NCBI RefSeq assembly: GCF_001956985.1
Contig: NZ_CP019082.1
Coordinates: 5,208,001 to 5,272,000 of the forward strand
DNA length: 64,000 bases
From: Paludisphaera borealis
GTDB taxonomy: Bacteria; Planctomycetota; Planctomycetia; Isosphaerales; Isosphaeraceae
Direction: 5' to 3'
A model generated the notes under the pieces. That model was not told the origin of the DNA, searched no databases, and saw only the letters and a list, made by a program, of their open reading frames with translations. This document shows positions 1 through 64,000 of the stretch, piece after piece (within the stretch, counting starts at the first letter, position 1; the number at the start of each line of letters is the position of its first letter). A program made the translations under genes and the position numbers.

Positions 1-771
1 CCCCTGGAGCCGGCCCGCCGCCTCGTCGAACGGCCTCATGGCCTCGTCGATCCGCTCGTCCAGCCGCTCGATCAGGCGTTCCAACGCGTCGATCTGATCC
101 GTCAGCAGCCGGAGCACGAAGCGGTGGTGGTCGGTGACCCGGCCCAACAGCGCCCGCCTCAGCTCGGGGATCTTGCCCCGGAGCCGCTGCTTGGCCAGAT
201 CGGCCAGCTTCTCCGGGTCGTCCTGGCCGTCGATGATCGCCCGGATCATGGCGCGCCCCGAGGCCCCCAGGACGTCGCTGGCCACCGACCCCAGCTTGAC
301 GTTGGCGTCCTCCAGCGTCTTCTGGAGGCGATTGGCCACCGCGGCGCGGTCGCGGACCAACTCGGTGCGCTGCCGGGTCAGGTCGCGAAGCTCGCGGATC
401 TCCGGCTTGGGGATGAAGCTGGGCGACAGCAGGCCGTGCTGGAGCAACTGGGCGATCCACTCGGCGTCCTTGACGTCGGTCTTGCGGCCGGGGACCTGCT
501 TGAGCCGCCCGGCGTTGACCAGCATCACGTCGAATCGCCCTTCCAGGATGTGGAAGATCGGCTTCCAGTAGACGCCCGTGCTCTCCATGGCGACCTCGCG
601 GACGCCGTGGGCGTCGAGCCAGTCGGCCAGGGCCAGCAAGTCCGCGGTCATCGTGCCGAAGGTGTGGACCACCGAGGCGACCGAGCCGTCGGGGTTGATG
701 TGGCGGACGCAGGCGACGACGGTCTTCTTGTGGACGTCGAGCCCGGCGCAGCGATCGTGAACGATGTCCAT
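1..771 (-). CDS. IS110-family transposase, 5' part (runs off left edge)
   Basis: DEDD-type transposase that moves its element by a serine/DEDD recombinase mechanism. The reverse strand reads from an ATG at 771 to base 1 without a stop (257 codons), so the C-terminal part lies outside the window. Seen: an N-terminal GLDVHKKTVVACV segment with the first acidic residue, then AMESTGVYWKPIF and TDVKDAEWIAQLL, which match the conserved Asp/Glu/Asp-x-x-Asp blocks of the IS110 DEDD domain. The helical part that follows (RDRAAVANRLQKTLE region) is also typical. The Transposase_20 domain with the catalytic serine is not visible. The reading frame is intact as far as it goes, so the element may be active. 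A GGAGGGG stretch lies 4-10 bases before the ATG. Confidence 0.9.
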   Translation of the reverse strand, partial: MDIVHDRCAGLDVHKKTVVACVRHINPDGSVASVVHTFGTMTADLLALADWLDAHGVREVAMESTGVYWKPIFHILEGRFDVMLVNAGRLKQVPGRKTDVKDAEWIAQLLQHGLLSPSFIPKPEIRELRDLTRQRTELVRDRAAVANRLQKTLEDANVKLGSVASDVLGASGRAMIRAIIDGQDDPEKLADLAKQRLRGKIPELRRALLGRVTDHHRFVLRLLTDQIDALERLIERLDERIDEAMRPFDEAAGRLQG

Positions 772-1030
772 GACGTCCCCTCCAACTCGAGTGGTCGGAA
801 ACGAAGCAGTCCGAGCCGGTGGGACGACCTCGGGGCGTAAAGCAGTTTCTTCTACGTGCTCCCCCGCTTCCGGGGGGCGACAGGACGGGGTTCGACATGA
901 AGTCGAGCCGAGGCCGGGACCAAGTTCCTTCGCGGGTTCGCGACACCAAAGCCAATGACGGCCTCTCGCCCAGGGCCGGACATCCGCAGCATAACCCAAC
1001 CCGACCCCATTTTCATGGGACGGGTTGAGC
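772..1030 (-). ncRNA. Candidate bridge-RNA region upstream of the IS110 transposase
   Basis: Long non-coding stretch immediately upstream of the transposase start. IS110-group elements are known to carry a structured guide (bridge) RNA in this position, while IS1111-group elements carry it downstream. Seen: a GC hairpin at about 865-882 (CCCCCG/CGGGGG type stem) and a second hairpin at 998-1026, arms AACCCGxCCCAT and ATGGGACGGGTT with a small bulge. I cannot define the element end or the target- and donor-binding loops from one copy, so the assignment is an inference from position plus structure. Confidence 0.3.
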
Positions 1031-1334
1031 CAAAGGCTCATGACCGTTCCTTCGTCGGTTTTTTGCGTTCCGCTCGCCCGCGCCGAGGGTTTTTTTCGTC
1101 GCATCGCGCATTGTCAAAGAACGCCGGGAAAGCCGATCGTCACCCCATAGTTTACGACAGGTCGCCCGCGACTCATTCAGTGATCGGATTGTGTTGATTC
1201 GGTTGGCTTTGGCGACTTCGCTGGAGATGCGGATTCTGGCGCGGTTTGCCTTTGGGCCGTCGACGGGCCGGGCCTGAATTCCCTTCTCCCCTGCGGGAGA
1301 ATGTATGCTTGCGACAGCGCTTGGCTAGGTTACA
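1031..1334. other. Intergenic, no gene seen
   Basis: No convincing coding potential. It contains a short hairpin at 1284-1301 (TTCTCCC, 4-base loop, GGGAGAA). The left end of the IS110 element must lie somewhere in or before this stretch, but I could not place it. Confidence 0.5.
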
Positions 1335-1402
1335 AGCCCGAAGCGCCAGCGAGTGAATTCCCCGCTGTCCGACCGGAAATTCACTCGCTGGCGCTTCGGG
1401 CT
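1335..1402. repeat. Palindromic intergenic repeat, perfect 25-bp arms
   Basis: Arms at 1335-1359 and 1378-1402 are exact reverse complements over 25 bp, separated by an 18-base loop. The arm core is GCGCCAGCGAGTGAATT. A second, diverged copy of the same unit lies at 15546-15612. It resembles REP-type elements: extragenic, palindromic and dispersed. It sits downstream of the lipoprotein gene read on the minus strand and could also act as a transcript end there. Confidence 0.85.
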
Positions 1403-1513
1403 CCATTCGGAGGCCGCCCGCGTGACTTCTCGTCAGCTCATTTTCATGAGGCCGGGTGTCGCCACGGCGTCATGATGGTTTGTATCGCCGGTCGACTGTC
1501 GAAAGCCCGCGGC

Positions 1514-1741
1514 TCAGAGATCGTTGGCGGTCGACGACTGCGCGGGGCCGGTCTGCATGGGGAGCTTGTGAGAGCGGGCGGCTCCCCTGGCGCCCGGCTT
1601 GCCTTTCAGGCCGGTTCGGACCGAGGAGTGAGCCACGGGCGCGGGGTCGGTCGAAGTGGCGTCGGGCTTGGTTTCGCAGCCCGTGGCGACCGCCAAGGCG
1701 GCCGTCGCCGCGGCGAGGAGGACGAACGTACGAATCGGCAT
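1514..1741 (-). CDS. Small predicted lipoprotein
   Basis: 75 residues. Hydrophobic signal segment (residues about 4-20) followed by a lipobox-like ATGC with Cys at about position 22, so it is probably lipidated and anchored after signal peptidase II cleavage. The remainder is short, polar, and shows no domain that I recognise. It lies 42 bases downstream of the DUF1559 gene on the same strand. Small lipoproteins following DUF1559 genes are common in planctomycetes, which suggests a shared operon. Function unknown. Confidence 0.6.
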   Translation of the reverse strand: MPIRTFVLLAAATAALAVATGCETKPDATSTDPAPVAHSSVRTGLKGKPGARGAARSHKLPMQTGPAQSSTANDL

Positions 1742-1783
1742 CGAGTGGGTCCTGGAATCGGGGTCGTGAATCGTTGAGAAGCG

Positions 1784-2836
1784 TTACTGGTCGGCGCTGA
1801 CGACTTCGCTGCCGGCGCGGGTGGCCATGGCGCGGTAGGCGGCGACGCTGACGCCGTCCTTGATGAACCGGACCGAGCCGTCGGCCAGCGCGAAGTTGGC
1901 TCCGCCGGGGTGCATGCTGCGGAAGCCCATGTTCCCGTAGTTCTGGCACGACGGCACGCTGATCCAGTCGGGCGGATAGAGCGCGGTCCCCAGGCAGTCG
2001 TAGAGCACCGCCGTCCCCGGATCGCGCGGGGCGTTGAGCTTGGGGACGGCCGTGGCGCCGCCGGTGATCCGCAAGTCGTTGAGCGTGCCGGGGACCTGGT
2101 TGGGGCCCGACCACCAGCCGCCGATCAGGTTGGTGTAGAAGTTCGACCCGGACGGCTCGTCGCGGAATCGCGAGGTCTCGCCGAACAGGAGGGTGTTGCT
2201 TGTCCCGTCGACGATCGAGGACAGTCGGTGGCACCAGTTCGTGCCGAAGACGCCGTCGCCCGGCACCTGGTTGCAGATCTGGAAATACTGGCCGGTGGGG
2301 TCGGGGATGTCGCCGGTGTTCGACCAGTTCATCAGGTATTGTTCGTGGAGTCCGTTGTTCGAACCGTACGAGGCCTGTGAGAACGGAATGACGTCGGCGC
2401 CCGTGAGCGGGACGTAGTCGGTGTCAGAAGGGCAGACGTAGGCGTCGGTTCGGACGGCCTCGCTGGTGAAGTTGGCCCGGCTGTTGTAGGGGCGGGTCAG
2501 ATTGAACGCGTTGTAGCCGTTGTTGCCTTCAAGGAACGGCCAGATGTAGGCGAAGACCGTGTGCGAGAGCTGCGGCGTGAAGTCGCAGGGGGTCGGATAG
2601 CCCGGGCTGAACGGGGTGATCGAGATGGTCCGGCGGCCGAACGGCAAGCTCGCGTGGGCCGATTCGTAGTTAAGGGTCGCCAGCGCAATCTGCTTCAGGT
2701 TGTTGAGGCACTTGGCCCGGCGCGACGCCTCCCGCGCGGCGACGACGGCCGGCAGCAAAAGGCCGATCAAGAGCGCGATGATCGAGATCACGACCAGCAG
2801 CTCGATCAGGGTGAACGCCGTGCGTGGCCGGTTCAT
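1784..2836 (-). CDS. DUF1559 protein with prepilin-like N-terminus
   Basis: 350 residues. The N-terminus has [20 protein letters not shown], a prepilin cleavage/methylation motif (cleavage expected just before Phe), followed by the [21 protein letters not shown] block typical of DUF1559. The C-terminus has [18 protein letters not shown], the H-x9-DG motif of the family. DUF1559 proteins are highly multiplied in planctomycetes; they are presumed to be processed by a prepilin peptidase and exported as pseudopilin-like surface or periplasmic proteins. Their exact role is not established. It is followed by the small lipoprotein gene. The start ATG is at 2836. Confidence 0.93.
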
Positions 2837-3291
2837 GGTCGGACCCTCGTCGCGAGAAGGAATCTTTCTGTGTTCGGAACAGTTGCGAAACGATCCTGAA
2901 AACTAGAGACGGCCGCCGGGGCGTCGAGCTTACAGGCGACTTTTTCGCGGCCCGAGGCGCGAACGGCGGCGGACGGTGACTTACCCTCCAGGAGGGAATC
3001 GTCGCAAGGCGGCGGGAGATTCCTCGTGAGACGGGGAGAACCGGCCTGGCGGGCGCGCGAGACGCCCTCGACTTCGAGCGGGACCGCGGAGCGACCGACT
3101 TCGCAGACCTGCACTCGCAATCGACTGGAAGTTTAGAGACGAGTCAGGAAATTTGCAAGCAAATCATCATTTATGCACGAAAAATGTGATGGCATGAAGA
3201 GTCGGTGAAATCGCTCGGCCGGCCGTCGGCGGTTCGGCCTGGATTCCGACTTCGATCGTCCGCGCGCGCCCGGCCGGCGCGGCGGGCAGGC
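2837..3291. other. Intergenic between divergent DUF1559 and thiS-thiG genes
   Basis: About 450 bases with no persuasive gene. One 95-codon frame on the minus strand (2833-3120) has no family resemblance and was not called. The AT-rich patch around 3130-3190 is the probable regulatory part for one or both divergent genes. Confidence 0.45.
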
Positions 3292-3321
3292 TTGACCCCT
3301 TCTCCTCGCCCGCGATACGAT
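3292..3321 (+). promoter_or_regulatory. Candidate sigma-70 promoter of thiS-thiG
   Basis: TTGACC at 3292-3297 and TACGAT at 3316-3321, separated by 18 bases. This would start a leader of about 140 bases before the thiS-thiG start. No THI-box (TPP riboswitch) consensus was seen in the leader. Confidence 0.4.
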
Positions 3322-3465
3322 GAAGCCGCGTCGTTCCGGACGTGCGTGCGGGCGTCTGGGGGCGGGTCGACTGGGTCAATCAAGGGGGGCGTCCGGGGGC
3401 GAAGTCGTGGGGCGTGGCGAATCGTCGTCCGCGTCTCGAAACGGCGGCCTTGGGACGGCCAGGCG

Positions 3466-4512
3466 GTGGGATCGATCGTGGAGATCACGCTCAACGGCCG
3501 GAAGCGCGAGGTGCCGGACGCGCTCAACGTGGCCCGGCTTCTCGGGTTGCTGGAACTGAAACCCGAGCACGTCGCGGTCGAGCTCAATCGCGGCCTGGTG
3601 ACGCGCTCGAAGCACGCCGAGACCGACATCGCGCCGGGCGACACGCTGGAGATCGTCACGCTCGTCGGCGGTGGTTCGCCGTCCGCGCCTGCCGCGGCCG
3701 AGCCGGAACTGCTCTCGATCGGCGGCCATGCGGTGCGCAGCCGGCTGTTCGTGGGGACCGGCAAGTACACCACGCTCGAACTGATGCGCGATTGCCTGGA
3801 AGCCAGCGGGGCCGAGGTCGTCACCGTCGCGGTGCGCCGCGAGCGGCTGGTCGACCGCGACGGCCGCAACCTGCTCGACTTCCTCGATCCCGGCAAGTAC
3901 ACGATCCTCCCCAACACCGCCGGCTGCTTCAGCACCGACGAGGCGCTGCGGACGGCCCGCCTGGGCCGCGAGCTGCTCCAAGGGCTCGGCAACCCCGGGG
4001 CCGACTGGGTGAAGCTCGAAGTCCTGGCCGACACCCGGACGCTCTTGCCTGACCCGGTCGCGACCCTTGACGCGACGAGGGTGCTGGTCGCCGAGGGCTT
4101 TCAGGTCCTCTGTTACACGAGCGACGATCCGATCATGGCGCGGCGGCTCAAGGAAGCGGGCGCGGCGTCGGTGATGCCGGCCGGCAGCCCGATCGGCAGT
4201 GGGCAGGGGGTCCTCAACCCCAACAACATCCGGATCATCCTCGAAGATCTGAAGGGGGACGATCCGTCGTACCCCGTGATCGTCGACGCCGGGGTGGGGA
4301 CGGCCAGCGACGTGGCGATTGCGATGGAGCTGGGCTGCGACGGCGTTTTGCTCAACACGGGGATCGCCGGGGCGAACGACCCGCTGCGGATGGCCCACGC
4401 CATGCGGTTGGCCGTCGAGGCGGGCCGGCTGGCGGCGGGGGCCGGACGCATCCCCAAGAAGCTCTACGCCACCGCGTCGAGTCCGACTCAGGGCCTGGTC
4501 GGGCGCGCCTGA
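3466..4512 (+). CDS. thiG: ThiS-ThiG fusion: sulfur carrier joined to thiazole synthase
   Basis: 348 residues from GTG 3466 (GTG 3478 is an equally good start and gives VEITLNGRK). The first ~65 residues are a ubiquitin-fold ThiS domain ([22 protein letters not shown]). The rest is a ThiG TIM barrel: [14 protein letters not shown], a VKLEV segment carrying the Schiff-base Lys, [18 protein letters not shown] and [12 protein letters not shown]. ThiG condenses deoxyxylulose-5-phosphate, dehydroglycine and ThiS-thiocarboxylate into the thiazole of thiamine. Here the Gly-Gly that normally ends ThiS is internal, followed by a Ser/Pro/Ala linker. The gene stands alone, with a candidate promoter at 3292. 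Fused carrier/synthase proteins are known in some bacteria. Confidence 0.93.
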
Positions 4513-4575
4513 TCGTCGCTGAGCCGACGCTCCGCCTTCACTCGCTCGGGTCGTTTCCTCCCTCACGGACGTCGC

Positions 4576-6570
4576 ATGGCAACAACCCGACTGGACCCCG
4601 CCTCGATTCTCGGACCCGACGGCGCCGTGGCGCGTCGGCTGAAAAGCTACGAGGTCCGCGAACAGCAGCTCCAGATGGCTGACGCCGTGGCGAAGGCGAT
4701 CGAGGACCGCCATCACCTGGTGGTCGAGGCCGGGACGGGCGTCGGCAAGAGCTTCGCCTACCTCGTGCCGGCGATCATGGCCGCCGTCGAGATGAAGAAG
4801 AAGATCGTCGTCTCGACGCACACGATCGCGCTCCAGGAACAGCTCCTGAGCAAGGACATCCCGTTTCTGCGGTCGGTGATGCCCCAGGAGTTCTCGGCCG
4901 TCCTGGTCAAGGGGCGCGGCAATTACGTCAGCCTCCGCCGGCTCGACGTCGCAGTCAGCCGTCAGGCGACCACGTTCCAGAGCGCCGACGATCTCGACCA
5001 GCTCGCTTCGATGCGGATGTGGGCCGGACGGACGCAGGACGGGACCCGCTCGGATCTCGACTTCCGGCCGAATCCCGGCGTCTGGGACGCGGTCCAGAGC
5101 GAGAACGGCAACTGCCTGGGCCGCGAGTGCCCGCGCCACAAGGAATGCTTCTACTTCAAGGCCCGCCGCCGCGTCTGGACGGCCAACCTGCTGATCGTCA
5201 ACCACGCGCTGTTCGTCAGCGACCTGGCGTTGCGGGCCTCGGGCTTCGGGCTCTTGCCCGATTACGACGTGGCGATCTTCGACGAGGCGCACACCCTGGA
5301 AGCCGTCGCCGGCGAGCACCTGGGGCTCCAGCTCTCGAACGTCGGCGTCGACTACACGCTGGCCCGGCTCTACAACGATCGGACCAAGAAGGGGACGCTC
5401 GTCTACCACCACATGCTCGAAGCCATCGAGCAGGTTCGCCGGGTGCGGACGGCCTCGGAAGACTTCTTCGAGGTCGTCGCCCAGTGGCACGCGAAGCAAG
5501 GATCGAGCGGCAACGGCCGGGTGCGAAAGCCGATCGACCTCTCCGCCGCGCTCGCCGAAGAGTTGCGCAAGCTCGGGAACGCCATCGATCGAGGCTCCGA
5601 GGACATTGCGGAGCTGGACACCCGCATCGAGCTCTCCTCGGCCGCCGAGCGCTGCGAGGGGCTCGCCGACCAGGTCCAGAGATGGGTTCGGCAGTCGGCC
5701 GAGCAGCAGGTCTACTGGGTCGAGTCCGAGAACAAGGGGAGGCGTCGCATCCGGTTGGCCTCGGCCCCGCTCGACGTCGGCCCGACCCTGCGGAAGACGC
5801 TTTTCGAGCAGGTCCCGACCTGCGTGTTGACCTCGGCGACGCTCTGCGTCGGGTCGCCCCCCAAGTTCGACTTCCTCAAGTCGCGGCTCGGCCTGACCCG
5901 CGCCGAGACGCTCGCGCTGGGGAGTCCGTTCGACTACCCGCGCCAGGTCAAGATCCACCTGGCCCGCAACTTGCCCGACCCGTCCGAGCAGCCCCAGGAC
6001 TACGAGCGGCAGGTGATCACGGCCATCGCGCATTACCTGGAGCAGACGCAGGGCAAGGCGTTCGTCCTGTTCACGTCGTACCGGATGCTCGACGCCGCGG
6101 CCCGGGCCTTGACGCCCTGGCTGGCCAAGCGGAACATCGCCTTGTTCGCCCAGAGCGACGGCATGCCGCGGTCGAAGATGGTCGAGGCGTTCAAGGCCGA
6201 CGTCGACAGCGTGATCTTCGGCGCCGACAGCTTCTGGCAGGGGGTCGACGTGCCGGGCGAGTCGCTCTCGAACGTCATCATCGTCCGCCTTCCGTTCTCG
6301 GTCCCCAGCCACCCGCTCCTGGAAGCCCGCCTCGAAGAGATCCGCCGCCGCGGCGGCAACCCGTTCGTCGAATACCAGATCCCCGAAGCCGTCATCAAGC
6401 TCAAGCAAGGCTTCGGCCGCCTGATCCGCACCCGGACCGACCAGGGCATCGTCGCTATCCTCGACCCCCGCGTCCTCACCAAACCCTACGGCAAGACCTT
6501 CCTCAACTCCCTCCCCGAATGCCCCCGGATCGTCGATCAGCACGATTTCAGCCGACGGCCGTCGTCGTAG
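4576..6570 (+). CDS. dinG: DinG/XPD-family ATP-dependent DNA helicase
   Basis: 664 residues, superfamily 2 helicase. Walker A EAGTGVGKS (about 50-58), motif Ia STHTIALQEQL, DEAH box (AIFDEAHTLE, about 235-240), and C-terminal motifs DSFWQGVDVPGE and LKQGFGRLIRTRTD. The Fe-S domain lies at about 110-205: three Cys are present (NCLGREC and KEC), but the first cluster position in KGRGNYVSLRR is Ser where relatives usually have Cys. DinG relatives unwind DNA 5'-3' and act in repair and R-loop removal. Starts at ATG 4576, 63 bases after thiS-thiG on the same strand; no obvious functional link. Confidence 0.9.
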   Translation: MATTRLDPASILGPDGAVARRLKSYEVREQQLQMADAVAKAIEDRHHLVVEAGTGVGKSFAYLVPAIMAAVEMKKKIVVSTHTIALQEQLLSKDIPFLRSVMPQEFSAVLVKGRGNYVSLRRLDVAVSRQATTFQSADDLDQLASMRMWAGRTQDGTRSDLDFRPNPGVWDAVQSENGNCLGRECPRHKECFYFKARRRVWTANLLIVNHALFVSDLALRASGFGLLPDYDVAIFDEAHTLEAVAGEHLGLQLSNVGVDYTLARLYNDRTKKGTLVYHHMLEAIEQVRRVRTASEDFFEVVAQWHAKQGSSGNGRVRKPIDLSAALAEELRKLGNAIDRGSEDIAELDTRIELSSAAERCEGLADQVQRWVRQSAEQQVYWVESENKGRRRIRLASAPLDVGPTLRKTLFEQVPTCVLTSATLCVGSPPKFDFLKSRLGLTRAETLALGSPFDYPRQVKIHLARNLPDPSEQPQDYERQVITAIAHYLEQTQGKAFVLFTSYRMLDAAARALTPWLAKRNIALFAQSDGMPRSKMVEAFKADVDSVIFGADSFWQGVDVPGESLSNVIIVRLPFSVPSHPLLEARLEEIRRRGGNPFVEYQIPEAVIKLKQGFGRLIRTRTDQGIVAILDPRVLTKPYGKTFLNSLPECPRIVDQHDFSRRPSS

Positions 6571-6657
6571 GCTTGAAGCTCAGGTAGAACGACCGCTGAC
6601 CCATAAGGATTTGTCCCCGATTTCTTCCCGCGATGCCGAGGACGGCGCTGGAAGGGA

Positions 6658-6690
6658 CAGCATCGCTATGCTGCGCTTTTTATTTCTTTC
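6658..6690 (+). terminator. Possible terminator after the helicase gene
   Basis: Stem CAGCAT (6658-6663), 4-base loop, ATGCTG (6668-6673), followed by a T-rich run (CGCTTTTTATTTCTTTC). The stem is short, so this is only a candidate. Confidence 0.35.
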
Positions 6691-6847
6691 TATGCCCACG
6701 CAATGTCCCTGTTTTTCGACTTCAACGGTTCCATGATGATTCACATCACCTTTCGTTGAAGGCCACCCCTCGTTGTGCCACGATTCCGGTCCTCGGTGTG
6801 ACATCCACGCCTGAGATCTTGGCAAATAGCAATCAACGAAGGTGCAA

Positions 6848-7543
6848 ATGATGACGAACTCGATGCAGAGGATCAGAGTAGCGACAGCGCTGCTGGGTGT
6901 TCTTGTTGTGACGGGGGCCTGCCCGACCCACGCGACCCCGGTCTTCGACCAGCCGACCAACCTCAACGGGGCGTATGCGAGCCAGAACGACCCCAGCGGC
7001 GGACTTGGCAATTTCGCCACCGTATACGACAATTTCACGATCGGAACGGGAGCCACGATCACCGACGTTTCCTGGGTGGGGAGCTATTTCAATGGAGCTC
7101 CCGCCGCCATATCCGGGTTCACGCTGACGTTTTACGCAGACAACGCCGGCCAGCCGGGCACCGCGCTGGCGACCGATTTTATCGTTGGGAACGCCAACGA
7201 GACTTCACTCGGTCTCGACGATCAGAGTGACCCGGCTTTCAGCTATTCGGCCATTCTAAACACTTCTTTCGCCGCTACGGCCGGCACGCAGTATTGGTTG
7301 TCGATCGTGGCCGACATGGGCTTCCCTCCGCAGTGGGGTTGGGAGTACGGCACCGGCGGCGACAACTCGGCCTACCAGGACTTCTTCGGGATCCGATCCC
7401 CCATTGCGAACGACTTCGCGTTCTCGCTGGACGGCGTCCCCCTCTCCGCCGTCCCCGAACCCGGGACGCTGACGAGTGCCTGCACCGCCGTCCTGGCGGG
7501 CCTCGGCTGCACCTGGCGCCGCCGTAGGCGAACCGCCGCTTGA
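6848..7543 (+). CDS. PEP-CTERM surface protein
   Basis: 231 residues. N-terminal signal peptide (ATALLGVLVVTGACPTHA). The body is rich in Thr/Ser/Gly with beta-type segments. The C-terminus has AVPEPGTL, a hydrophobic stretch (ACTAVLAGLGCTW) and an Arg-rich tail RRRRR: the tripartite PEP-CTERM sorting signal recognised by exosortase. No exosortase gene is in the window. The body has no domain that I can name; the pattern (fold with GTQYWLSIVAD) is frequent in planctomycete PEP-CTERM proteins. Start chosen at ATG 6848 because GAAGG lies 5 bases upstream; ATG 6851 is an alternative. Confidence 0.85.
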   Translation: MMTNSMQRIRVATALLGVLVVTGACPTHATPVFDQPTNLNGAYASQNDPSGGLGNFATVYDNFTIGTGATITDVSWVGSYFNGAPAAISGFTLTFYADNAGQPGTALATDFIVGNANETSLGLDDQSDPAFSYSAILNTSFAATAGTQYWLSIVADMGFPPQWGWEYGTGGDNSAYQDFFGIRSPIANDFAFSLDGVPLSAVPEPGTLTSACTAVLAGLGCTWRRRRRTAA

Positions 7544-7564
7544 GCTTCCAGCCGGTCATCGGGA

Positions 7565-7619
7565 GAAAACGGGGATGTGACGCGTTTTAGCCGCTTACCT
7601 GTTCTATATCCCCGTTTTC
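7565..7619. terminator. Bidirectional terminator-like palindrome, copy A
   Basis: Arms GAAAACGGGGAT (7565-7576) and ATCCCCGTTTTC (7608-7619) are perfect over 12 bp. The site lies between convergent genes (PEP-CTERM protein and glycosyltransferase), so it can terminate from both sides. A sequence-related copy follows the DUF1559 gene at 11881-11932, so this is also a member of a dispersed repeat. Confidence 0.6.
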
Positions 7620-7656
7620 CTGTTTTTAGCAGACCTGGGCCGATATTCTTGCCTTG

Positions 7657-9024
7657 TCATCTGGCGACCTCGTAAAGCCGCAGACTGGCGTTGTCGTTAG
7701 GGGGGCGTGTTCGACGCCACGACCAATCCCTGAGCGGCGTCGAATTCCGCGCCAGGCCCTCGTCACGACCCGGCCGGCAGAGCAGGATCGCGGGCCCGGA
7801 TGGCCGGTCCTGTACTCGCACGACCTCGCCCGCCTTCCGATAATAGCCCAGCGGGTCGGCGACCCAGTCTTCGGCTGCCAGGACTGGGCGGTTTGGATAC
7901 TCAACGTCCAGGTACTCCGCCACGGCACGCCAAGGTGGCTTCGTATACATCGGGAAGGCCGAGGGCACCGCCGCTGTCAGCCATGCCAAGGCCCCGACGA
8001 GGGCGACCCTGCCAAGCCACCGGGGACAGTTCGCAGCCCAGAGGCCGACCAAGGCGACGAAGGCCAGCGCCGGTCCCATGAATTGACGCTCCGCCCAGAC
8101 GGACTTGGGACCGTAGGCTGACAGGGCGAAGACGACCAGGGGCACGCCCACGCCGATCCCGGTCAGGGCGAAGGCGGGCGGGGACAAGCCGCGTCGAATC
8201 GCGGTCGCATAGTACGCCACTCCTAGGGCCGCCAGAGGGAGCAAGAGCCACCGGGAACGGATGCCAGGCACGTCGCCGAAAATTCCGGCGTAGAACCAGA
8301 CCAATTCCTGCGGCGTCGGCTGCTTGATCCAGTCGATGTGCGGCAGCGGGTCGGTCCCGTGAAGTATATGACTGCCCATCGCAGTAATTAGCCACGGTAG
8401 GACGGTCGCGACGGCCAGAACGCCGCCGACGACCACGAGCACTTTTTCCCGGCGCGGCAGGACGAGCAGCAGGATGGCAATCTCAGCGGCGACGGTTAAG
8501 GCGGCGATGTACTGCGCCCAGGCTAACACGGCGCAAGTCACCGACCAAACGACGACCCGGCCGCGGACGGCTGGAGCGTCCAGCAGCCTCAGGAGGGCGA
8601 GCAGGTTGGCGGCCGAAAGGAGTGCGATGAGACTGTATGGACGGGCTTGCTGGCCGTAGTAGACGAAGAAAGGAGAGACGGCCACGAGTGCCAGAGCACC
8701 AAGGGCCGGCCCCGGCGGCATAAGTCGGCGTAGCAGGAGATGGGTGACGACGAGGAACGCCGCCGAGCAGAGTACGCTGAACGACCGCACGGAGATCTCT
8801 CCGACCTCGAACGCCCGCACCCAAGAGAACAGCAGGAGGTTATGCAGCGGCGGGTGGGGATGGTCCATCAGGGATTGCCGGATCATCCCCCCGAAGGGCT
8901 GCGCCGCAATCCGGGCGGAGAACAGTTCATCAATATCAAAATTGTAGTCGATCTGAACTGTTCGCAGGGCGAGGCCGATCATGCAGATCGCCAAGGCGGC
9001 GATGCGTTCGGTGCGGCCGGTCAT
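7657..9024 (-). CDS. Glycosyltransferase family 39-like membrane protein
   Basis: 455 residues from ATG 9024, which has GGAGGG about 9 bases upstream; GTG 9033 is in frame but lacks spacing. Many hydrophobic segments over the first ~380 residues. NFDIDELFSARIA near the N-terminus carries the acidic D-x-D/E pair of the GT-C fold used by PMT/ArnT-type enzymes, and HPHPPLHNLLLFSWV matches the following loop of that superfamily. It should transfer sugar from a polyprenyl-phosphate carrier to an acceptor on the outer side of the cytoplasmic membrane. The acceptor cannot be told. The gene is single, facing the PEP-CTERM gene and divergent from the cytochrome gene. Confidence 0.8.
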   Translation of the reverse strand: MTGRTERIAALAICMIGLALRTVQIDYNFDIDELFSARIAAQPFGGMIRQSLMDHPHPPLHNLLLFSWVRAFEVGEISVRSFSVLCSAAFLVVTHLLLRRLMPPGPALGALALVAVSPFFVYYGQQARPYSLIALLSAANLLALLRLLDAPAVRGRVVVWSVTCAVLAWAQYIAALTVAAEIAILLLVLPRREKVLVVVGGVLAVATVLPWLITAMGSHILHGTDPLPHIDWIKQPTPQELVWFYAGIFGDVPGIRSRWLLLPLAALGVAYYATAIRRGLSPPAFALTGIGVGVPLVVFALSAYGPKSVWAERQFMGPALAFVALVGLWAANCPRWLGRVALVGALAWLTAAVPSAFPMYTKPPWRAVAEYLDVEYPNRPVLAAEDWVADPLGYYRKAGEVVRVQDRPSGPAILLCRPGRDEGLARNSTPLRDWSWRRTRPPNDNASLRLYEVAR

Positions 9025-9380
9025 GGGGGACACCCTCCAGGGAGAGCGTAACGACTGCCTTCAAGGCCGCCGTGAGGGCGGTCGACTCTCATCTCGGCCT
9101 TGACGCGTGCTTGTCCACTTTCATTCGACTAGCAACGATTCTGTTACCGAATTGTCGCACTAAAATCACTTGAATGACAAGAAAATCACCCGAATTATAC
9201 GGCCGCAACCTCGGCGGAGGAGTTGGGGCGGGCCGGACCGGAGAACGCCGTTGCGGACGACGTGGGTGGCGCAGCAGCGGGATCGGGGCAGGGGCGAGCG
9301 TTGGGGGGCCATCCCATGGGGCTACGGAGATCCCCGCCATCGGGCCACTACCCCAGAGCGAATGAGTCGATACAATATTC
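9025..9380. other. Divergent intergenic region
   Basis: About 355 bases between the glycosyltransferase and the cytochrome gene. An AT-richer patch at about 9115-9190 is the likely promoter area for both. No ORF that I can support and no repeat seen. Confidence 0.4.
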
Positions 9381-10583
9381 GTGGTGACAAGGATGAAACG
9401 GCTTCAGGGGTGTCGGCGCTTGAACGACTCGGACGAACGACACGCACCCCTTGACGAGCCACGAAACGTCCCGAAGGAACTCGGTAGAGTGGCCGCCTTC
9501 ATGGCCGTCGCCGTCGGGGGGCCGTTTCTGGTGCTGTGGTTCCTGGTGTCGGGGCCAACGGTAGAGAACGTTTCGTCCAAGAAGGTGACCTCCGCCGACT
9601 ACATCGGGGCCAGGTCCTGCCGCGAATGCCACCCCGGCGAGGCGGCGTTACATTCGCGATCGGGGCATGCACGTACACTTCAGCCCGGCGCGATGGTCGA
9701 TTTCGCTGGCTGGCTCGACGGGCGTACCGCCGTCGATCCCGAGCATCCGGAATCATCATGGGCTTACGCGTTACGGGATCATGATCTGATCGCGTCGCGA
9801 ACTGAAGCCGGCAAGGTCGCCGAACACACGCTCGATTACGCGCTTGGCTCGGGAACACATGCCGTGACCTTCCTGAGCCTGACCGGTCGAGACGCCGAGG
9901 GGCGTGCGCTCGGCCTCGAACATCGCTTGACCTACTTTACAGATCGTCAAGAACTCGATGTGACACCGGCCCAGGAGGCCGGGGCGAACCCGATCGGCCG
10001 GTCCGCCGACGGACACGCGCTGACGGCCGATGAGACGATGAAATGCATGGGCTGCCACGCGACCCGGCTCTCGGCCGATGACGAGCGATTCATCGAACCC
10101 GCGGCCATCATGCCGAACGTTTCGTGTGAGCGCTGCCACGGACCGGGCCGATCTCACGTCGAGGCGGCGCGTCGCGGAGACAAGGCCCTTCGGATGCCGT
10201 TCGGCGAGTCGAAGCCCGCCACCGCCGAGCTCAATATCCGGCTCTGCGGCCAATGCCATCGCCTCCCCGAATACGTTCCCCGCGACCAGCTTCGCCCCGA
10301 CAACGCGATCCTCGCCCGGTTTCAGCCGGTCGGTCTCATGCAATCCAAATGCTACACTCAAAGCAAGGGGACCCTCAGTTGCTCGACCTGCCACGACAGT
10401 CACGCACCGACTTCACGCGATAAAGTCGAGTATGAAGCAATCTGCCTATCGTGCCATTCCACCCCGCCGCAACATGCCTGCCCGGTCTCATCGCAATCCG
10501 ATTGCCTCAAGTGTCACATGCCCCCGCGCGACTCGGGCAACGGAATGATGTTCAGCGACCACTGGATCCGCAAGGGCCCTTAG
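9381..10583 (+). CDS. Membrane-anchored multihaem cytochrome c (seven CxxCH)
   Basis: 400 residues from GTG 9381. ATG 9393 and GTG 9489 are alternatives; the last has GAAGGA about 11 bases upstream and would start right at the membrane segment. One N-terminal transmembrane helix (VAAFMAVAVGGPFLVLWFLV), then a periplasmic domain with seven haem-binding motifs: CRECH, CMGCH, CERCH, CGQCH, CSTCH, CLSCH and CLKCH. The spacing resembles the cytochrome c554 / paired-CxxCH type. It probably moves electrons in the periplasm; partner and substrate are not visible, because no other redox gene is adjacent. Confidence 0.85.
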   Translation: MVTRMKRLQGCRRLNDSDERHAPLDEPRNVPKELGRVAAFMAVAVGGPFLVLWFLVSGPTVENVSSKKVTSADYIGARSCRECHPGEAALHSRSGHARTLQPGAMVDFAGWLDGRTAVDPEHPESSWAYALRDHDLIASRTEAGKVAEHTLDYALGSGTHAVTFLSLTGRDAEGRALGLEHRLTYFTDRQELDVTPAQEAGANPIGRSADGHALTADETMKCMGCHATRLSADDERFIEPAAIMPNVSCERCHGPGRSHVEAARRGDKALRMPFGESKPATAELNIRLCGQCHRLPEYVPRDQLRPDNAILARFQPVGLMQSKCYTQSKGTLSCSTCHDSHAPTSRDKVEYEAICLSCHSTPPQHACPVSSQSDCLKCHMPPRDSGNGMMFSDHWIRKGP

Positions 10584-10911
10584 AGAGATTCACTCTCGTT
10601 TTACTCTGATGTGGTCCGTTCAATCGTGGTCATGCCTCGCTAGATCGCGCGGCGAGAATCGCGCCCGATGGCCTGGCTGGGTGCTTGAATGTAAGACGAT
10701 TCAGTGATATAGTGTGCTAGTCAGCTAGTTCGCTAATTCGGTTCTGCCCCGTGTGAGCGAGCTTGTGGATCGAGCCGAAAGGCCACGTCTCGACTGAACT
10801 TCAGATCGTCGAGGCGACCCGGTCGAGATCGATCTCGGGCATGCGTCGCGCCGGGGAGGTCGTGTCCTCTTGTAGTGACGTCTCGGTCGCACCAAGTCCG
10901 GGAGCTCAGCC
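10584..10911. other. Intergenic, no gene seen
   Basis: About 330 bases before the second DUF1559 gene. It holds a short degenerate tandem (GCTAGTCAGCTAGTTCGCTAA at about 10717-10737) that may be part of a promoter, otherwise nothing that I can name. Confidence 0.35.
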
Positions 10912-11868
10912 ATGACTCGACGGAACGTCCCGCGTCGCGGGTTCACGCTGATCGAACTGCTCGTCGCGATCTTCATCATCGCGATCCTCCTCGCCCTGCT
11001 GCTGCCCGCCGTGCAATCCGCTCGCGAGTCGGCCCGGCGGCTGCAGTGCACAAACAACCTGAAGCAGATCGGGGTGGCGTTGAACAACTACGCGGCGTCG
11101 GCGGGGGGGCTGCCGCCCGGGCGGTGTTGGAACGGGTTCTCGCTATACGTCCCCCTGCTGGGGCACCTCGAACAGACGGCCCTGTACAACTCGCTGAACA
11201 CGAACGCGTGGGTGTCGATCGCTTACGACTACCCGCCCGGCCTCCCGATCGATGCGCATCACACGGCCGCCGTCACCAGGCTGGCCGTCCTCGCCTGCCC
11301 GAGCGATTGGGCGCCTTCGTGGGTCTCGGCGACCACCAGCTACGCCGGCAATGTGGGATATGGTTTCCAAGGGGCCCGTACCGCCGCCGCCGGGGTCTTC
11401 GACGGGTTGTCCACGGCCTCCGTCACGCTCGCCCAGATCGTTGACGGGGCCTCGAACACGGTCGCCGTCTCGGAATGGGTCCTCGGGAAGGGAATGGGCG
11501 TCTCGTCAGAGCCCACGGCCAACATTTACTCGGTTCCCACCACCACCGATTTCGACCGCTTCGTCGAGGCGTGCGATTCGAGCGTCGGCGTCTACCCGCC
11601 CGGGCCGAACGGCAAACGCTGCTTCTGGCTGCAAACGGACCTGACGCACACCCTCTACAATCACAATCAGGGCGTTGGGAAGCCCTCTTGCGGCAACGGA
11701 AATAACATCCCAACCGGCTCATGGACCGCGGCGAGCCGTCACGCCGGCGGGATTAACTCCCTGGCCGTCGACGGGCATGTAAGCTTCTACAAGAACACGA
11801 CGGCGCGCGCCATCTGGCGCGGGTTGGGGACCCGGGCCGGCGGGGAGACGATCTCCGCATCGGATTGA
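10912..11868 (+). CDS. DUF1559 protein with prepilin-like N-terminus
   Basis: 318 residues. [21 protein letters not shown] is the prepilin-type signal, followed by [22 protein letters not shown]. The C-terminus has [20 protein letters not shown], the H-x9-DG motif. Same family as the gene at 1784-2836, with an independent body sequence, so it is a paralogue rather than a recent duplicate. Presumed to be processed by a prepilin peptidase and exported. No accompanying lipoprotein gene follows. The transcript probably ends at the palindrome at 11881. Confidence 0.93.
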
Positions 11869-11880
11869 CGGGTCGGCGGG

Positions 11881-11932
11881 CGAGAAAAACGGGGACGTAG
11901 CGCTTTCGTCTGGGCTATCCCCCGTTTTCTCG
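11881..11932. terminator. Terminator-like palindrome, copy B
   Basis: CGAGAAAAACGGGG (11881-11894) pairs with CCCCGTTTTCTCG (11920-11932) with one bulged A. The loop begins with ACGTAGCG. It lies 12 bases after the DUF1559 stop, between convergent genes, and shares its core with the palindrome at 7565-7619. Confidence 0.6.
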
Positions 11933-11975
11933 TTGTTGCTTCGACGTCCCGATCCTCAGCGCCGATCTGGGCTTC

Positions 11976-12476
11976 TTATTCGTCCCCCGACGGACCGTAC
12001 ATGCCGGGGACCGGGAGGTCGTTCAGGCGGAGGTAGACGCAGAGGTGTGCGCGGTGGTGCATCAGGTGGTTGAGGATGAAGCTGCGGATCATGGCCGAGC
12101 GCGGCATGGTGAAGATCGGATCGCCGCCTTTCGCCAGCGTCCACGGGGTGCCCACGTCCTGGTCCTTGACCTCGGTGATGGCCTTCCTCGCGGCGGCGAC
12201 GTTGCGGTCGAAGAGTTCCACGATCTCACGGCTGCTGGTCAACTTCGGGGAGACGTAGGGTTCGCCGTCGACCGGGGCGATGTCAAGCGACGACGTCGTC
12301 AGCACCGCGACGAGCCAGTTGGGGATGTCCGCCACGTGGTTGGCGTTCCATCCGATCGTGTGCGACTTCGGGTGGGCTTTCCAGTCGAGCTTGTCGTCGG
12401 GGATTCGTTCGAGCACCTTGCGGGTGTTCGCCATCTCCTGATCGAACTCCGGCAGAAGGGTTTCCGAGTAAGTCAT
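11976..12476 (-). CDS. DinB-like four-helix protein
   Basis: 166 residues. Start chosen at ATG 12476, preceded by GGGAGG; a longer frame to 12611 adds an unrelated N-terminus. The length and the positions of the putative metal-binding histidines fit the DinB / YfiT superfamily: a His in the middle (IGWNANHVADI) and an HxxxH pair near the end (NHLMHHRAHLCVYL). DinB-like proteins are metal-binding helical bundles. Several act as thiol (bacillithiol or mycothiol) transferases and many have unknown roles. The gene stands alone between the convergent DUF1559 gene and the divergent cyclophilin gene. Confidence 0.8.
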   Translation of the reverse strand: MTYSETLLPEFDQEMANTRKVLERIPDDKLDWKAHPKSHTIGWNANHVADIPNWLVAVLTTSSLDIAPVDGEPYVSPKLTSSREIVELFDRNVAAARKAITEVKDQDVGTPWTLAKGGDPIFTMPRSAMIRSFILNHLMHHRAHLCVYLRLNDLPVPGMYGPSGDE

Positions 12477-12800
12477 GAGGGCCTCCCTGGAAAACGAGTG
12501 TATAGGTGGTTTCCACTTCCACGTCAGAGGGGATTGGAACCAGACGTCGGTGTGTTTGTCAACGCCTGTACACTGATTTTTGGAGGGCAGGACGGAGTTT
12601 TCTGGAACCACCCACGCATGAAATAAAGGGGCAGATGAAACAGAGGGGCAGGAGCGTTGTTTGGCCTGCTCCCCGTCCCTTTCCCCATTTTCTTCCGCGT
12701 CGGGGCCGGGGCACGCCCCACAAATGGGTTGAGGCTAGCGGCGCGGGACGGTACTTTACTCTGTCCCAATCCCGCGAAACTCCAAGACAGGACCATCAGC
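12477..12800. other. Intergenic with imperfect GC hairpin
   Basis: About 320 bases between divergent genes. At about 12640-12680 there is an imperfect hairpin (GGGGCAGG against CCTGCTCCCC) inside a GGGGCAG-rich stretch. It may be a degenerate repeat; no gene seen. Confidence 0.35.
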
Positions 12801-13295
12801 GTGGCCAGACCGAGCGTCTACTTCGACATCAGCATCGACGGCAAGCCCGCCGGGCGTATCACCATGGAACTGTTCGACGACGTGGCGCCGAAGACCGCCG
12901 AGAACTTCCGCGCCCTTTGCACGCACGAGCAGGGCTTCGGCTACAAGGGTTCCTCGTTCCACCGCGTCATCCCCCAGTTCATGCTTCAGGGGGGCGACTT
13001 CACGAACCACAACGGCACCGGCGGCAAGTCCATCTATGGGGCGAAATTCGCCGACGAGAACTTCACGCTCAAGCACGACCGGCCGTTCCTCCTGTCGATG
13101 GCCAACGCCGGGCCGAACACCAACGGCTCGCAGTTCTTCATCACGACGGTGCCGACCGCGTGGCTGGACGGCAAGCACGTGGTCTTCGGCGAGGTGACCG
13201 AGGGTTCGGACATCGTGAAGAAGATCGAGGGGCTCGGCTCCGGCAGCGGGAAGCCGGCGGCGAAGATCCTCGTCGAGGATTGCGGCCAGATCTGA
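12801..13295 (+). CDS. Cytoplasmic cyclophilin-type peptidyl-prolyl isomerase, eukaryote-like
   Basis: 164 residues from GTG 12801 (CAGGA upstream; a frame open to 12657 adds only a low-complexity leader). It is a complete single-domain cyclophilin that catalyses proline cis-trans isomerisation. Catalytic and binding residues are in place: [15 protein letters not shown] (Arg, Phe, Gln), [16 protein letters not shown] and [10 protein letters not shown] (Trp, His). It resembles cytosolic cyclophilin A of eukaryotes more than the typical bacterial PpiA/PpiB, including [11 protein letters not shown] and the ending DCGQI. There is no signal peptide, so it should act in the cytoplasm. A second, secreted cyclophilin is encoded 0.9 kb downstream. 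Confidence 0.95.
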
Positions 13296-13311
13296 TCGCG
13301 GCCATGGCGTC

Positions 13312-13349
13312 GGAGGGAGGCGGGCCAGCCAAGTCCCCGTTTTCCCTCC
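13312..13349 (+). terminator. Possible terminator after cyclophilin
   Basis: GGAGGGA (13312-13318) pairs with TCCCTCC (13343-13349). The loop and arm include CCCCGTTTTCC, the half-site seen in the palindromes at 7565 and 11881. Confidence 0.3.
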
Positions 13350-13450
13350 CAGACGCAGGACTTGATCGGGATGAGGCGGATCGCGAACTTCCGGCCGACT
13401 TCAAGTGTCCGTACGAGGCCGTAACACCGCCCATTCACTGAGGATGCGCG

Positions 13451-13804
13451 ATGGAACTGTTCGCGATCGAGCCCCTATTCTTCGCCGTGGTGTTCGTGAT
13501 CGTTTTCGGAACGATGGCCTACAGCATCGTCGCCGGAATCTTGGAGTGGTCGCGCAACAATAGCCTGCCGATCCAGGAGTTCCCTGCGCGCGTCGTGACC
13601 AAGAGGGCCGAAACGCGCGGGCGGTCGTATCAGCATTCGCATGGCCGCGTCTCGACCTTCTATTTCGCCACCTTCGAGCTGAAAGGCGGCGATCGATTCG
13701 AGTTCAGCCTCTCCGGGCCGGAGTACGGGCTGCTCGCCGAAGGGGATGAAGGTACGTTGACGTACCAGGGGACGCGGTATCACGGGTTCCAGCGGCGGGT
13801 GTGA
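13451..13804 (+). CDS. DUF2500-like small membrane protein
   Basis: 117 residues. One N-terminal transmembrane helix (FFAVVFVIVFGTMAYSIVAGIL) followed by a soluble beta-rich domain: ARVVTKRAETRGR, STFYFATFELKGGDRFEF and YGLLAEGDEGTLTYQGTRYHGF. This is the pattern of DUF2500 proteins, whose function is not known. The sequence after the helix should face the cytoplasm or periplasm as a small barrel-like domain. It follows the cyclophilin gene by about 155 bases on the same strand, but a hairpin lies between them, so co-transcription is doubtful. Confidence 0.75.
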   Translation: MELFAIEPLFFAVVFVIVFGTMAYSIVAGILEWSRNNSLPIQEFPARVVTKRAETRGRSYQHSHGRVSTFYFATFELKGGDRFEFSLSGPEYGLLAEGDEGTLTYQGTRYHGFQRRV

Positions 13805-14179
13805 TTCAGCGCAAGAGCCGCCGCCGCCATCGCCGCGGCCAGGTCGGTCGTCCAGCTCATCCAGGTCTTTCTTGACCCTGGCCGCCGCCCATTCGGACAG
13901 CACGCCTTCAGCCTCCGCGTCGAACCGGTGCTGGCCGCGACTTCGTGGAAATCGCGCCGAACGGAAGTTCAGGTCCGGAAATTGGCCTGTCGCCGAAATC
14001 CGATCGGCAGTATGACGAGGGTCACGTCGCGTTACGGGCATGAATGTGGAGACTCGATTTCCTCGTTCGGCCCGATCCAAACCGATGGCCTTGACCCGAC
14101 AAGAAAACCCTTCTGGCTGAATCTTCATCGCCGTCTTCGCCCCGCATGCCAGGCAATCACGCATTTCGGAGAACGGCAA
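13805..14179. other. Intergenic, possible coding remnant
   Basis: 375 bases. The minus strand at about 13805-13940 reads like a short helical peptide (EGVLSEWAAARVKKDLDELDD) with no start or domain. It may be a decayed gene fragment; I do not call it. Confidence 0.3.
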
Positions 14180-15544
14180 ATGAAGAGGCAGGAACGAACA
14201 CGTCGTTCGCGCCCATTGGGCCAGGTCGAATATCTCGAAACCCGCGCCCTGATGACCATCGCGGCGGTGACGCCGTTGCCGGATATGAGCGTCGCCACCG
14301 GTGCCGCAGCGGCGCCCGTGAATCTGGGCTCCTACTTCAATGATCCGAGCGCAGCCCCCAATTTCGCGATTTTCGACACGACGCTCGGCACGATCCCGGT
14401 CCTGCTGACCCCCGCGACGACGCCGAAGACCGTCGCGAATTTCCAGAACTACGTGAACAAGGGCGCTTACACCAATTCCGTCGTGCACCGATCGGTTCCC
14501 GGCTTCATCTGGCAGGCGGGCGGCTTCCAGCTCTCCTCCAAGCCGGACATCGCGGCCACCCCGACGGACGCCCCGGTCCAGAACGAGTACGGCGCGTCGA
14601 ACGTCCGCGGCACCATCGCGATGGCCAAGCTCGGCAGCGACCCCAACAGCGCGACCAGTCAGTTCTTCTTCAACGAATCGGACGCCAACGCCTCCAACCT
14701 CAACAACCAGAACGGCGGCTTCACCGTCTTCGGGCACGTGGTGGGAGCCTCCGGGCTGGCGGTGATGGACGCGATCGCAGCGGTGCCGGTTCCCTCGCCG
14801 GGACCCATGTCCTCGCCGCTGGATTCGGCGCCCCTGCAAAATTACAAGACCGGGGCGGCCGTTCAGCCTTCCAACCTGATCCTGATCAAGAGCGTGACCA
14901 CGGCCGATGAGGCTTTCTCCGCTCAGAGCAACGCCCCCGGCGTGGCCTCGGCCTCGCTCCAGGGGAACAATCTGATCGTAACCCCGCTCGCGGCGGGCAC
15001 CGCGAAGATCACCGTCACGGGGTACGGCTCGGACGGCGTCGCCGCGACGCAGACGTTCTCCGTCACCGTTTCTCAGGGGACGCCCCCGGTGACGACCCCC
15101 CCAGTGACGACGCCTCCAGGCACGACCCCCCCGGTGACGACGCCCCCGGTGGTTCAGCCCGCATCGGACCTGACGCCGGCCGCCAGGGGCGCTCTGCCCG
15201 CTTTGGTGGTCGCCGGTCAGAAGGCCAAGATCCAGCAGACGGTCACGCTGACCGCGTCCTCGATTCCCGTCACACAAAGAGTGCGGGCTTCATTGATCCT
15301 TTCCACGACGACGACCGGCTCGCCGAGCGACTTCACGATCGCGAGCGCCGCGGCGAATGTCAGGCTGAAGCTGGGCAAACAAGCCAAGCTGAACCTCTCG
15401 GCGAAGCAATTGGACGCGAGCGTGCCGGCCGGAACGTATCACGTGCTCGTTTCCGTGACCGACCCCGACGGAGCGAAGACGACGATCGACACGGGCAGGA
15501 CGCTGGTCGTACGGGCGCCGCAGGCGAAGCCCGTCAGAAGATGA
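14180..15544 (+). CDS. Secreted cyclophilin-like surface protein
   Basis: 454 residues from ATG 14180 (GGAGA upstream). The N-terminus is basic, with QVEYLETRALM, the LE-x-R-x-L motif that opens many planctomycete extracellular proteins. A cyclophilin domain spans about 40-235 (FDTTLGTIPVLL, VHRSVPGFIWQAGGF, GTIAMAKLGSDPNSATSQFFFN, FTVFGHVV). Gly and the active-site Arg and Gln region are recognisable, though the Trp-Leu-Asp-Gly segment is absent. It is followed by a beta-rich Ig-like region, a repeated TPPVTTPP linker at about 312-335 and a C-terminal beta domain. Likely a periplasmic or surface foldase or adhesive protein. It is followed by the palindromic repeat at 15546. Confidence 0.8.
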   Translation: MKRQERTRRSRPLGQVEYLETRALMTIAAVTPLPDMSVATGAAAAPVNLGSYFNDPSAAPNFAIFDTTLGTIPVLLTPATTPKTVANFQNYVNKGAYTNSVVHRSVPGFIWQAGGFQLSSKPDIAATPTDAPVQNEYGASNVRGTIAMAKLGSDPNSATSQFFFNESDANASNLNNQNGGFTVFGHVVGASGLAVMDAIAAVPVPSPGPMSSPLDSAPLQNYKTGAAVQPSNLILIKSVTTADEAFSAQSNAPGVASASLQGNNLIVTPLAAGTAKITVTGYGSDGVAATQTFSVTVSQGTPPVTTPPVTTPPGTTPPVTTPPVVQPASDLTPAARGALPALVVAGQKAKIQQTVTLTASSIPVTQRVRASLILSTTTTGSPSDFTIASAAANVRLKLGKQAKLNLSAKQLDASVPAGTYHVLVSVTDPDGAKTTIDTGRTLVVRAPQAKPVRR

Positions 15545-15545
15545 A

Positions 15546-15612
15546 CCCGCAGCGCCAGCGAGTGAATCGATTCCAACGGCCACCGGAAATTCACCCGCTG
15601 GCGCACCGGGCT
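15546..15612. repeat. Palindromic intergenic repeat, second copy
   Basis: Diverged copy of the unit at 1335-1402. Left arm 15546-15567 and right arm 15588-15612 share GCGCCAGCG.GTGAAT with each other and with the first copy. It sits 2 bases after the secreted cyclophilin gene and just before the convergent kinase stop, a place where it may serve as a two-way terminator. Confidence 0.75.
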
Positions 15613-15646
15613 CGTGATCGGACCTGGCCGACCGGACGCGCGGGAG

Positions 15647-18600
15647 TCAGTGGCGGATCTCGAATCCAGGGGCGCCCGATTCTCTCAGTTGGTCGCGCGC
15701 CGTCCGCCAGGTCGCGTTGTCGAGGGACTGGATCGATCGTCGGGCGGCGTCGAGCCGTACTCCCGTGAGGACCTCCACCCGGGCGGCGGCCTGTTCCAGG
15801 TCGTCGGGTAGTTCTCGGGCGATCGGGAAGATCCGCGCGGTTCCGGCGATGTCTCCAGTCAGGAGCGAGCTGCCGTCGGGAGCGAAGCTGACGCACCAGA
15901 CGTCGTGAGCATGCCGGAACGCCGGGCCGATCGGCTGTCCGGTGGCGGCGTCCCAGATTCGCGCAGTGCGGTCTCGGCTGCCGGTGGCGACCGACTTGCC
16001 GTCGGGGCTGAACGCCACGGCGAAGACCCAGGCCAGGTGCGGCAGGGGAGGGGCGAGGAGTTCGCCCGTGGCGGCGTTCCAGATGCGGGCCATGCCGTCC
16101 TCGCAGCCCGTGACGATGGACCTACCGTCGGGACTGACCGCGACGGTGCTGACCGCGCCCGGGTGCTGAAGGATCGGGCCGAGGGATTTCCGGGTCGTCA
16201 CGTCCCAGGCCTGGGCGGCGCCGGCGTCGAGTCCGACGATGAGAGCCCGGCCGTCGGCCTGGAACGTCAGGGCGTCGACCGAGCCGGGGTGGACGGCCGG
16301 CTCGCCGATCGGCTGTCCGGTTGCGGCGTCCCAGAGGCGGGTCGTCCGATCCGCCCCCCCCGTGGCGACGGTCTTGCCGTCGGGGCTGAACGCCACGACG
16401 TCGGCGCCCTGCGGGTGCCAGAGGGGCTGGCCGATCGGCTTCCGCGTGGCGGCGTCCCAGAGCTGCGCCGGGGAGCCGCCGACGACGAGGGTCTTGCCGT
16501 CGGGGCTGACCGCGACGGAGCGGACCCGACCCAAGGAGGGCATGCCGCCCCCGACCTGGCCTGCCGAGGCGGCGTCCCAGATCCGCGCCGGGCCCGCGCC
16601 GGCGGCGAGGAAGGTCCTCCCGTCGCGGAGGAACGCGACGGTCTCGCCGGCGAGCGGCTTTTCCATGGCGGGCCTGCGATGGCGGCACGACTCGGCGTCC
16701 CAGACGCGCACAGTGTGGTCGCTGCTGGCGGTGAGGAGGGCCCGGCTGTCGGCGCGAAACGCCACGGCCACGACCGGCCCCTGGTGGATGAGGGGAGGGC
16801 CGATGGACCTGTGGGTCGCGGCGTCCCAGAGCCTCGCCGTCTTGTCTTCGCTCGCCGTGGCGTAAGTCTTGCCGTCGGGGCTGAACGCGATGCCTCGGAC
16901 GTAGCCCCGATGCAGGTTCGGCTCGCTGTTGATCGGCTGGCCGGTCGTCGTATCCCAGACCCGCACTCGGCCTCCCCAACCGCCTGTGACGAGGATCTTG
17001 CCGTCGGGGCGGAACGCCACGGACAGGAGCTCGGTTGTATGCTCCAGCGGCCCGCCGATCGGCCCGCCGTCGGAGGTGTTCCAGAGTTGGGCCGTCGCAT
17101 CCCGGCTCACGGTGGCGATCATCGCGCCTCCCGGATCGAACGCGACGGCGGTGACCGGCCGCTGAGAGGCGAGGGGCGCGCCGATCGGCTCGCCGGTCCA
17201 GGCGTTCCAGAGCCGGGCCGTCTTGTCCGCGCCGCTGGTGGCGACCATCTTGCCGTCGGGACTGAACGCCACGCAGAGAATTCCGCTTTTGTGCGTTAGC
17301 GGCGGTCCGACTGGTCGCCTGGCGGCGACGTCCCAGAACCTCGCCGCGCCGTCGCTGCCGCTGATCAACGCGGTCTCGCCGTTGGGGCTGATCGCCACAC
17401 TCTGGACCGCGCCGGGAAATTGCAGGGGTTCTCCAATCGGCCGGGCCGTATCGGCGTCCCAGAACCTCGCCGTGCGGTCGTCGCCGCCCGTGAGGATGGT
17501 CTTGCCGTCGGGGCTGAAGGCGGCGGCGTCGACGGGGCCTTCGTGGGAGAGGAGGCTTTTCAGGCGCGGGAACCGTTCGCTCCAGGCGGACACGTTGGCG
17601 AGCGCGAGGTGTTGCCAGTCGAGGTCGGCCGCGTCGCGGGCCGACCGCCAACTCTCAAGCGTCCAGAGCAGCCCCGCGGCGATCTCCTCCTTCTCGAAAG
17701 CCGCCTGGCCGCGGTCGAAGTCTTGCCGGGCCAGGAGACGTTGGGTCGCGGCCAGCGACACGTGCAGGCTCTCGCGCACCTTGGTTTGGGCGTCCGCGAG
17801 TTCCTGGATCTCGCGAGCGGCCCTGACTTGCTCGGCCAACGCCTCACGCAGGCTCTCGCGCTCGTTGGAAAGGGCGTCGGCCAGGCCCTGGACCTCGCGC
17901 GCCGCCCTGCCTTGCTCGTAGGCGTAGATCATCGAGGTCGTCGCGGCGGTCGCCAGCGCCGCCGCGACGACGACGGCCGCGCCGGCGCCCGCCGGGTTGC
18001 GGCGGCACCACCGCCAGCTTCGTTCGATCCGGCCGGATCGGCGGGCGAGGATCGGTCGGCCCGCGACGAACCGCCTCAGATCCTCCGCCAACTGGCCGGC
18101 GGTTGCGTACCGCTCGCCAGGCGTGTTGGCGAGCGCCTTCATGACGATCGTTTCCAGGTCGCGCGGGAATCGACGGTCGAGGTGCCGAGGCGGCGTCGGG
18201 CTGCCGTTCAGCAGGCGATCGATCAGCCTGACTCGGTCCGGCTCGTCGAACGCCGGCCGGAACGTCAGAAGCTCGTACAACGTCGCCCCCAGGGCGAAGA
18301 CGTCGCTCCGGGGGTCGGACCAGCCGCTGAACCGCTCCGGCGCCATGTACCGCAAGGTCCCGACGACGTCGCCGGTCCGCGTCAACTCGTCGCCGTCTTG
18401 AATCTTGGCCAGCCCGAAGTCGGTGACCCAGACGTGTCCGTTCGCGTCCATCAGCAGGTTGGACGGTTTGATGTCGCGGTGGAGGACGCCCTGCCGGTGA
18501 GCGTATTCGAGAGCCTCGGCCACCTGGACGCCGAGCCACGCCACGCTGTCGAAGTAGCGGGCCTCGATCCGTGGAGACGGACTGGTTCGGACGATCGGCG

Positions 18601-19279
18601 CGATCGGGGTCTCCGATCGCGCCTCGCTTGCGGAGTCCGCGACCGGGGTCGACTGGGGGTGGAACCGGCCGTGGTAAAGGTCCCGGGCCAGACCGCTCGA
18701 AAGCTCTTGGTCGGTCGGCGGATCGGCGGCGATGGGCTTGCGCCGCTGCCGACGGACTTCGCGGAGCACCAGGTCAAGCCCGAGCCCATCGATGAACTGC
18801 ATGGTGAAGAAATGGAGGCCGTCGTGCTCGCCGAGCCCGTACACGGGCACGATGTGGGCGTGCTGCAACCGCGCGGCGGCGAGGGCCTCGCGGCGGAACC
18901 GCTCAAGGCCGGTCGTGTCGCTGGGGTGCTGGAAGGTGATGGTTTTCAAGGCCACGTGGCGGCCCAACGATTCCTGGACCGCCTCGTACACGACTCCCAT
19001 GCCCCCCGACCCGACGGGGCGAATCAGGACGTAGTCGCCCAGCCGCTGGGGCATCCGAGCGAGCGCCGCGGATCGACCGGACGGAGGGCCGGCCTCGCTT
19101 TCGAGGCCCAGTTCCTCCATCGCCAGCATGGCCGGGATGAGCGAGCGGAGCCGCTCGGCGTGGTCGGGGTGCTCGCCGACGAATTGGGTCAACGACGGCC
19201 GTTCGCCCCCTCGATGTTTGTCGAGGAATTCGTCGATCAGGATCTCGAACGGGTCGAGGTCGGCGGACGGCTCGCTCAT
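15647..19279 (-). CDS. Ser/Thr protein kinase with C-terminal WD40 propellers
   Basis: 1210 residues. Kinase domain at about 82-410: Gly loop VGSGGMGVVYEA (89-100), VALK Lys 112, HRDIKPSN (267-274), DFG (287-289) and MAPERFSG. An insert of roughly 60 residues separates the N-lobe from the catalytic loop. One transmembrane helix follows at about 440-460 and then a coiled-coil region with repeated REIQELADAQ-type heptads. From about 585 to 1180 there are 14 WD40 repeats (FSPDGKT..TGG.DRTARLWDA pattern), enough for two seven-bladed propellers. The propellers should face the periplasm and sense or bind a ligand or partner. The upstream sigma-factor gene is separated by only 4 bases, so the two are co-transcribed. 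Confidence 0.95.
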   Translation of the reverse strand: MSEPSADLDPFEILIDEFLDKHRGGERPSLTQFVGEHPDHAERLRSLIPAMLAMEELGLESEAGPPSGRSAALARMPQRLGDYVLIRPVGSGGMGVVYEAVQESLGRHVALKTITFQHPSDTTGLERFRREALAAARLQHAHIVPVYGLGEHDGLHFFTMQFIDGLGLDLVLREVRRQRRKPIAADPPTDQELSSGLARDLYHGRFHPQSTPVADSASEARSETPIAPIVRTSPSPRIEARYFDSVAWLGVQVAEALEYAHRQGVLHRDIKPSNLLMDANGHVWVTDFGLAKIQDGDELTRTGDVVGTLRYMAPERFSGWSDPRSDVFALGATLYELLTFRPAFDEPDRVRLIDRLLNGSPTPPRHLDRRFPRDLETIVMKALANTPGERYATAGQLAEDLRRFVAGRPILARRSGRIERSWRWCRRNPAGAGAAVVVAAALATAATTSMIYAYEQGRAAREVQGLADALSNERESLREALAEQVRAAREIQELADAQTKVRESLHVSLAATQRLLARQDFDRGQAAFEKEEIAAGLLWTLESWRSARDAADLDWQHLALANVSAWSERFPRLKSLLSHEGPVDAAAFSPDGKTILTGGDDRTARFWDADTARPIGEPLQFPGAVQSVAISPNGETALISGSDGAARFWDVAARRPVGPPLTHKSGILCVAFSPDGKMVATSGADKTARLWNAWTGEPIGAPLASQRPVTAVAFDPGGAMIATVSRDATAQLWNTSDGGPIGGPLEHTTELLSVAFRPDGKILVTGGWGGRVRVWDTTTGQPINSEPNLHRGYVRGIAFSPDGKTYATASEDKTARLWDAATHRSIGPPLIHQGPVVAVAFRADSRALLTASSDHTVRVWDAESCRHRRPAMEKPLAGETVAFLRDGRTFLAAGAGPARIWDAASAGQVGGGMPSLGRVRSVAVSPDGKTLVVGGSPAQLWDAATRKPIGQPLWHPQGADVVAFSPDGKTVATGGADRTTRLWDAATGQPIGEPAVHPGSVDALTFQADGRALIVGLDAGAAQAWDVTTRKSLGPILQHPGAVSTVAVSPDGRSIVTGCEDGMARIWNAATGELLAPPLPHLAWVFAVAFSPDGKSVATGSRDRTARIWDAATGQPIGPAFRHAHDVWCVSFAPDGSSLLTGDIAGTARIFPIARELPDDLEQAAARVEVLTGVRLDAARRSIQSLDNATWRTARDQLRESGAPGFEIRH

Positions 19280-19283
19280 CGCG

Positions 19284-19919
19284 TCAACTCTCCGAGCCGT
19301 CGCCGGCGGGATTCATGATCTGCTTCAGCTTCTCGAGCGCGCGGAGATACCGCTTGCCGGCCGCGGCCTCGGAAATTCCGAGCACCGTCGCGATCTCGGC
19401 GCGGCTCAACTGCTCGAAATGCCGCAGCGCCAGCACCTCGCGATCGATCGGCGCCATGCCGTCGAGGGCGATGCGGAGCCGTTCCCTCGTCTCGGCGCGG
19501 ATCGCGGCTTCGCTGGGGCGGGCGCCGTGGTCCACGAAATGAGCGGCCAACGCGGCCGACGAGGCTTCGGGAAACGCGCCCGGACGGAACGACGCCTCCT
19601 GGTCGACGCCTCTCATCCGGACGCCCAGATGGCGGCGGTGCAACGTCACCACCTTCTGGCCCGTGAGGAATCGGAGCCACAGGAAGAAGGGCATCGTGGG
19701 AGAGCGCAGATAAGACGGCAGTCGCGTCGAGGCCTCCAGGTACGCCTCCTGGATCACATCCGATGGGTCGATCCGCTTTTTGAGCCTCGGATCGAGCCGC
19801 GCGGCGATCATCCGGCGGAGCCGGTCGCGATGCCGGACCAGAAGCTCCTCAAGCACCTGAGGATCGCCCTGGGCCGCCTGTTCGAGCAACTTGTTCGTCT
19901 CACTCGAATTGCAGGTCAT
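19284..19919 (-). CDS. ECF-type RNA polymerase sigma factor paired with kinase
   Basis: 211 residues from ATG 19919. Sigma2 region: ARLDPRLKKRIDPSDVIQEAYLEA. Sigma4 HTH: FEQLSRAEIATVLGISEAAAGKRYLRALEK. It directs RNA polymerase to its target promoters. Planctomycetes often encode ECF factors next to Ser/Thr kinases in place of a classical anti-sigma factor; here the stop lies 4 bases before the kinase ATG, indicating one operon and, by inference, control by phosphorylation. No anti-sigma gene is adjacent. The frame is open upstream to 20018, but that extension has no family resemblance. Confidence 0.9.
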   Translation of the reverse strand: MTCNSSETNKLLEQAAQGDPQVLEELLVRHRDRLRRMIAARLDPRLKKRIDPSDVIQEAYLEASTRLPSYLRSPTMPFFLWLRFLTGQKVVTLHRRHLGVRMRGVDQEASFRPGAFPEASSAALAAHFVDHGARPSEAAIRAETRERLRIALDGMAPIDREVLALRHFEQLSRAEIATVLGISEAAAGKRYLRALEKLKQIMNPAGDGSES

Positions 19920-20159
19920 GGATGTTTCCACCAGGGTTTCAAGACCGCATCCCCCTCGCGCGCGAACCCCTAACAAGCATGAAACCGCGCAAACGCCCCC
20001 GCGCGGGACATCGATCACGAAAATTATGAGCCGAATCCGGGGCGGACCGGGGCCGCTCGGGCACCATCTCCGATCGAATTGTCCCGTCGGCGACGATTCG
20101 CGCGGTTCAAGGAAGTAAGGTGCGGTCTGAATCCCAGCGGTCTTGTGGAATCATTCGCC

Positions 20160-20753
20160 ATGCTCCAATCATACAACGGCCGTGAGATGGAATCATGGAC
20201 CCGCCAGACGGCTTTCCCCGGGACGGGACGCATTGTCCTGGTCCAGGGCGCGGCGACCGCCCTGATCGTCCTCCTCGTCGCGGCGATGACGTGGGCGGCC
20301 TGGTTGAGCGCCGATTCGACTCGACCCGATGAAGGGGGGGCGACCTACGAGTATCCCGGCGCGGGCATGATCGTCCGTTCCGAGACGCTGCACCTCTGGC
20401 TGCCCGATACGCTCGGTGAGTTGGCGAGTCCTCAGGTCCAGCGCGAGGTCATGCGGGATTTCGAGGGCTTTCGACGATTCCTCGAGCACCGAGGCCAGCA
20501 GAGGATCCGCATCGCGGTGACCTACCGAGCTTATCAGGTCAACGGCGGCTGGACTGACATCACGCTCGTCCGTCGCCCCTACGACGAGCTGAGCTATTTT
20601 CAGGAGCTCTCGGCCATCCTGGCCGGCGCCGGCGGAGAGCCCGACCACAACGCCGCGGACCGCCTTGGCGCTTTGGTTCAACTCGTCCCCGAAGAACTGC
20701 TGAGTCGCGAGCCGTCGGCGATGGGCGCCGGGATGCGACGGATCGTCGATTAG
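20160..20753 (+). CDS. Unrecognised single-pass membrane protein
   Basis: 197 residues from ATG 20160; ATG 20187 is the alternative start. One hydrophobic helix at about 22-45 (LVQGAATALIVLLVAAMTWAAWL). A soluble part of ~150 residues follows, with no cysteine, moderately acidic and with mixed helix (EVMRDFEGFRRFLEHRGQ) and strand (RIRIAVTYRAYQVNGG) character. I do not recognise the family. It is divergent from the ECF-kinase operon and convergent with the acyltransferase, ending 7 bases before the latter's stop. It may be membrane-tethered in the periplasm. Confidence 0.55.
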   Translation: MLQSYNGREMESWTRQTAFPGTGRIVLVQGAATALIVLLVAAMTWAAWLSADSTRPDEGGATYEYPGAGMIVRSETLHLWLPDTLGELASPQVQREVMRDFEGFRRFLEHRGQQRIRIAVTYRAYQVNGGWTDITLVRRPYDELSYFQELSAILAGAGGEPDHNAADRLGALVQLVPEELLSREPSAMGAGMRRIVD

Positions 20754-20760
20754 CCCGACC

Positions 20761-22011
20761 TCAGTCCACGGCCGCCGTCGTGGCGAAAGGCCGTTCGCGA
20801 CTCGCCGATTCGCCGCCGATCACCGGCGTCGACCTCTTCCGCAGCCGTCGCAAGAGTGGGCGCTGGACGAATTCGGACCAGGTCAGGGCGGCGGCGAGAG
20901 TGACGATCACGAGAGCCGCGAGCTGGCCCGTCGTGCCGGTCGATCCTCGGAAGACGGCCAACGCGAACCCGAGACCGACCGGCATCTGCAACGCGAACAG
21001 GCCGAAGCCGGCGTCGGCCAGGCGGTCTTGCCAGGAGCCGGAAAGCTGGCGGCTGAGGAACCCCTTCCCGGCGGCGAGGTCGGCCAGGACGACGAGCGTC
21101 AGCGGAGCCAGGAGGCCGTGACGGAGCAAGACGTACGGCACGGGCGCGAAGGCCAGAATTCCGAGGATCGCCGCCGCCGCCAGGTCGCCGCGCGCGATTC
21201 CCGACTTCGGCCCGTCTGCCGGTTCGTTCGTCCTCAGAACGACGAGCCGGCCGAGGACCACGCCGGCCAGGAACTGGGGGAGCCAGACGAGCGGATCGAA
21301 ACGAAGGACGTTGAGCCAGAACCCGCCGAGCGTGATGGCCGTGGCGTTCCAGGCGTCGCCGTAAGGGTCGACGATCATGTACGCGCACGCCGGGGCGATC
21401 GAAGCGGCGAGCAACCCGCCGAGCATCCTGCGCAGCGCCGGAGCTTCGAAGCCCGCGATCCATCGACTGAAGCCCGGGAACACGAGATAGAGCGGCACGA
21501 AAGCCGAAAGCGCCCACGCCGGGGCGTTCCAGGCGATCGCGTACGACGGGAACCACGACTGGATCAAGGTCAGGTTCGTGGCGACCATCGCCGCCATGTC
21601 GCCCGGGGTCGTCGGCTTCGCCGTGATCGGCAACAACGCAGGAGCCGGTGCCAGCAGGATCAGCGAAAGCAGATAAAGCGGATACAACCGGAACACCCGC
21701 CCGACCCAGAATGCGCGGTCGGAAACCTTGGGCCGGCCGTCGGGACGAAGATACGCATAAGCCAGCAGAAACCCCGATAGCTGGAAGAACACCCCCGTCG
21801 AGATGAAACCTTGACTCAGAATCCGCGACACCGGCGTCGGCAGCCGATCCAGGATTTCAAACGTCATCAGCCCGGCGCGATGCGCCTGCATGATGTGGAA
21901 AACGTAGATGTGCAAGCAGGCGACGAGCCTCAGCCCCGAGATCGCCGTGAGCCGCGGGCGCGAGGTCGAGGTTGAACCGGGCCGGGCGTCGGGAACGAAG
22001 TGCGTTTTCAT
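20761..22011 (-). CDS. Acyltransferase 3 family membrane protein
   Basis: 416 residues from ATG 22011; the frame extends to 22083 without family support. About ten hydrophobic helices. The N-terminal GLRLVACLHIYVFHIMQAH carries the conserved His of the acyltransferase-3 (OafA/YrhL) family, and the RVFRLYPLYLLSLI segment is the characteristic R-x10-x-Y-P motif. FFQLSGFLLAYAY also matches. Such proteins transfer acetyl or other acyl groups onto sugars of surface polymers, peptidoglycan or lipids. No glycan biosynthesis genes are adjacent, so the acceptor is not predictable. Confidence 0.88.
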   Translation of the reverse strand: MKTHFVPDARPGSTSTSRPRLTAISGLRLVACLHIYVFHIMQAHRAGLMTFEILDRLPTPVSRILSQGFISTGVFFQLSGFLLAYAYLRPDGRPKVSDRAFWVGRVFRLYPLYLLSLILLAPAPALLPITAKPTTPGDMAAMVATNLTLIQSWFPSYAIAWNAPAWALSAFVPLYLVFPGFSRWIAGFEAPALRRMLGGLLAASIAPACAYMIVDPYGDAWNATAITLGGFWLNVLRFDPLVWLPQFLAGVVLGRLVVLRTNEPADGPKSGIARGDLAAAAILGILAFAPVPYVLLRHGLLAPLTLVVLADLAAGKGFLSRQLSGSWQDRLADAGFGLFALQMPVGLGFALAVFRGSTGTTGQLAALVIVTLAAALTWSEFVQRPLLRRLRKRSTPVIGGESASRERPFATTAAVD

Positions 22012-22383
22012 GAAACCAAGCGGCCTTGTCAGGTCAGCACGAGTGCAGCCCCGCGCGGCGGGGAACCGGAAGCCGGCGAGCACGCGTCCCGCGACGCCGA
22101 CGCTCTATTGATTCCGTCGCCGCCGGGAAGGGTCAAGGGCAATGTTACGTGAGTCGATCGATTTGGTGTGGTATCAAGCTGCGCCGGTCGTCGCGGCGAG
22201 GGAGCGTCGGAAGGCCGGGGAGGGGGGAATGAGATCTTTCAGCGAGCCACTAGGATCGACGGAAGGAGTGTTATAGAATACCTCGACGTCCTCTTGCAGG
22301 ATTCGGTCGTAACTGTACGTGACAGGATCGGTTCGGGCGCGGCTCGCGGGGTTCCTCCGACGGCGTCCCGAGAGGGGCTCTGC
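22012..22383. other. Divergent intergenic region before hisF
   Basis: About 370 bases between the acyltransferase start and hisF. It should hold promoters for both. I saw no clear consensus, repeat or further gene. Confidence 0.35.
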
Positions 22384-23175
22384 ATGCTGTCGAAGCGGAT
22401 CATCCCGTGCCTGGACGTGAACCAGGGCCGCGTGGTCAAGGGGACGAACTTCCTCAACCTGCGCGACGCGGGCGACCCGGTCGAGGTCGCGCGGCGGTAC
22501 GACGCCGAGGGGGCCGACGAGTTGGTCTTCCTGGACATCACGGCGAGCCACGAGGAACGCGAGATCCTCATGGACGTGGTGCGTCGGACGTCGGAGGTCT
22601 GCTTCATGCCACTGACGGTGGGAGGCGGGATCAGGACCCTGGACGACGTCCGGGCGCTTTTGAAGGCGGGCGCCGACAAGGTTTCGATCAATTCGGCGGC
22701 GGTGCGCAACCCCGACCTGATCCACCGGGCGGCGCGACGGTTCGGCAGCCAGTGCATCGTGGTGAACATCGATCCCAAGCGGGTGCGGCGCGACGGCCGC
22801 GAGGTCTGGGAGGTGCACATCAACGGCGGCCGGATCGCGACGGGCCTGGAGGCGGTCGCCTGGGCGGTCGAGGTCGAGCGGCTGGGCGCCGGCGAGATCG
22901 TCCTGACCAGCATGGACGCCGACGGCACCAAGAACGGTTATGATCTGGAGATGACCCGCGCGGTGGTTGACGCCGTCGAGGTGCCGGTGGTGGCGTCGGG
23001 CGGAGCGGGGAGCCCCGAGCACCTGCGGGCCGTTCTGGCCGAGGCCGGCGCGAGCGCGGCACTGGCGGCGAGCATCTTCCACTATCGCGAGTATTCGATC
23101 CCGGAGACCAAAGACTATCTGGCCGCCCGCGGCGTCGCGGTCCGGCGGCCCCGACCCGCCTCGGCGGCGGGCTGA
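22384..23175 (+). CDS. hisF: Imidazole glycerol phosphate synthase cyclase subunit HisF
   Basis: 263 residues from ATG 22384; a frame open from 22168 adds nothing homologous. TIM-barrel cyclase of histidine biosynthesis. It takes ammonia from the HisH glutaminase and turns PRFAR into IGP plus AICAR. Catalytic Asp in [15 protein letters not shown] and in the IVVNIDPKR strand; phosphate-binding GGGIRTLDD and [11 protein letters not shown] are intact. Slightly longer at the C-terminus than usual (an extra [13 protein letters not shown] tail). No other his gene is nearby; HisH must be encoded elsewhere. Confidence 0.97.
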
Positions 23176-23326
23176 CGACGGACGGTCCGAGGCCGCGACG
23201 ACCTGGCTTTCGTTCCGCCGTTGAAGTCCGCGAACCGCCCGACGCCCGGCGGAAAAACCCACTGGAACAGACCTCGCCGCGATCCATCCTCAACGATCAT
23301 TTTCGCATCCCGAGGAGAGCCTGCCG

Positions 23327-24493
23327 ATGTCGACCGCCACTGACTCCAGCGCCATTGAACCCAACGTCGAGGTCGCCCCCACCGAGCCCGAGGCGAACAA
23401 GCTGTTCCGGATGTGCATCAAGTACAAGGGCTCGGACCTGCACCTGAAGGTCGGGATGCCGCCGTCGATGCGGCTCGCGGGCGTCCTGCGGCAAATGCAG
23501 CTCCCGCCGCTGACGGCGTCGGACATGGAACGGCTGATGTACCCCCTGCTCACCCCTCGCCAGCGGGGGATTCTCGACGAGGAAGGGGGCGCCGACTTCG
23601 CCCACATCATCTACGACGGCGACACCGAGACCCGGTTCCGCGTCAACCTGTTCAAGCAGCGCGGTCGGCTCAGCCTGGTGGCCCGCCGGGTCAACAACAA
23701 GATCCCGACGTTCGAAGACCTCCACCTGCCGGCGGTCCTGGCCGAGATCACCCAGTACGACCAGGGGATCATCATCCTGGCCGGCGTGACCGGGTCGGGC
23801 AAGAGCACGACGATCGCCTCGATGCTCCAGTACGTCAACCAGCGCGAGCGGATGCACATCGTGACGATCGAGGACCCGATCGAGTACACGTTCAAGGACG
23901 ACAAGTCGATCATCAACCAGCGCGAGATCGGCATCGACGTCCTCAACTGGGACATCGCGCTGAAGCACGCGGTGCGGCAGGACCCGGACATCATCCTGGT
24001 GGGCGAGATGCGCGACAGGGAGACGTTCAGCGCGGCCATGCACGCGGCCGAGACGGGGCACCTCGTGTTCGGCACGATCCACGCCGGCACGGCGCCCTCG
24101 ACGATCAGCCGTCTGCTCGACTTGTTTCCGCGCGAGATGCACGCGCCGCTCCGCCAGTCGCTGGCGTTCAACCTCAAGGCGGTCGTCGCCCAGAAGCTGT
24201 TGCCGACCACCAAGGAATGGGCCGACAAGGGAGTCGGGCGGGTGCCGACCAACGAGATCATGCGGATCAATCCGACGGTCAAGAAGCTGATCCTCAGCGA
24301 AGAGGACACCAAGCTCGGCGATGCGATCCGGATCGGCAAGGACGAGGGAATGCTCGACTTCACCGAGAGCCTGCGGCTGCTGGTCGTGGGTGAAAAGATC
24401 GAGCGCGCGACCGCCTTCGAAGTGGCTCCGAGCCCCGAGGCTTTGAAAATGGCGCTCAAGGGGATTACGATCAACCAACCTGGTATTCTCTAA
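23327..24493 (+). CDS. pilT: Type IV pilus retraction ATPase PilT-like
   Basis: 388 residues. PilT/VirB11 secretion ATPase: N-terminal domain LFRMCIKYKGSDLHLKVG, Walker A AGVTGSGKSTT, Asp box VTIEDPIEYTF, Walker B LVGEMRDRET and His box GTIHAGTAPSTISRLLDLFP. It powers pilus retraction or a related pseudopilus motor in the cytoplasm. There is no zinc tetracysteine, consistent with PilT rather than PilB. Downstream, after ~215 bases, follows a PilB/GspE-type ATPase, so the two opposing motors are encoded together. The GAGGAGAG upstream is a good ribosome binding site. Confidence 0.93.
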   Translation: MSTATDSSAIEPNVEVAPTEPEANKLFRMCIKYKGSDLHLKVGMPPSMRLAGVLRQMQLPPLTASDMERLMYPLLTPRQRGILDEEGGADFAHIIYDGDTETRFRVNLFKQRGRLSLVARRVNNKIPTFEDLHLPAVLAEITQYDQGIIILAGVTGSGKSTTIASMLQYVNQRERMHIVTIEDPIEYTFKDDKSIINQREIGIDVLNWDIALKHAVRQDPDIILVGEMRDRETFSAAMHAAETGHLVFGTIHAGTAPSTISRLLDLFPREMHAPLRQSLAFNLKAVVAQKLLPTTKEWADKGVGRVPTNEIMRINPTVKKLILSEEDTKLGDAIRIGKDEGMLDFTESLRLLVVGEKIERATAFEVAPSPEALKMALKGITINQPGIL

Positions 24494-24708
24494 GGGGCAC
24501 GGCGTATCGATCCGAGGGCGTTCCGGCGGCCCCCCATCGCCGGGACGGCCGCGCGTGGCCTGGGGCGTCGCCAAGTGAGCGTCGTCCGGGGCTCGTTCCC
24601 CGATCTCGGCGAAGTCGGCCGAGTGGGGCGCCGGTCCGGTCGCGGCCTCCCACACCCGGGGGCCGATTCGTGTTTGGCCTGGGACATCGCACGCAAGAAA
24701 GGTCTTCA

Positions 24709-26478
24709 ATGATTCGTCCGTTTCCGGTGCTCGCGACGTTCCTGATCGTGACGCTCGGCGTCGTTGCGGGGGCCGATGCGGCCGACGTCTTGACTCCGCT
24801 GTTCGCCCAGGCTCCCGCTGGCGATCCCGCTCCCTTCGTTTCCCCGCGCGGGCCGGGGTTCTACCTCAACCTGTTCAAGTTCATCCCGGTGGTCTTGATC
24901 TACCTGCTGTGGACCTGGACGACCGACTGGGTCGAGCACGACACCAAGAGGCTCAACAACCTCAAGTTCGCCACCTGGAACTGCGTGATCTTCTTCTCGG
25001 GCGTGCTCGGCATCGTGATGCTCTTCGCGATCCCGATCTATCCGGTCGGGCTGACGCTCCTGCTGCTGGCCTACCTCATTCCGATCCTGACGTACGTCTT
25101 CGTCCGCAACCAGACGGTCGCCGACGATCAGAAGGTGCTCACGCCTTACCACTTCGGCGAGGTAGCCAACAACATCCTGGCCTCGATGGGCACGCGGCCG
25201 TTGTTCAATCGCGACGTCACGACCATGGACCGCGCCGGCCCGCCGATCACGTTCGTGGGCAAGAGCGCCGGGATGGCCAAGGAAGACCCCAGCCGGGTCC
25301 GCCAGGCGGAGGAGTCGCGGTCGTTCATGGCGGCCAAGGAGCTGGTCTACGACGCCGTCTTGCGGCGAGCCTCCGACATCCACCTTGAGCCGACCTCCGA
25401 GCAGCTCTCGGTCCGCTACCGGATCGACGGCATCCTTCACGCCGCCGAGCCGTTCGACCGGCCGACGGGCGACGCGGTGGTCAACCTGATCAAGGTGCTC
25501 TGCGCGATGGACATCTCGGAGAAGCGCAAGCCTCAGGACGGCTCGTTCGGCGCCAAGCTCCAGAACCGCGACCTCGATTTCCGGGTCAGCACCTCGGGGT
25601 CGAAGGCCGGCGAGAAGTTGGTCATGCGAATCCTCGACAACACGTCGGCCGTGACCAAGATGGAAGACCTGGGCATGCGTCCCAAGCTGGTCGAGCAGGC
25701 GCGCAGCCTGGTGACCCAGCCCCACGGCATGTTCCTCTGCTGCGGCCCGACCGGGTCGGGCAAGTCGACCACGCTCTACGCCGCGTTGCGGGAGATCGAC
25801 CGCTATCAGCGGAACATTATCACCGTCGAAGACCCGATCGAGTACCAGCTCGACAACGTCACCCAGATGGAGATCAACACCAAATCGGGCCAGACGTTCG
25901 CCACCAGCCTGCGGTCGATCTTGCGGCAAGACCCCGACGTCATCATGATCGGCGAAATCCGCGACCAGGAGACGGCGACGATCGCCTGCCAGGCGGCCAA
26001 CACCGGCCACATGGTCTTCTCGACCGTCCACTCCAACGACGCGGTCACCGCCTTGTTCCGGCTGCTCGACCTCGGCGTCGAGCCGTTCATGATCGCCTCG
26101 GCTCTCACCGCGGTTCTCGGCCAGCGGCTCGTCCGGCTCCTCTGCGAAGGCTGCAAGGAGCCCTACAAGCCCAAGCCCGAGTTCCTCAAGAAGGCCAATC
26201 TGCCCGCCGACAAGGTCGACGTCTTCTACCGACGGCCGGAGAACCCCGAGCAGGTCTGCCCCCAGTGCGGCGGCACCGGCTACTTCGGACGGGCCGGCAT
26301 CTTCGAGCTGCTGGTCATCACCGAGCCGATCCGCGACATGCTCCGCGAGAACCCGTCGCTGACCAAGATCAAGGCCGAGGCCCGCAAGAGCGGCATGATC
26401 TACCTCCAGGAAGACGGCCTCCGCCAGGTCATCCAGGGGCGGACTTCGATCGAGGAACTGCTCCGCGTCGTCAAATAA
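24709..26478 (+). CDS. GspE/PilB-type assembly ATPase with membrane N-terminus
   Basis: 589 residues from ATG 24709 (AAAGG upstream). The C-terminal two thirds are a PilB/GspE ATPase: RRASDIHLEPT, Walker A GPTGSGKSTT, Asp box VEDPIEYQLD, Walker B MIGEIRDQET, His box STVHSNDAVTALFRLLDLG and a zinc tetracysteine (CEGC...CPQC). The N-terminal ~150 residues replace the usual T2SSE_N domain with a signal-like segment (FLIVTLGVVAGADA) and three membrane helices, placing the ATPase at the inner face of the membrane. It extends pili or pseudopili; DUF1559 proteins are possible clients (inference). Confidence 0.93.
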   Translation: MIRPFPVLATFLIVTLGVVAGADAADVLTPLFAQAPAGDPAPFVSPRGPGFYLNLFKFIPVVLIYLLWTWTTDWVEHDTKRLNNLKFATWNCVIFFSGVLGIVMLFAIPIYPVGLTLLLLAYLIPILTYVFVRNQTVADDQKVLTPYHFGEVANNILASMGTRPLFNRDVTTMDRAGPPITFVGKSAGMAKEDPSRVRQAEESRSFMAAKELVYDAVLRRASDIHLEPTSEQLSVRYRIDGILHAAEPFDRPTGDAVVNLIKVLCAMDISEKRKPQDGSFGAKLQNRDLDFRVSTSGSKAGEKLVMRILDNTSAVTKMEDLGMRPKLVEQARSLVTQPHGMFLCCGPTGSGKSTTLYAALREIDRYQRNIITVEDPIEYQLDNVTQMEINTKSGQTFATSLRSILRQDPDVIMIGEIRDQETATIACQAANTGHMVFSTVHSNDAVTALFRLLDLGVEPFMIASALTAVLGQRLVRLLCEGCKEPYKPKPEFLKKANLPADKVDVFYRRPENPEQVCPQCGGTGYFGRAGIFELLVITEPIRDMLRENPSLTKIKAEARKSGMIYLQEDGLRQVIQGRTSIEELLRVVK

Positions 26479-26537
26479 CCGACGTCCCACGGCTGAAACG
26501 GTTCGTCATCCCCCAACCGTAGAACGAGATCCTTCCT

Positions 26538-27269
26538 ATGTCCGTGCCACCAGCAGTCGTCGACCTGATCTTCGCGGCGTTGATCTTGTTCATGACCTAC
26601 GTCGTTTCCAGCGAAGGCGCCTGGGGCGCGGCGCTCATGTTCTTCAACGTCGTCTTCGCCGGCATGATCGCGTTCAACTTCTACGAGCCGCTCGCCCAGT
26701 TGATCGATTCCACCGGCATCGGTTGGGGCTTCTCCGACACCCTCAGCATGATGCTGATCTTCTGCGTCTCGCTCTTGCTCCTGCGAATGATCACCGAGAC
26801 CATCGCGCCGGCTCAGGTCCGCTTCCCGGCGGCCGTCTTCCACGTCACCCGGCTCATCTTCGCGCTGGGAACGGTGCTCGTCACGTTCTCGATCATCCTC
26901 CTGTCGTTCCACGCCGCGCCGATCCACAAGCAGATGTTCGGTTACATCACCTACGACCGCCGGCCGCCGTTCGGCCTGGGCCTCGACCACCACTGGCTGG
27001 GCTTCTTCCAGCACACGACCGGCGACATCTTCGCCCGCTACGGAGTCGGCGCGCGCGACCCCTACCGCTCGTACGGCAAGACCGCCGGCAATCAGCTCGT
27101 CCCGGTCCAGATCTTCGATCCCCGGGGCCGCTGGCTGCTCGACCGCCAGGAAGCCCGTCCATACGGTGAAGGGGCGATCCTCCGCGAAGAGGCGGGAACC
27201 GCCGCCGCCGCGCCCGGCGCGGGAGCCGCCGGCGGGCCGCCGGGCCGACCGCCGGGCGCGCCGAACTGA
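26538..27269 (+). CDS. CvpA-like membrane protein
   Basis: 243 residues with four hydrophobic segments in the first ~130, arranged like CvpA / colicin V production family proteins (VDLIFAALILFMTYV, AALMFFNVVFAGMIAFNFYEPLA, LSMMLIFCVSLLLLRMITE, LIFALGTVLVTFSIILLSF). A ~110-residue soluble tail ends in a Gly/Pro/Ala-rich stretch (GAGAAGGPPGRPPGAPN). CvpA relatives are inner-membrane proteins of uncertain role. It lies 60 bases after the PilB-like gene on the same strand, so it is probably in the same transcript. Family assignment is moderate. Confidence 0.6.
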   Translation: MSVPPAVVDLIFAALILFMTYVVSSEGAWGAALMFFNVVFAGMIAFNFYEPLAQLIDSTGIGWGFSDTLSMMLIFCVSLLLLRMITETIAPAQVRFPAAVFHVTRLIFALGTVLVTFSIILLSFHAAPIHKQMFGYITYDRRPPFGLGLDHHWLGFFQHTTGDIFARYGVGARDPYRSYGKTAGNQLVPVQIFDPRGRWLLDRQEARPYGEGAILREEAGTAAAAPGAGAAGGPPGRPPGAPN

Positions 27270-27293
27270 GCCGGTCCAGGCGGGATCGAATGG

Positions 27294-27845
27294 TCAGGGC
27301 TGGGAGGGGGGCGCCGCCGCCGTCGGCGGGCTCACCGCGCGGAGTTCGAGCAGCTCGAACTTCATCTGATTCTTGATCCCGACCGTTTGCTGCTGAATTC
27401 GATACACGGCGACCTGGCCCGAGTTCGTCTCGAACACGAACAGCGGCGCCCATCCCGCGCCGAAGGTTCCGAGCTGGCCGGTCGTCATCAGGAAGTGCGG
27501 GCGCGGGCCGTTGTCGACGTCGACCTTGAAATCGGTCACCAGGTCGCGCTCGGCGAACGGCTCCAGATATCGGGTCGAGTTGAGCGTCTGGCGGAACGTG
27601 GGGATCGTCGCCAGCAACTTGCCCGCCTTGTAATCCAGGTAGTACAGGGCGTCCTGGGGGATCTGGGTTTTGTTGCCCTCGTCGTAGCGGATCGCGATCG
27701 GTCCGGTGGTGACGGCCGACTCGCCCGACCGATCCCCGCCGCCCGCCCGAAGTTGCGGCGGTCGGCCGTTGGCGAGGGCCAGTCCCAGGGCCAGTCCCAC
27801 GATCAGCATGAGCACATTCGCAAGGCGAGGACGCGACGAGTCCAT
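27294..27845 (-). CDS. Unrecognised membrane-anchored protein
   Basis: 183 residues from ATG 27845. The frame is open to 28079, but the extension is Arg-rich and reads as non-coding. N-terminal hydrophobic anchor (LANVLMLIVGLALGLALANG), then a predicted extracytoplasmic region with ALYYLDYKAGKLLATIPTFRQTLNSTRYL and MTTGQLGTFGAGWAPLFVFETNSGQVAVYRI, which reads as beta strands. I do not recognise a named family; similar short anchored proteins occur in planctomycete genomes. Convergent with the CvpA-like gene and divergent from the DUF1570 gene. Confidence 0.6.
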   Translation of the reverse strand: MDSSRPRLANVLMLIVGLALGLALANGRPPQLRAGGGDRSGESAVTTGPIAIRYDEGNKTQIPQDALYYLDYKAGKLLATIPTFRQTLNSTRYLEPFAERDLVTDFKVDVDNGPRPHFLMTTGQLGTFGAGWAPLFVFETNSGQVAVYRIQQQTVGIKNQMKFELLELRAVSPPTAAAPPSQP

Positions 27846-28099
27846 GGCCGGTCGTCTCCGTTTCCCGTTGGTCGTCTTCTGATCCGCCGGGGACGCGCAG
27901 CCCGCCCCCGGGCCGCATTGTGCGAGCCTTCGCCCGGGCCGTCCAGCCCAACCCGTCTCGCGCCTCCAGCCCGTTTTCAAGTGGCGTCGGCGGCCGCGGG
28001 ACCGAATAATATCGGAGGGCGTTCGTCTTTCCCTGATGAGCACCCGTGCATGCGTGTTCGGTTCCGCGATCCTCGCCACGACGCCCCGGGGACCCTGGC

Positions 28100-29671
28100 A
28101 TGACGTCGACCCTTCTGCTCGCCGGCCTCGCCTTGACGCTTCAAGTTCCCTCGCCCACGGCGACGGCCGACCTCAGCGCCGAGCTTGGCAAGGCCTCGGC
28201 GGCGATTCAGACGCGCGAGGCCGTAGCGCTTCGCGCTCTCGCCGACCGCCTGCAAGTTCGGTCCGAGACCAAGGCGGCCGGCGCGGTCCGGGGCCTTCTG
28301 CCCGCGCCGCCGACCGGCGTGGCGACCCGCATCAAGCCTCTGCCCCCGGTCGTCGAGCCGCATGCCGGCCTGGCGAGCGTGCCAAGTCGCCCGGCCGAGA
28401 CCAAGTCCAAGGCACCGGCCTCACCGTCGTCCGACTGGGAGAAGGAGCTGAAAGCGATCCGCTCGCAGTCGGTCAAGGATCTCCTCGACCTCGTGCGGAA
28501 GGCGGCCAAAGCCGACCCGCCGCACCTGGCCAAGGCGGGGCTCTACCTCCGCATGATCCTCGAACGCGACCCCGACCACGCTGAGGCTCGTCGGCTTCTC
28601 GGCTATGTTCCCTACGACGGCGGCTGGGCGCGGCCGTTCGCCGTCGACAAGCTCAAGAACGGCTTCGTCGCGCACCCGGTCTACGGCTGGATGCCCGCCG
28701 ACTGGATCATGCACCTTGAGCTGGGGGAACTCCCCGCCCCGACGATCCGAGGCCAGAGCAAGACGACCTGGCTGCCGGCGGACGAGGCCGACAAGCTGCG
28801 GGCCGACTGGCGGCCCCCCTGGACGATCCGGACCGAGCATTTCGAGGTCCAGACCAACGTGCCGCTCGCCGAGGCGATCGTGTTCAGCCGCCGCTTGGAG
28901 GCGTTTTACGACGTCTTCTTCGCGTTGACGGCCGACGTCGTGGGCGAGAACCTTCACCTGGCGCAAAGGCTCCGTTCCCCCTCGCTGACCGGCGTCACAA
29001 CCTATCAGCAGCACCGGATTCTCTACTTCGCCGACCACGACGAATACCTGCGCCGGGTTCGCACGGTCACGAACGACGACGTTTCCAACAGCCTGGGCTA
29101 TTACGATCCTCCCAAGCCGGGCAAGGGGAACCGCGCGACGGCCTACTTCTTTCGCGACGTCGACGGCCAGCTTCCGGTGACGGCGACCCTCTATCACGAG
29201 GTCTCGCACCAGCTTCTGTTCGAGACGGCCGGCCGCAACGCCTACACCCGGAACGTGGGCAACTACTGGGTCTTCGAAGGGCTTGGCACCTACTTCGAGA
29301 CCGTAGAGACCTTGCCCGACAAGTCGATCGAGGTCGGCGGGCTCGTCGGGGCGCGGCTTGAAGAAGCGGTGCGGTCGCTCAAGGCCGGCAAGTTCATGCC
29401 CCTGGCGGAGTTCCTGCAACAGGATCAGCAGGCCTTCAACCGCGAGGAGCGGATTTACGTCAACTATCAGCAGGCGATGGCCCTGACCGTCTTCTTGATG
29501 CAAGCCGACCAGGGCGCGCACCGCGAGCCGTTCCTCGACTACGTGCGCGACGCCTACCGGGGGCGGATCAAGCGGTCGTCCGGCCGTTCGCTCGAAGACC
29601 GGCTGGACATTCCCGTCGATCAGCTCGAACGCCGGTTCAAAGCGTTTTACGCGAACCCGCCCGCCTCATGA
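28100..29671 (+). CDS. DUF1570 protein, putative gluzincin-like metallopeptidase
   Basis: 523 residues from ATG 28100 (the frame is open to 28046). N-terminal signal-like hydrophobic stretch, an Ala/Pro-rich linker, and a TPR-like pair (LAKAGLYLRMILERDPDHAEARRLLGY). The C-terminal domain has YHEVSHQLLFE near residue 366, an HEXXH zinc motif, followed by VFEGLGTYFE about 25 residues later, where a glutamate could complete a gluzincin site. DUF1570 belongs to this peptidase-like clan; activity is unproven. Likely extracytoplasmic. No operon partner. Confidence 0.8.
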   Translation: MTSTLLLAGLALTLQVPSPTATADLSAELGKASAAIQTREAVALRALADRLQVRSETKAAGAVRGLLPAPPTGVATRIKPLPPVVEPHAGLASVPSRPAETKSKAPASPSSDWEKELKAIRSQSVKDLLDLVRKAAKADPPHLAKAGLYLRMILERDPDHAEARRLLGYVPYDGGWARPFAVDKLKNGFVAHPVYGWMPADWIMHLELGELPAPTIRGQSKTTWLPADEADKLRADWRPPWTIRTEHFEVQTNVPLAEAIVFSRRLEAFYDVFFALTADVVGENLHLAQRLRSPSLTGVTTYQQHRILYFADHDEYLRRVRTVTNDDVSNSLGYYDPPKPGKGNRATAYFFRDVDGQLPVTATLYHEVSHQLLFETAGRNAYTRNVGNYWVFEGLGTYFETVETLPDKSIEVGGLVGARLEEAVRSLKAGKFMPLAEFLQQDQQAFNREERIYVNYQQAMALTVFLMQADQGAHREPFLDYVRDAYRGRIKRSSGRSLEDRLDIPVDQLERRFKAFYANPPAS

Positions 29672-29696
29672 GGGAAGGGTTCGCGTCGCTTTGAGC

Positions 29697-29939
29697 TTAC
29701 TCGCCGACGTACGGCAGCAGGCCCATGAACCGAGCCCGCTTCACCGCGGCGCTCGAAGCCCGCTGGAACGCGGCGCAATTGCCGCTTCGCTTGCGGGAGA
29801 ACATCTTGCTCTGATTGGTGCACAGCTTCTTCAGCAGGCCGATGTCCTTGTAGTCGACATAGGCCGGACGGGGACAGCCTTCAGGAGTGCAAAACCGGCA
29901 GCGATTCTTGCGGTTGCGTCCAAACTTCTTCCGGGGCAT
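29697..29939 (-). CDS. rpsR: 30S ribosomal protein bS18
   Basis: 80 residues. Basic N-terminus, then NRCRFCTPEGCPRPAYVDYKDIGLLKKLCT and KRSGNCAAFQRASSAAVKRARFMGLLPYV, the bS18 core. It binds 16S rRNA in the platform with bS6. Cys at positions 14, 17, 22 and 40 make a possible zinc site (the C+ form). The gene stands alone; the common neighbours rpsF, ssb and rplI are missing, which fits the scattered gene order of planctomycetes. Confidence 0.97.
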   Translation of the reverse strand: MPRKKFGRNRKNRCRFCTPEGCPRPAYVDYKDIGLLKKLCTNQSKMFSRKRSGNCAAFQRASSAAVKRARFMGLLPYVGE

Positions 29940-30039
29940 AAACCTTCTGTCCTCAGCCGCTTACGTAAAAAAGGTCGCTCGGTGCGGGCCGTGACCAGCC
30001 CCCCCCGGCGTTGTCGCGCCGACCAGGTGCGAAACAAAC

Positions 30040-30068
30040 AGCTTATGTGACATCCTCGGCGGCGTCAA
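30040..30068 (-). promoter_or_regulatory. Candidate promoter of rpsR
   Basis: Read on the minus strand: TTGACG (30068-30063), 17-base spacer, TAAGCT (30045-30040), giving a leader of about 95 bases before rpsR. The -10 match is weak. Confidence 0.3.
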
Positions 30069-30101
30069 GCCGCCTTCACCGCGCCGACGCGATGTCGCGC
30101 T

Positions 30102-30401
30102 CTACGGGGGCGGTCCGTCGTCGTTTCCACCTTCGCGCAGGGCCTCGGCGATTCGGACCCGGGCTTCGGGGGAAAGGGTCGCCTGGTCGAGCACGCCGAC
30201 GCGGGAGCGGGAGCGGGCGGCGAGGCGCATCCAGAGAAGTTGGCGCTGGAACCGGCGACAGGACCGGCAGATGAGGATGTGCGCGCGGAGCGCCAGGTGG
30301 TCGGCGAAGCCGAGCGGCTCGTCCATCTCCTGGGACGCGAGTTCGGAGGCGGTCTCGCAGTGCAGCGTCAGGATTCGGGTCCATCGACCGTGCCGGCTCA
30401 C
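30102..30401 (-). CDS. Small zinc-finger anti-sigma factor
   Basis: 99 residues without a membrane segment. LHCETASELASQEMDEPL followed by AHILICRSCRRF gives the C...HxxxCxxC arrangement of the ZAS (zf-HC2) anti-sigma domain. It should hold the adjacent ECF factor inactive in the cytoplasm and release it on a signal, possibly redox through the zinc-bound cysteines (inference). Its start codon overlaps the stop of the sigma gene (ATGA, 30398-30401), so the two are translated together. Confidence 0.8.
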   Translation of the reverse strand: MSRHGRWTRILTLHCETASELASQEMDEPLGFADHLALRAHILICRSCRRFQRQLLWMRLAARSRSRVGVLDQATLSPEARVRIAEALREGGNDDGPPP

Positions 30402-31039
30402 GTCGTCCTCCTGGGGTCGTCGGCGGGCTCGCCGAAGCCATGCTTGCCGAGGCAGTCGCGCAGCAAGAGCCGGGCGCGATGGAGCCGGATGCGGAGGTTG
30501 CCCGAGGCGATCGCGAGCCGCTGGCGGACGACGTCCATATCCAGGCCCTCGACCTCGCGGAGGAGAAACGCGGCGGCGAGGGGGCCGGGCAGCCGTTCGA
30601 GGCAGGCGTCGAGGAAGTCGAGGAACTCGCGACTCTCGATCGGGTCAGACGCGATTTTCCAGGCCGAAGGGGCGCGGCGCCAGGTTCCGTCGTCGCGGAA
30701 GAAGCGGTTGAGGATGCCGCTGCGCGGGCCGTCTTCCTCCAGGTCCCATGCCGACTCGACGCGAACCGCCGCTCCGCGCCGGTAGTGGTCGACGAGCTTG
30801 TGGCGGAGGATCGCCAGCAGCCAGGTGCGTTCCGAGGAATCGCCGTCGAATCGCTCGCGGGCGCGGAGCGCGGCCAGGAAGCACTCTTGGACGAGATCCT
30901 CGGCCGCGTCGCGCCGGATTCCATGCGCGAGCGCATAGCGGTAGAGCGCATCGCCATGCTCATCGAGCCAGCGCTCGGGGTCCGTCGGCGATTCCGGGGG
31001 TTCCCGGGAGTCGGTCTTCCGGCCAGGCTCGACCGTCAT
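30398..31039 (-). CDS. ECF RNA polymerase sigma factor with coupled anti-sigma
   Basis: 213 residues. Sigma2: YRYALAHGIRRDAAEDLVQECFLAALRARERFDG, then TWLLAILRHKLVDHYRR. Sigma4: LPGPLAAAFLLREVEGLDMDVVRQRLAIASGNLRIRLHRARLLLRDCL. A long acidic linker (VESAWDLEEDGPRSGILNR) lies between the two. The next gene, overlapping by 4 bases, is its probable ZAS anti-sigma factor. The target regulon is unknown; the divergently placed spondin/PEP-CTERM gene begins about 200 bases away and could be a target (inference). Confidence 0.9.
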   Translation of the reverse strand: MTVEPGRKTDSREPPESPTDPERWLDEHGDALYRYALAHGIRRDAAEDLVQECFLAALRARERFDGDSSERTWLLAILRHKLVDHYRRGAAVRVESAWDLEEDGPRSGILNRFFRDDGTWRRAPSAWKIASDPIESREFLDFLDACLERLPGPLAAAFLLREVEGLDMDVVRQRLAIASGNLRIRLHRARLLLRDCLGKHGFGEPADDPRRTT

Positions 31040-31242
31040 GCTCCCTCATTCCGTCTTGCGCCCGCGACCCTCGGCGACCGCCGAGGCCAGGCCCATTGTA
31101 GGGCGAAGACGCGGGGTTCGAGGAAAAAAATCGGAACGGCTCGTAACGCTCGCCCCGGCGCTGCGACTCATCCCGGAGACGTCGGCGATGGGCCGCGTAT
31201 TCGAGGTAGTCCGGAAACGGACTCAGGAAGCAAGGAGCACTG

Positions 31243-32058
31243 ATGCGACTTCACAACCAAAGAGCGTGGTTCCCGGCCGTCGCGGCCGTGTTGGCGCTGG
31301 CATTCTCGGCGCCCGCGACCGCGGACACTCTCCAGATCACCGTCACGAACAATCAGCCTGCCGGCGGGTTCGCGTTTGCGCCGGTCTGGTTCGGCCTTCA
31401 TGACGGCTCCTACCAGACGTTCACGGCCGGCGGCACGGCTTCGTCCACGATCCAGACCACGGCCGAACTCGGGAAGCCTTCGGCTCTGCTGGCGGCGTTC
31501 GCCGGCCACGGCGACCAGACGGTCGCCGGCTCGGCCCCGATCGGGCCCGGCTCCGGTGTGACTGCTTTGTTGAGCGTCGCCGATCCGTCGATGAATCGGT
31601 ACCTGAGCTTCGCCTCGATGGTCGTTCCCTCCAACGACTTCTTCATGGGCAACGCCGACCCGAAGGCGTTCGAGGTCTTCGACGCGTCCGGCGCGTTCCT
31701 CGGCCCCAAGACGATCCAGGTCTATGGCAAGAACGTCTGGGACGCGGGGACGGAGGTCAACAACATCGCCTTCGGCGCCGCCTTCATCGTCGGCGACAAC
31801 ATCAACGACCACGTCGCCCAGGGAGGCGTGATCGCCCTGGTCTTCGGCGGCCCAGACCAGACCGACTATTTGAACAGCATCCTCGGCAAGGCGACCCCCT
31901 ACGGCTACGACATCTCCCACATCATCTCCCCGGACGACCTGCTCGCCACCTTCCAGATCCAGTCGGTCCCCGAGCCTTCCAGCCTGGTCCTTCTCGGCGC
32001 CGGCGCAGGGGGATTGCTGATCGCATCGGTTCGGAAGGCGTCGCGGCGACGGGCCTAA
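31243..32058 (+). CDS. Spondin-domain PEP-CTERM surface protein
   Basis: 271 residues. Signal peptide (AVAAVLALAFSAPATA). The body matches the bacterial spondin domain: LQITVTNNQPAGGFAFAPVWFGLHDGSYQTF, MVVPSNDFFMGNADP, VYGKNVWDAGTEVNN. The C-terminus has SVPEPSSLVLLGAGAGGLLIASVRKASRRR, a full PEP-CTERM signal for exosortase sorting. Exported, likely to the cell surface or matrix. A strong AAGGAG ribosome site precedes ATG 31243. No exosortase is encoded nearby. Confidence 0.9.
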   Translation: MRLHNQRAWFPAVAAVLALAFSAPATADTLQITVTNNQPAGGFAFAPVWFGLHDGSYQTFTAGGTASSTIQTTAELGKPSALLAAFAGHGDQTVAGSAPIGPGSGVTALLSVADPSMNRYLSFASMVVPSNDFFMGNADPKAFEVFDASGAFLGPKTIQVYGKNVWDAGTEVNNIAFGAAFIVGDNINDHVAQGGVIALVFGGPDQTDYLNSILGKATPYGYDISHIISPDDLLATFQIQSVPEPSSLVLLGAGAGGLLIASVRKASRRRA

Positions 32059-32190
32059 GGCCAGGCCGTTCCGAGTAGAGATGAACCGCACCAGAGGTCG
32101 CGCGGGGGGCGTTGGCTCCTGTCATTATTCGTTGGCTCCCCTTAGATCATTCCAGCCAGGGGACCGGCGCCTTCCGCTCGCCCCGACGTC

Positions 32191-32916
32191 TCACGGCACG
32201 CCGAACCAGTAGAGGAGGCCGACGACGAATCCTCCCGCAATCGCGACGACGACGCCGGGGACGCGACGGAGTTTGAGGTAGAAGATCAAGATCAGGCCGG
32301 AGAGGGAGATGACGACGAGTAGCAGGGCGGAGACGTCGACGACCAGCGACCAGACGGGGCCGGAGTCGCGGCCTTTGTGGAGGTCGTTGATCACGCCGAC
32401 GAGGCCGTGGGCGGTCTGGCTGAGGGTGTACTTGCCGTCGTCGCGGTTGATGAAGGCGTCGGCGGCGTAGCCGGGGCCCTTGAAGGCGACCAGGCACTCG
32501 GCGTCGTCGACCTTGAACTCGACGAGCGCGCCGCGGACGTCGTGGGCCTTGCGCAGGTGCTCGACCACTTCGAGTTTCGCGACCTCGCCCGAGGGGGATG
32601 CGGGGATCAGCAGCTTGGGATCGATCCGTCCCTCGACGTCGCTCCGGCTCTCCATCTCGCCGAGGAACCAGTCGGGGTGGTTGAGCGTCACGCCCGTCAC
32701 GCTGAAGAACAGGACGGCGATCAGACCGAACATCGAGACGTAGATGTGCAGCCAGCGGATGAAAGCCGCGAACCGGATCGCCAGCCGGCGGCGTCGAGGA
32801 CGGCCGGCGGCCGGCGTTTCGGTCACGATCACGGTCGCGGGCTCGTTCGCGTCGTCGTCACTTCTTGGGCTCGGGCTTGCGACGGTACGCGATGGTGGCG
32901 GATTTGATCTCGACAT
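32191..32916 (-). CDS. PepSY-domain membrane protein
   Basis: 241 residues from the in-frame start at 32916, overlapping the upstream apbE-like gene by 59 bases; later GTG starts at 32832 and 32826 would remove the disordered Ser/Asp-rich head. Two or three membrane helices: RWLHIYVSMFGLIAVLFFSVTGVTLNHPDW (PepSY_TM type, with His), and VVDVSALLLVVISLSGLILIFYL plus VVVAIAGGFVVGLLYWFG at the end. A PepSY-like periplasmic segment lies between (GALVEFKVDDAECLVAFKGPG). With the upstream FMN transferase fusion it likely forms a flavin-linked membrane redox unit, as PepSY/ApbE/DUF2271 genes often cluster (inference). Confidence 0.8.
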   Translation of the reverse strand: MSRSNPPPSRTVASPSPRSDDDANEPATVIVTETPAAGRPRRRRLAIRFAAFIRWLHIYVSMFGLIAVLFFSVTGVTLNHPDWFLGEMESRSDVEGRIDPKLLIPASPSGEVAKLEVVEHLRKAHDVRGALVEFKVDDAECLVAFKGPGYAADAFINRDDGKYTLSQTAHGLVGVINDLHKGRDSGPVWSLVVDVSALLLVVISLSGLILIFYLKLRRVPGVVVAIAGGFVVGLLYWFGVP

Positions 32917-34468
32917 TCCCCTTCAGGTCCTCGGTGAACGGCGTGGCGGCGAGAGTCACGTCTTTGCGGATGCTCTGATACGTGCCGTGCTCGCGCACGG
33001 CTTCGATGAAGATCGTATAGTCGCCCTGGGGCGCGAGCTTGCCCAGGTCGTTCTTGCCGTCCCAGACGACTTTGTACTTGCCCGGCGCGCGGGTCGCCCG
33101 CGCCATCGTGAAGATCATCTCGCGTTTGTCGGTCTGCTTGCGAAGCTGGTCGGCGCGATACCACCGCTTGAGGTCGGGGACCCACTGGAACGGCCCGGCC
33201 CCCCCCTGCGAGAGCCACAAGATCAAGTTGCGGACCGGCCGCCCCTCCTTGTCCTCGACCCAGACCGCGACGTACGGCCGCCGATAGCGACGCCCCGCGT
33301 CGGACGGATTATTGATCTCGAAATCGACCGCCAGCTCGTAGTCGGCGTTCCACGGCGCGGCGGCCGGCTTCTCGGCTTCGGTCGATTTCTCGGCTTTGGC
33401 CGGCTTCGGCTCCTGGCCGACCGGGCTCGCGGCGGACTGCGCGAAAGCGGGATGTTCGTAGCGGGTCCATCGGGCGCTGCGGACGGTCCGGCCGTCGGCG
33501 AGCACGATCAGGCAGGCGGCGTCGGCGGTCGCGTCGACCAGCCCGAGGCTTTCGTCGGGCGTGAGGACGTTGCAGATCGTGGCCAGGGCGTCCGCGTCGG
33601 CCGATCGCGGCGCGACGACCGTGGCCCCGGCGACGGCCTCGACCGGCTGGCCCGTGCGCGGGTCGAAGATATGCGAGTGCCAGCGTCCGTTGATCGAGAA
33701 CCCGCGCTGCGAACGGCCGCTGGAGGCGACCGCGCGGTCGGGGACTTCGATCACGGTCAACGGCGTCGACGATTCCGAATCGGCCAGTGGGTCGACCACG
33801 CCGATCGCCCCGACGGCCTCGCCGACCGCGCGAAGATCGCCGCCGACGTTGAGCACGAGGCCGCGAACGCCGCCGAGTTTCATCGCGGCGTCGCACGCCC
33901 GTTCGACGATGTAGCCCTTGGCGATCGCGTTGAGGCTGAGCGGACACTCCGACAGCGGCGCGGCCGTGCGGGCGTCGGCGTCGAGTCGCCAGGCGGGGCT
34001 GGCCAGGACGTCGAGCGCCTGCCGGGTCGCGTCGGCCGAAGGCTCGCGTCCGTTCGCGGCGGATTCGGTCCAGAGCTTGCTGAGGATTTCTACTCGTGGG
34101 TCGAAGGCGCCGGCGGATCGGGTCCGCCAGGCGTCGGCGGCTTGCAGCAGGTCCCAGAGCGGCGGCGAGACGGCCATCGGTCGTCCCGTCGCGCGTCGCC
34201 ATCGCGAGAACTCGCTGTTCGGGTCGTAGCCGCTGAGGATCGCCGAGAGTCGGTCGATCTCGCCCAGCACGCGGGCCTCGGCGTCGCGAGCAAGGTCGCG
34301 GCCGTCGGCCCACACGCGCAGCTCCAATGAGGTTCCCATCACGCTCTCATGCGAGAAGACGTGCGGTTCGTCGGCCGACGCGCCGGCGGTCAGGCAGCCG
34401 AGGCCCAGGACGAGGCAGGTCAGGAGCCGGAACGGACGTCGCGGCGGGGCGGTGTGAGGGTGTTTCAT
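32858..34468 (-). CDS. ApbE FMN transferase fused to a DUF2271 domain
   Basis: 536 residues. Signal peptide (LLTCLVLGLGCLTAGASA). The ApbE domain spans about 35-310: SVMGTSLELRVWA, FDPRVEIL, LNAIAKGYIVERA, VLNVGGDLRAVG, HIFDPRTGQPVE and the Mg-binding ADALATICNVL segment. ApbE transfers FMN from FAD onto Thr of target flavoproteins in the periplasm. After a Lys/Glu/Ala linker, residues about 375-536 form a DUF2271-like domain (YELAVDFEINNP, YVAVWVEDKEGRPVRNLILW, WYRADQLRK, TRAPGKYKVVWDGKNDLG, DYTIFIEAVREHG). The PepSY gene overlaps its end, so they are translationally linked. Confidence 0.88.
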   Translation of the reverse strand: MKHPHTAPPRRPFRLLTCLVLGLGCLTAGASADEPHVFSHESVMGTSLELRVWADGRDLARDAEARVLGEIDRLSAILSGYDPNSEFSRWRRATGRPMAVSPPLWDLLQAADAWRTRSAGAFDPRVEILSKLWTESAANGREPSADATRQALDVLASPAWRLDADARTAAPLSECPLSLNAIAKGYIVERACDAAMKLGGVRGLVLNVGGDLRAVGEAVGAIGVVDPLADSESSTPLTVIEVPDRAVASSGRSQRGFSINGRWHSHIFDPRTGQPVEAVAGATVVAPRSADADALATICNVLTPDESLGLVDATADAACLIVLADGRTVRSARWTRYEHPAFAQSAASPVGQEPKPAKAEKSTEAEKPAAAPWNADYELAVDFEINNPSDAGRRYRRPYVAVWVEDKEGRPVRNLILWLSQGGAGPFQWVPDLKRWYRADQLRKQTDKREMIFTMARATRAPGKYKVVWDGKNDLGKLAPQGDYTIFIEAVREHGTYQSIRKDVTLAATPFTEDLKGNVEIKSATIAYRRKPEPKK

Positions 34469-34801
34469 GAAGGTGGGCCGGAGGCGGAAGCCGCGGTTCC
34501 TCTCCGGGGCGAGAAGGGCGGGCGACGCCCGAGAGGTCTGGCGCTCCTAGGTGTGTTAGGTTCTCGACCGCGAGCACGGAGCATTTTATCCCAGGGATCA
34601 AGGGGGATCAATCAAGGGGGCGAGACGCTCGACGCGATCGGGCGTTAGCTGTTTTCAGGCGTGCGCGGCTGGGCTATGATGGAAGCTTTGCGACGCCGTC
34701 GATCGGCGTGAGCTGGGAATGCTCGTTTCCGGCGGAGACGGCCCCGGACGGACGGCGGGTCGCGGCCGCGAACGCCTCCGACCTGAATTTCCGAGAATCG
34801 C
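34469..34801. other. Divergent intergenic region (apbE-like / terC)
   Basis: About 330 bases. The leader ahead of the TerC gene was inspected for a yybP-ykoY manganese riboswitch and I could not recognise its conserved core. No gene seen. Confidence 0.4.
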
Positions 34802-35566
34802 ATGACGCTCGACTACCTGATCCCGATCCTGAAGATCATCCTCTTCGATCTTGTACTGTCCGGCGACAACGCCGTGGTCATCGGCCTGGCCGCCCATCGT
34901 CTCCCGCCCGCCCAGCGCAAGAAGGCCATGTTCTGGGGCTGCGGCCTGGCGATCGTGATGCGGATCGGGTTGACGTTCGTCGTCTTCTACCTGCTCATGA
35001 TTCCCGGCCTGCGATTCTTCGGCGCCGTCTTGCTCGCCTGGATCGCCTGCAAACTGATGCAGGAGGAAGGGCAGGCCGCCGCAGACCCTCACGCCGCGCC
35101 GACCTCAATGCTCAAGGCAATCCAGCGGATCGCGATGGCCGACCTCATCATGAGCCTCGATAACGTGCTGGCGATCGCCAGCGCGAGCGATTCCAATCCG
35201 TGGCTGATCTTTCTCGGGCTGATCCTGTCGATCTCGATGCTGCTGGCCCTGAGCGCGGTCATCACCGAGATGATGAGTCGCTACCGATGGATCGCCTATG
35301 CCGGAGCGGCCGTCCTGGCCTGGGCCGCGGCCGACATGATGGCCGAGGACCTGGAGACCTTCTTCGCCGCCGGCTACGTCTCGGGCTTCCCCGCATTTCC
35401 GCACTGGGGCAAGTGGGCGTTGCGCGTGTTCTTGGTCACGCTCTGCCTGACGATCAACTGGTGGCTGCCGCAATCCAAGCAATCGCCTCAGCCCGTGGTC
35501 GACGACAAGACCGACGACGGACGAGCCACCGCCGACGCCCAACTGGAACGCATCGCCGAGCAATAA
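34802..35566 (+). CDS. TerC-family membrane protein (YjbE type)
   Basis: 254 residues, about seven helices. The two signature helices are present: DLVLSGDNAVVIGLA near the start and MSLDNVLAIASASD in the middle, each with an Asp-Asn pair expected to bind a metal ion. Relatives of this subfamily export manganese or load it onto exported enzymes; here the substrate is inferred only from the family. A charged C-terminal tail (DDKTDDGRATADAQLERIAEQ) is cytoplasmic or periplasmic. The next gene begins 22 bases downstream and is probably co-transcribed. Confidence 0.88.
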   Translation: MTLDYLIPILKIILFDLVLSGDNAVVIGLAAHRLPPAQRKKAMFWGCGLAIVMRIGLTFVVFYLLMIPGLRFFGAVLLAWIACKLMQEEGQAAADPHAAPTSMLKAIQRIAMADLIMSLDNVLAIASASDSNPWLIFLGLILSISMLLALSAVITEMMSRYRWIAYAGAAVLAWAAADMMAEDLETFFAAGYVSGFPAFPHWGKWALRVFLVTLCLTINWWLPQSKQSPQPVVDDKTDDGRATADAQLERIAEQ

Positions 35567-35588
35567 TCCAACCAACAGGGGTCCGAGC

Positions 35589-35879
35589 ATGTCCGCAATC
35601 CAGGCGACGGGCGGCGAGCTGACGCGAGTCGAGGACTCCGAGGCGATCGGACCGATTCCCAAGGAGCTGGCGATCCTGTTTGTGGTCGCCGGCGTCGGCG
35701 GCGTGCTGCTGCCGGGACCGATCGGCACACCGTTCCTGATCATCGGTGCCGTCGCGCTCTGGCCCCAGCTTCTCGAGGCGGCCGACCGAGGGATTCGCGA
35801 GCGGTTTCCCAGGGCTCACCACTGCGGCGTGCGGCAAGTCAAGCGATTCGTCGCCGACCTCGAACGCCGCTATCCGTAG
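35589..35879 (+). CDS. Small membrane protein with PGP-type hairpin
   Basis: 96 residues. Two closely spaced membrane segments, ELAILFVVAGVGGVLLPGPIG and TPFLIIGAVALWPQLLEAA, joined by the PGPIGTP turn, then a basic ending (VRQVKRFVADLERRYP). Similar to small PGP-turn transmembrane proteins of unknown function. Follows the TerC gene by 22 bases with an AGGGG site before ATG 35589; a possible accessory of that transporter (inference). Confidence 0.7.
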   Translation: MSAIQATGGELTRVEDSEAIGPIPKELAILFVVAGVGGVLLPGPIGTPFLIIGAVALWPQLLEAADRGIRERFPRAHHCGVRQVKRFVADLERRYP

Positions 35880-35900
35880 CGGCGTTGGTGAACTCGGCGA

Positions 35901-37697
<1,797 letters not shown>

Positions 37698-38158
37698 GGA
37701 GTTTCTCCTGAGGTCGGTCGAGCGGGAGAACGGGCGCGGGAGGAGAGCCGAGCCGCGGGAGGCGATTCCATCGTATCGCCCTCGCGGTTCCGATTCCCAG
37801 GGTTTTGTGGGAGATTAGCCAGAGGCGTAGGTAGCAACGGAGCAGAAAACCGGCGTAAGCCTCGAAGCCGCCCGGTGACAGATAGGGTAAGACCTATCTG
37901 GCATTGGTTCTTGACCATCGCACCCCTGTGTTTTCAGGCGGTTTCGACTCGGTTCAGGCGAGAACACGATTTGGCAGCCACATACGGCCTGAAAGGGGGA
38001 GGAAGCGCCGCGTGACGTGGTCGAAGACAACTCCATAGCGAGAGAGGTTGGGGCGACGTAGACTCTATCAGCCGCCAGGCTGGGTTTTGGTTGCCAAGGA
38101 GGGCCTGTCGAGCGTCACCTCTCCAAGTTCATTGGTCGGTCAACGAAAAGAGGCCGTC
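37698..38158. other. Intergenic, no gene seen
   Basis: About 460 bases between divergent peptidase and sulfatase genes. Base composition is lower in GC than the flanks around 37,900-37,990. I see no ORF with support, repeat or RNA. Confidence 0.4.
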
Positions 38159-40552
38159 ATGTGGAGCGCCGCGAGAGTACGAGTGCCGGTTTTGCTTGGG
38201 ATGAGCGTTGTATTCGGCTGGATGGCGGCAGCCGGCCCCTCCGCGGGGAATCCGGCGGCGACGACTCGCGAGGAGGCGGCATACAACCTGGACCGAACGG
38301 CGCTGCCGATCCGGGAGCCTTCGTCTCCGCCGATCACGACACTCGACGCTCGCAACGCGAAAGCGCCGCCGCGCTTCGAGGTGAAGGCGCCGCATGGCGC
38401 GCCCAATGTTCTGATCGTGCTGATCGACGACATGGGGTTTGGCCAATCCAGCGCCTTCGGCGGGCCGATCCACATGCCGACGCTGGAGCGGATGGCGAAG
38501 GGCGGCCTTCGCTACAATCAGTTCCACACCACGGCACTCTGTTCGCCGACCCGTGCGGCCCTGCTGACCGGCCGGAACCATCACGTCTGCAACATGGGCT
38601 CGATCACGGAGACGGCCACCGCGTTCCCCGGCCAGACCGGGCAACGCCCGAACAGCGTGGCTCCGCTTGCTGAGATGTTACGGCTCAACGGCTACAGCAC
38701 GGCCGCCTTCGGCAAATCGCACGAGACCGCCGCCTGGGAAGTCAGCCCGTCCGGCCCGACCGACCGCTGGCCCACCCGCTCCGGCTTCGACAAGTTCTAC
38801 GGCTTCATCGGCGGCGAAACGAATCAGTGGTCCCCAGCCATCTATGAAGACATGACTCGGGTCGAAATACCGAAAGATCCGAATTACCATCTGATGACCG
38901 ACCTGGCCAACCAGGCGATCAAGTGGACGAGCGCCCAGAAATCGCTCACGCCGGACAAACCGTTTTTCACCTACTTCGCGCCCGGGGCCACGCACGCCCC
39001 GCACCACGCGCCGAAGGAGTGGATTTCCAGGTACAAAGGCAAGTTCGACCAGGGCTGGGACAAGCTCCGCGAAGAGACGCTGGCCCGCCAGATCAAGCTC
39101 GGCGTCGTTCCCGCGGGCACCAGACTCGCGCCCAAACCCGAGGCCATCAAGGATTGGGACACGCTCAGCGCCGACGAGAAGACGCTCTTCGCCCGCCAGA
39201 TGGAAGTATTCGCGGGGTACGGCGAATACGCCGACTTCGAAGTCGGCCGCGTCATCCAGGCCGTCGAAGACCTCGGCCAGTTGGATAACACGCTCGTCTT
39301 CTATATGGTCGGCGACAACGGCGCGAGCGGCGAAGGGACCATGAACGGCTTGTTCAATGAAGCGACCTACTTCAACGGCGTGCCCGAATCTGTCGCGGAC
39401 GTCCTGAAGCACTTCGACGATCTAGGCGGACCGAACTCGTACGGCCACTACGCCGCCGGCTGGGCCGTGGCCGGCGACGCGCCGTTCACGTGGACGAAGC
39501 AGGTCGCCGGCAGCTACGGCGGCACCCGCAACGGCATGGTCGTCCACTGGCCCAAGGGGATTACGGCCAAGGGGGAGGTGCGATCGCAGTGGCATCACGT
39601 CATCGACGTCGCGCCGACCATCCTCGAAGCGGCCGGCTTGCCCGAACCGAAATCGGTGAACGGAACGCCGCAGACGCCCATCGAAGGCGTGAGCATGCTT
39701 TACACGTTCGCCGACGCCAAGGCCAAGGACCGGCGCCGGACGCAGTACTTTGAGATCTTCGGCAACCGCGGCGTCTACCATGACGGCTGGCTCGCCCACA
39801 CCGTCCACCGCGCCGCCTGGGAAAGCACGCCACGGCATCCTTTGCTCGAAGACAAGTGGGAACTCTACCACGTCGAGGAGGACTTCAGCTCGGCGAACAA
39901 CCTGGCCGCGAAACACCCCGAAAAACTGAAGGAGTTGCAGGATCTCTTTCTCACGGAAGCGGCCAAGAACCACGCCTTGCCCCTTGATGATCGCGTCCTC
40001 GAGCGCGTGAACGCCGCCCTCGTCGGCCGCCCCGACCTGATGGCCGGCCGCACTGCGCTGACGGTCTACGATGGCATGCGTGGAATGACGGAGAACGTCT
40101 TCATCAACATCAAAAACCGGTCGCACGCCATCACCGCCGAGGTGGAGATTCCAAAGGGGAGCGCCGACGGTGTGATCCTGGCCCAGGCAGGCCGGTTCGG
40201 CGGGTGGAGCCTCTTCGTCAAGGATGGCAGGCCGATGTACGCTTACAACTATCTCGGTCTCGGCGTCTCCAAGGTCGCTTCGCCCAAGGCGCTGCCCGAG
40301 GGCGCGGCGACGATCCGCTTTGAGTTCCAATACGACGGCGGCGGCCTGGGCAAGGGCGGCACGGGCACGATCCTCGTCAACGGCGAGAAAGTCGCTGAAG
40401 GGCGGATCGACAGGACGCAGGGGTACATCTTCTCGGCCGACGAAGGCGCGGACGTCGGCCTCGACGGCGAGACGCCCGTGACCGACGACTACAAGGAGCG
40501 TGAGAACAAGTTCACCGGCAAGATCGGCAAAGTGACGATCGATCTGAAATAG
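38159..40552 (+). CDS. Secreted arylsulfatase (type I, formylglycine)
   Basis: 797 residues from ATG 38159 (AGAGG upstream). Signal peptide, then a sulfatase domain. NVLIVLIDDMGFG gives the metal-binding Asp pair. TTALCSPTRAALLTGRN holds the C-S-P-T-R motif whose Cys (about 128) is converted to formylglycine. GYSTAAFGKSHE provides the Lys. GDNGASGEG is the second metal site. The C-terminal ~200 residues form a beta-rich jelly-roll-like extension (AEVEIPKGSADGVILAQAGRFGGWSLFVKDG) seen in large arylsulfatases. It hydrolyses sulfate esters, probably of algal or other polysaccharides. No maturase gene is in the window. Confidence 0.95.
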   Translation: MWSAARVRVPVLLGMSVVFGWMAAAGPSAGNPAATTREEAAYNLDRTALPIREPSSPPITTLDARNAKAPPRFEVKAPHGAPNVLIVLIDDMGFGQSSAFGGPIHMPTLERMAKGGLRYNQFHTTALCSPTRAALLTGRNHHVCNMGSITETATAFPGQTGQRPNSVAPLAEMLRLNGYSTAAFGKSHETAAWEVSPSGPTDRWPTRSGFDKFYGFIGGETNQWSPAIYEDMTRVEIPKDPNYHLMTDLANQAIKWTSAQKSLTPDKPFFTYFAPGATHAPHHAPKEWISRYKGKFDQGWDKLREETLARQIKLGVVPAGTRLAPKPEAIKDWDTLSADEKTLFARQMEVFAGYGEYADFEVGRVIQAVEDLGQLDNTLVFYMVGDNGASGEGTMNGLFNEATYFNGVPESVADVLKHFDDLGGPNSYGHYAAGWAVAGDAPFTWTKQVAGSYGGTRNGMVVHWPKGITAKGEVRSQWHHVIDVAPTILEAAGLPEPKSVNGTPQTPIEGVSMLYTFADAKAKDRRRTQYFEIFGNRGVYHDGWLAHTVHRAAWESTPRHPLLEDKWELYHVEEDFSSANNLAAKHPEKLKELQDLFLTEAAKNHALPLDDRVLERVNAALVGRPDLMAGRTALTVYDGMRGMTENVFINIKNRSHAITAEVEIPKGSADGVILAQAGRFGGWSLFVKDGRPMYAYNYLGLGVSKVASPKALPEGAATIRFEFQYDGGGLGKGGTGTILVNGEKVAEGRIDRTQGYIFSADEGADVGLDGETPVTDDYKERENKFTGKIGKVTIDLK

Positions 40553-40827
40553 CGAACCGACGGAACCTGGGCCGGCCGCCGTCGTGGTTCGCCAAACCCG
40601 CTCTAGGCAAGGTTGGGGGGTTGTGGTAGAGAGTGCCGCTCGGAGCCTTGAAAGGGTTCCGGATCGACATATCGAATCGAGAACGAAAACGATCGCCAAC
40701 GAGCCGCCGGGCGTCACGTCTACCGGTCGACTCGTGTTCGTCGGCTGCGCGATCAGCCGGTAAGCATCCAGCGCCGGGGTTCCGGACCAGTCGCTTGAAC
40801 GCAGATATCCGCAAGGAGAGTGGTGCG

Positions 40828-41760
40828 ATGGACCGCCGCCGTTTCATACCCCGGTCAGAAGGCATGGAGACTCGGATGATGCTCTCCACGGCGTCGGCCG
40901 CGTCGGCCGCTTCGGCCCTCACCGGCATGACGACGCCGGCGACCGGTCAGATTCTGCCAATCACGATCCAGGACAAGCTCCATCGGATCGAGAGGCTTCC
41001 CGGCACGCTCAGGACCCTCTCGCCGAACCGGTTCCTGCCCAAGGACACGATGTCCGAGATCCAGGCCGGACTGACCTCGATGGTCAGTTTGCTGCACCCC
41101 GCGCCTTCGAGTGCGCTGCAAGCCTACAACTTCGCGATGCGCGACATCGTCAGCCGGCCGTCGTTACGGCCGCAGGACGCCCGCGTCTTGAACAACGCGT
41201 TCATCAGCGTGCTGCAAGCCTCGGGGGCCACGCCCGAGGCGACGTCGCAGGTGGCGACGGCCATGAATTCGCTGGTCACGAAAGTCGACACGGCGAGCAT
41301 CCAGCCGGTGTTCCTGGCGACGAACGACTACGCAATGGTCCTTCAGCTCGCGCAGGTGGTCGGTCAGCCGATGCCCGCGCCCGGGGTTCCGACGATCACC
41401 AAGGCGACGGGCGCGCAGGTCGACTCTCGTCACTCCGTCAGCCCGCTCAGCCAGCCGACCTTCGGCGGCACCTATCAGGCCAACGCGCTGCTCCAGATCT
41501 ATAATCAGGACACGGGAGAGGTCGTCGGCACCGGTACGCCCGAGAAGAACGGGCGGTACGCGATCCAGCTCTCGACGCCGCTCGCGGTCGGGTCGTACAA
41601 GCTGCGCATCCGCGCGGTCGACGAGGCCGGACACCTCGGCAATTCGAGCCAGTACTTCACTCTGTCGATCGTCCCGCCCAAGGGGCACTCCAAGGCCGAG
41701 CCCGCCGTGCAGATCGCCCAGGCGACGCCCCAGGGACCGGTCAAAGCGTTGAAATCCTGA
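40828..41760 (+). CDS. Surface protein with LETR-like N-terminus and Ig-like domain
   Basis: 310 residues from ATG 40828 (AAGGAGA upstream). The opening IPRSEGMETRMMLS matches the planctomycete LE-x-R-x-L motif at the start of many exported proteins, as in the protein at 14180. The middle is helical (LQAYNFAMRDIV, VLNNAFISVLQASG). Residues about 215-285 form an Ig-like bacterial surface domain (FGGTYQANALLQIYNQDTGEVVGTGTPEKNGRYAIQL, VGSYKLRIRAVDEAGHLG). Probably surface-bound or secreted. Function unknown. Confidence 0.75.
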   Translation: MDRRRFIPRSEGMETRMMLSTASAASAASALTGMTTPATGQILPITIQDKLHRIERLPGTLRTLSPNRFLPKDTMSEIQAGLTSMVSLLHPAPSSALQAYNFAMRDIVSRPSLRPQDARVLNNAFISVLQASGATPEATSQVATAMNSLVTKVDTASIQPVFLATNDYAMVLQLAQVVGQPMPAPGVPTITKATGAQVDSRHSVSPLSQPTFGGTYQANALLQIYNQDTGEVVGTGTPEKNGRYAIQLSTPLAVGSYKLRIRAVDEAGHLGNSSQYFTLSIVPPKGHSKAEPAVQIAQATPQGPVKALKS

Positions 41761-41925
41761 GCGAGTCGATCGACTCGTCACCGGGCCCGCTCCAGTTCGC
41801 CTTGCATCAGGAGGGCCGAAGCGGGCATAATCGTCCTTCTTCGAAATCGATGATCGCGGTTGCGCGCTCCGGCCCGCCGTTGGGTTGGTTTTCCGGGGTG
41901 TTCGTTCCGCGTCGACTTTTAGAAA

Positions 41926-42081
41926 ATGGTGGGCGTGATGAAGGTCAAGACGAAGCATCGCAAGAGTGGCAAGTGGAAGCGGCGGGCCGACAGTTCACCG
42001 ACGGCCAAGGGCCGGCGCGTGAAGCACCACGGCGTCCGCAACCCCCGCAAGCGCAAGCACCTCGGCGGCAAGGGCCTGTAA
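41926..42081 (+). CDS. Small highly basic protein, unassigned
   Basis: 51 residues from ATG 41926, or 47 from ATG 41938. Nearly half the residues are Lys, Arg or His (KVKTKHRKSGKWKRR, GRRVKHHGVRNPRKRKHL). The composition suggests binding to RNA or DNA, and the look is that of a small ribosomal or nucleoid protein, but it does not match bL34, bL35, bL36 or Thx well enough to name. It ends 37 bases before the convergent stop of the fused ABC gene. The ribosome site is weak. Confidence 0.45.
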   Translation: MVGVMKVKTKHRKSGKWKRRADSSPTAKGRRVKHHGVRNPRKRKHLGGKGL

Positions 42082-42117
42082 GGCCGGAACCGCTTCCGGC
42101 GTCGGCCTTGATCTCGA

Positions 42118-45100
42118 TCAGACCGTCTGGCGATGCACCAGCTCTTGAAACGGGCCGGGCTCGGCGACGAGCTGGTCGTATCGGCCCGCCTGCGCGATCT
42201 TGCCCGCCTTGACCACGTAGATCCGATCCGCCTGAACCACGGTGGTCAGGCGGTGCGCGATCACGACCCGGGTGGTCCCTTTGAGCTCGCGCGCGAGGCT
42301 CTCGGAGACGATCGCCTGGGTGACGTTTTCGAGCGAGCTGGTGGCCTCGTCCAACAGCAGAATACGCGGGCGGCGGACGACGGCGCGGGCGATCAAAAGC
42401 CGCTGCCGCTGACCGCCCGAGAGGCTCCCTCCCCCTTCGCTGACGAGGGTGTGCATCTGCATGGGGAGCTGGGCGATGTCGTCATCGATCCCCGCCAGCC
42501 GGGCGGCGCGCCAGGCGTCGTCCATGGTCAGGTCGGGGGCGAAGCCGACGATGTTGCTGTACAGGTCGCCCGGCATCAGGTCGGCGTTCTGGAGCACCAC
42601 GCCGATCTGGCGGCGGACCTCGCGGAGATCGAGCGTCGCCAACTCGCGGCCGTCGAACAGCACGGCGCCGACGCCGGGCGTCTCGAAACCCATCAGCAGC
42701 CGCATGATCGTCGACTTGCCCGAGCCCGAGGCGCCGACGATCGCCACGAACTCGCCGGGCCGCACCTGGATGTTCACGTCGTCCAGCACCTTGGCGCCGC
42801 CGCCGTCCTGACCCGGATAGCGGAACGACACCCCGTTCAGCGCCAGCGAACCCGATAGCTGGATGGGCTCGACCGCCGCGGCCGGAAACTCGGGCACGGC
42901 TTCGAGGATCGGCCGCACGCGTTGGTACAACGGCGGCAGTTCGAGCAAGCTCAGCAGCGTGAACCCCACCGCCAGCACCGAGCCCACCACGCCGGACAGC
43001 GCGATCGTGAACGCGAGGAAGTCGCCCGTCGTCTTCGGTCCGTCGACCAGATGGACCGCGCCCAAGTACACGACCATCGCGACCAGCATCGGAAAGATGG
43101 CGAAGAACCGGTGCAGCCGGTTGGCGTACCGCCGCGCCTTGACCGTCAGCCGAAGCTGCTCGACGTAGCGCTCGGCCCAACGGCCGAACGCCCGGTTCTC
43201 CGCGCCCGCCGTGCGGAGCTTCGACACGCCTCCCACGAGTTCCAGCAAGAAGCCGATGATCGAGCCCTCGACCCTGCGAATCGCCGTCTCCTGGCGAAGC
43301 TGGCCGGCGAGAATCGCCATCGTGACCACGAACATGAGGCCGACCAGCAGCGAGGCGATCAGCGCCAGCCGCCAGCTATACCAGAACAGCAAGGCGAGGT
43401 TGAACAGCGACGTCAGGCCGGTCACGACGGTCGTGACGGCGGCGCCCGAGGCCTTCTTGAAGATCGCGTCCAGGCCCATCGCCCGAAGGGCCAGGTCGCC
43501 CGAGGAGTAGTCGGCGAAGAACCGGGTCGGCAGCCGGAGCAGGCGGTCCCAGACGGCGGGGACGACCGAGGGCGTCAGCTTGCCCTCGATCCGGAGCATC
43601 GTGAGGCCCTGGAAAACCTGCAACATCGTGACCGAGTAGGCCAGGGTCAGCAAGAACGAGCAGAGGACCACCAGCCGCGACCAGCCGGCGGTCGGAAGGT
43701 CGGCGTCGGGGATCACGTCGTCGACCAGAACGCCGACGCCGATCGGGATTCCCAGCCCGAGGAGGCCCGCCGCGAAGGCCAGGGCGAAGACCAGCCGGAC
43801 CTCGCCGCGAACCCTGCTCCGGCAGAACCGCAGAAGGTCGATCATCCCCAGTCGATGATCGGGCAGCGTGGCGTAGAAGCTCCAGGCCTTGAGCGAGATC
43901 CGCCCGGCGACCGCCGCGTCGATCGGCCGTCGACTCCCCTTGGCCGGGTCGACCATCTCGTACGAGCGCCGGAAGAGGCGTCGCCAGCCGGAAGGGGGTA
44001 CAAGCGCGACGGGCCTCGGCTCGCCGTCGTCGAATTCCGCCAGGAGCGGCCCGCCTGGCGTCCGATCGTGCCAGCCGGGGGGGAGCGTTACCGGGCGGAT
44101 CAGGAAGCCCGAGGCGCGGGCGAGTTCGGCGAGGGGATGGCCCCCGTCGTCGGGCTCGTCGTCGGACCGCCGCCGGGGGGCGCGGACGTCGACGCCCAAC
44201 TCGCGGCCGACGGCTTGGCAGGCCGCGAGCAACGGGTCGGCACCGGGCTCGGCGCGAACGCCGGCCGCGTTGTTGGCGACCGCCGCGAGCTGGATCGAGA
44301 ACCGTCGCGTCAAGGCCGACTCGGCGGCGACGGCGCCGGTCAGCTCGGCCTGGGAACGCTCGGCCTCACGGTGCTCGATCCGCGCGAAGTCGTCGAGCAC
44401 CGCGCGATGGAAATCCATCAAGCCCGCCCACGGGTCTCCCGTCCGCACCATCGTCAGCGTGTCGCAGGCCGTCACGCGGCAGTCGGCCAGGGCCGTCAGC
44501 CAGAGGTGTTCGGACAGCGGGAACCGCGACTCGCGCTCGTCGGCCGGCAGCGGCTGGGCGTCGAGGAACAGCGAGCCGCCGTCGAGCCGGCGGACCCAGG
44601 CGATCCCCTTGGCGACGCCGTAACGAGCGCCTTGCGCGACCTCGATATCTTCGCCGAGCGTCAGGTCGATTTGAGTCCGCCGCGTGATCGACTCGCCCAG
44701 GGCGCGGCTGACGCGGAAGATCCAGTCGTCGATCAGAAGCGCGACCTGCTCGGCGAGCGACTCTTCAAAGCTGAGCCGCATCAGGTCGCCGCGCGCGAAC
44801 TTGCGGAGCAACGCCGAGCCGACCCCGACGGCGAGCAGCCCGCCCCCGGATCGCCCTCGCACGCCGCTGACGGCGAAGATCGACCCCCCTTCCTCGACGC
44901 GGCAGAGGTGCCGCCTCCGGCCGGGGCCGCCTGCTCCATCGGGCTGCGTGAAGAAGACGTCGACCTGCCCGCGCTCCACCCACCAGACGGATTCGGGATC
45001 ATCGAGCGGCAGCGGGTTGTTGGCGGCCGTCTCCTCGGGGCGGCTGAACGACTGAAGCTCCTCGATCAAAAACTTCGGTCCGGACGAATCGTCGTTCGAG

Positions 45101-47412
45101 GGGTCGTCCGAGCCGACCCATGAGGCTGAGGCCAAGACGGAGACGGCCGCCCCCTGGCCGTTGCGGGCGAAGGCCGACGTCCGATCCGAGGCGAGCAAGG
45201 TCGTCAGCCGCGAGCCTCGGGGCGCCGGCGTCGACTGCTGCGAGAGCAGCCGGGCGTATTCGCCGTCGGGCTCGCGGATCAGGTCCTCGTGCGTCCCGCG
45301 CTGGACGACCCGGCCGGCGGCCAGGACGATGATCTCGTCGCAGTCGCGGATCGTGCTGAGCCGGTGGGCGATGATCAGGCACGAGCAGCCTCGACGGCGG
45401 AGGTGGTCGTCGACGATCGCCTCGGTCTTGGGGTCGAGCGCGCTCGACGCCTCGTCGAGCACCAGCAGGCTGGGGTCGCGGACGACCGCCCTGGCGATTT
45501 CGAGCCGCTGCCGCTGGCCCCCCGAGAAGTTCCGCGCCTGCTCAGCAACCGCCGCGTCGTAGCCCCCCCGGCGCTGGAGGAGGTCGCCGTGGATCGCTGC
45601 GCTCAGGCCGGCGTGCGACAGCCTATCGACGCTGATTCGATCGTCCCAGAGCGTCAGGTTGTCGCGGACCGTGCCCTGGAACATGCTGATGCGTTCGTCG
45701 ACCATCGCCACCGAGTTGACGAACACCTCGCGGGGGATCTCGGCGATCGGCCGGCCGTCGTGAAGCACTTCGCCGCTCCAGGGCTGATGCAGCCCCACGA
45801 TCAGCCGGGCGAGCGTCGACTTGCCGGCCCCCGAGCCTCCCACCAGGGCGACCCGTCGGCCCGGCCGGATCTCCATCGAGAAGTCCTTGATCAGCGGCTC
45901 GTCGACGGTCCGGTTGTAGCCGAACGTCACCGACCGCAGCTCCAGGCGGCCGTCGAGCCGCGGCGGCCAGGCCGTCGGCGAAGCGGGCGCCGGACGCGGC
46001 GTCAGCAGCGGGTCGAGCCGGTGGGAACGGACGTCGTCGATCCGATCGAGGTCGGCTTGCAGCTCCTGCACCTCGGAACCCAGCCGCGCGAAGTCGCGGA
46101 ACGGCTGGTTGAAATGGGCCAGGAGCGCCTGAAACGCCACGAGCGCGCCGATCGTGAGGCTGCCGGCCGCGACCTGCCGGCCGCCCAGGCCGAGGATCAC
46201 GATCGACGTCATCACCGACAGGAACGGCGGCAGGATCATCAGCACCGTATCGTACGCGCCCAGGTCTTGCTCGGAGCTGACGACGCGGGCCTGGTGGCCG
46301 GTCCACCGCGCCAGGAGGTCCGACTCGGCCCCCGTCGCCTTGACGGTCTCGATGATCTGGATCGCCCACATGAGGCTCGCCGCCAGCCGGCCGCGCACCT
46401 GCTCGATCGTCCGGTTGCGGTCGATCCGCCAGCGGCTCAACCACCGGAGGACCAGCAGGTTCACGCTGCTGATCCCGACGCCCACGACCGTCAGCAGCGG
46501 GTCGTACGGGAACATGACGGCCGCGAAGAAGATCACCGTCAAGAAGCTCACCGCCGTGGTGGCCAGCTCTCCCGAGATCAATTGCGCCACGCGGACGGTG
46601 CTGACCGCCCGGCTGACCAGATCGCCCGCGTAGCGGTGCTGATAGAAGTTCATCGGCAGCCGCAACAGGTGTTGCAGGAACTTGACCGACTCCGAGAGCG
46701 CCATCCGGATTTCGAGCCGGGTCAGATACACCTGCTGGAGCGTCACGGCGGCCAGCCGGACCACGGCCGTGAGGCCCATGCCGATCAGCAGCGGCTTGAG
46801 CCAGTCGCGACGGCCCTCGACGAGGATCTCGTCGATGAACACGCGCTGAAACGAGGCGGCCACCAGCGCGGGCGCGACCAGAACCAGGCCTGCGAGGATC
46901 ACGAACCAGAGCGCGGTCTTGGAAGTCGAGAGCCGTCGGGAGAGTCCCTTCAGAACGCCGGGCCGGTTCCCCTTGCGCTTGAAAGTCTTCCCCGGCTCGA
47001 ACGAAAACGCGATGCCGCTGTACTGCTTCTCGAACTCGGCGAAGCTCACGACCCGACGGCCGCAGGCGGGATCGTTGAGATACACCTTGCCGCGCGCGAA
47101 ACCCTCGACCACGAGGAAGTGGTTCCACTGCCAGAAGACCATCAGCGGCGGCTTCTTCGTGGCGAGCCCCGCCGCCGGCTTGCGGAAGGCCGACGTCTCC
47201 AGCCCATACCGTCTGGCCGCTTCGCGGATGTAGTAGGCGTTGCTGCCGTCGCGCGATACCCCGCAGTCTTCGCGCAGGACGTCCAGCGGCACATACCGGC
47301 CGTGGTATTCGAGGATGATCCCCAGCGCCGCGGCCCCGCACTCGGTAGCCTCCATCTGGAGGACCGTCGGCGTGCGGACCGGCCGGTGTCGTCGCTCTCG
47401 ATCGCTCGGCAT
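42118..47412 (-). CDS. Fused double ABC peptide exporter (C39 peptidase-ABC plus second ABC)
   Basis: 1764 residues in one frame. Residues 1-160: C39 peptidase that cuts double-glycine leaders, with Cys 25 (EATECGAAAL), His 98 (WNHFLVV) and Asp 114 (LNDPA). 165-450: first membrane domain. 485-725: first ATPase, Walker A GGSGAGKS (525-532), signature SGGQR (630), Walker B LLVLDE. 780-1180: soluble region containing a cyclic-nucleotide-binding-like fold (VWWVERGQVDVFF). 1195-1500: second membrane domain. 1520-1764: second ATPase, GASGSGKS (1560), SGGQR (1665), LLLDEA. The two halves correspond to the NHLM bacteriocin-system ABC1 and ABC2 proteins, normally separate genes. With the HlyD adaptor it should cleave and export the nearby GG peptide. 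Confidence 0.92.
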   Translation of the reverse strand: MPSDRERRHRPVRTPTVLQMEATECGAAALGIILEYHGRYVPLDVLREDCGVSRDGSNAYYIREAARRYGLETSAFRKPAAGLATKKPPLMVFWQWNHFLVVEGFARGKVYLNDPACGRRVVSFAEFEKQYSGIAFSFEPGKTFKRKGNRPGVLKGLSRRLSTSKTALWFVILAGLVLVAPALVAASFQRVFIDEILVEGRRDWLKPLLIGMGLTAVVRLAAVTLQQVYLTRLEIRMALSESVKFLQHLLRLPMNFYQHRYAGDLVSRAVSTVRVAQLISGELATTAVSFLTVIFFAAVMFPYDPLLTVVGVGISSVNLLVLRWLSRWRIDRNRTIEQVRGRLAASLMWAIQIIETVKATGAESDLLARWTGHQARVVSSEQDLGAYDTVLMILPPFLSVMTSIVILGLGGRQVAAGSLTIGALVAFQALLAHFNQPFRDFARLGSEVQELQADLDRIDDVRSHRLDPLLTPRPAPASPTAWPPRLDGRLELRSVTFGYNRTVDEPLIKDFSMEIRPGRRVALVGGSGAGKSTLARLIVGLHQPWSGEVLHDGRPIAEIPREVFVNSVAMVDERISMFQGTVRDNLTLWDDRISVDRLSHAGLSAAIHGDLLQRRGGYDAAVAEQARNFSGGQRQRLEIARAVVRDPSLLVLDEASSALDPKTEAIVDDHLRRRGCSCLIIAHRLSTIRDCDEIIVLAAGRVVQRGTHEDLIREPDGEYARLLSQQSTPAPRGSRLTTLLASDRTSAFARNGQGAAVSVLASASWVGSDDPSNDDSSGPKFLIEELQSFSRPEETAANNPLPLDDPESVWWVERGQVDVFFTQPDGAGGPGRRRHLCRVEEGGSIFAVSGVRGRSGGGLLAVGVGSALLRKFARGDLMRLSFEESLAEQVALLIDDWIFRVSRALGESITRRTQIDLTLGEDIEVAQGARYGVAKGIAWVRRLDGGSLFLDAQPLPADERESRFPLSEHLWLTALADCRVTACDTLTMVRTGDPWAGLMDFHRAVLDDFARIEHREAERSQAELTGAVAAESALTRRFSIQLAAVANNAAGVRAEPGADPLLAACQAVGRELGVDVRAPRRRSDDEPDDGGHPLAELARASGFLIRPVTLPPGWHDRTPGGPLLAEFDDGEPRPVALVPPSGWRRLFRRSYEMVDPAKGSRRPIDAAVAGRISLKAWSFYATLPDHRLGMIDLLRFCRSRVRGEVRLVFALAFAAGLLGLGIPIGVGVLVDDVIPDADLPTAGWSRLVVLCSFLLTLAYSVTMLQVFQGLTMLRIEGKLTPSVVPAVWDRLLRLPTRFFADYSSGDLALRAMGLDAIFKKASGAAVTTVVTGLTSLFNLALLFWYSWRLALIASLLVGLMFVVTMAILAGQLRQETAIRRVEGSIIGFLLELVGGVSKLRTAGAENRAFGRWAERYVEQLRLTVKARRYANRLHRFFAIFPMLVAMVVYLGAVHLVDGPKTTGDFLAFTIALSGVVGSVLAVGFTLLSLLELPPLYQRVRPILEAVPEFPAAAVEPIQLSGSLALNGVSFRYPGQDGGGAKVLDDVNIQVRPGEFVAIVGASGSGKSTIMRLLMGFETPGVGAVLFDGRELATLDLREVRRQIGVVLQNADLMPGDLYSNIVGFAPDLTMDDAWRAARLAGIDDDIAQLPMQMHTLVSEGGGSLSGGQRQRLLIARAVVRRPRILLLDEATSSLENVTQAIVSESLARELKGTTRVVIAHRLTTVVQADRIYVVKAGKIAQAGRYDQLVAEPGPFQELVHRQTV

Positions 47413-47593
47413 ACTCGATGTTTCCGGCTCTCCGCGGAGCCTGCGGGGTCTAGGTGGAATAGTGAGTCGAAACCTATTATGCCATCCACTCTTGCCTTGT
47501 GGAGAAAAGAGTCGGTTGTGACGATCGTGTGGAATCGGCAGGTGAACTGCGGCGTCAAATTTCGGGATCCGTTCCGAGGATTCTCGGCGTCGA

Positions 47594-47620
47594 TGTCACG
47601 GAATCTCGACCGTCGGCGTC
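47594..47620 (+). promoter_or_regulatory. ECF41-type autoregulated promoter
   Basis: TGTCACG (47594-47600), 16-base spacer, CGTC (47617-47620), upstream of the ECF41 gene. Known ECF41 promoters have TGTCACA-N16-CGTC, usually in front of the sigma gene and its partner. The match is seven of seven except the last base of the first box. Confidence 0.65.
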
Positions 47621-47683
47621 CTTGCTGCTGATCGGATCGGGCTCGGGGAAACCGTGAGGCAAGATGTGGACCAGGAACTCGCC

Positions 47684-48598
47684 ATGAACGCCGACCTGGA
47701 AACAAGCGAAACGGAAGTCGAGCGGATGCGGCCGAGGCTCCTGGCCCTGGCGTATCGCATGCTCGGCAGCGCGGCCGACGCCGAGGACGCCGTGCAAGAC
47801 GCCTATCTGCGCTATCAGCAGGTTTCGGACGTCGCCGCGCCCGACGCCTGGCTCGTGAAGGCGACCACGCGGCTTTGCATCGACCGTCTCCGGCAGGCCA
47901 AACGCCGCGAGACGTACTTCGGCCCCTGGCTCCCCGAGCCGGTCGCCGAGACCTGGGCGGGGGCCGGCGACGACAGCCTGGAACTGGCGGAATCGCTGTC
48001 GATGGCGTTTCTCGTCCTGCTCGAAACCCTGTCGCCGTCGGAGCGGGCCGCCTACTTGCTGCGCGAGGTCTTCGGCTATGAATTCGAGGAGATCGCCGCG
48101 CTGCTCGACAAGACGCCGGTGAACGTCCGGCAGATCGTCGCCCGCGCCCGGAAGCATGTCGACAACAAGGATCGGCGGTTCCACTCGACGGCGGAGCAGG
48201 CCGAGGACCTCGCGGCGCGGTTCTTCGACGCCTGCCGGTCGGGCGACGTCCACGCCATCGAATCACTGCTGACGCCCGACGCGGTCCTGTACTCCGACGG
48301 CGGCGGCAAGGTCCACGCGGCACCTCGGCCCCTTACCGACCCCCGACAGATCGCCAAGCTGCTCGCTGTGACTTTCCGCAAGTTTTATCTCCACTGCGAC
48401 GAGTCGGCGACCATCGTAAACGGCCGACCGGGCGTGTTCTATTCGGCGTCAGGAAAAGCCGTCTCGCTCGTCACGTTCGCCGAGAATCGCGGGAGCGTCG
48501 GAACGCTTTACGTCGTCCTGAACCCCGACAAACTCGAACGGTGGTCTTTCTCAGGACCGGAACCCATTAACGATACGGCAAGTGAACCTCAATCCTAG
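47684..48598 (+). CDS. ECF41-family sigma factor with C-terminal regulatory domain
   Basis: 304 residues from ATG 47684 (CAGGA upstream; GTG 47654 is a longer option). Sigma2 LLALAYRMLGSAADAEDAVQDAYLRY, then the linker with WLPEPV. Sigma4 LETLSPSERAAYLLREVFGYEFEEIAALLDKTPVNVRQIVARARKHV. The C-terminal SnoaL-like extension contains the ECF41 hallmark YSDGGGK and the closing NPDKL. In this family the extension acts as a built-in anti-sigma element. The following gene encodes a carboxymuconolactone decarboxylase, the usual ECF41 partner and target. Transcribed against the flanking export genes. Confidence 0.93.
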   Translation: MNADLETSETEVERMRPRLLALAYRMLGSAADAEDAVQDAYLRYQQVSDVAAPDAWLVKATTRLCIDRLRQAKRRETYFGPWLPEPVAETWAGAGDDSLELAESLSMAFLVLLETLSPSERAAYLLREVFGYEFEEIAALLDKTPVNVRQIVARARKHVDNKDRRFHSTAEQAEDLAARFFDACRSGDVHAIESLLTPDAVLYSDGGGKVHAAPRPLTDPRQIAKLLAVTFRKFYLHCDESATIVNGRPGVFYSASGKAVSLVTFAENRGSVGTLYVVLNPDKLERWSFSGPEPINDTASEPQS

Positions 48599-48608
48599 GA
48601 GACGAATC

Positions 48609-49073
48609 ATGAACCAGCGCATGGAATACGCGAGCGCGTCGCCCGAACCGATGAAGGCCATGTTCGCCCTCGGCTCGTACCTCGAACGCTGCGGGCTGGA
48701 GTCGAGCCTTCTCGAACTGGTCAAGATCCGGGCGTCGCAGATCAACGGCTGCGGCTTCTGCCTCGACATGCACACGAAGGACGCCCGGGCCGCGGGCGAG
48801 ACCGAGCAGCGGATCTACCTGCTGAACGTCTGGCGCGAGGCGCCGCAATTCACCGACCGCGAGCGCGCGGCGCTCGCCTGGACCGAGGCCGTGACGCGGA
48901 TCGCCGACGGCGGCCCGTCCGACGAGGTCTACGAGCAGGCGCGCGGGCAGTTCAGCGAGAAGGAGCTGACCGACCTGACCTGGGCCGCAGTCGTCATCAA
49001 CAGCTACAACCGCCTCGCCGTCAGCTTCCGGATCACGCCCGGAACCTACAAGGTGGGCCAGTTCAAAGTGTGA
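48609..49073 (+). CDS. Carboxymuconolactone decarboxylase/AhpD-like protein
   Basis: 154 residues from ATG 48609 with AGGAGA upstream. SSLLELVKIRASQINGCGFCLDMHTKDARA gives the E...CxxC...H site (Cys 48, Cys 51, His 55) of AhpD-type alkylhydroperoxidases, probably a thiol-dependent peroxide or redox enzyme. The gene follows the ECF41 factor by 10 bases and is the expected regulon member (ECF41 with its CMD partner). Its substrate is not known for most members. Confidence 0.92.
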   Translation: MNQRMEYASASPEPMKAMFALGSYLERCGLESSLLELVKIRASQINGCGFCLDMHTKDARAAGETEQRIYLLNVWREAPQFTDRERAALAWTEAVTRIADGGPSDEVYEQARGQFSEKELTDLTWAAVVINSYNRLAVSFRITPGTYKVGQFKV

Positions 49074-49118
49074 TCGGAACGGGCTCGTATTCGGGGCGGT
49101 CCAGCTCACGCGAGCCGC

Positions 49119-50444
49119 TCAGTCGGCGCCCAGGAGTTTTCTCGTCCAGGGGACGACGAGGTGGATCAGTCGCTGGCGCTCGACGACGACGGCGGCCTCG
49201 CACATCGTGGCGGTCTTGAGCGTCTGGGCCGAGCCGGATCGGGACGACCAGCGGAAGCGGTTGTTGCGAGGGCCGTCGTCGGCGAGCCGGCCGGCCGGGC
49301 GTTCCTCCAGATGGATGTGGACCCGCAGCAAGACCCCTGGCGCGTACTTTTTCAAGAAGCTCTCGACCAGGTCGGGGTGCGGCAGGGCCGTCTCCATGGC
49401 GAGCTTCGTGGCGGGCATCTCCGACACGGCGGCGACGCGGCCGTGGATGAACCCGTGCTCTTCGCGCTTGACGGTGGCGGGGACGACCTCGACGTGGTCG
49501 CCGACGTTGATCTTCTTCCCCTCGCCGGCGGCGACGAACACGATGCATTCAGAGGGGCCGCGGACCTCGTCGGCGGCGGAATCGGTCCGCTCCGTCGACA
49601 GCAAGACCACCGGCGAACCCTCGTGGACCATCTCGTTGACGGCCGTCAGGATCTGGGTGACTTTCCCCTCCACCGGCGCGATGATCCGCGACGTGCGATC
49701 GAGCTTCGCGCGCTCGAGGTCGAGCTTGGTTTCGAGCCGATTGATCTCCAGCCGTCGCTGGAGCGCGGTCTTGCGACGCGCGTTCTCGGCGGTGAGCCAG
49801 GTGAGGCTCAGCTCGGCGATCTTCGTGCCGCCGACATCGACGTTGTTGCGGATCTCGTAGAGCTTTTCGAGTGATTCGAGCAGGTCGAGGTTGCTCAACT
49901 GGTTCCGCGAACGGAGCCGCTCGGACCCGTCCTTGATCATCTCGGCCACCTTGAGGCCGATCCGGTTGTTGTCGATCGTCGTCTGGAGCGTCTGGCGAAG
50001 CTGATGGACGGCCAGCTCCTGCGTTTTGCGCTCGTCTTGCTCGAACTCGGTGAGCCGGACGTCCTCGTTCCTCAGCTCGTCGAGGCGCGTCTGGGTCTCA
50101 TGGATCTCGTCCTTCAGGTTTTCCTGCGACAGCAGGCCGATTTTGAGGCCCTTGGCGACTCGATCGCCGAGCTTGACGTCGAGTGAAGCCAGCCGGCCGT
50201 CGCCGTGCGAGCGGACCTGGGCGAGCGTGTCCTTGTCGATCAGCAGGATGCCGTCGCCGTGCACCTTCTTGGGCACTTCATACAGGAACGCGAACGTCAC
50301 CGCCGCGCCGCAGATCAGGAACAGGGTCGTCAGCGAAGCCCAGGCGTGGGGCGACGTGACCTCGACCAGAGCGTCGAGATCCTCGAGCGCGGGGCCGTGA
50401 CTCTCGATCGCCGGCTTGGGGGCTGCGGTTTCGGTCGCGGTCAT
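49119..50444 (-). CDS. HlyD-type membrane fusion protein of NHLM-like export system
   Basis: 441 residues. One N-terminal membrane helix (ASLTTLFLICGAAVTFAFLY), then a biotinyl-lipoyl-like half (LIDKDTLAQVRSHGDGRLASLDVKLGDRV) and a long coiled-coil hairpin (about 115-260). The second half-lipoyl segment is RIIAPVEGKVTQILTAVNEMVHEGSPVVLLST and a beta barrel follows. It links the ABC exporter in the inner membrane to the outside, forming the export channel with the fused ABC protein. The GG-peptide gene lies 64 bases upstream on the same strand; the ABC gene lies 1.7 kb downstream, separated by the ECF41 operon on the other strand. Confidence 0.88.
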   Translation of the reverse strand: MTATETAAPKPAIESHGPALEDLDALVEVTSPHAWASLTTLFLICGAAVTFAFLYEVPKKVHGDGILLIDKDTLAQVRSHGDGRLASLDVKLGDRVAKGLKIGLLSQENLKDEIHETQTRLDELRNEDVRLTEFEQDERKTQELAVHQLRQTLQTTIDNNRIGLKVAEMIKDGSERLRSRNQLSNLDLLESLEKLYEIRNNVDVGGTKIAELSLTWLTAENARRKTALQRRLEINRLETKLDLERAKLDRTSRIIAPVEGKVTQILTAVNEMVHEGSPVVLLSTERTDSAADEVRGPSECIVFVAAGEGKKINVGDHVEVVPATVKREEHGFIHGRVAAVSEMPATKLAMETALPHPDLVESFLKKYAPGVLLRVHIHLEERPAGRLADDGPRNNRFRWSSRSGSAQTLKTATMCEAAVVVERQRLIHLVVPWTRKLLGAD

Positions 50445-50508
50445 GAATCATCCGGCCCCAGGCTCTTGGTCCCCGACCGCGTGCGGCGGTTCAGGAAGTG
50501 ATCCCGGC

Positions 50509-50700
50509 TCAGGTGTTGGGATTCGGTGTATTGCCGTTGCCCGGGGGTGTGGGCGGAGGAGTCGGCGTCGGCGGGATCACGCCGATCTTGGCGCCGCCGG
50601 AAATCCGCCGCAGCTCGTCGGGCGTCAGATTGACGGTGTCCGAGGACTTCTTGGGCGAGTTGTCCGAATCCTTCGGCGGATTGTGGCTCGATGCAGCCAT
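50509..50700 (-). CDS. Double-glycine leader peptide with Pro/Thr/Asn-rich core
   Basis: 63 residues from ATG 50700, with AGGAGA seven bases upstream, the strongest ribosome site of the cluster. Residues 1-36 look like a bacteriocin-type leader: polar start, then NLTPDELRRISGG with Gly 35-Gly 36, the C39 peptidase cleavage motif. The predicted core, residues 37-63, begins AKIGVIPPTPTPPP and ends NTPNPNT: ten Pro, five Thr, four Asn, no Cys and no Ser, so lanthionine or disulfide chemistry is excluded. Directly upstream of the HlyD gene. Probably the exported cargo; whether it is a bacteriocin, signal or structural peptide is unknown. Confidence 0.7.
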   Translation of the reverse strand: MAASSHNPPKDSDNSPKKSSDTVNLTPDELRRISGGAKIGVIPPTPTPPPTPPGNGNTPNPNT

Positions 50701-50845
50701 GGGGGAATCTCCTACTTCCAGAGACGGGATCGTCAGCCATTTTCCTTGCCGGAAAGATACGCGGATTCCAAGTTATTCTTACACATCGCGACGGCCGTGC
50801 GACGAGAAAAGAATCGCTTGGGAATGCGCCGTGTTCATTGGTTCA

Positions 50846-53800
50846 TTATGGCGCAGCGAACGGCCGTTCGGGGAAGTCGAGGTCGTCGCGAAGGGCGCGG
50901 AGGGGCTCGCGATCAAGGATCGCGTTGAGATCGTGGTCAGCGCGGATGCGCGGCCCGTCCCGGAACCCGAGGGCCCACGCGAGTCGAAAGTCGTCGACCG
51001 CGGCTTGGATGAACAGTTCCCGCACGGCGTCGCCGCGTGGGGGGAGGGGGGCGCGGCCGTAGCCGACGAGACAGGCGCGGGCCGCCGCTTGCGAGGCCAG
51101 GGTCGCCAGCTCGTCGCGGTTCGCGCGGTTCCAGAGGGTCAGGCGTTCGGCGGCGGCGCGGGCCGAGGCGTCGGGCCGACCTTGGAGTCGGCGGACGCGG
51201 GCGAGATCCTGGAGGGCCTCGGACAGCCCCCGCCGCGTGGCCGGCTCGTCGGCGGGACCCGCCTGCGACCGCTCGGTTCGCATCAGGGTCGCGGCCTGTT
51301 CGAGGACCGCCTCGGCCTTGGCCAACTCGTTTTGATCAGCCAGGCAGCCGGCCTGCTGGACCAGTTGTCCGCTCAACTGGCATTGCAGACTCGACTTCCG
51401 GGTCGAAGTCGGGACGGCGGATTCGATCATCCGGCCGGCTTCCTTGAGGTCGTCGAGAGCGCGCGCCGGCTCGCCGAGTTGACGTCGAAGAGCGGCGAGG
51501 CTCGACAAGGAGTCGACCACGTTGTTCCAGTACTCGTCGTTGTCCGGATTGACGCTCAGAAGCTCCCGGAGCGCCTGGAGCGATTCTTCGAAGTAGGGCA
51601 GGCTCTTGGTCGGGTCTCCCAGATCGACGTATTGCTCTCCCAGATTGCCGAGCGAGATGGCGAGAAAGTACTTGTATTCGTGGGCGTCGACCGATTCGGC
51701 GACGGCTCGACGGTGCTCGACGACGGCTTCCTGGAAGTGGACGAACGCCTTGCGGTTGTCGCGCTGCTCGTCGTGGATGTAGCCGATGTTGTTCAGGGTT
51801 CGGCCGAGTTGGTTGTGGAACAGAGCGCGTCGGGGATCGTTCTTGACGAGGGGTTCGAGGATGGTTCGAGACCGGTTGAGCGAGTCGAGCGCGTCCGCGT
51901 CTCGGCCGGAGAAATGCTGGGCGAAGGCGATCTCGCGATGGCTCTTGCCGAGTTCGACCTGGAACCGAGGGACCGACGGGTGCCCTTCCACCAGCGCCGA
52001 GCGGTAGATGATCGACTGGTCGTACGACGCCAGGGCCTTCGTGAACGCACCATCGTGCGTCTGGATGTTGCCGATGTTGTAATAACTGATCCCGAGCAAT
52101 TCGAGATCGCGGATCGGCTTGGGGCCCGGCGGCGCGCGGTCGACCAGGCTCAGGCAGATCGCCTGCGACTCCTGGAACGCCTCCAGCGCCTTGGGATAGT
52201 CGAGTCGCTTGAACGAGACGAAGCCCTGATTGTTGACGACTTCCGCAAGGGCTCGCTGATACAGGATCTCGTTCGGAGACTGATCGATGAGTCGACGAAG
52301 GACTCGATGCGCCTTGGCCAACGACGCGAGGGCGCCGTCGGCTTGCTCCTGCGTCGCCTGGATCGCGCTCATTTCCGAATAGCAGGCGGCCAGCTCCATG
52401 AGGAGGTCGGAATTCGACGGGGTCAGGCCGGTCTGAACTTCGAGCACTTCCGCCGCTTCTTCGAGCGACCGCATCGCCTCGCGCGGCCGGTCGATCTTGG
52501 CCAGGACGTTGCCGATCTGGATCAGGGTCTGGGCGCGCTTCGCCTGGAGGTCCAGGTCGTGCGGGGCTTTTTCGAGCAGCCCGTCCCAGACGGCGCGGGC
52601 CTCGCGCAGGGGTTCGAGGGCCGTCTGGGGGGTGTCGATCTCGCCGCGGATGATGCCGACGCGATGATAGGCCGAGCCGAGCTGGCGACGGAGCCGGGGA
52701 TCGCTTTTCCGCTCCTCGACGAACTTCTGGTAATAGCGGAGCGCCGTCTGGAGCAGCTCCTGACGGAGCCGTCGCATGTCGAGCGAGTCTTCCTCCTTGA
52801 GTAGGGTGCTCTCGCTGACCTTGGTGAGGTATTCGTCGACGGCCGCTTGCGCCAGACTGAAGTTGTCTTCGGCTTCCTTGTGGGCCTCGACGGCGTTTCG
52901 CCGGGCGGCGTCGACGAAGGCCACGGCGATCAAAGCGATCAGGCTGAGGCCGACCAGGGCGGCGGCGGCCGAGTAGGCCCAGGTGCGGTGCCGCCGGATC
53001 CACCGCGAAAGCCGTTCCGAACGCCCCTCGGGATAGGCCGAGACCGGCTCGTCCCCCAACCAGTTCTCTAGGTCGCGGGCCAGCGCCCCGGCCGTCTCGT
53101 ACCGGTCCTCGGGCTCGTAGGCCATCGCCTTGCGGCAGACGGCGACGAGCGGCGGCGGGGCCGACGGCGCCAGAGCGAAGGGAGAGGTCAGGTTGCCCTT
53201 GAGGACGGCGGCGATGATCAGCGGCGCCCGGTCGCCGCGGAACGGGACGACCCCCGTCAGAAGCTCGTAGAGCGTGGCCCCCAGGCTGTAGACGTCGCTG
53301 CGCGGCCCGATCTGGTCGAGGTCGCCCCGAGCCTGTTCGGGGCTCATGTACGACGGCGTGCCGATGCTGGTGCCGGGCCTCGTGTCGCTCGACGACGTCG
53401 GGCCCGAGTCGTCCGGCTCGGGCTCGTCGTCGCTGAGCCCTGACGCGGCGTCGGGCTTGTCGATGATCTTGGCGAGCCCCCAGTCGACGACCAGCGTCTC
53501 GCCGTAGGGGCCGAGCATGATGTTGCCCGGCTTCAGGTCGCGATGGATCACCCCCCGGCTGTGCGCGTAGGCGAGGGTGTCGCAGGTGTCCAGAAAGCGG
53601 CGGAGGATCGCCTGGAACTCGATCCCCCAGGTGGGGGGCGACTCGCCCGCGCCGGCCTCGGCCTCGGCTTTCTTGCGGGCCTCGTGGAACCGCTGGATCG
53701 TGACCGCCAGGCTGTCGCCGCGAATCAGCCGCATCGCGTAGAACGGGCGTCCCTCGGCGTCCTTGCCCAGGCTGTAGACCGGCACGATCCCGGGATGCTC

Positions 53801-54382
53801 AAGCTTGCCGGTGATCTCGGCTTCCAGGAGGAACCGCGCGCGGAGGTCGCCGCGATCGGCGTATCGGCCCTGAAGCTTCTTGAGCGCGACCTCGCGTTGA
53901 AGTTCGCGGTCGCGAGCCACCCAGACCTGCCCGATCCCCCCCTTGGCGTGCGATCGAAGGATCTGATAGCGCGTGTCGGAGGCCGAATCCGGAAGTTCCA
54001 TGGGGCCCGGAGCGCCCTCGGCCTCGATCGAGCCCTGAGCCGGCGTCCGGTCGAGATACCGCGCCAGGAAGTCGCCGAGCTGGGGGCGGCTCTCCACGTG
54101 TTCGACCTCGGTCCGTCCGTCCGGCAAATGCGTCGCGACGCTCCAGGCTTCCAGACTGCGCCCAAGGTCGTGGTGACAGCTCTCCCAATGGGCCGCGACG
54201 ATGCGCCGCAGAACCTGGAGCTGGCGCTCGTCCAGGCCGCCTTGATCCTTGAGCAGCTCGGCCAGGGAACGGGTAGAATCCTGAGCCCATTGCGTCACCA
54301 CGCTGGCGACCGTCTCCTCCGGGATCGTGTCGGTCAACGTCGCCAGGACGGCCACCAGCAGTTCTTGATCGACGTCGGTCAC
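50846..54382 (-). CDS. Ser/Thr protein kinase with TPR-type repeats
   Basis: 1178 residues from GTG 54382. ATG 54445 and TTG 54508 are in frame upstream, but VTDVDQELLVAVLATLTD is the usual start of this kinase type. A ~130-residue N-terminal helical region is followed by the kinase domain: AKGGIGQVWVA loop (~147-154), VALKK Lys 168, HRDLKPGN (280-287), DWG in place of DFG (300-302) and GTPSYMSPEQARG. One membrane helix follows (YSAAAALVGLSLIALIAVAFV), then ~600 residues of TPR-like helical pairs (ALEPLREARAVWDGLLEKAP, GNVLAKIDRPREAMRSLEEA). It may sense the cell surface and phosphorylate cytoplasmic targets. It ends 146 bases before the GG-peptide gene on the same strand. Confidence 0.9.
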   Translation of the reverse strand: MTDVDQELLVAVLATLTDTIPEETVASVVTQWAQDSTRSLAELLKDQGGLDERQLQVLRRIVAAHWESCHHDLGRSLEAWSVATHLPDGRTEVEHVESRPQLGDFLARYLDRTPAQGSIEAEGAPGPMELPDSASDTRYQILRSHAKGGIGQVWVARDRELQREVALKKLQGRYADRGDLRARFLLEAEITGKLEHPGIVPVYSLGKDAEGRPFYAMRLIRGDSLAVTIQRFHEARKKAEAEAGAGESPPTWGIEFQAILRRFLDTCDTLAYAHSRGVIHRDLKPGNIMLGPYGETLVVDWGLAKIIDKPDAASGLSDDEPEPDDSGPTSSSDTRPGTSIGTPSYMSPEQARGDLDQIGPRSDVYSLGATLYELLTGVVPFRGDRAPLIIAAVLKGNLTSPFALAPSAPPPLVAVCRKAMAYEPEDRYETAGALARDLENWLGDEPVSAYPEGRSERLSRWIRRHRTWAYSAAAALVGLSLIALIAVAFVDAARRNAVEAHKEAEDNFSLAQAAVDEYLTKVSESTLLKEEDSLDMRRLRQELLQTALRYYQKFVEERKSDPRLRRQLGSAYHRVGIIRGEIDTPQTALEPLREARAVWDGLLEKAPHDLDLQAKRAQTLIQIGNVLAKIDRPREAMRSLEEAAEVLEVQTGLTPSNSDLLMELAACYSEMSAIQATQEQADGALASLAKAHRVLRRLIDQSPNEILYQRALAEVVNNQGFVSFKRLDYPKALEAFQESQAICLSLVDRAPPGPKPIRDLELLGISYYNIGNIQTHDGAFTKALASYDQSIIYRSALVEGHPSVPRFQVELGKSHREIAFAQHFSGRDADALDSLNRSRTILEPLVKNDPRRALFHNQLGRTLNNIGYIHDEQRDNRKAFVHFQEAVVEHRRAVAESVDAHEYKYFLAISLGNLGEQYVDLGDPTKSLPYFEESLQALRELLSVNPDNDEYWNNVVDSLSSLAALRRQLGEPARALDDLKEAGRMIESAVPTSTRKSSLQCQLSGQLVQQAGCLADQNELAKAEAVLEQAATLMRTERSQAGPADEPATRRGLSEALQDLARVRRLQGRPDASARAAAERLTLWNRANRDELATLASQAAARACLVGYGRAPLPPRGDAVRELFIQAAVDDFRLAWALGFRDGPRIRADHDLNAILDREPLRALRDDLDFPERPFAAP

Positions 54383-54728
54383 AAAGACCCCCCAACCTTG
54401 CCCGTGTCGTTTCGACGCGGGTCGATCGCTTGCACGATCATGCATCCTCGCTTTGTCGGAAGCTCGCTTTCCATCATTGAGTTTGGTCGATCCCGGCGGC
54501 GTGTTCAATTGGAGATGCCGTCACCCCGCGCCCGGAATTCTCGAACCGTCGCACGGCCCAAGCTCGTGGAAGAAACCCGGCGGCGCGATTCTCGTCGCGC
54601 GGATCGATTTTTCGCAATTCTTTTTGTATAAAAGGCGAGAATGCGGCCGGGAGTCATGGACGAGGGGGAGCCGCGACCCGTAGAATGGAGTTCTGCCGTA
54701 CCTGTGAACGCCGTGTGGGGAGGCGGAG
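54383..54728. other. Divergent intergenic region (kinase / sufR)
   Basis: About 345 bases. TATAAA at 54627-54632 inside an AT-rich stretch is a plausible -10 for sufR, flanked by an ATTCTCG/CGAGAAT inverted pair about 50 bases apart that might be an operator. Both are weak calls. Confidence 0.3.
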
Positions 54729-55427
54729 ATGATGTCCGAGTCGTCCGATCGAAGCCTGTTGGACTTGATCCGCCGCCGCGGTCCCTTGACCGTCAACGAG
54801 ATGGTCGCGGAGATGGGCGTGACCGGCACGGCGGTGCGCAATCGGCTGGCGCGGTTGGTCGGCAACGGCTTGGTGGAGCGACGGTCGCGCCAGGACGGGC
54901 GAGGCCGCCCCAAGCACACGTACGAGGCGAGCGTCGAGGCGCATAAGCGGCTCGGCCAGAACTACGCCGACCTCGCCGTCGCGCTCTGGGAGGAGATGAT
55001 GGGGACGATGGCCGACCGCAAGCTCAGGCGGCATCTGTTCCTGAGAGTCACCGAACGGCTGGCCGACGTCTACCGGGCGCAGGTCAAGGGGGACGAGTGG
55101 GAGGGCCGCCTGGTTCAGCTCAGCGGCCTGCTTCAGGGGCGCGGGGTCGAGGCCGAGGTGGCCCGGGACGACGCCGTCGTGCTGCCGTTCCTTCGTCAGC
55201 ACTCGTGCCCGTATTACGAGCTCGCGGAGATGGACCGGGCGATCTGCGGCCTGGAACGAAAAATGTTGGAAAAGATCCTGGGCGCGGGGCTGAAGCTCAG
55301 CCAATGCCGTCTCGACGGCGACCGCTCGTGCGATTTCCAGGCCAAGCCGGCCGTGAGCCTGGCGGTCGGAGGATCGTCCCAGGGATTTGGAAGCCTGTCT
55401 TACGAAGACGATCTCAACAGGGTGTAA
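54729..55427 (+). CDS. sufR: SufR-like Fe-S cluster sensing repressor
   Basis: 232 residues from ATG 54729 (GGGAGG 5 bases upstream). N-terminal winged helix: LLDLIRRRGPLTVNEMVAEMGVTGTAVRNRLARLVGNGLVERR. The C-terminal part has cysteines at 160, 173, 193 and 201 (HSCPYYEL, AICGLE, SQCRLDGDRSCDF), the spacing used by SufR to hold a [4Fe-4S] cluster. SufR represses suf genes when clusters are plentiful. Its stop is 5 bases before sufC, so it opens the operon and likely regulates it. Confidence 0.9.
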   Translation: MMSESSDRSLLDLIRRRGPLTVNEMVAEMGVTGTAVRNRLARLVGNGLVERRSRQDGRGRPKHTYEASVEAHKRLGQNYADLAVALWEEMMGTMADRKLRRHLFLRVTERLADVYRAQVKGDEWEGRLVQLSGLLQGRGVEAEVARDDAVVLPFLRQHSCPYYELAEMDRAICGLERKMLEKILGAGLKLSQCRLDGDRSCDFQAKPAVSLAVGGSSQGFGSLSYEDDLNRV

Positions 55428-55432
55428 TTTCG

Positions 55433-56275
55433 ATGAGCAAGGTACTTCGGATCGAGAATCTACGAGTCGCCATCGAGGGCAAGGAGATCCTGAAAGGGGT
55501 CGACCTGACCATCAAGCAGGGCGAAGTCCATGCGCTGATGGGCCCCAACGGCTCGGGAAAGAGCACCCTGAGCTACGCTCTGATGGGCCACCCGAACTAC
55601 GAAGTGACCGGCGGCACGGTCACGATCGACGGCCAGGACCTTCTGGCCCTGGAACCCGACGAGCGGGCCAAGGCGGGCGTCTTCCTGGCGTTCCAGTACC
55701 CCACGGCGATCCCCGGCGTGACGGTCGCCAACTTCCTGCGGCACGCGGTCACCAACGTCCGCAACCCGGAGCGGAAGGAAGGCCAGGACCTGATCCCGAT
55801 GCGCGACTTCCGCAAGGAGCTGCGCCAGGAGATGGACGACTTGGGCATGGACCAGGAGTTCGCCCGCCGCTACCTGAATGAAGGGTTCTCCGGCGGCGAG
55901 AAGAAGCGGGCCGAGATCCTTCAACTGGCGATGCTTCGGCCGGCCTTCGCGATCCTCGACGAAACCGACAGCGGCCTCGACATCGACGCCGTCCGGATCG
56001 TTTCCGAGGGAGTCAACCGGGTCGCCGCCAAGCACTCGACCGGCGTTCTGGTCATCACCCACTACGAACGCATTTTGACCTACATCAAGCCCCAGTTCGT
56101 GCACATCCTCTTCGGCGGCCAGATCGTCGAGGAAGGGGGCCCCGAACTGGTCAAGCAGCTCGAACGCGAAGGCTACGACTGGGTCCGCGCCAAGTACCCC
56201 GAGGCGGCCCGCGACGAAGACGAATTGGAAGCCGCCAACCCCAACCCGCAGGGCGCCGGCCAGTTGGTCAAGTGA
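55433..56275 (+). CDS. sufC: Fe-S assembly ATPase SufC
   Basis: 280 residues from ATG 55433. ABC-type ATPase without membrane domain: Walker A LMGPNGSGKST, Q-loop LAFQYP, signature EGFSGGEKKR, Walker B AILDETDSGLD, His switch VITHYER. It energises the SufBCD scaffold that builds Fe-S clusters. It carries a C-terminal tail of about 30 residues (EDELEAANPNPQGAGQLVK) longer than standard SufC. It overlaps neither neighbour and stands 85 bases before sufB. Confidence 0.97.
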   Translation: MSKVLRIENLRVAIEGKEILKGVDLTIKQGEVHALMGPNGSGKSTLSYALMGHPNYEVTGGTVTIDGQDLLALEPDERAKAGVFLAFQYPTAIPGVTVANFLRHAVTNVRNPERKEGQDLIPMRDFRKELRQEMDDLGMDQEFARRYLNEGFSGGEKKRAEILQLAMLRPAFAILDETDSGLDIDAVRIVSEGVNRVAAKHSTGVLVITHYERILTYIKPQFVHILFGGQIVEEGGPELVKQLEREGYDWVRAKYPEAARDEDELEAANPNPQGAGQLVK

Positions 56276-56360
56276 CCCGACGGCCCCGTGACGCCCCCGC
56301 GCGTCGTTGACGAGACCCGGCGAGACAGACGATTCCCAACGAGAACAAGAGGAAACCGCG

Positions 56361-57776
56361 ATGGCGACCGATCTGAATCTTCAGGTGGCAGGCATCAAGG
56401 ACGAGTATAAGTACGGATTTCGCGACTCCGACGAAAACTACGCCTTCAAGAGCGGCAGGGGGCTGTCGCGCGACGTCGTCAACCAGATCTCGGAGATGAA
56501 GAACGAGCCGTCGTGGATGCGCGACTTCCGCCTCAAGGCGCTCGACGTCTTCCACAAGAAGCCGACGCCCACCTGGGGCGGCGAGCTCTCCGAGCTGAAC
56601 TTCGACGACATTCACTACTACATGAAGGCCGCCGACCGCCAGGGTAAGTCGTGGGACGACGTCCCCGCCGACATCAAGAACACGTTCGACAAGCTCGGCA
56701 TCCCCGAGGCCGAGCGCAAGTTTCTGGCCGGCGTCGGCGCCCAGTACGAGTCGGAGGTCGTCTACCACAGCCTGCGTGAAGACCTCCAGAAGAAGGGCGT
56801 CCTGTTCGTCGACACCGACACGGCGGTCCGCGAATACCCCGACATCGTCAAGGAGTACCTTGGGACGATCATCCCGATCGAGGACAACAAGTTCGCCGCG
56901 CTCAACTCGGCCGTCTGGAGCGGCGGCTCGTTCGTCTACATCCCCGCCGGCGTCAAGGTCGACATCCCGCTCCAGGCCTACTTCCGGATCAACGCCGAGA
57001 GCATGGGCCAGTTCGAGCGGACCCTGATCATCGTCGAGGAAGGCGCCCAGATCCATTACGTCGAAGGCTGCACGGCCCCGATGTACTCGTCCGAGAGCCT
57101 GCACTCGGCCGTGGTCGAGATCGTCGTCAAGAAGGGCGGTCGCTGCCGCTACACGACGATCCAGAACTGGGCCAACAACATCTACAACCTCGTCACCAAG
57201 CGCGCGGTCGCCCATGAAGACGCCCTCATGGAGTGGGTCGACGGCAACCTCGGCAGCAAGCTGACGATGAAGTACCCGGCCGTCTACATGGTCGGCAAGG
57301 GCGCCCGCGGCGAGATCCTCTCGATCGCCTTCGCCGGCAAGGGCCAGCACCAGGACGCCGGCGGCAAGGTCGTCCACGCGGCGCCCCACACCAGCTCGCG
57401 GATCATCTCCAAGAGCATCAGCAAGAACGGCGGCCGGGCCAGCTACCGCGGCCTGCTCAAGGTGGCCCCCGGGGCCAAGGGGTCGAAGTCGAACGTCGTC
57501 TGCGACGCCCTGATTCTCGACCCGCTCAGCCGGTCCGACACCTACCCGTACATCGAGATCGACGAGGACGACGTCAAGATCGGCCACGAGGCCAGCGTCT
57601 CCAAGATCGGCGAGGAGCAGCTTTTCTATCTGAAGAGCCGCGGCCTCTCCGAAGCCGAAGCCTCCACCCTGATCGTCAGCGGCTTCATCGAGCCCCTCGT
57701 CAAGGAGCTGCCGATGGAGTACGCCGTCGAGATGAACAAACTGATCCAGCTCCAGATGGAAGGCTCGGTCGGCTGA
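56361..57776 (+). CDS. sufB: Fe-S assembly scaffold SufB
   Basis: 471 residues from ATG 56361 with AAGAGG upstream. N-terminal [17 protein letters not shown], then [38 protein letters not shown], the beta-helix core ([32 protein letters not shown]) and [18 protein letters not shown], which holds the conserved Cys used for sulfur transfer. With SufC and SufD it forms the scaffold. The typical Glu-His region [26 protein letters not shown] is intact. Followed by about 220 bases with a strong hairpin before the next gene. Confidence 0.97.
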
Positions 57777-57845
57777 GGTCGGGCGCCGGACGTTCTTGAA
57801 GGGGGGGGCGCCGCCTACTTTTTTCACTGCCCACACAGCAACGAG

Positions 57846-57876
57846 TTCGGATGGTGGGCGATGCCCACCATCCGAA
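57846..57876. repeat. Perfect 14-bp hairpin between sufB and the next gene
   Basis: Arms TTCGGATGGTGGGC (57846-57859) and GCCCACCATCCGAA (57863-57876) with a 3-base loop. A perfect palindrome lying inside the suf operon, 70 bases after sufB. The GGTGGGC/GCCCACC core is common in dispersed palindromic repeats of many bacteria. It could slow or end transcription, or stabilise the upstream message. Confidence 0.7.
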
Positions 57877-58000
57877 GATGCAGAGGCCGCCCACCGAATG
57901 GTCTACATGAGCCCTAGAAACCATACAGTTTACCAGGATCGGCGATCTCGACGTCGTCACCCGAGTCAGCGGCCCCCATCGTCATTTTTGGGGAGTCGCG

Positions 58001-58315
58001 TTGTCCACCGGGGGAGAGTCCTCGACGCCCGTGTTGGAGAGAGTCACTTTCGAAAACTCCGAAGTGACGATTGAGGCTTCGGACGATCGAATCGACCTCC
58101 GACGCGAGGCGCAGGAAGCTCTGTTGGAAGCGAACCGCCGGCTTGGGACCAATTTCAGGGTGATGAGGATACGGTACTGCGGAGACGATGCGTCCGTCCC
58201 CGGAATCTATGGGCGACTCGCCCGTTCACTGGTGGAACACGTCGCGCGAGAACAAGACGAATCTGGAGCGAAGACGCCTCGTTCTGATGGGTCATTGATT
58301 GAGATAAATTCCTGA
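58001..58315 (+). CDS. Unrecognised small protein coupled to sufD
   Basis: 104 residues from TTG 58001, with GGGGAG 5 bases upstream; a later start at GTG 58031 is possible. Acidic start (VTFENSEVTIEASDDRIDLRREA), then NRRLGTNFRVMRIRYCGDDASVPGIYGRLARSLVEHVA with a single Cys, likely helix-strand. Its TGA shares a base with the ATG of sufD (TGATG), a strong sign of translational coupling. GC is lower than that of neighbours. I do not recognise a family. Its place in the operon suggests a role in Fe-S assembly. Confidence 0.55.
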   Translation: MSTGGESSTPVLERVTFENSEVTIEASDDRIDLRREAQEALLEANRRLGTNFRVMRIRYCGDDASVPGIYGRLARSLVEHVAREQDESGAKTPRSDGSLIEINS

Positions 58316-59649
58316 TGACAACTGCAGCTTCTTCCAAGACGATCACCGGCGGATTCACCGAAGAGGCCTTCGAGGCCTTCCTCAAGGGGCGCGACGAGCC
58401 CGGCTGGTTGACCGACCGGCGGCGCGAGGCGTTCGCCCGGTTCCAGGCGTTCGCCTGGCCGACCATGCGCGACGAGGAGTGGCGGCGGACCGACGTCCGC
58501 GCGCTGAAGATGAACGAGTTCGGCCCCGCCTCGGCCGTCGAGCCGAGCGCCCGGGCCCGTTCGGCCTTCGACCCGCTCTGGGAAACCCTCAGCTCGCATT
58601 ACGGGACCGGCGTCGAGCACGTCGACGGGGCCCTGGTCCGCAAGGCCGATCCCGCCAAGCTTGGCGGCGCGGTCTTCGTCGACCTGGATACGGCCGCGAA
58701 GGATCATCCCGAGCTGCTCAAACGGTACCTCCACACCGAGGTCGTGAAGCCGTCCGACGACGTGTTCGCGGCGCTGCACGCGGCCTTCTGGAGCGGCGGG
58801 ACGCTGCTTTACGTCCCCAAGGGCGTGAAGGTCGAGCTTCCGTTGTTCAGCGTGGCCGGCATGACCGAGGAGGGCCGCGTCGACTTCAGTCACACCCTGG
58901 TCGTGCTTGAGGAGGGTGCCGAGGCCACGCTCGTCCGCGAGACGGCTAGCCAAGGCCGAGGCGACGCCCCGGCTTTGCACGTCGGGGCCGTCGAAGTGGT
59001 TCAAGAGGCGTCGTCCCGGCTCCGCCTGGTCAACCTCCAGAACTGGGACGCGGCCACCTGGCACTTCACCCGCGAGCGCGCCCTGGTCGGTCGCGACGCC
59101 TCGTTGCAGTGGACCGTCGGCGCCCTGGGATCGCGGCTCTCGAAGGTGAATCAAGAAGTCGCGCTGACGGGGCAGGGGGCCAGCGCCCAGGTCAACGGCG
59201 TCATGTTCACGACCGGCAAGCAGCACCTCGCCTACTTCACCCGGCAAGACCACATGGCACCCCACACCACCAGCGACCTCCTCTACAAGAGCGGGTTGAA
59301 GGACCGGTCGCGGATCGTCTGGAAGGGCATGATCCGTGTCGAGAAGGACGCCCAACGCACCGACGCCTACCAGAAGAACGACAACCTCATCCTCTCCGAG
59401 GCGGCCCGCGCCGACTCGATCCCCGGCCTGGAGATCGAGGCCAACGACGTCCGTTGCACCCACGGCGCCACCGCCGGAAAGGTCGACGAGGAGATGATCT
59501 TCCTCTGCCAGGCGCGCGGCATCCCCCGCGAGACGGCCGTCCGGCTGATCGTCGAGGGCTTCTTCGCCAACGTCTATGACCGGATCACCGTCGAGCCGGT
59601 CCGCGAAACACTTCGGCAGGCCGTCGCCGCCAAGCTCGGAAATTCCTGA
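58315..59649 (+). CDS. sufD: Fe-S assembly scaffold SufD
   Basis: 444 residues from ATG 58315. N-terminal helical domain (EEAFEAFLKGRDEPGWLTDRRREAF), AFWSGGTLLYVPKGVKVELPL, the beta-helix core with QDHMAPHTTSDLLYKSGLKDRSRIVWKGMIRV, and LEIEANDVRCTHGATAGKVDEEMIF, which carries the conserved His of the SufB-SufD interface. It forms the SufBC2D complex with the upstream genes. Starts on the stop of the small upstream gene. Confidence 0.97.
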   Translation: MTTAASSKTITGGFTEEAFEAFLKGRDEPGWLTDRRREAFARFQAFAWPTMRDEEWRRTDVRALKMNEFGPASAVEPSARARSAFDPLWETLSSHYGTGVEHVDGALVRKADPAKLGGAVFVDLDTAAKDHPELLKRYLHTEVVKPSDDVFAALHAAFWSGGTLLYVPKGVKVELPLFSVAGMTEEGRVDFSHTLVVLEEGAEATLVRETASQGRGDAPALHVGAVEVVQEASSRLRLVNLQNWDAATWHFTRERALVGRDASLQWTVGALGSRLSKVNQEVALTGQGASAQVNGVMFTTGKQHLAYFTRQDHMAPHTTSDLLYKSGLKDRSRIVWKGMIRVEKDAQRTDAYQKNDNLILSEAARADSIPGLEIEANDVRCTHGATAGKVDEEMIFLCQARGIPRETAVRLIVEGFFANVYDRITVEPVRETLRQAVAAKLGNS

Positions 59650-59694
59650 GATTCCTGGTCGTTCGTTTGCTTCCGGAAGGAAGGAGTTCGTCTG

Positions 59695-60549
59695 ATGGGG
59701 GAACCTTACGCGCATCCCGACGCGCTCGTCTCAGCCGATTGGGTCCAGGAGCACCTTCGCGATCCCAAGATCCGGATCGTCGAGAGCGACGAGGATCTGT
59801 TACTCTACGACGTAGGACATATCCCGGGCGCCGTCCGGATCGACTGGCAGGGCGACCTCCAGGATCAGATCGTCCGCGACTACATCAACGCCGAGAGGTT
59901 CGCCGAACTCTGCTCGAAGAACGGCATCGCCGCAGACACCACGGTCGTCTTCTACGGCGACAAGTCGAACTGGTGGGCCTGCTACGCCTTCTGGGCGTTC
60001 ACCCTGTTCGGCCATAAGAACCTGAAGATCATGAACGGCGGTCGCAAGCTCTGGATCGACGAGGGCCGACCGGTCACTCGCGAGGTCCCCAGCTACCCCA
60101 GCACGAACTACAAGGCGGCCGGCGACGGCGAAGCGGCCATCCGCGCCTTCCGCGACGACGTCTCGGCCCACCTCAAGGCGTCGAAGCCCCTGATCGACGT
60201 CCGGAGCCCGAAGGAGTTCACCGGCGAGATGCTCCACATGGAGGAGTATCCCCAGGAGGGCTCGCTTCGCGGCGGCCACATCCCCACCGCGCGGAACGTC
60301 CCCTGGAACCGCGCGGTCAACGACGACGGCACGTTCAAGTCGGTCGACGAGCTGCGCGCCATCTACCAGAAGGACCTCGGCTTGAAGCCGGCCGACGACG
60401 TGATCGCCTACTGCCGGATCGGCGAACGATCGAGCCTGACCTGGTTCGTCCTGACTTTCCTGCTCGGCTTCGACCGGGTCCGCAATTATGATGGTTCGTG
60501 GACGGAGTGGGGCAACCTGGTCCGCGCCCCGATCGCGCGCGGGGCCTGA
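59695..60549 (+). CDS. Two-domain rhodanese / thiosulfate sulfurtransferase
   Basis: 284 residues. Two rhodanese domains: an inactive N-terminal one ([29 protein letters not shown]) and an active C-terminal one with Cys 240 in [14 protein letters not shown], the thiosulfate sulfurtransferase active loop. It moves sulfane sulfur to an acceptor. It lies 45 bases after sufD and 56 before sufE, close to where the cysteine desulfurase sufS is often found. Ribosome site GAAGGAAGGAG. It might feed sulfur to SufE (inference). Confidence 0.9.
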
Positions 60550-60605
60550 CGAACCCGCCGGGATCGGCCCGCGCCGTCCCGAACCGCAAGCTACCGAGGA
60601 ACGCC

Positions 60606-61049
60606 ATGCCAGCCGCACTCGACGCCATCATCGCCGAGCTTCGCGACGCCGACCGCCAAGAACGGATCGAACTGCTGATCGACTTCGCGAAGAACCTCCC
60701 ACCCCTGCCCGCCTCACTCGAAGCCAGGAAGGACGCCGAGCACCGGGTCGAGGAGTGCCAGTCGCCCGTCTATCTGTTCGTCGACATGATCGGCGACCGG
60801 GTGGCGCTTTACGCCGACGCGCCGATCGAAGCCCCGACGGTCCGCGGGTTCGTATCGCTGGTTCTCGAAGGGCTCAACGGCTCGACCCCCGAAGACGTTT
60901 TCAAGGCGCCCGCCGACCTGGTCGACCAGTGCGGCCTGACCGAAGTGCTGGGAATGCTCCGGGTCCGGGGGCTCAGCGGCGTCCTCCGGCGAATCAAGCG
61001 CGAGGTCGCGCGCGCGGCCGTCGCCCAGCACGGCTCAACTTCTACCTGA
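60606..61049 (+). CDS. sufE: Sulfur-transfer protein SufE
   Basis: 147 residues from ATG 60606. SufE fold: helical start, LIDFAKNLPPLP, EHRVEECQSPVYLFVDMIGDRVALYAD with the sulfur-accepting Cys 51, and FVSLVLEGLNGSTPEDV. It normally takes persulfide from SufS and delivers it to SufB. No SufS is encoded here, so its donor is either SufS elsewhere or the preceding rhodanese (inference). Followed by the Rieske gene after 13 bases. Confidence 0.95.
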   Translation: MPAALDAIIAELRDADRQERIELLIDFAKNLPPLPASLEARKDAEHRVEECQSPVYLFVDMIGDRVALYADAPIEAPTVRGFVSLVLEGLNGSTPEDVFKAPADLVDQCGLTEVLGMLRVRGLSGVLRRIKREVARAAVAQHGSTST

Positions 61050-61062
61050 TAGGATGAACAGT

Positions 61063-61380
61063 ATGCCCGAACCGGTCAAGGCGGCGTCCCGCTCGGAACT
61101 CGCGCCCGGCGGCAAGAAGCTTCTCGACGTCGACGGCCGCGCGATCGCCCTGTTCCGGGTCAACGACGATACTTACTATGCGATCGACGACGTCTGCACT
61201 CACGACGGCGGACCGCTCGCCGAGGGGGACCTCGAGGGCGTGGAAATCGAATGCCCGCGCCACGGCGCACGGTTCGACGTCCGGACCGGCAAGGTTCTCC
61301 GCTTCCCCGCGATCGAACCGGTCGCCGTCCACGAGGTCGAACTTCGCGGCGACGACGTCTATATTCGCATTCAGGACTGA
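61063..61380 (+). CDS. Rieske-type [2Fe-2S] ferredoxin (NirD/oxygenase type)
   Basis: 105 residues from ATG 61063 (AGGA 8 bases upstream; ATG 61054 is in frame). Rieske motif: CTHDGG with Cys 45 and His 47, and CPRHGARFD with Cys 64 and His 67. Single-domain soluble ferredoxin, the kind that serves non-haem oxygenases; within suf operons it probably donates electrons during cluster assembly or is an early cluster recipient (inference). Confidence 0.92.
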   Translation: MPEPVKAASRSELAPGGKKLLDVDGRAIALFRVNDDTYYAIDDVCTHDGGPLAEGDLEGVEIECPRHGARFDVRTGKVLRFPAIEPVAVHEVELRGDDVYIRIQD

Positions 61381-61417
61381 CTTCAAGAAACCACGTAATC
61401 AGCGAGGAGATTTATCC

Positions 61418-61717
61418 ATGATTGAACAAGAGGCCTTGCTCGACGCCCTCCGGACCGTCAAGGACCCCGAGCTGAACGTCAACATCCTCGACCTGGGCTT
61501 GGTCTACACCATCCAGGCCGAGGACGACCACGTCAACATGGAGATGACCCTGACCTCGCCCGCCTGCCCGGTCGGCCCCGAGATCCTTCGTAACGCGGTC
61601 ACGGCCCTGGAGAAGGTCGAAGGCGTCGCCAAAGCCAACGTCAAACTGGTCATGTCCCCCCCGTGGTCGCCCGACCGCATGACCGACGCGGCGCGCGACG
61701 AGCTCGGCGTCTACTAA
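61418..61717 (+). CDS. SufT/MIP18-type (DUF59) Fe-S assembly factor
   Basis: 99 residues from ATG 61418 (GAGGAG upstream). MIP18 family: LRTVKDPELNVNILDLGLVYTI, MEMTLTSPACPVGPEILRNAV with the single Cys of the family (about 50), and KANVKLVMSPPWSPDRMTDAARDELG. Such proteins help insert Fe-S clusters into clients. It closes the suf operon, 37 bases after the Rieske gene. Confidence 0.93.
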   Translation: MIEQEALLDALRTVKDPELNVNILDLGLVYTIQAEDDHVNMEMTLTSPACPVGPEILRNAVTALEKVEGVAKANVKLVMSPPWSPDRMTDAARDELGVY

Positions 61718-62127
61718 GAAGAACCAGGATGCGGGTCGTCCGGCGGCACGATCAAGCCGGTCGCCGACCCACGCCCCGGATCTCATTGCCAAGTATTGGT
61801 TTGCGCTCGGTGGGTTGGCTCGCGACACCGTTCTCCGCGAGGTCGCGAGGAGCGAAAAAAACGCACGAGAGCGAGGTTTGTTGTCATTTCTCGACGTGAG
61901 AGGGTGCTTTAGTAGAACAACGGCTCATGCCCGTGACTTATTGATCGATTTGTGCTAGGTTGATCCGTCGACGCCGCGGGAGGAGTTCGACGGACGGCTC
62001 AAGGCTGTTGGAACCCATTTCACAGTCCTCACTTCAGGACTTTGAGGTCGGTTCAGGCTCCGCTCACTCCCAGGCCCCAAGACGATCAAAATGGACCTGG
62101 GAGGTTCCCTTTACGGGATCGAGCGCC
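61718..62127. other. Intergenic, no gene seen
   Basis: About 410 bases between the end of the suf operon and the XRE gene. An AT-rich part at about 61850-61965 is the likely promoter zone of the latter. A short frame 61663-61899 was not accepted. Confidence 0.4.
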
Positions 62128-62931
62128 GTGGCTCGGAAGAAGACTCCGAAAGTACGTGTCAGCCTGAAGGCGTCGCTCTCGCGCCGATTGCGAGAGATCC
62201 GTCAGGAACTGTTCGGCGACCATGGCGGCCCTGAGCTCGCCCGTCGACTCAGCCTGCCGGCTCGTACGTGGTACAACTACGAGACGGGGGTCACGGTCCC
62301 CGCCGAGGTCTTGCTCGCGTTCATCGAGCAGACCGGAGCCAACCCGATGTATCTGATCTCGGGCGACGGTCCCCGATACAGCCCGGCCTCCGACGACCGC
62401 ATGCTCTCCGACCTGTCGCCCGTCGAGCTGATCCGGCGCGGGCTGGAGAAGCTTGAGCGGGCGTCGCAGAAGGCGATCGTCGTCGCTCCCGAGAACTTGC
62501 CCGCGCGGTTGACCTCGGAATTCGAGGCCGTGAAACTGTTCCCGCTCGACGCCCTGGCCAAGCCGGAACTGGACGCGTCGCGGATCGAGGGCCACGTTCT
62601 GGCGTACCGCCACTGGTTGGCGAATCCCGCGCAGACCGTCGGCGTTCGGATGATCGACGATTCGATGAATCCAATCCTGCCGTCGGGCTCGATCGTGGCG
62701 ATCGACCGCAGCATCACCAATCCGATGGAACTCCGAGGCCGGATCGTCGCCGCGTGTCCCGACGGCGTGCCGATGATCCGGTGGCTGGACGTCAGCGGAC
62801 GTCATCTGATCCTCCGGCCTAATCAGGCGGGGCGCGAGTTCCCGTTGGTCCCCGTCGAGATGGGGGAGGCCAGCCCCAACTTCCTGATCGGCCAGGTCGT
62901 CTGGTCGTGGAGCCGGTTCTCCGAGTCCTGA
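62128..62931 (+). CDS. XRE-type regulator with degenerate S24 (LexA/CI-like) domain
   Basis: 267 residues from GTG 62128. Residues about 18-75: helix-turn-helix, SRRLREIRQELFGDHGGPELARRLSLPARTWYNYETG. Residues about 155-262: S24 fold, VGVRMIDDSMNPILPSGSIVAID with the nucleophile Ser 179 and a C-terminal strand set. The catalytic lysine position of LexA-type self-cleavage (VPMIRWL) is Arg here, so autoproteolysis is doubtful. It may bind DNA as a stress- or ligand-responsive repressor. An unusual GTG start, with only a weak GGGAT ribosome site. Confidence 0.82.
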   Translation: MARKKTPKVRVSLKASLSRRLREIRQELFGDHGGPELARRLSLPARTWYNYETGVTVPAEVLLAFIEQTGANPMYLISGDGPRYSPASDDRMLSDLSPVELIRRGLEKLERASQKAIVVAPENLPARLTSEFEAVKLFPLDALAKPELDASRIEGHVLAYRHWLANPAQTVGVRMIDDSMNPILPSGSIVAIDRSITNPMELRGRIVAACPDGVPMIRWLDVSGRHLILRPNQAGREFPLVPVEMGEASPNFLIGQVVWSWSRFSES

Positions 62932-62986
62932 GCCGATCGCCGATGGGTCGTCGTTCCGATCCACCCCGTGGGAGTGTCCTCGAATC

Positions 62987-64000
62987 ATGCCCCCCCCACG
63001 CGCCTCGGCGTTCCGGCCGGATCAGCTTTGGCGATCGGCGCGCGAGCCGATGTTCTGGCTCGATTCGGACCTTCGCATCATCTGGGTGAACCACGCCTGG
63101 GAGGGTCTGACCGGTCACAAAGCCGAGTCCATCCTGGGAACGGTCTGCTCGTCGTACGGGCCCTCCGAGGCGGGCGACGCGGCCGACCTCGCCGCCAGCT
63201 TCACCCCACCGTCCGAGGTCCTGGCCGGCCGCGCCGCGACGAGTTCGACCCTGATCCTCCGCGCCAGCGGCGAACGGCTTTGGCGGGGGGTCGCGTTCTG
63301 GCCGTTCCGGGGGCCGGACGGCGCGCTGCTGGGACTGCTCGGCCAGGTGCGCGAGGCCGACGACCCATCGGCCGTGGTCACGTCGCAGTCGCATCGGCTC
63401 CGCGTCCGGCTGCTCGAACTGCGGCAGGCGCTTTACAAACGCTTCGGATTCGACACCCTGATCGGCGCGGGACCGGCCCACCATCGCCTGCTCGAACAGG
63501 TGCGAGTCGCCTCGTCGTCTCGCGCGCCGACCCTGATCGTCGGCGAGCCGGGAACCGGAAAGCGGCACGTCGCCCGCGTGATCCATCAGCTCGGCGCCGC
63601 GTCGGGCTCGCCGCTGTCGACCTTCGACTGCCAGGCGCTGCCGGCCGACGTCCTGGAGCGCGAGCTGTTCGCCACGGCGGAGCCGGCCGCCGACCACCCT
63701 CGCGGCGCCGAGGCCGCCGCGCCTTCCCGACTGGCGGCGGACGACGGCTCGACCCTCCTCGTCGGCGACGTCCTGGCCTTGCCGCGCGACGTCCAATTGC
63801 GGCTTGTCGAGGCGCTCGACGGCCGGGTCCGCCTGCTGTGCTTCACTTCGGGCGATCCGGAGGCCGCCGTCCGTTCTGAACGGCTCCGCTCCGAGTTCTA
63901 CTACGCCGCCTCGGTCCTGACTATCCGGCTCCTTCCCTTGCGCGAGCGCCGGGGCGAGATTCTGCTGCTCGCGCAACATTTCCTCGAACGCGCCAATCAG
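62987..64000 (+). CDS. PAS-AAA protein with lost sigma-54 activator motifs (runs off right edge)
   Basis: 338 residues visible from ATG 62987 to the window end, no stop. PAS domain at about 15-122 (MFWLDSDLRIIWVNHAWEGLTG). AAA domain from about 156 with Walker A GEPGTGKR (186-193) and DCQALPADVLERELFA, the equivalent of the sigma-54-activator block. The GAFTGA loop is replaced by RGAEAAAPSRLAADDG (239-254) and Walker B TLFLDEI by TLLVGDV. LLPLRERRGEILLLAQHFL follows as in NtrC-like proteins. An ATP-binding sensor-type regulator of uncertain mode of action; the C-terminal HTH would lie outside. Confidence 0.75.
   Translation, partial: MPPPRASAFRPDQLWRSAREPMFWLDSDLRIIWVNHAWEGLTGHKAESILGTVCSSYGPSEAGDAADLAASFTPPSEVLAGRAATSSTLILRASGERLWRGVAFWPFRGPDGALLGLLGQVREADDPSAVVTSQSHRLRVRLLELRQALYKRFGFDTLIGAGPAHHRLLEQVRVASSSRAPTLIVGEPGTGKRHVARVIHQLGAASGSPLSTFDCQALPADVLERELFATAEPAADHPRGAEAAAPSRLAADDGSTLLVGDVLALPRDVQLRLVEALDGRVRLLCFTSGDPEAAVRSERLRSEFYYAASVLTIRLLPLRERRGEILLLAQHFLERANQ

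What the first reader, a model, noticed from the sequence alone, without database searches (positions are those of the whole stretch)
50509..50700. Proline-rich double-glycine peptide as cargo of an export system
The 63-residue gene has a bacteriocin-type leader ending in ISGG (35-36) right upstream of an HlyD adaptor, in the same locus as a C39-peptidase ABC exporter. The predicted 27-residue core has ten Pro, five Thr, four Asn and no Cys or Ser, so it does not fit lantibiotics, sactipeptides or disulfide bacteriocins, and no modifying enzyme gene is nearby. It may be an unmodified or glycosylated Pro-rich peptide.
Basis: partly seen in the sequence, partly recalled or inferred. Interest (0 to 1): 0.8.

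Follow-up and report, generated by a model that had tools for sequence, protein, structure and literature searches.

The report
Proline-rich export peptide of planctomycetes
A tiny gene in a soil planctomycete makes a precursor whose first half is a conserved export tag and whose second half is a short, floppy, proline-rich peptide; the same gene sits beside the same export genes in five related genomes, so it is very probably a real, apparently unmodified, secreted peptide of unknown role.

Summary
The 63-aa frame (50509-50700, minus) lies 64 bases upstream of an NHLM-type HlyD gene, in the same locus as a C39-peptidase ABC exporter. The leader fits the C39 recognition motif (L-12, E/D-8, L-7, I-4, GG). 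In two close pairs the last 19 leader codons differ only synonymously while the core changes freely. Core composition is constrained: no Cys, Asp, Glu or Arg, one Lys each, 28% Pro, 20% Thr. No tailoring enzyme was recognised among 49 called window genes. The exporter fuses the two NHLM ABC subunits. Best reading: a tailoring-free NHLM locus exporting an unmodified, disordered Pro/Thr-rich peptide. Its role and any glycosylation are untested. The window is Paludisphaera borealis PX4, for which two antiSMASH-based papers report no bacteriocin cluster. New variant of a known kind.

The parts
50509..50700 (-). GG-leader peptide precursor gene, 63 aa
   Evidence: ATG-to-stop frame; homologues upstream of the same HlyD in 5 other genomes
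50593..50700 (-). leader, residues 1-36, ending LTPDELRRISGG
   Evidence: L-12, E-8, L-7, I-4, G-2, G-1 fit the C39 recognition motif described in PMC6363468; last 19 codons with only synonymous changes in two close pairs
50512..50592 (-). predicted core (mature) peptide, residues 37-63
   Evidence: composition; modelled as coil
50709..50713 (-). AGGAG ribosome-binding-like sequence
   Evidence: read from the sequence; function is inference
49119..50444 (-). NHLM-type HlyD periplasmic adaptor, 441 aa
   Evidence: TIGR03794, 224 bits against cut-off 156.2
42118..47412 (-). fused NHLM ABC1 + ABC2 exporter, 1764 aa
   Evidence: TIGR03796 at residues 13-723 (1274.7 bits, cut-off 853.3) and TIGR03797 at 1059-1762 (1114.1 bits, cut-off 709.4)
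46987..47373 (-). C39 peptidase domain of the exporter (residues 14-142) with Cys25, His98, Asp114
   Evidence: PF03412 E 2.6e-30; aligned to 6mpz, E 2.8e-35; LahT triad Cys27/His101/Asp117
50846..54508 (-). Ser/Thr kinase with TPR repeats, upstream neighbour; membership in the system doubtful
   Evidence: neighbour in 4 of 6 loci but also present in 4 congeners that lack the exporter

Best explanation
The gene encodes the precursor of a small secreted peptide carried by a tailoring-enzyme-free NHLM (NHLP/Nif11-associated) export system. Proposed steps: (1) the leader, a short helix around residues 27-33, docks Ile-4, Leu-7 and Leu-12 into the groove of the C39 domain of the fused exporter; (2) the C39 Cys/His/Asp triad cuts after Gly36; (3) the fused ABC1-ABC2 protein, acting as a one-chain heterodimer, moves the 27-residue core out of the cytoplasm through the HlyD adaptor and an outer-membrane channel encoded elsewhere; (4) outside, the unmodified, disordered, nearly uncharged Pro/Thr-rich peptide acts as a lineage-specific extracellular peptide, most likely a signal or a competition factor. 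Steps 1-2 rest on motif, residue and homology evidence, step 3 on family membership and synteny. Step 4 is inference from composition, variability and the lack of recognised enzymes. No step has been shown by experiment.
For: Co-occurrence: close HlyD relatives occur in 6 of 45 Isosphaeraceae genomes, own included (a seventh, G017, is distant). The peptide (E <= 1.8e-22) or its leader alone (E <= 2.5e-13) occurs in exactly those 6, once each, upstream of HlyD; the next leader-only hit is E 0.02. These profiles were built from the six, but the HlyD search used the window protein alone and the peptides were then found by reading the flanks. Selection: last 19 leader codons 11 same/8 synonymous/0 non-synonymous for G006-G007 and 15/4/0 for G025-G021; first 14 core codons 4/3/7 and 8/2/4. 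Motif: L-12, E/D-8, L-7, I-4, G-2, G-1 in 6 of 6, as in the LahT-leader complex (PMC6363468 passages). The C39 domain best matches 6mpz with the triad kept. Cores: 126 residues, no D/E/R/C, 35 P, 25 T; chance of no D/E/R at the window's background 1.8e-12 (treating residues and relatives as independent, which they are not). Model: helix 27-33, coil elsewhere (mean pLDDT 68.7). No tailoring enzyme recognised in 49 called window genes or in 21 neighbour genes of four other loci.
Against: No expression, cleavage or secretion data. Only six loci. In G021 (a MAG whose contig name gives coverage 1.3) no in-frame start was found for the peptide and the exporter frame is interrupted by one stop. In G025 the peptide's contig ends 44 residues into the exporter; a full-length frame is on another contig. 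No outer-membrane channel and no recognisable immunity or receptor gene is a shared neighbour; the one TolC-type (OEP) gene seen, in G019, is about 9 kb away beside copper-type genes. No sigma-70-like promoter was found, though planctomycete promoters may differ. The exporter is patchy: 5 of 6 genomes of the window's genus lack it. In three of six loci the gap between peptide and HlyD is 377-386 bases, so co-transcription is less sure there.
Confidence: 0.75

Rival explanations
1. The exported core is glycosylated, or otherwise modified, on Thr/Ser by an unlinked enzyme, making it a small O-glycopeptide.
For: Thr is enriched (25 of 126 core residues); each of the six cores has Thr; a PMT_2-type mannosyltransferase-like gene lies in the window (7657-9033).
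Against: That gene is about 41 kb away and its presence near the other loci was not tested; no glycosyltransferase is a neighbour of the peptide in the window; Thr/Pro/Gly/Asn enrichment also fits a plain disordered peptide.
Confidence: 0.12
2. The peptide is an antagonistic, bacteriocin-like or proline-rich antimicrobial peptide.
For: GG leader, C39 exporter, conserved leader with a variable core, patchy distribution.
Against: One Lys and no Arg, Asp or Glu per core, mean hydropathy -0.2 to -1.0, so neither membrane-active nor like cationic proline-rich peptides (their features recalled); no immunity gene recognised.
Confidence: 0.3
3. The peptide is a cell-cell or developmental signal, as proposed for the cargo of the peptidase exporter HetC in Nostoc.
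For: Single copy of this leader per genome, short, no immunity gene recognised; HetC shows that peptidase exporters can serve differentiation in Gram-negatives (PMC10986499 abstract). A Ser/Thr kinase is adjacent in 4 of 6 loci.
Against: No receptor is a shared neighbour; the kinase occurs in 4 congeners without the exporter.
Confidence: 0.3
4. The core is a by-product; the conserved part (the leader) is what matters, for example as a regulator of the exporter, and the true cargo is encoded elsewhere.
For: Only the leader is conserved in sequence, and conservation reaches K-20/K-19, beyond the 13 residues that suffice for LahT.
Against: Core composition is constrained; no second gene with this leader in any of the six genomes. 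A cargo with a different leader was not searched for.
Confidence: 0.1
5. Chance open frame, not a gene.
For: Weak codon signal (+2.7); low-complexity C-terminus in a high-GC genome.
Against: Synonymous-only leader divergence in two pairs and strict co-occurrence in six genomes.
Confidence: 0.02

Closest known systems
NHLM/NHLP export system (TIGR03794 + TIGR03796 + TIGR03797; Haft et al. 2010, PMC2887384, passages seen)
   Same: All three transporter components match above the curated cut-offs; precursor with GG leader beside them; conserved leader with hypervariable core.
   Different: The precursor matches no NCBIfam or Pfam model at the limits used, so no NHLP or Nif11 leader; no cyclodehydratase or LanM recognised; no Cys in the core; ABC1 and ABC2 are one 1764-aa chain instead of two genes.
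Cyanobacterial bacteriocin precursors beside C39 exporters (Wang et al. 2011, PMC3140520, passages seen)
   Same: GG leader, C39 exporter + HlyD; that paper's table puts 150 of 290 precursors outside the named families.
   Different: Their NHLP/N11P cores are described as rich in Gly, Cys, Ser and Thr; these cores lack Cys and are Pro-rich.
LahT / PCAT1 / ComA peptidase-containing ABC transporters (6mpz, 4ry2, 3k8u; the name PCAT1 for 4ry2 is recalled)
   Same: C39 domain homologous; same catalytic residues and leader motif.
   Different: Gram-negative setting with HlyD adaptor and fused second ABC subunit.
HetC of Nostoc (PMC10986499, abstract seen)
   Same: Peptidase-containing exporter in a Gram-negative, with a cargo proposed to be a signalling peptide.
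   Different: HetC has an N-terminal nucleotide-binding domain and an unknown substrate; here a candidate substrate gene is adjacent.
Class II microcins (microcin V type; recalled, reviews seen in listings only)
   Same: Unmodified GG-leader peptide, peptidase ABC exporter and HlyD-type adaptor.
   Different: Core only 18-27 aa and Pro/Thr-rich; no immunity gene recognised; exporter scores as NHLM subfamily.

Membership tests
C39 (double-glycine) exporter substrate | Leader with hydrophobic -12, -7, -4, acidic -8 and GG/GA/GS at -2/-1 | tested here: met
   6 of 6 homologues against the motif in PMC6363468
C39 (double-glycine) exporter substrate | Linked C39 exporter with intact catalytic triad | tested here: met
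   window: Cys25, His98, Asp114 aligned with the LahT triad; the other five were not checked residue by residue
C39 (double-glycine) exporter substrate | Cleavage after GG and secretion | not testable with these tools
   needs an assay
NHLM export system | TIGR03794, TIGR03796 and TIGR03797 above cut-off | tested here: met
NHLM export system | ABC1 and ABC2 as separate subunits (the usual form) | tested here: not met
   one 1764-aa frame in the window; single frames of 1793-1948 aa in 6 of the 7 Isosphaeraceae genomes with this exporter type, G021 split by one stop
NHLP / Nif11 precursor | Match to the TIGR03793/TIGR03798 leader models | tested here: not met
   no NCBIfam hit for the window peptide at E 0.01, nor for two homologues at E 1
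RiPP (TOMM, lanthipeptide, sactipeptide) | Tailoring enzyme at the locus and modifiable Cys/Ser/Thr | tested here: not met
   no such enzyme among 49 of 49 called window genes (Pfam or NCBIfam) nor 21 neighbours in L014-L017; L018 neighbours not scanned; no Cys in 6 of 6 cores, though Thr is present
Class II bacteriocin/microcin | Antibacterial activity and an immunity gene | tested here: inconclusive
   no immunity gene recognised by domain search; activity not testable here
Glycocin / glycopeptide | Linked glycosyltransferase and modified residues | tested here: not met
   no adjacent glycosyltransferase in the window; modification itself not testable
Proline-rich antimicrobial peptide | Cationic, Arg/Pro-rich (recalled) | tested here: not met
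   no Arg and one Lys in each of six cores

The most novel reading that the evidence does not exclude
The six Isosphaeraceae peptides are one case of a wider, unnamed class: tailoring-free NHLM exporters in Gram-negative bacteria that secrete short, Cys-free, intrinsically disordered, often Pro-rich peptides for a non-bacteriocin purpose such as signalling or envelope coating. Possible further cases, by pattern match only, are an Azospirillum MAG with a Pro/Thr-repeat GG peptide divergent from its HlyD gene (L041), a gammaproteobacterial MAG (L040) and three genomes of another planctomycete genus (L103, L105, L113). In Isosphaeraceae the exporter has become a single-chain heterodimer.
Probability: 0.3. 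Interest if true: 0.7.

Novelty: new variant of a known kind. Interest (0 to 1): 0.5.

Why it matters
NHLM exporters are usually read as markers of modified peptide natural products. A precursor family with no recognised tailoring enzyme, no Cys and a disordered Pro/Thr-rich core suggests that the same machinery also secretes plain short peptides, which mining tools overlook: two antiSMASH-based papers list no bacteriocin cluster for this organism (PMC5352709, PMC7716859). It gives planctomycetes a concrete, testable secreted-peptide gene with a putative protease, exporter and cleavage site.

Tried and rejected
Kinase as part of the system: neighbour in 4 of 6 loci, but found at E <= 1e-150 in 4 of the 5 other genomes of the genus, which have no close HlyD, beside suf genes; in G025 its relative is on another contig. 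Downgraded to a doubtful neighbour.

Second copies in the own genome: searches (four weak hits; best extra hit E 0.03; one search shows it inside a region where a 549-aa and a 490-aa frame also run; extra hit E 0.75) give none.

Substrates beside more distant NHLM systems: pattern scans of 18 loci and 30 loci with 1.5 kb flanks (including the window's own copy). Many gave nothing or frames that look like chance; some gave NHLP/Nif11-type peptides (L081, L082, L084, L085, L087, L118). L040, L041, L103, L105 and L113 were Cys-free hydrophilic candidates. L036, L037, L038, L039, L042 and L019 gave no convincing candidate. These are pattern matches, not proven genes. L105 has only a weak, sub-cut-off hit to a CTB bacteriocin model (E 0.13).

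Promoter and terminator scan: nothing useful. Class and phylum searches score only 4 candidates a genome and sample the group, so absences there are weak. The first genome-contig scan found no relative; the second, with an alignment, found 10 loci.

Literature: nine searches; none listed a paper on this peptide or on a Pro-rich NHLM cargo, as far as titles and abstract openings show. Subscription papers are not held.

Full report
WHERE IT IS. The genome holding the window has 7,651,896 bases in 3 contigs, the chromosome being 7,497,544. This equals the published 7.498 Mb chromosome plus plasmids of 111,833 and 42,519 bases of Paludisphaera borealis PX4 (PMC5352709, passages).

THE GENE. 50509-50700, minus strand, encodes 63 residues: a 36-residue leader ending LTPDELRRISGG and a 27-residue core. 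It lies 64 bases before the HlyD gene, which matches TIGR03794. The exporter gene 42118-47412 matches TIGR03796 over residues 13-723 and TIGR03797 over 1059-1762, both above cut-off, so it is a fusion of the two ABC subunits. Neither Pfam (E up to 1) nor NCBIfam (E up to 0.01) has a match for the peptide.

IT IS CONSERVED. With the window HlyD as query, 7 of 45 Isosphaeraceae genomes match; 6, counting the window's own, are close (own 100%, five at 50-57% identity) and one (G017) is distant. Reading upstream of the five foreign close copies gave a GG-leader peptide in each: four by pattern and the fifth, G021, by eye. A profile of the six finds them at E 1.8e-22 or better and nothing better than E 0.008 elsewhere in the 45 genomes. 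The leader alone gives the same six at E 2.5e-13 or better, next best 0.02. Those profiles contain the six sequences, so only the absence elsewhere and the single copy number are new information from these two calls. No in-frame start was seen for the G021 peptide and its exporter frame has one stop; its contig name gives coverage 1.3. In G025 the contig ends 44 residues into the exporter gene; a 1793-aa C39 exporter frame is on another contig.

SELECTION ON THE LEADER. For G006-G007 the last 19 leader codons show 11 identical, 8 synonymous and 0 non-synonymous; for G025-G021 15, 4 and 0. The first 14 core codons show 4/3/7 and 8/2/4. The other 13 pairs, more diverged, show 4-8 non-synonymous leader codons of 19 and 9-12 core codons of 14. 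Positions -20, -19, -15, -14, -12, -7, -4, -3, -2 and -1 are invariant in 6 of 6. [quoted passage not shown] The AlphaFold2 model of the window peptide has one helix, residues 27-33 (-10 to -4), and coil elsewhere; mean pLDDT is only 68.7.

THE CORES. Lengths are 18-27 (G021 counted as 21, really 22). All six lack Cys, Asp, Glu and Arg and have exactly one Lys; Pro is 15-37%. Together: 126 residues, 35 Pro, 25 Thr, 14 Gly, 12 Ala, 10 Asn. With the window's gene background, no D/E/R has probability 1.8e-12 if residues were independent; relatives are not independent, so this is only indicative. Lack of Cys alone is uninformative (0.35).

THE PEPTIDASE. The C39 domain is most similar to 6mpz (E 2.8e-35), then to the solved bacteriocin transporters such as 4ry2 and to ComA. 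I take 6mpz to be LahT because its Gln21, Cys27, His101 and Asp117 fall where the paper puts them; here they are Gln19, Cys25, His98 and Asp114. The own genome has one C39 match at E 1e-5, so this exporter is its only C39 candidate.

NEIGHBOURHOOD. The locus sits between a Ser/Thr kinase gene next to sufC, sufB and sufD (named) and a 51-aa basic reading frame, in the window and in both Aquisphaera genomes. In four congeners (G001, G003, G004, G005) the kinase and suf genes are there but no HlyD, peptide or full exporter was found in the 13-16 kb fetched; one search finds no HlyD in any of the 5 other genomes of the genus. I read this as an old locus lost in congeners (inference). All 49 genes that my own codon-based caller found in the window (small genes can be missed) were compared with Pfam or NCBIfam: no RiPP-tailoring enzyme and no immunity gene was recognised, and the only glycosyltransferase-like gene is a PMT_2 gene 41 kb off. 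In the other loci 21 neighbours were scanned (2 in L014, 1 in L015, 8 in L016, 10 in L017, none in L018): again no tailoring enzyme; one TolC-type gene in L016, about 9 kb away beside copper-type genes.

OUTSIDE THE FAMILY. NHLM HlyD relatives are rare in the class (8 of 397 genomes sampled) and somewhat commoner in the phylum (29 of 392 at E 1e-20, 27 over the cut-off). Of 30 loci, three from genomes of one genus (L103, L105, L113) carry short Cys-free GG peptides 0.8-0.9 kb upstream of HlyD, same strand. An Azospirillum MAG has, divergent from HlyD and running off the contig, a GG leader followed by Pro/Thr repeats; a gammaproteobacterial MAG has a 70-aa GG peptide upstream of HlyD. Ten regions of nine plasmids were fetched of 17 records matched. 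One is unannotated; of the 9 others, 3 show annotated tailoring enzymes (L081, L084, L085) and 6 do not, within about 9 kb and with incomplete gene tables. All 9 have separate ABC1 and ABC2 genes.

WHAT IT MOST LIKELY DOES. A cleaved, exported, unmodified, disordered peptide: probability 0.75. For its role, signal and antagonism are about equally likely, an envelope or matrix role less so; nothing here decides. My nine paper searches listed nothing on this peptide.

Noticed in passing
window 47654-49073: A SigJ-like sigma factor gene and an AhpD-domain gene lie on the opposite strand between HlyD and the exporter; in both Aquisphaera loci the same gap holds a different 462-513 aa gene with an LEERVVM-like N-terminus and no Pfam match.
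   Followed up: partly
window 41926-42081: A 51-aa very basic reading frame, conserved in 3 of the 5 other loci at 74-81% identity (next to the exporter in both Aquisphaera, next to the kinase in L016); no Pfam or NCBIfam match.
   Followed up: partly
window 3466-4509: ThiS and ThiG domains in one 348-aa protein.
   Followed up: no
window 50846-54508: TPR-bearing Ser/Thr kinase gene kept beside the suf genes in five of the six genomes of the genus.
   Followed up: partly
L083 16833-19177: Three GG-leader peptides sharing MIRELIDTELEVVAGG near an NHLM exporter on a Bradyrhizobium plasmid, with no annotated tailoring enzyme.
   Followed up: no
L041 3-323: Azospirillum MAG: GG leader followed by Pro/Thr/Gly repeats (37% Pro), divergent from an NHLM HlyD gene, cut by the contig end.
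   Followed up: partly
L018 (G021) exporter: Exporter frame split by one stop and peptide without an in-frame start in a low-coverage MAG; may be sequencing error or decay.
   Followed up: no
window 1-771: IS110-type transposase at the left edge of the window.
   Followed up: no
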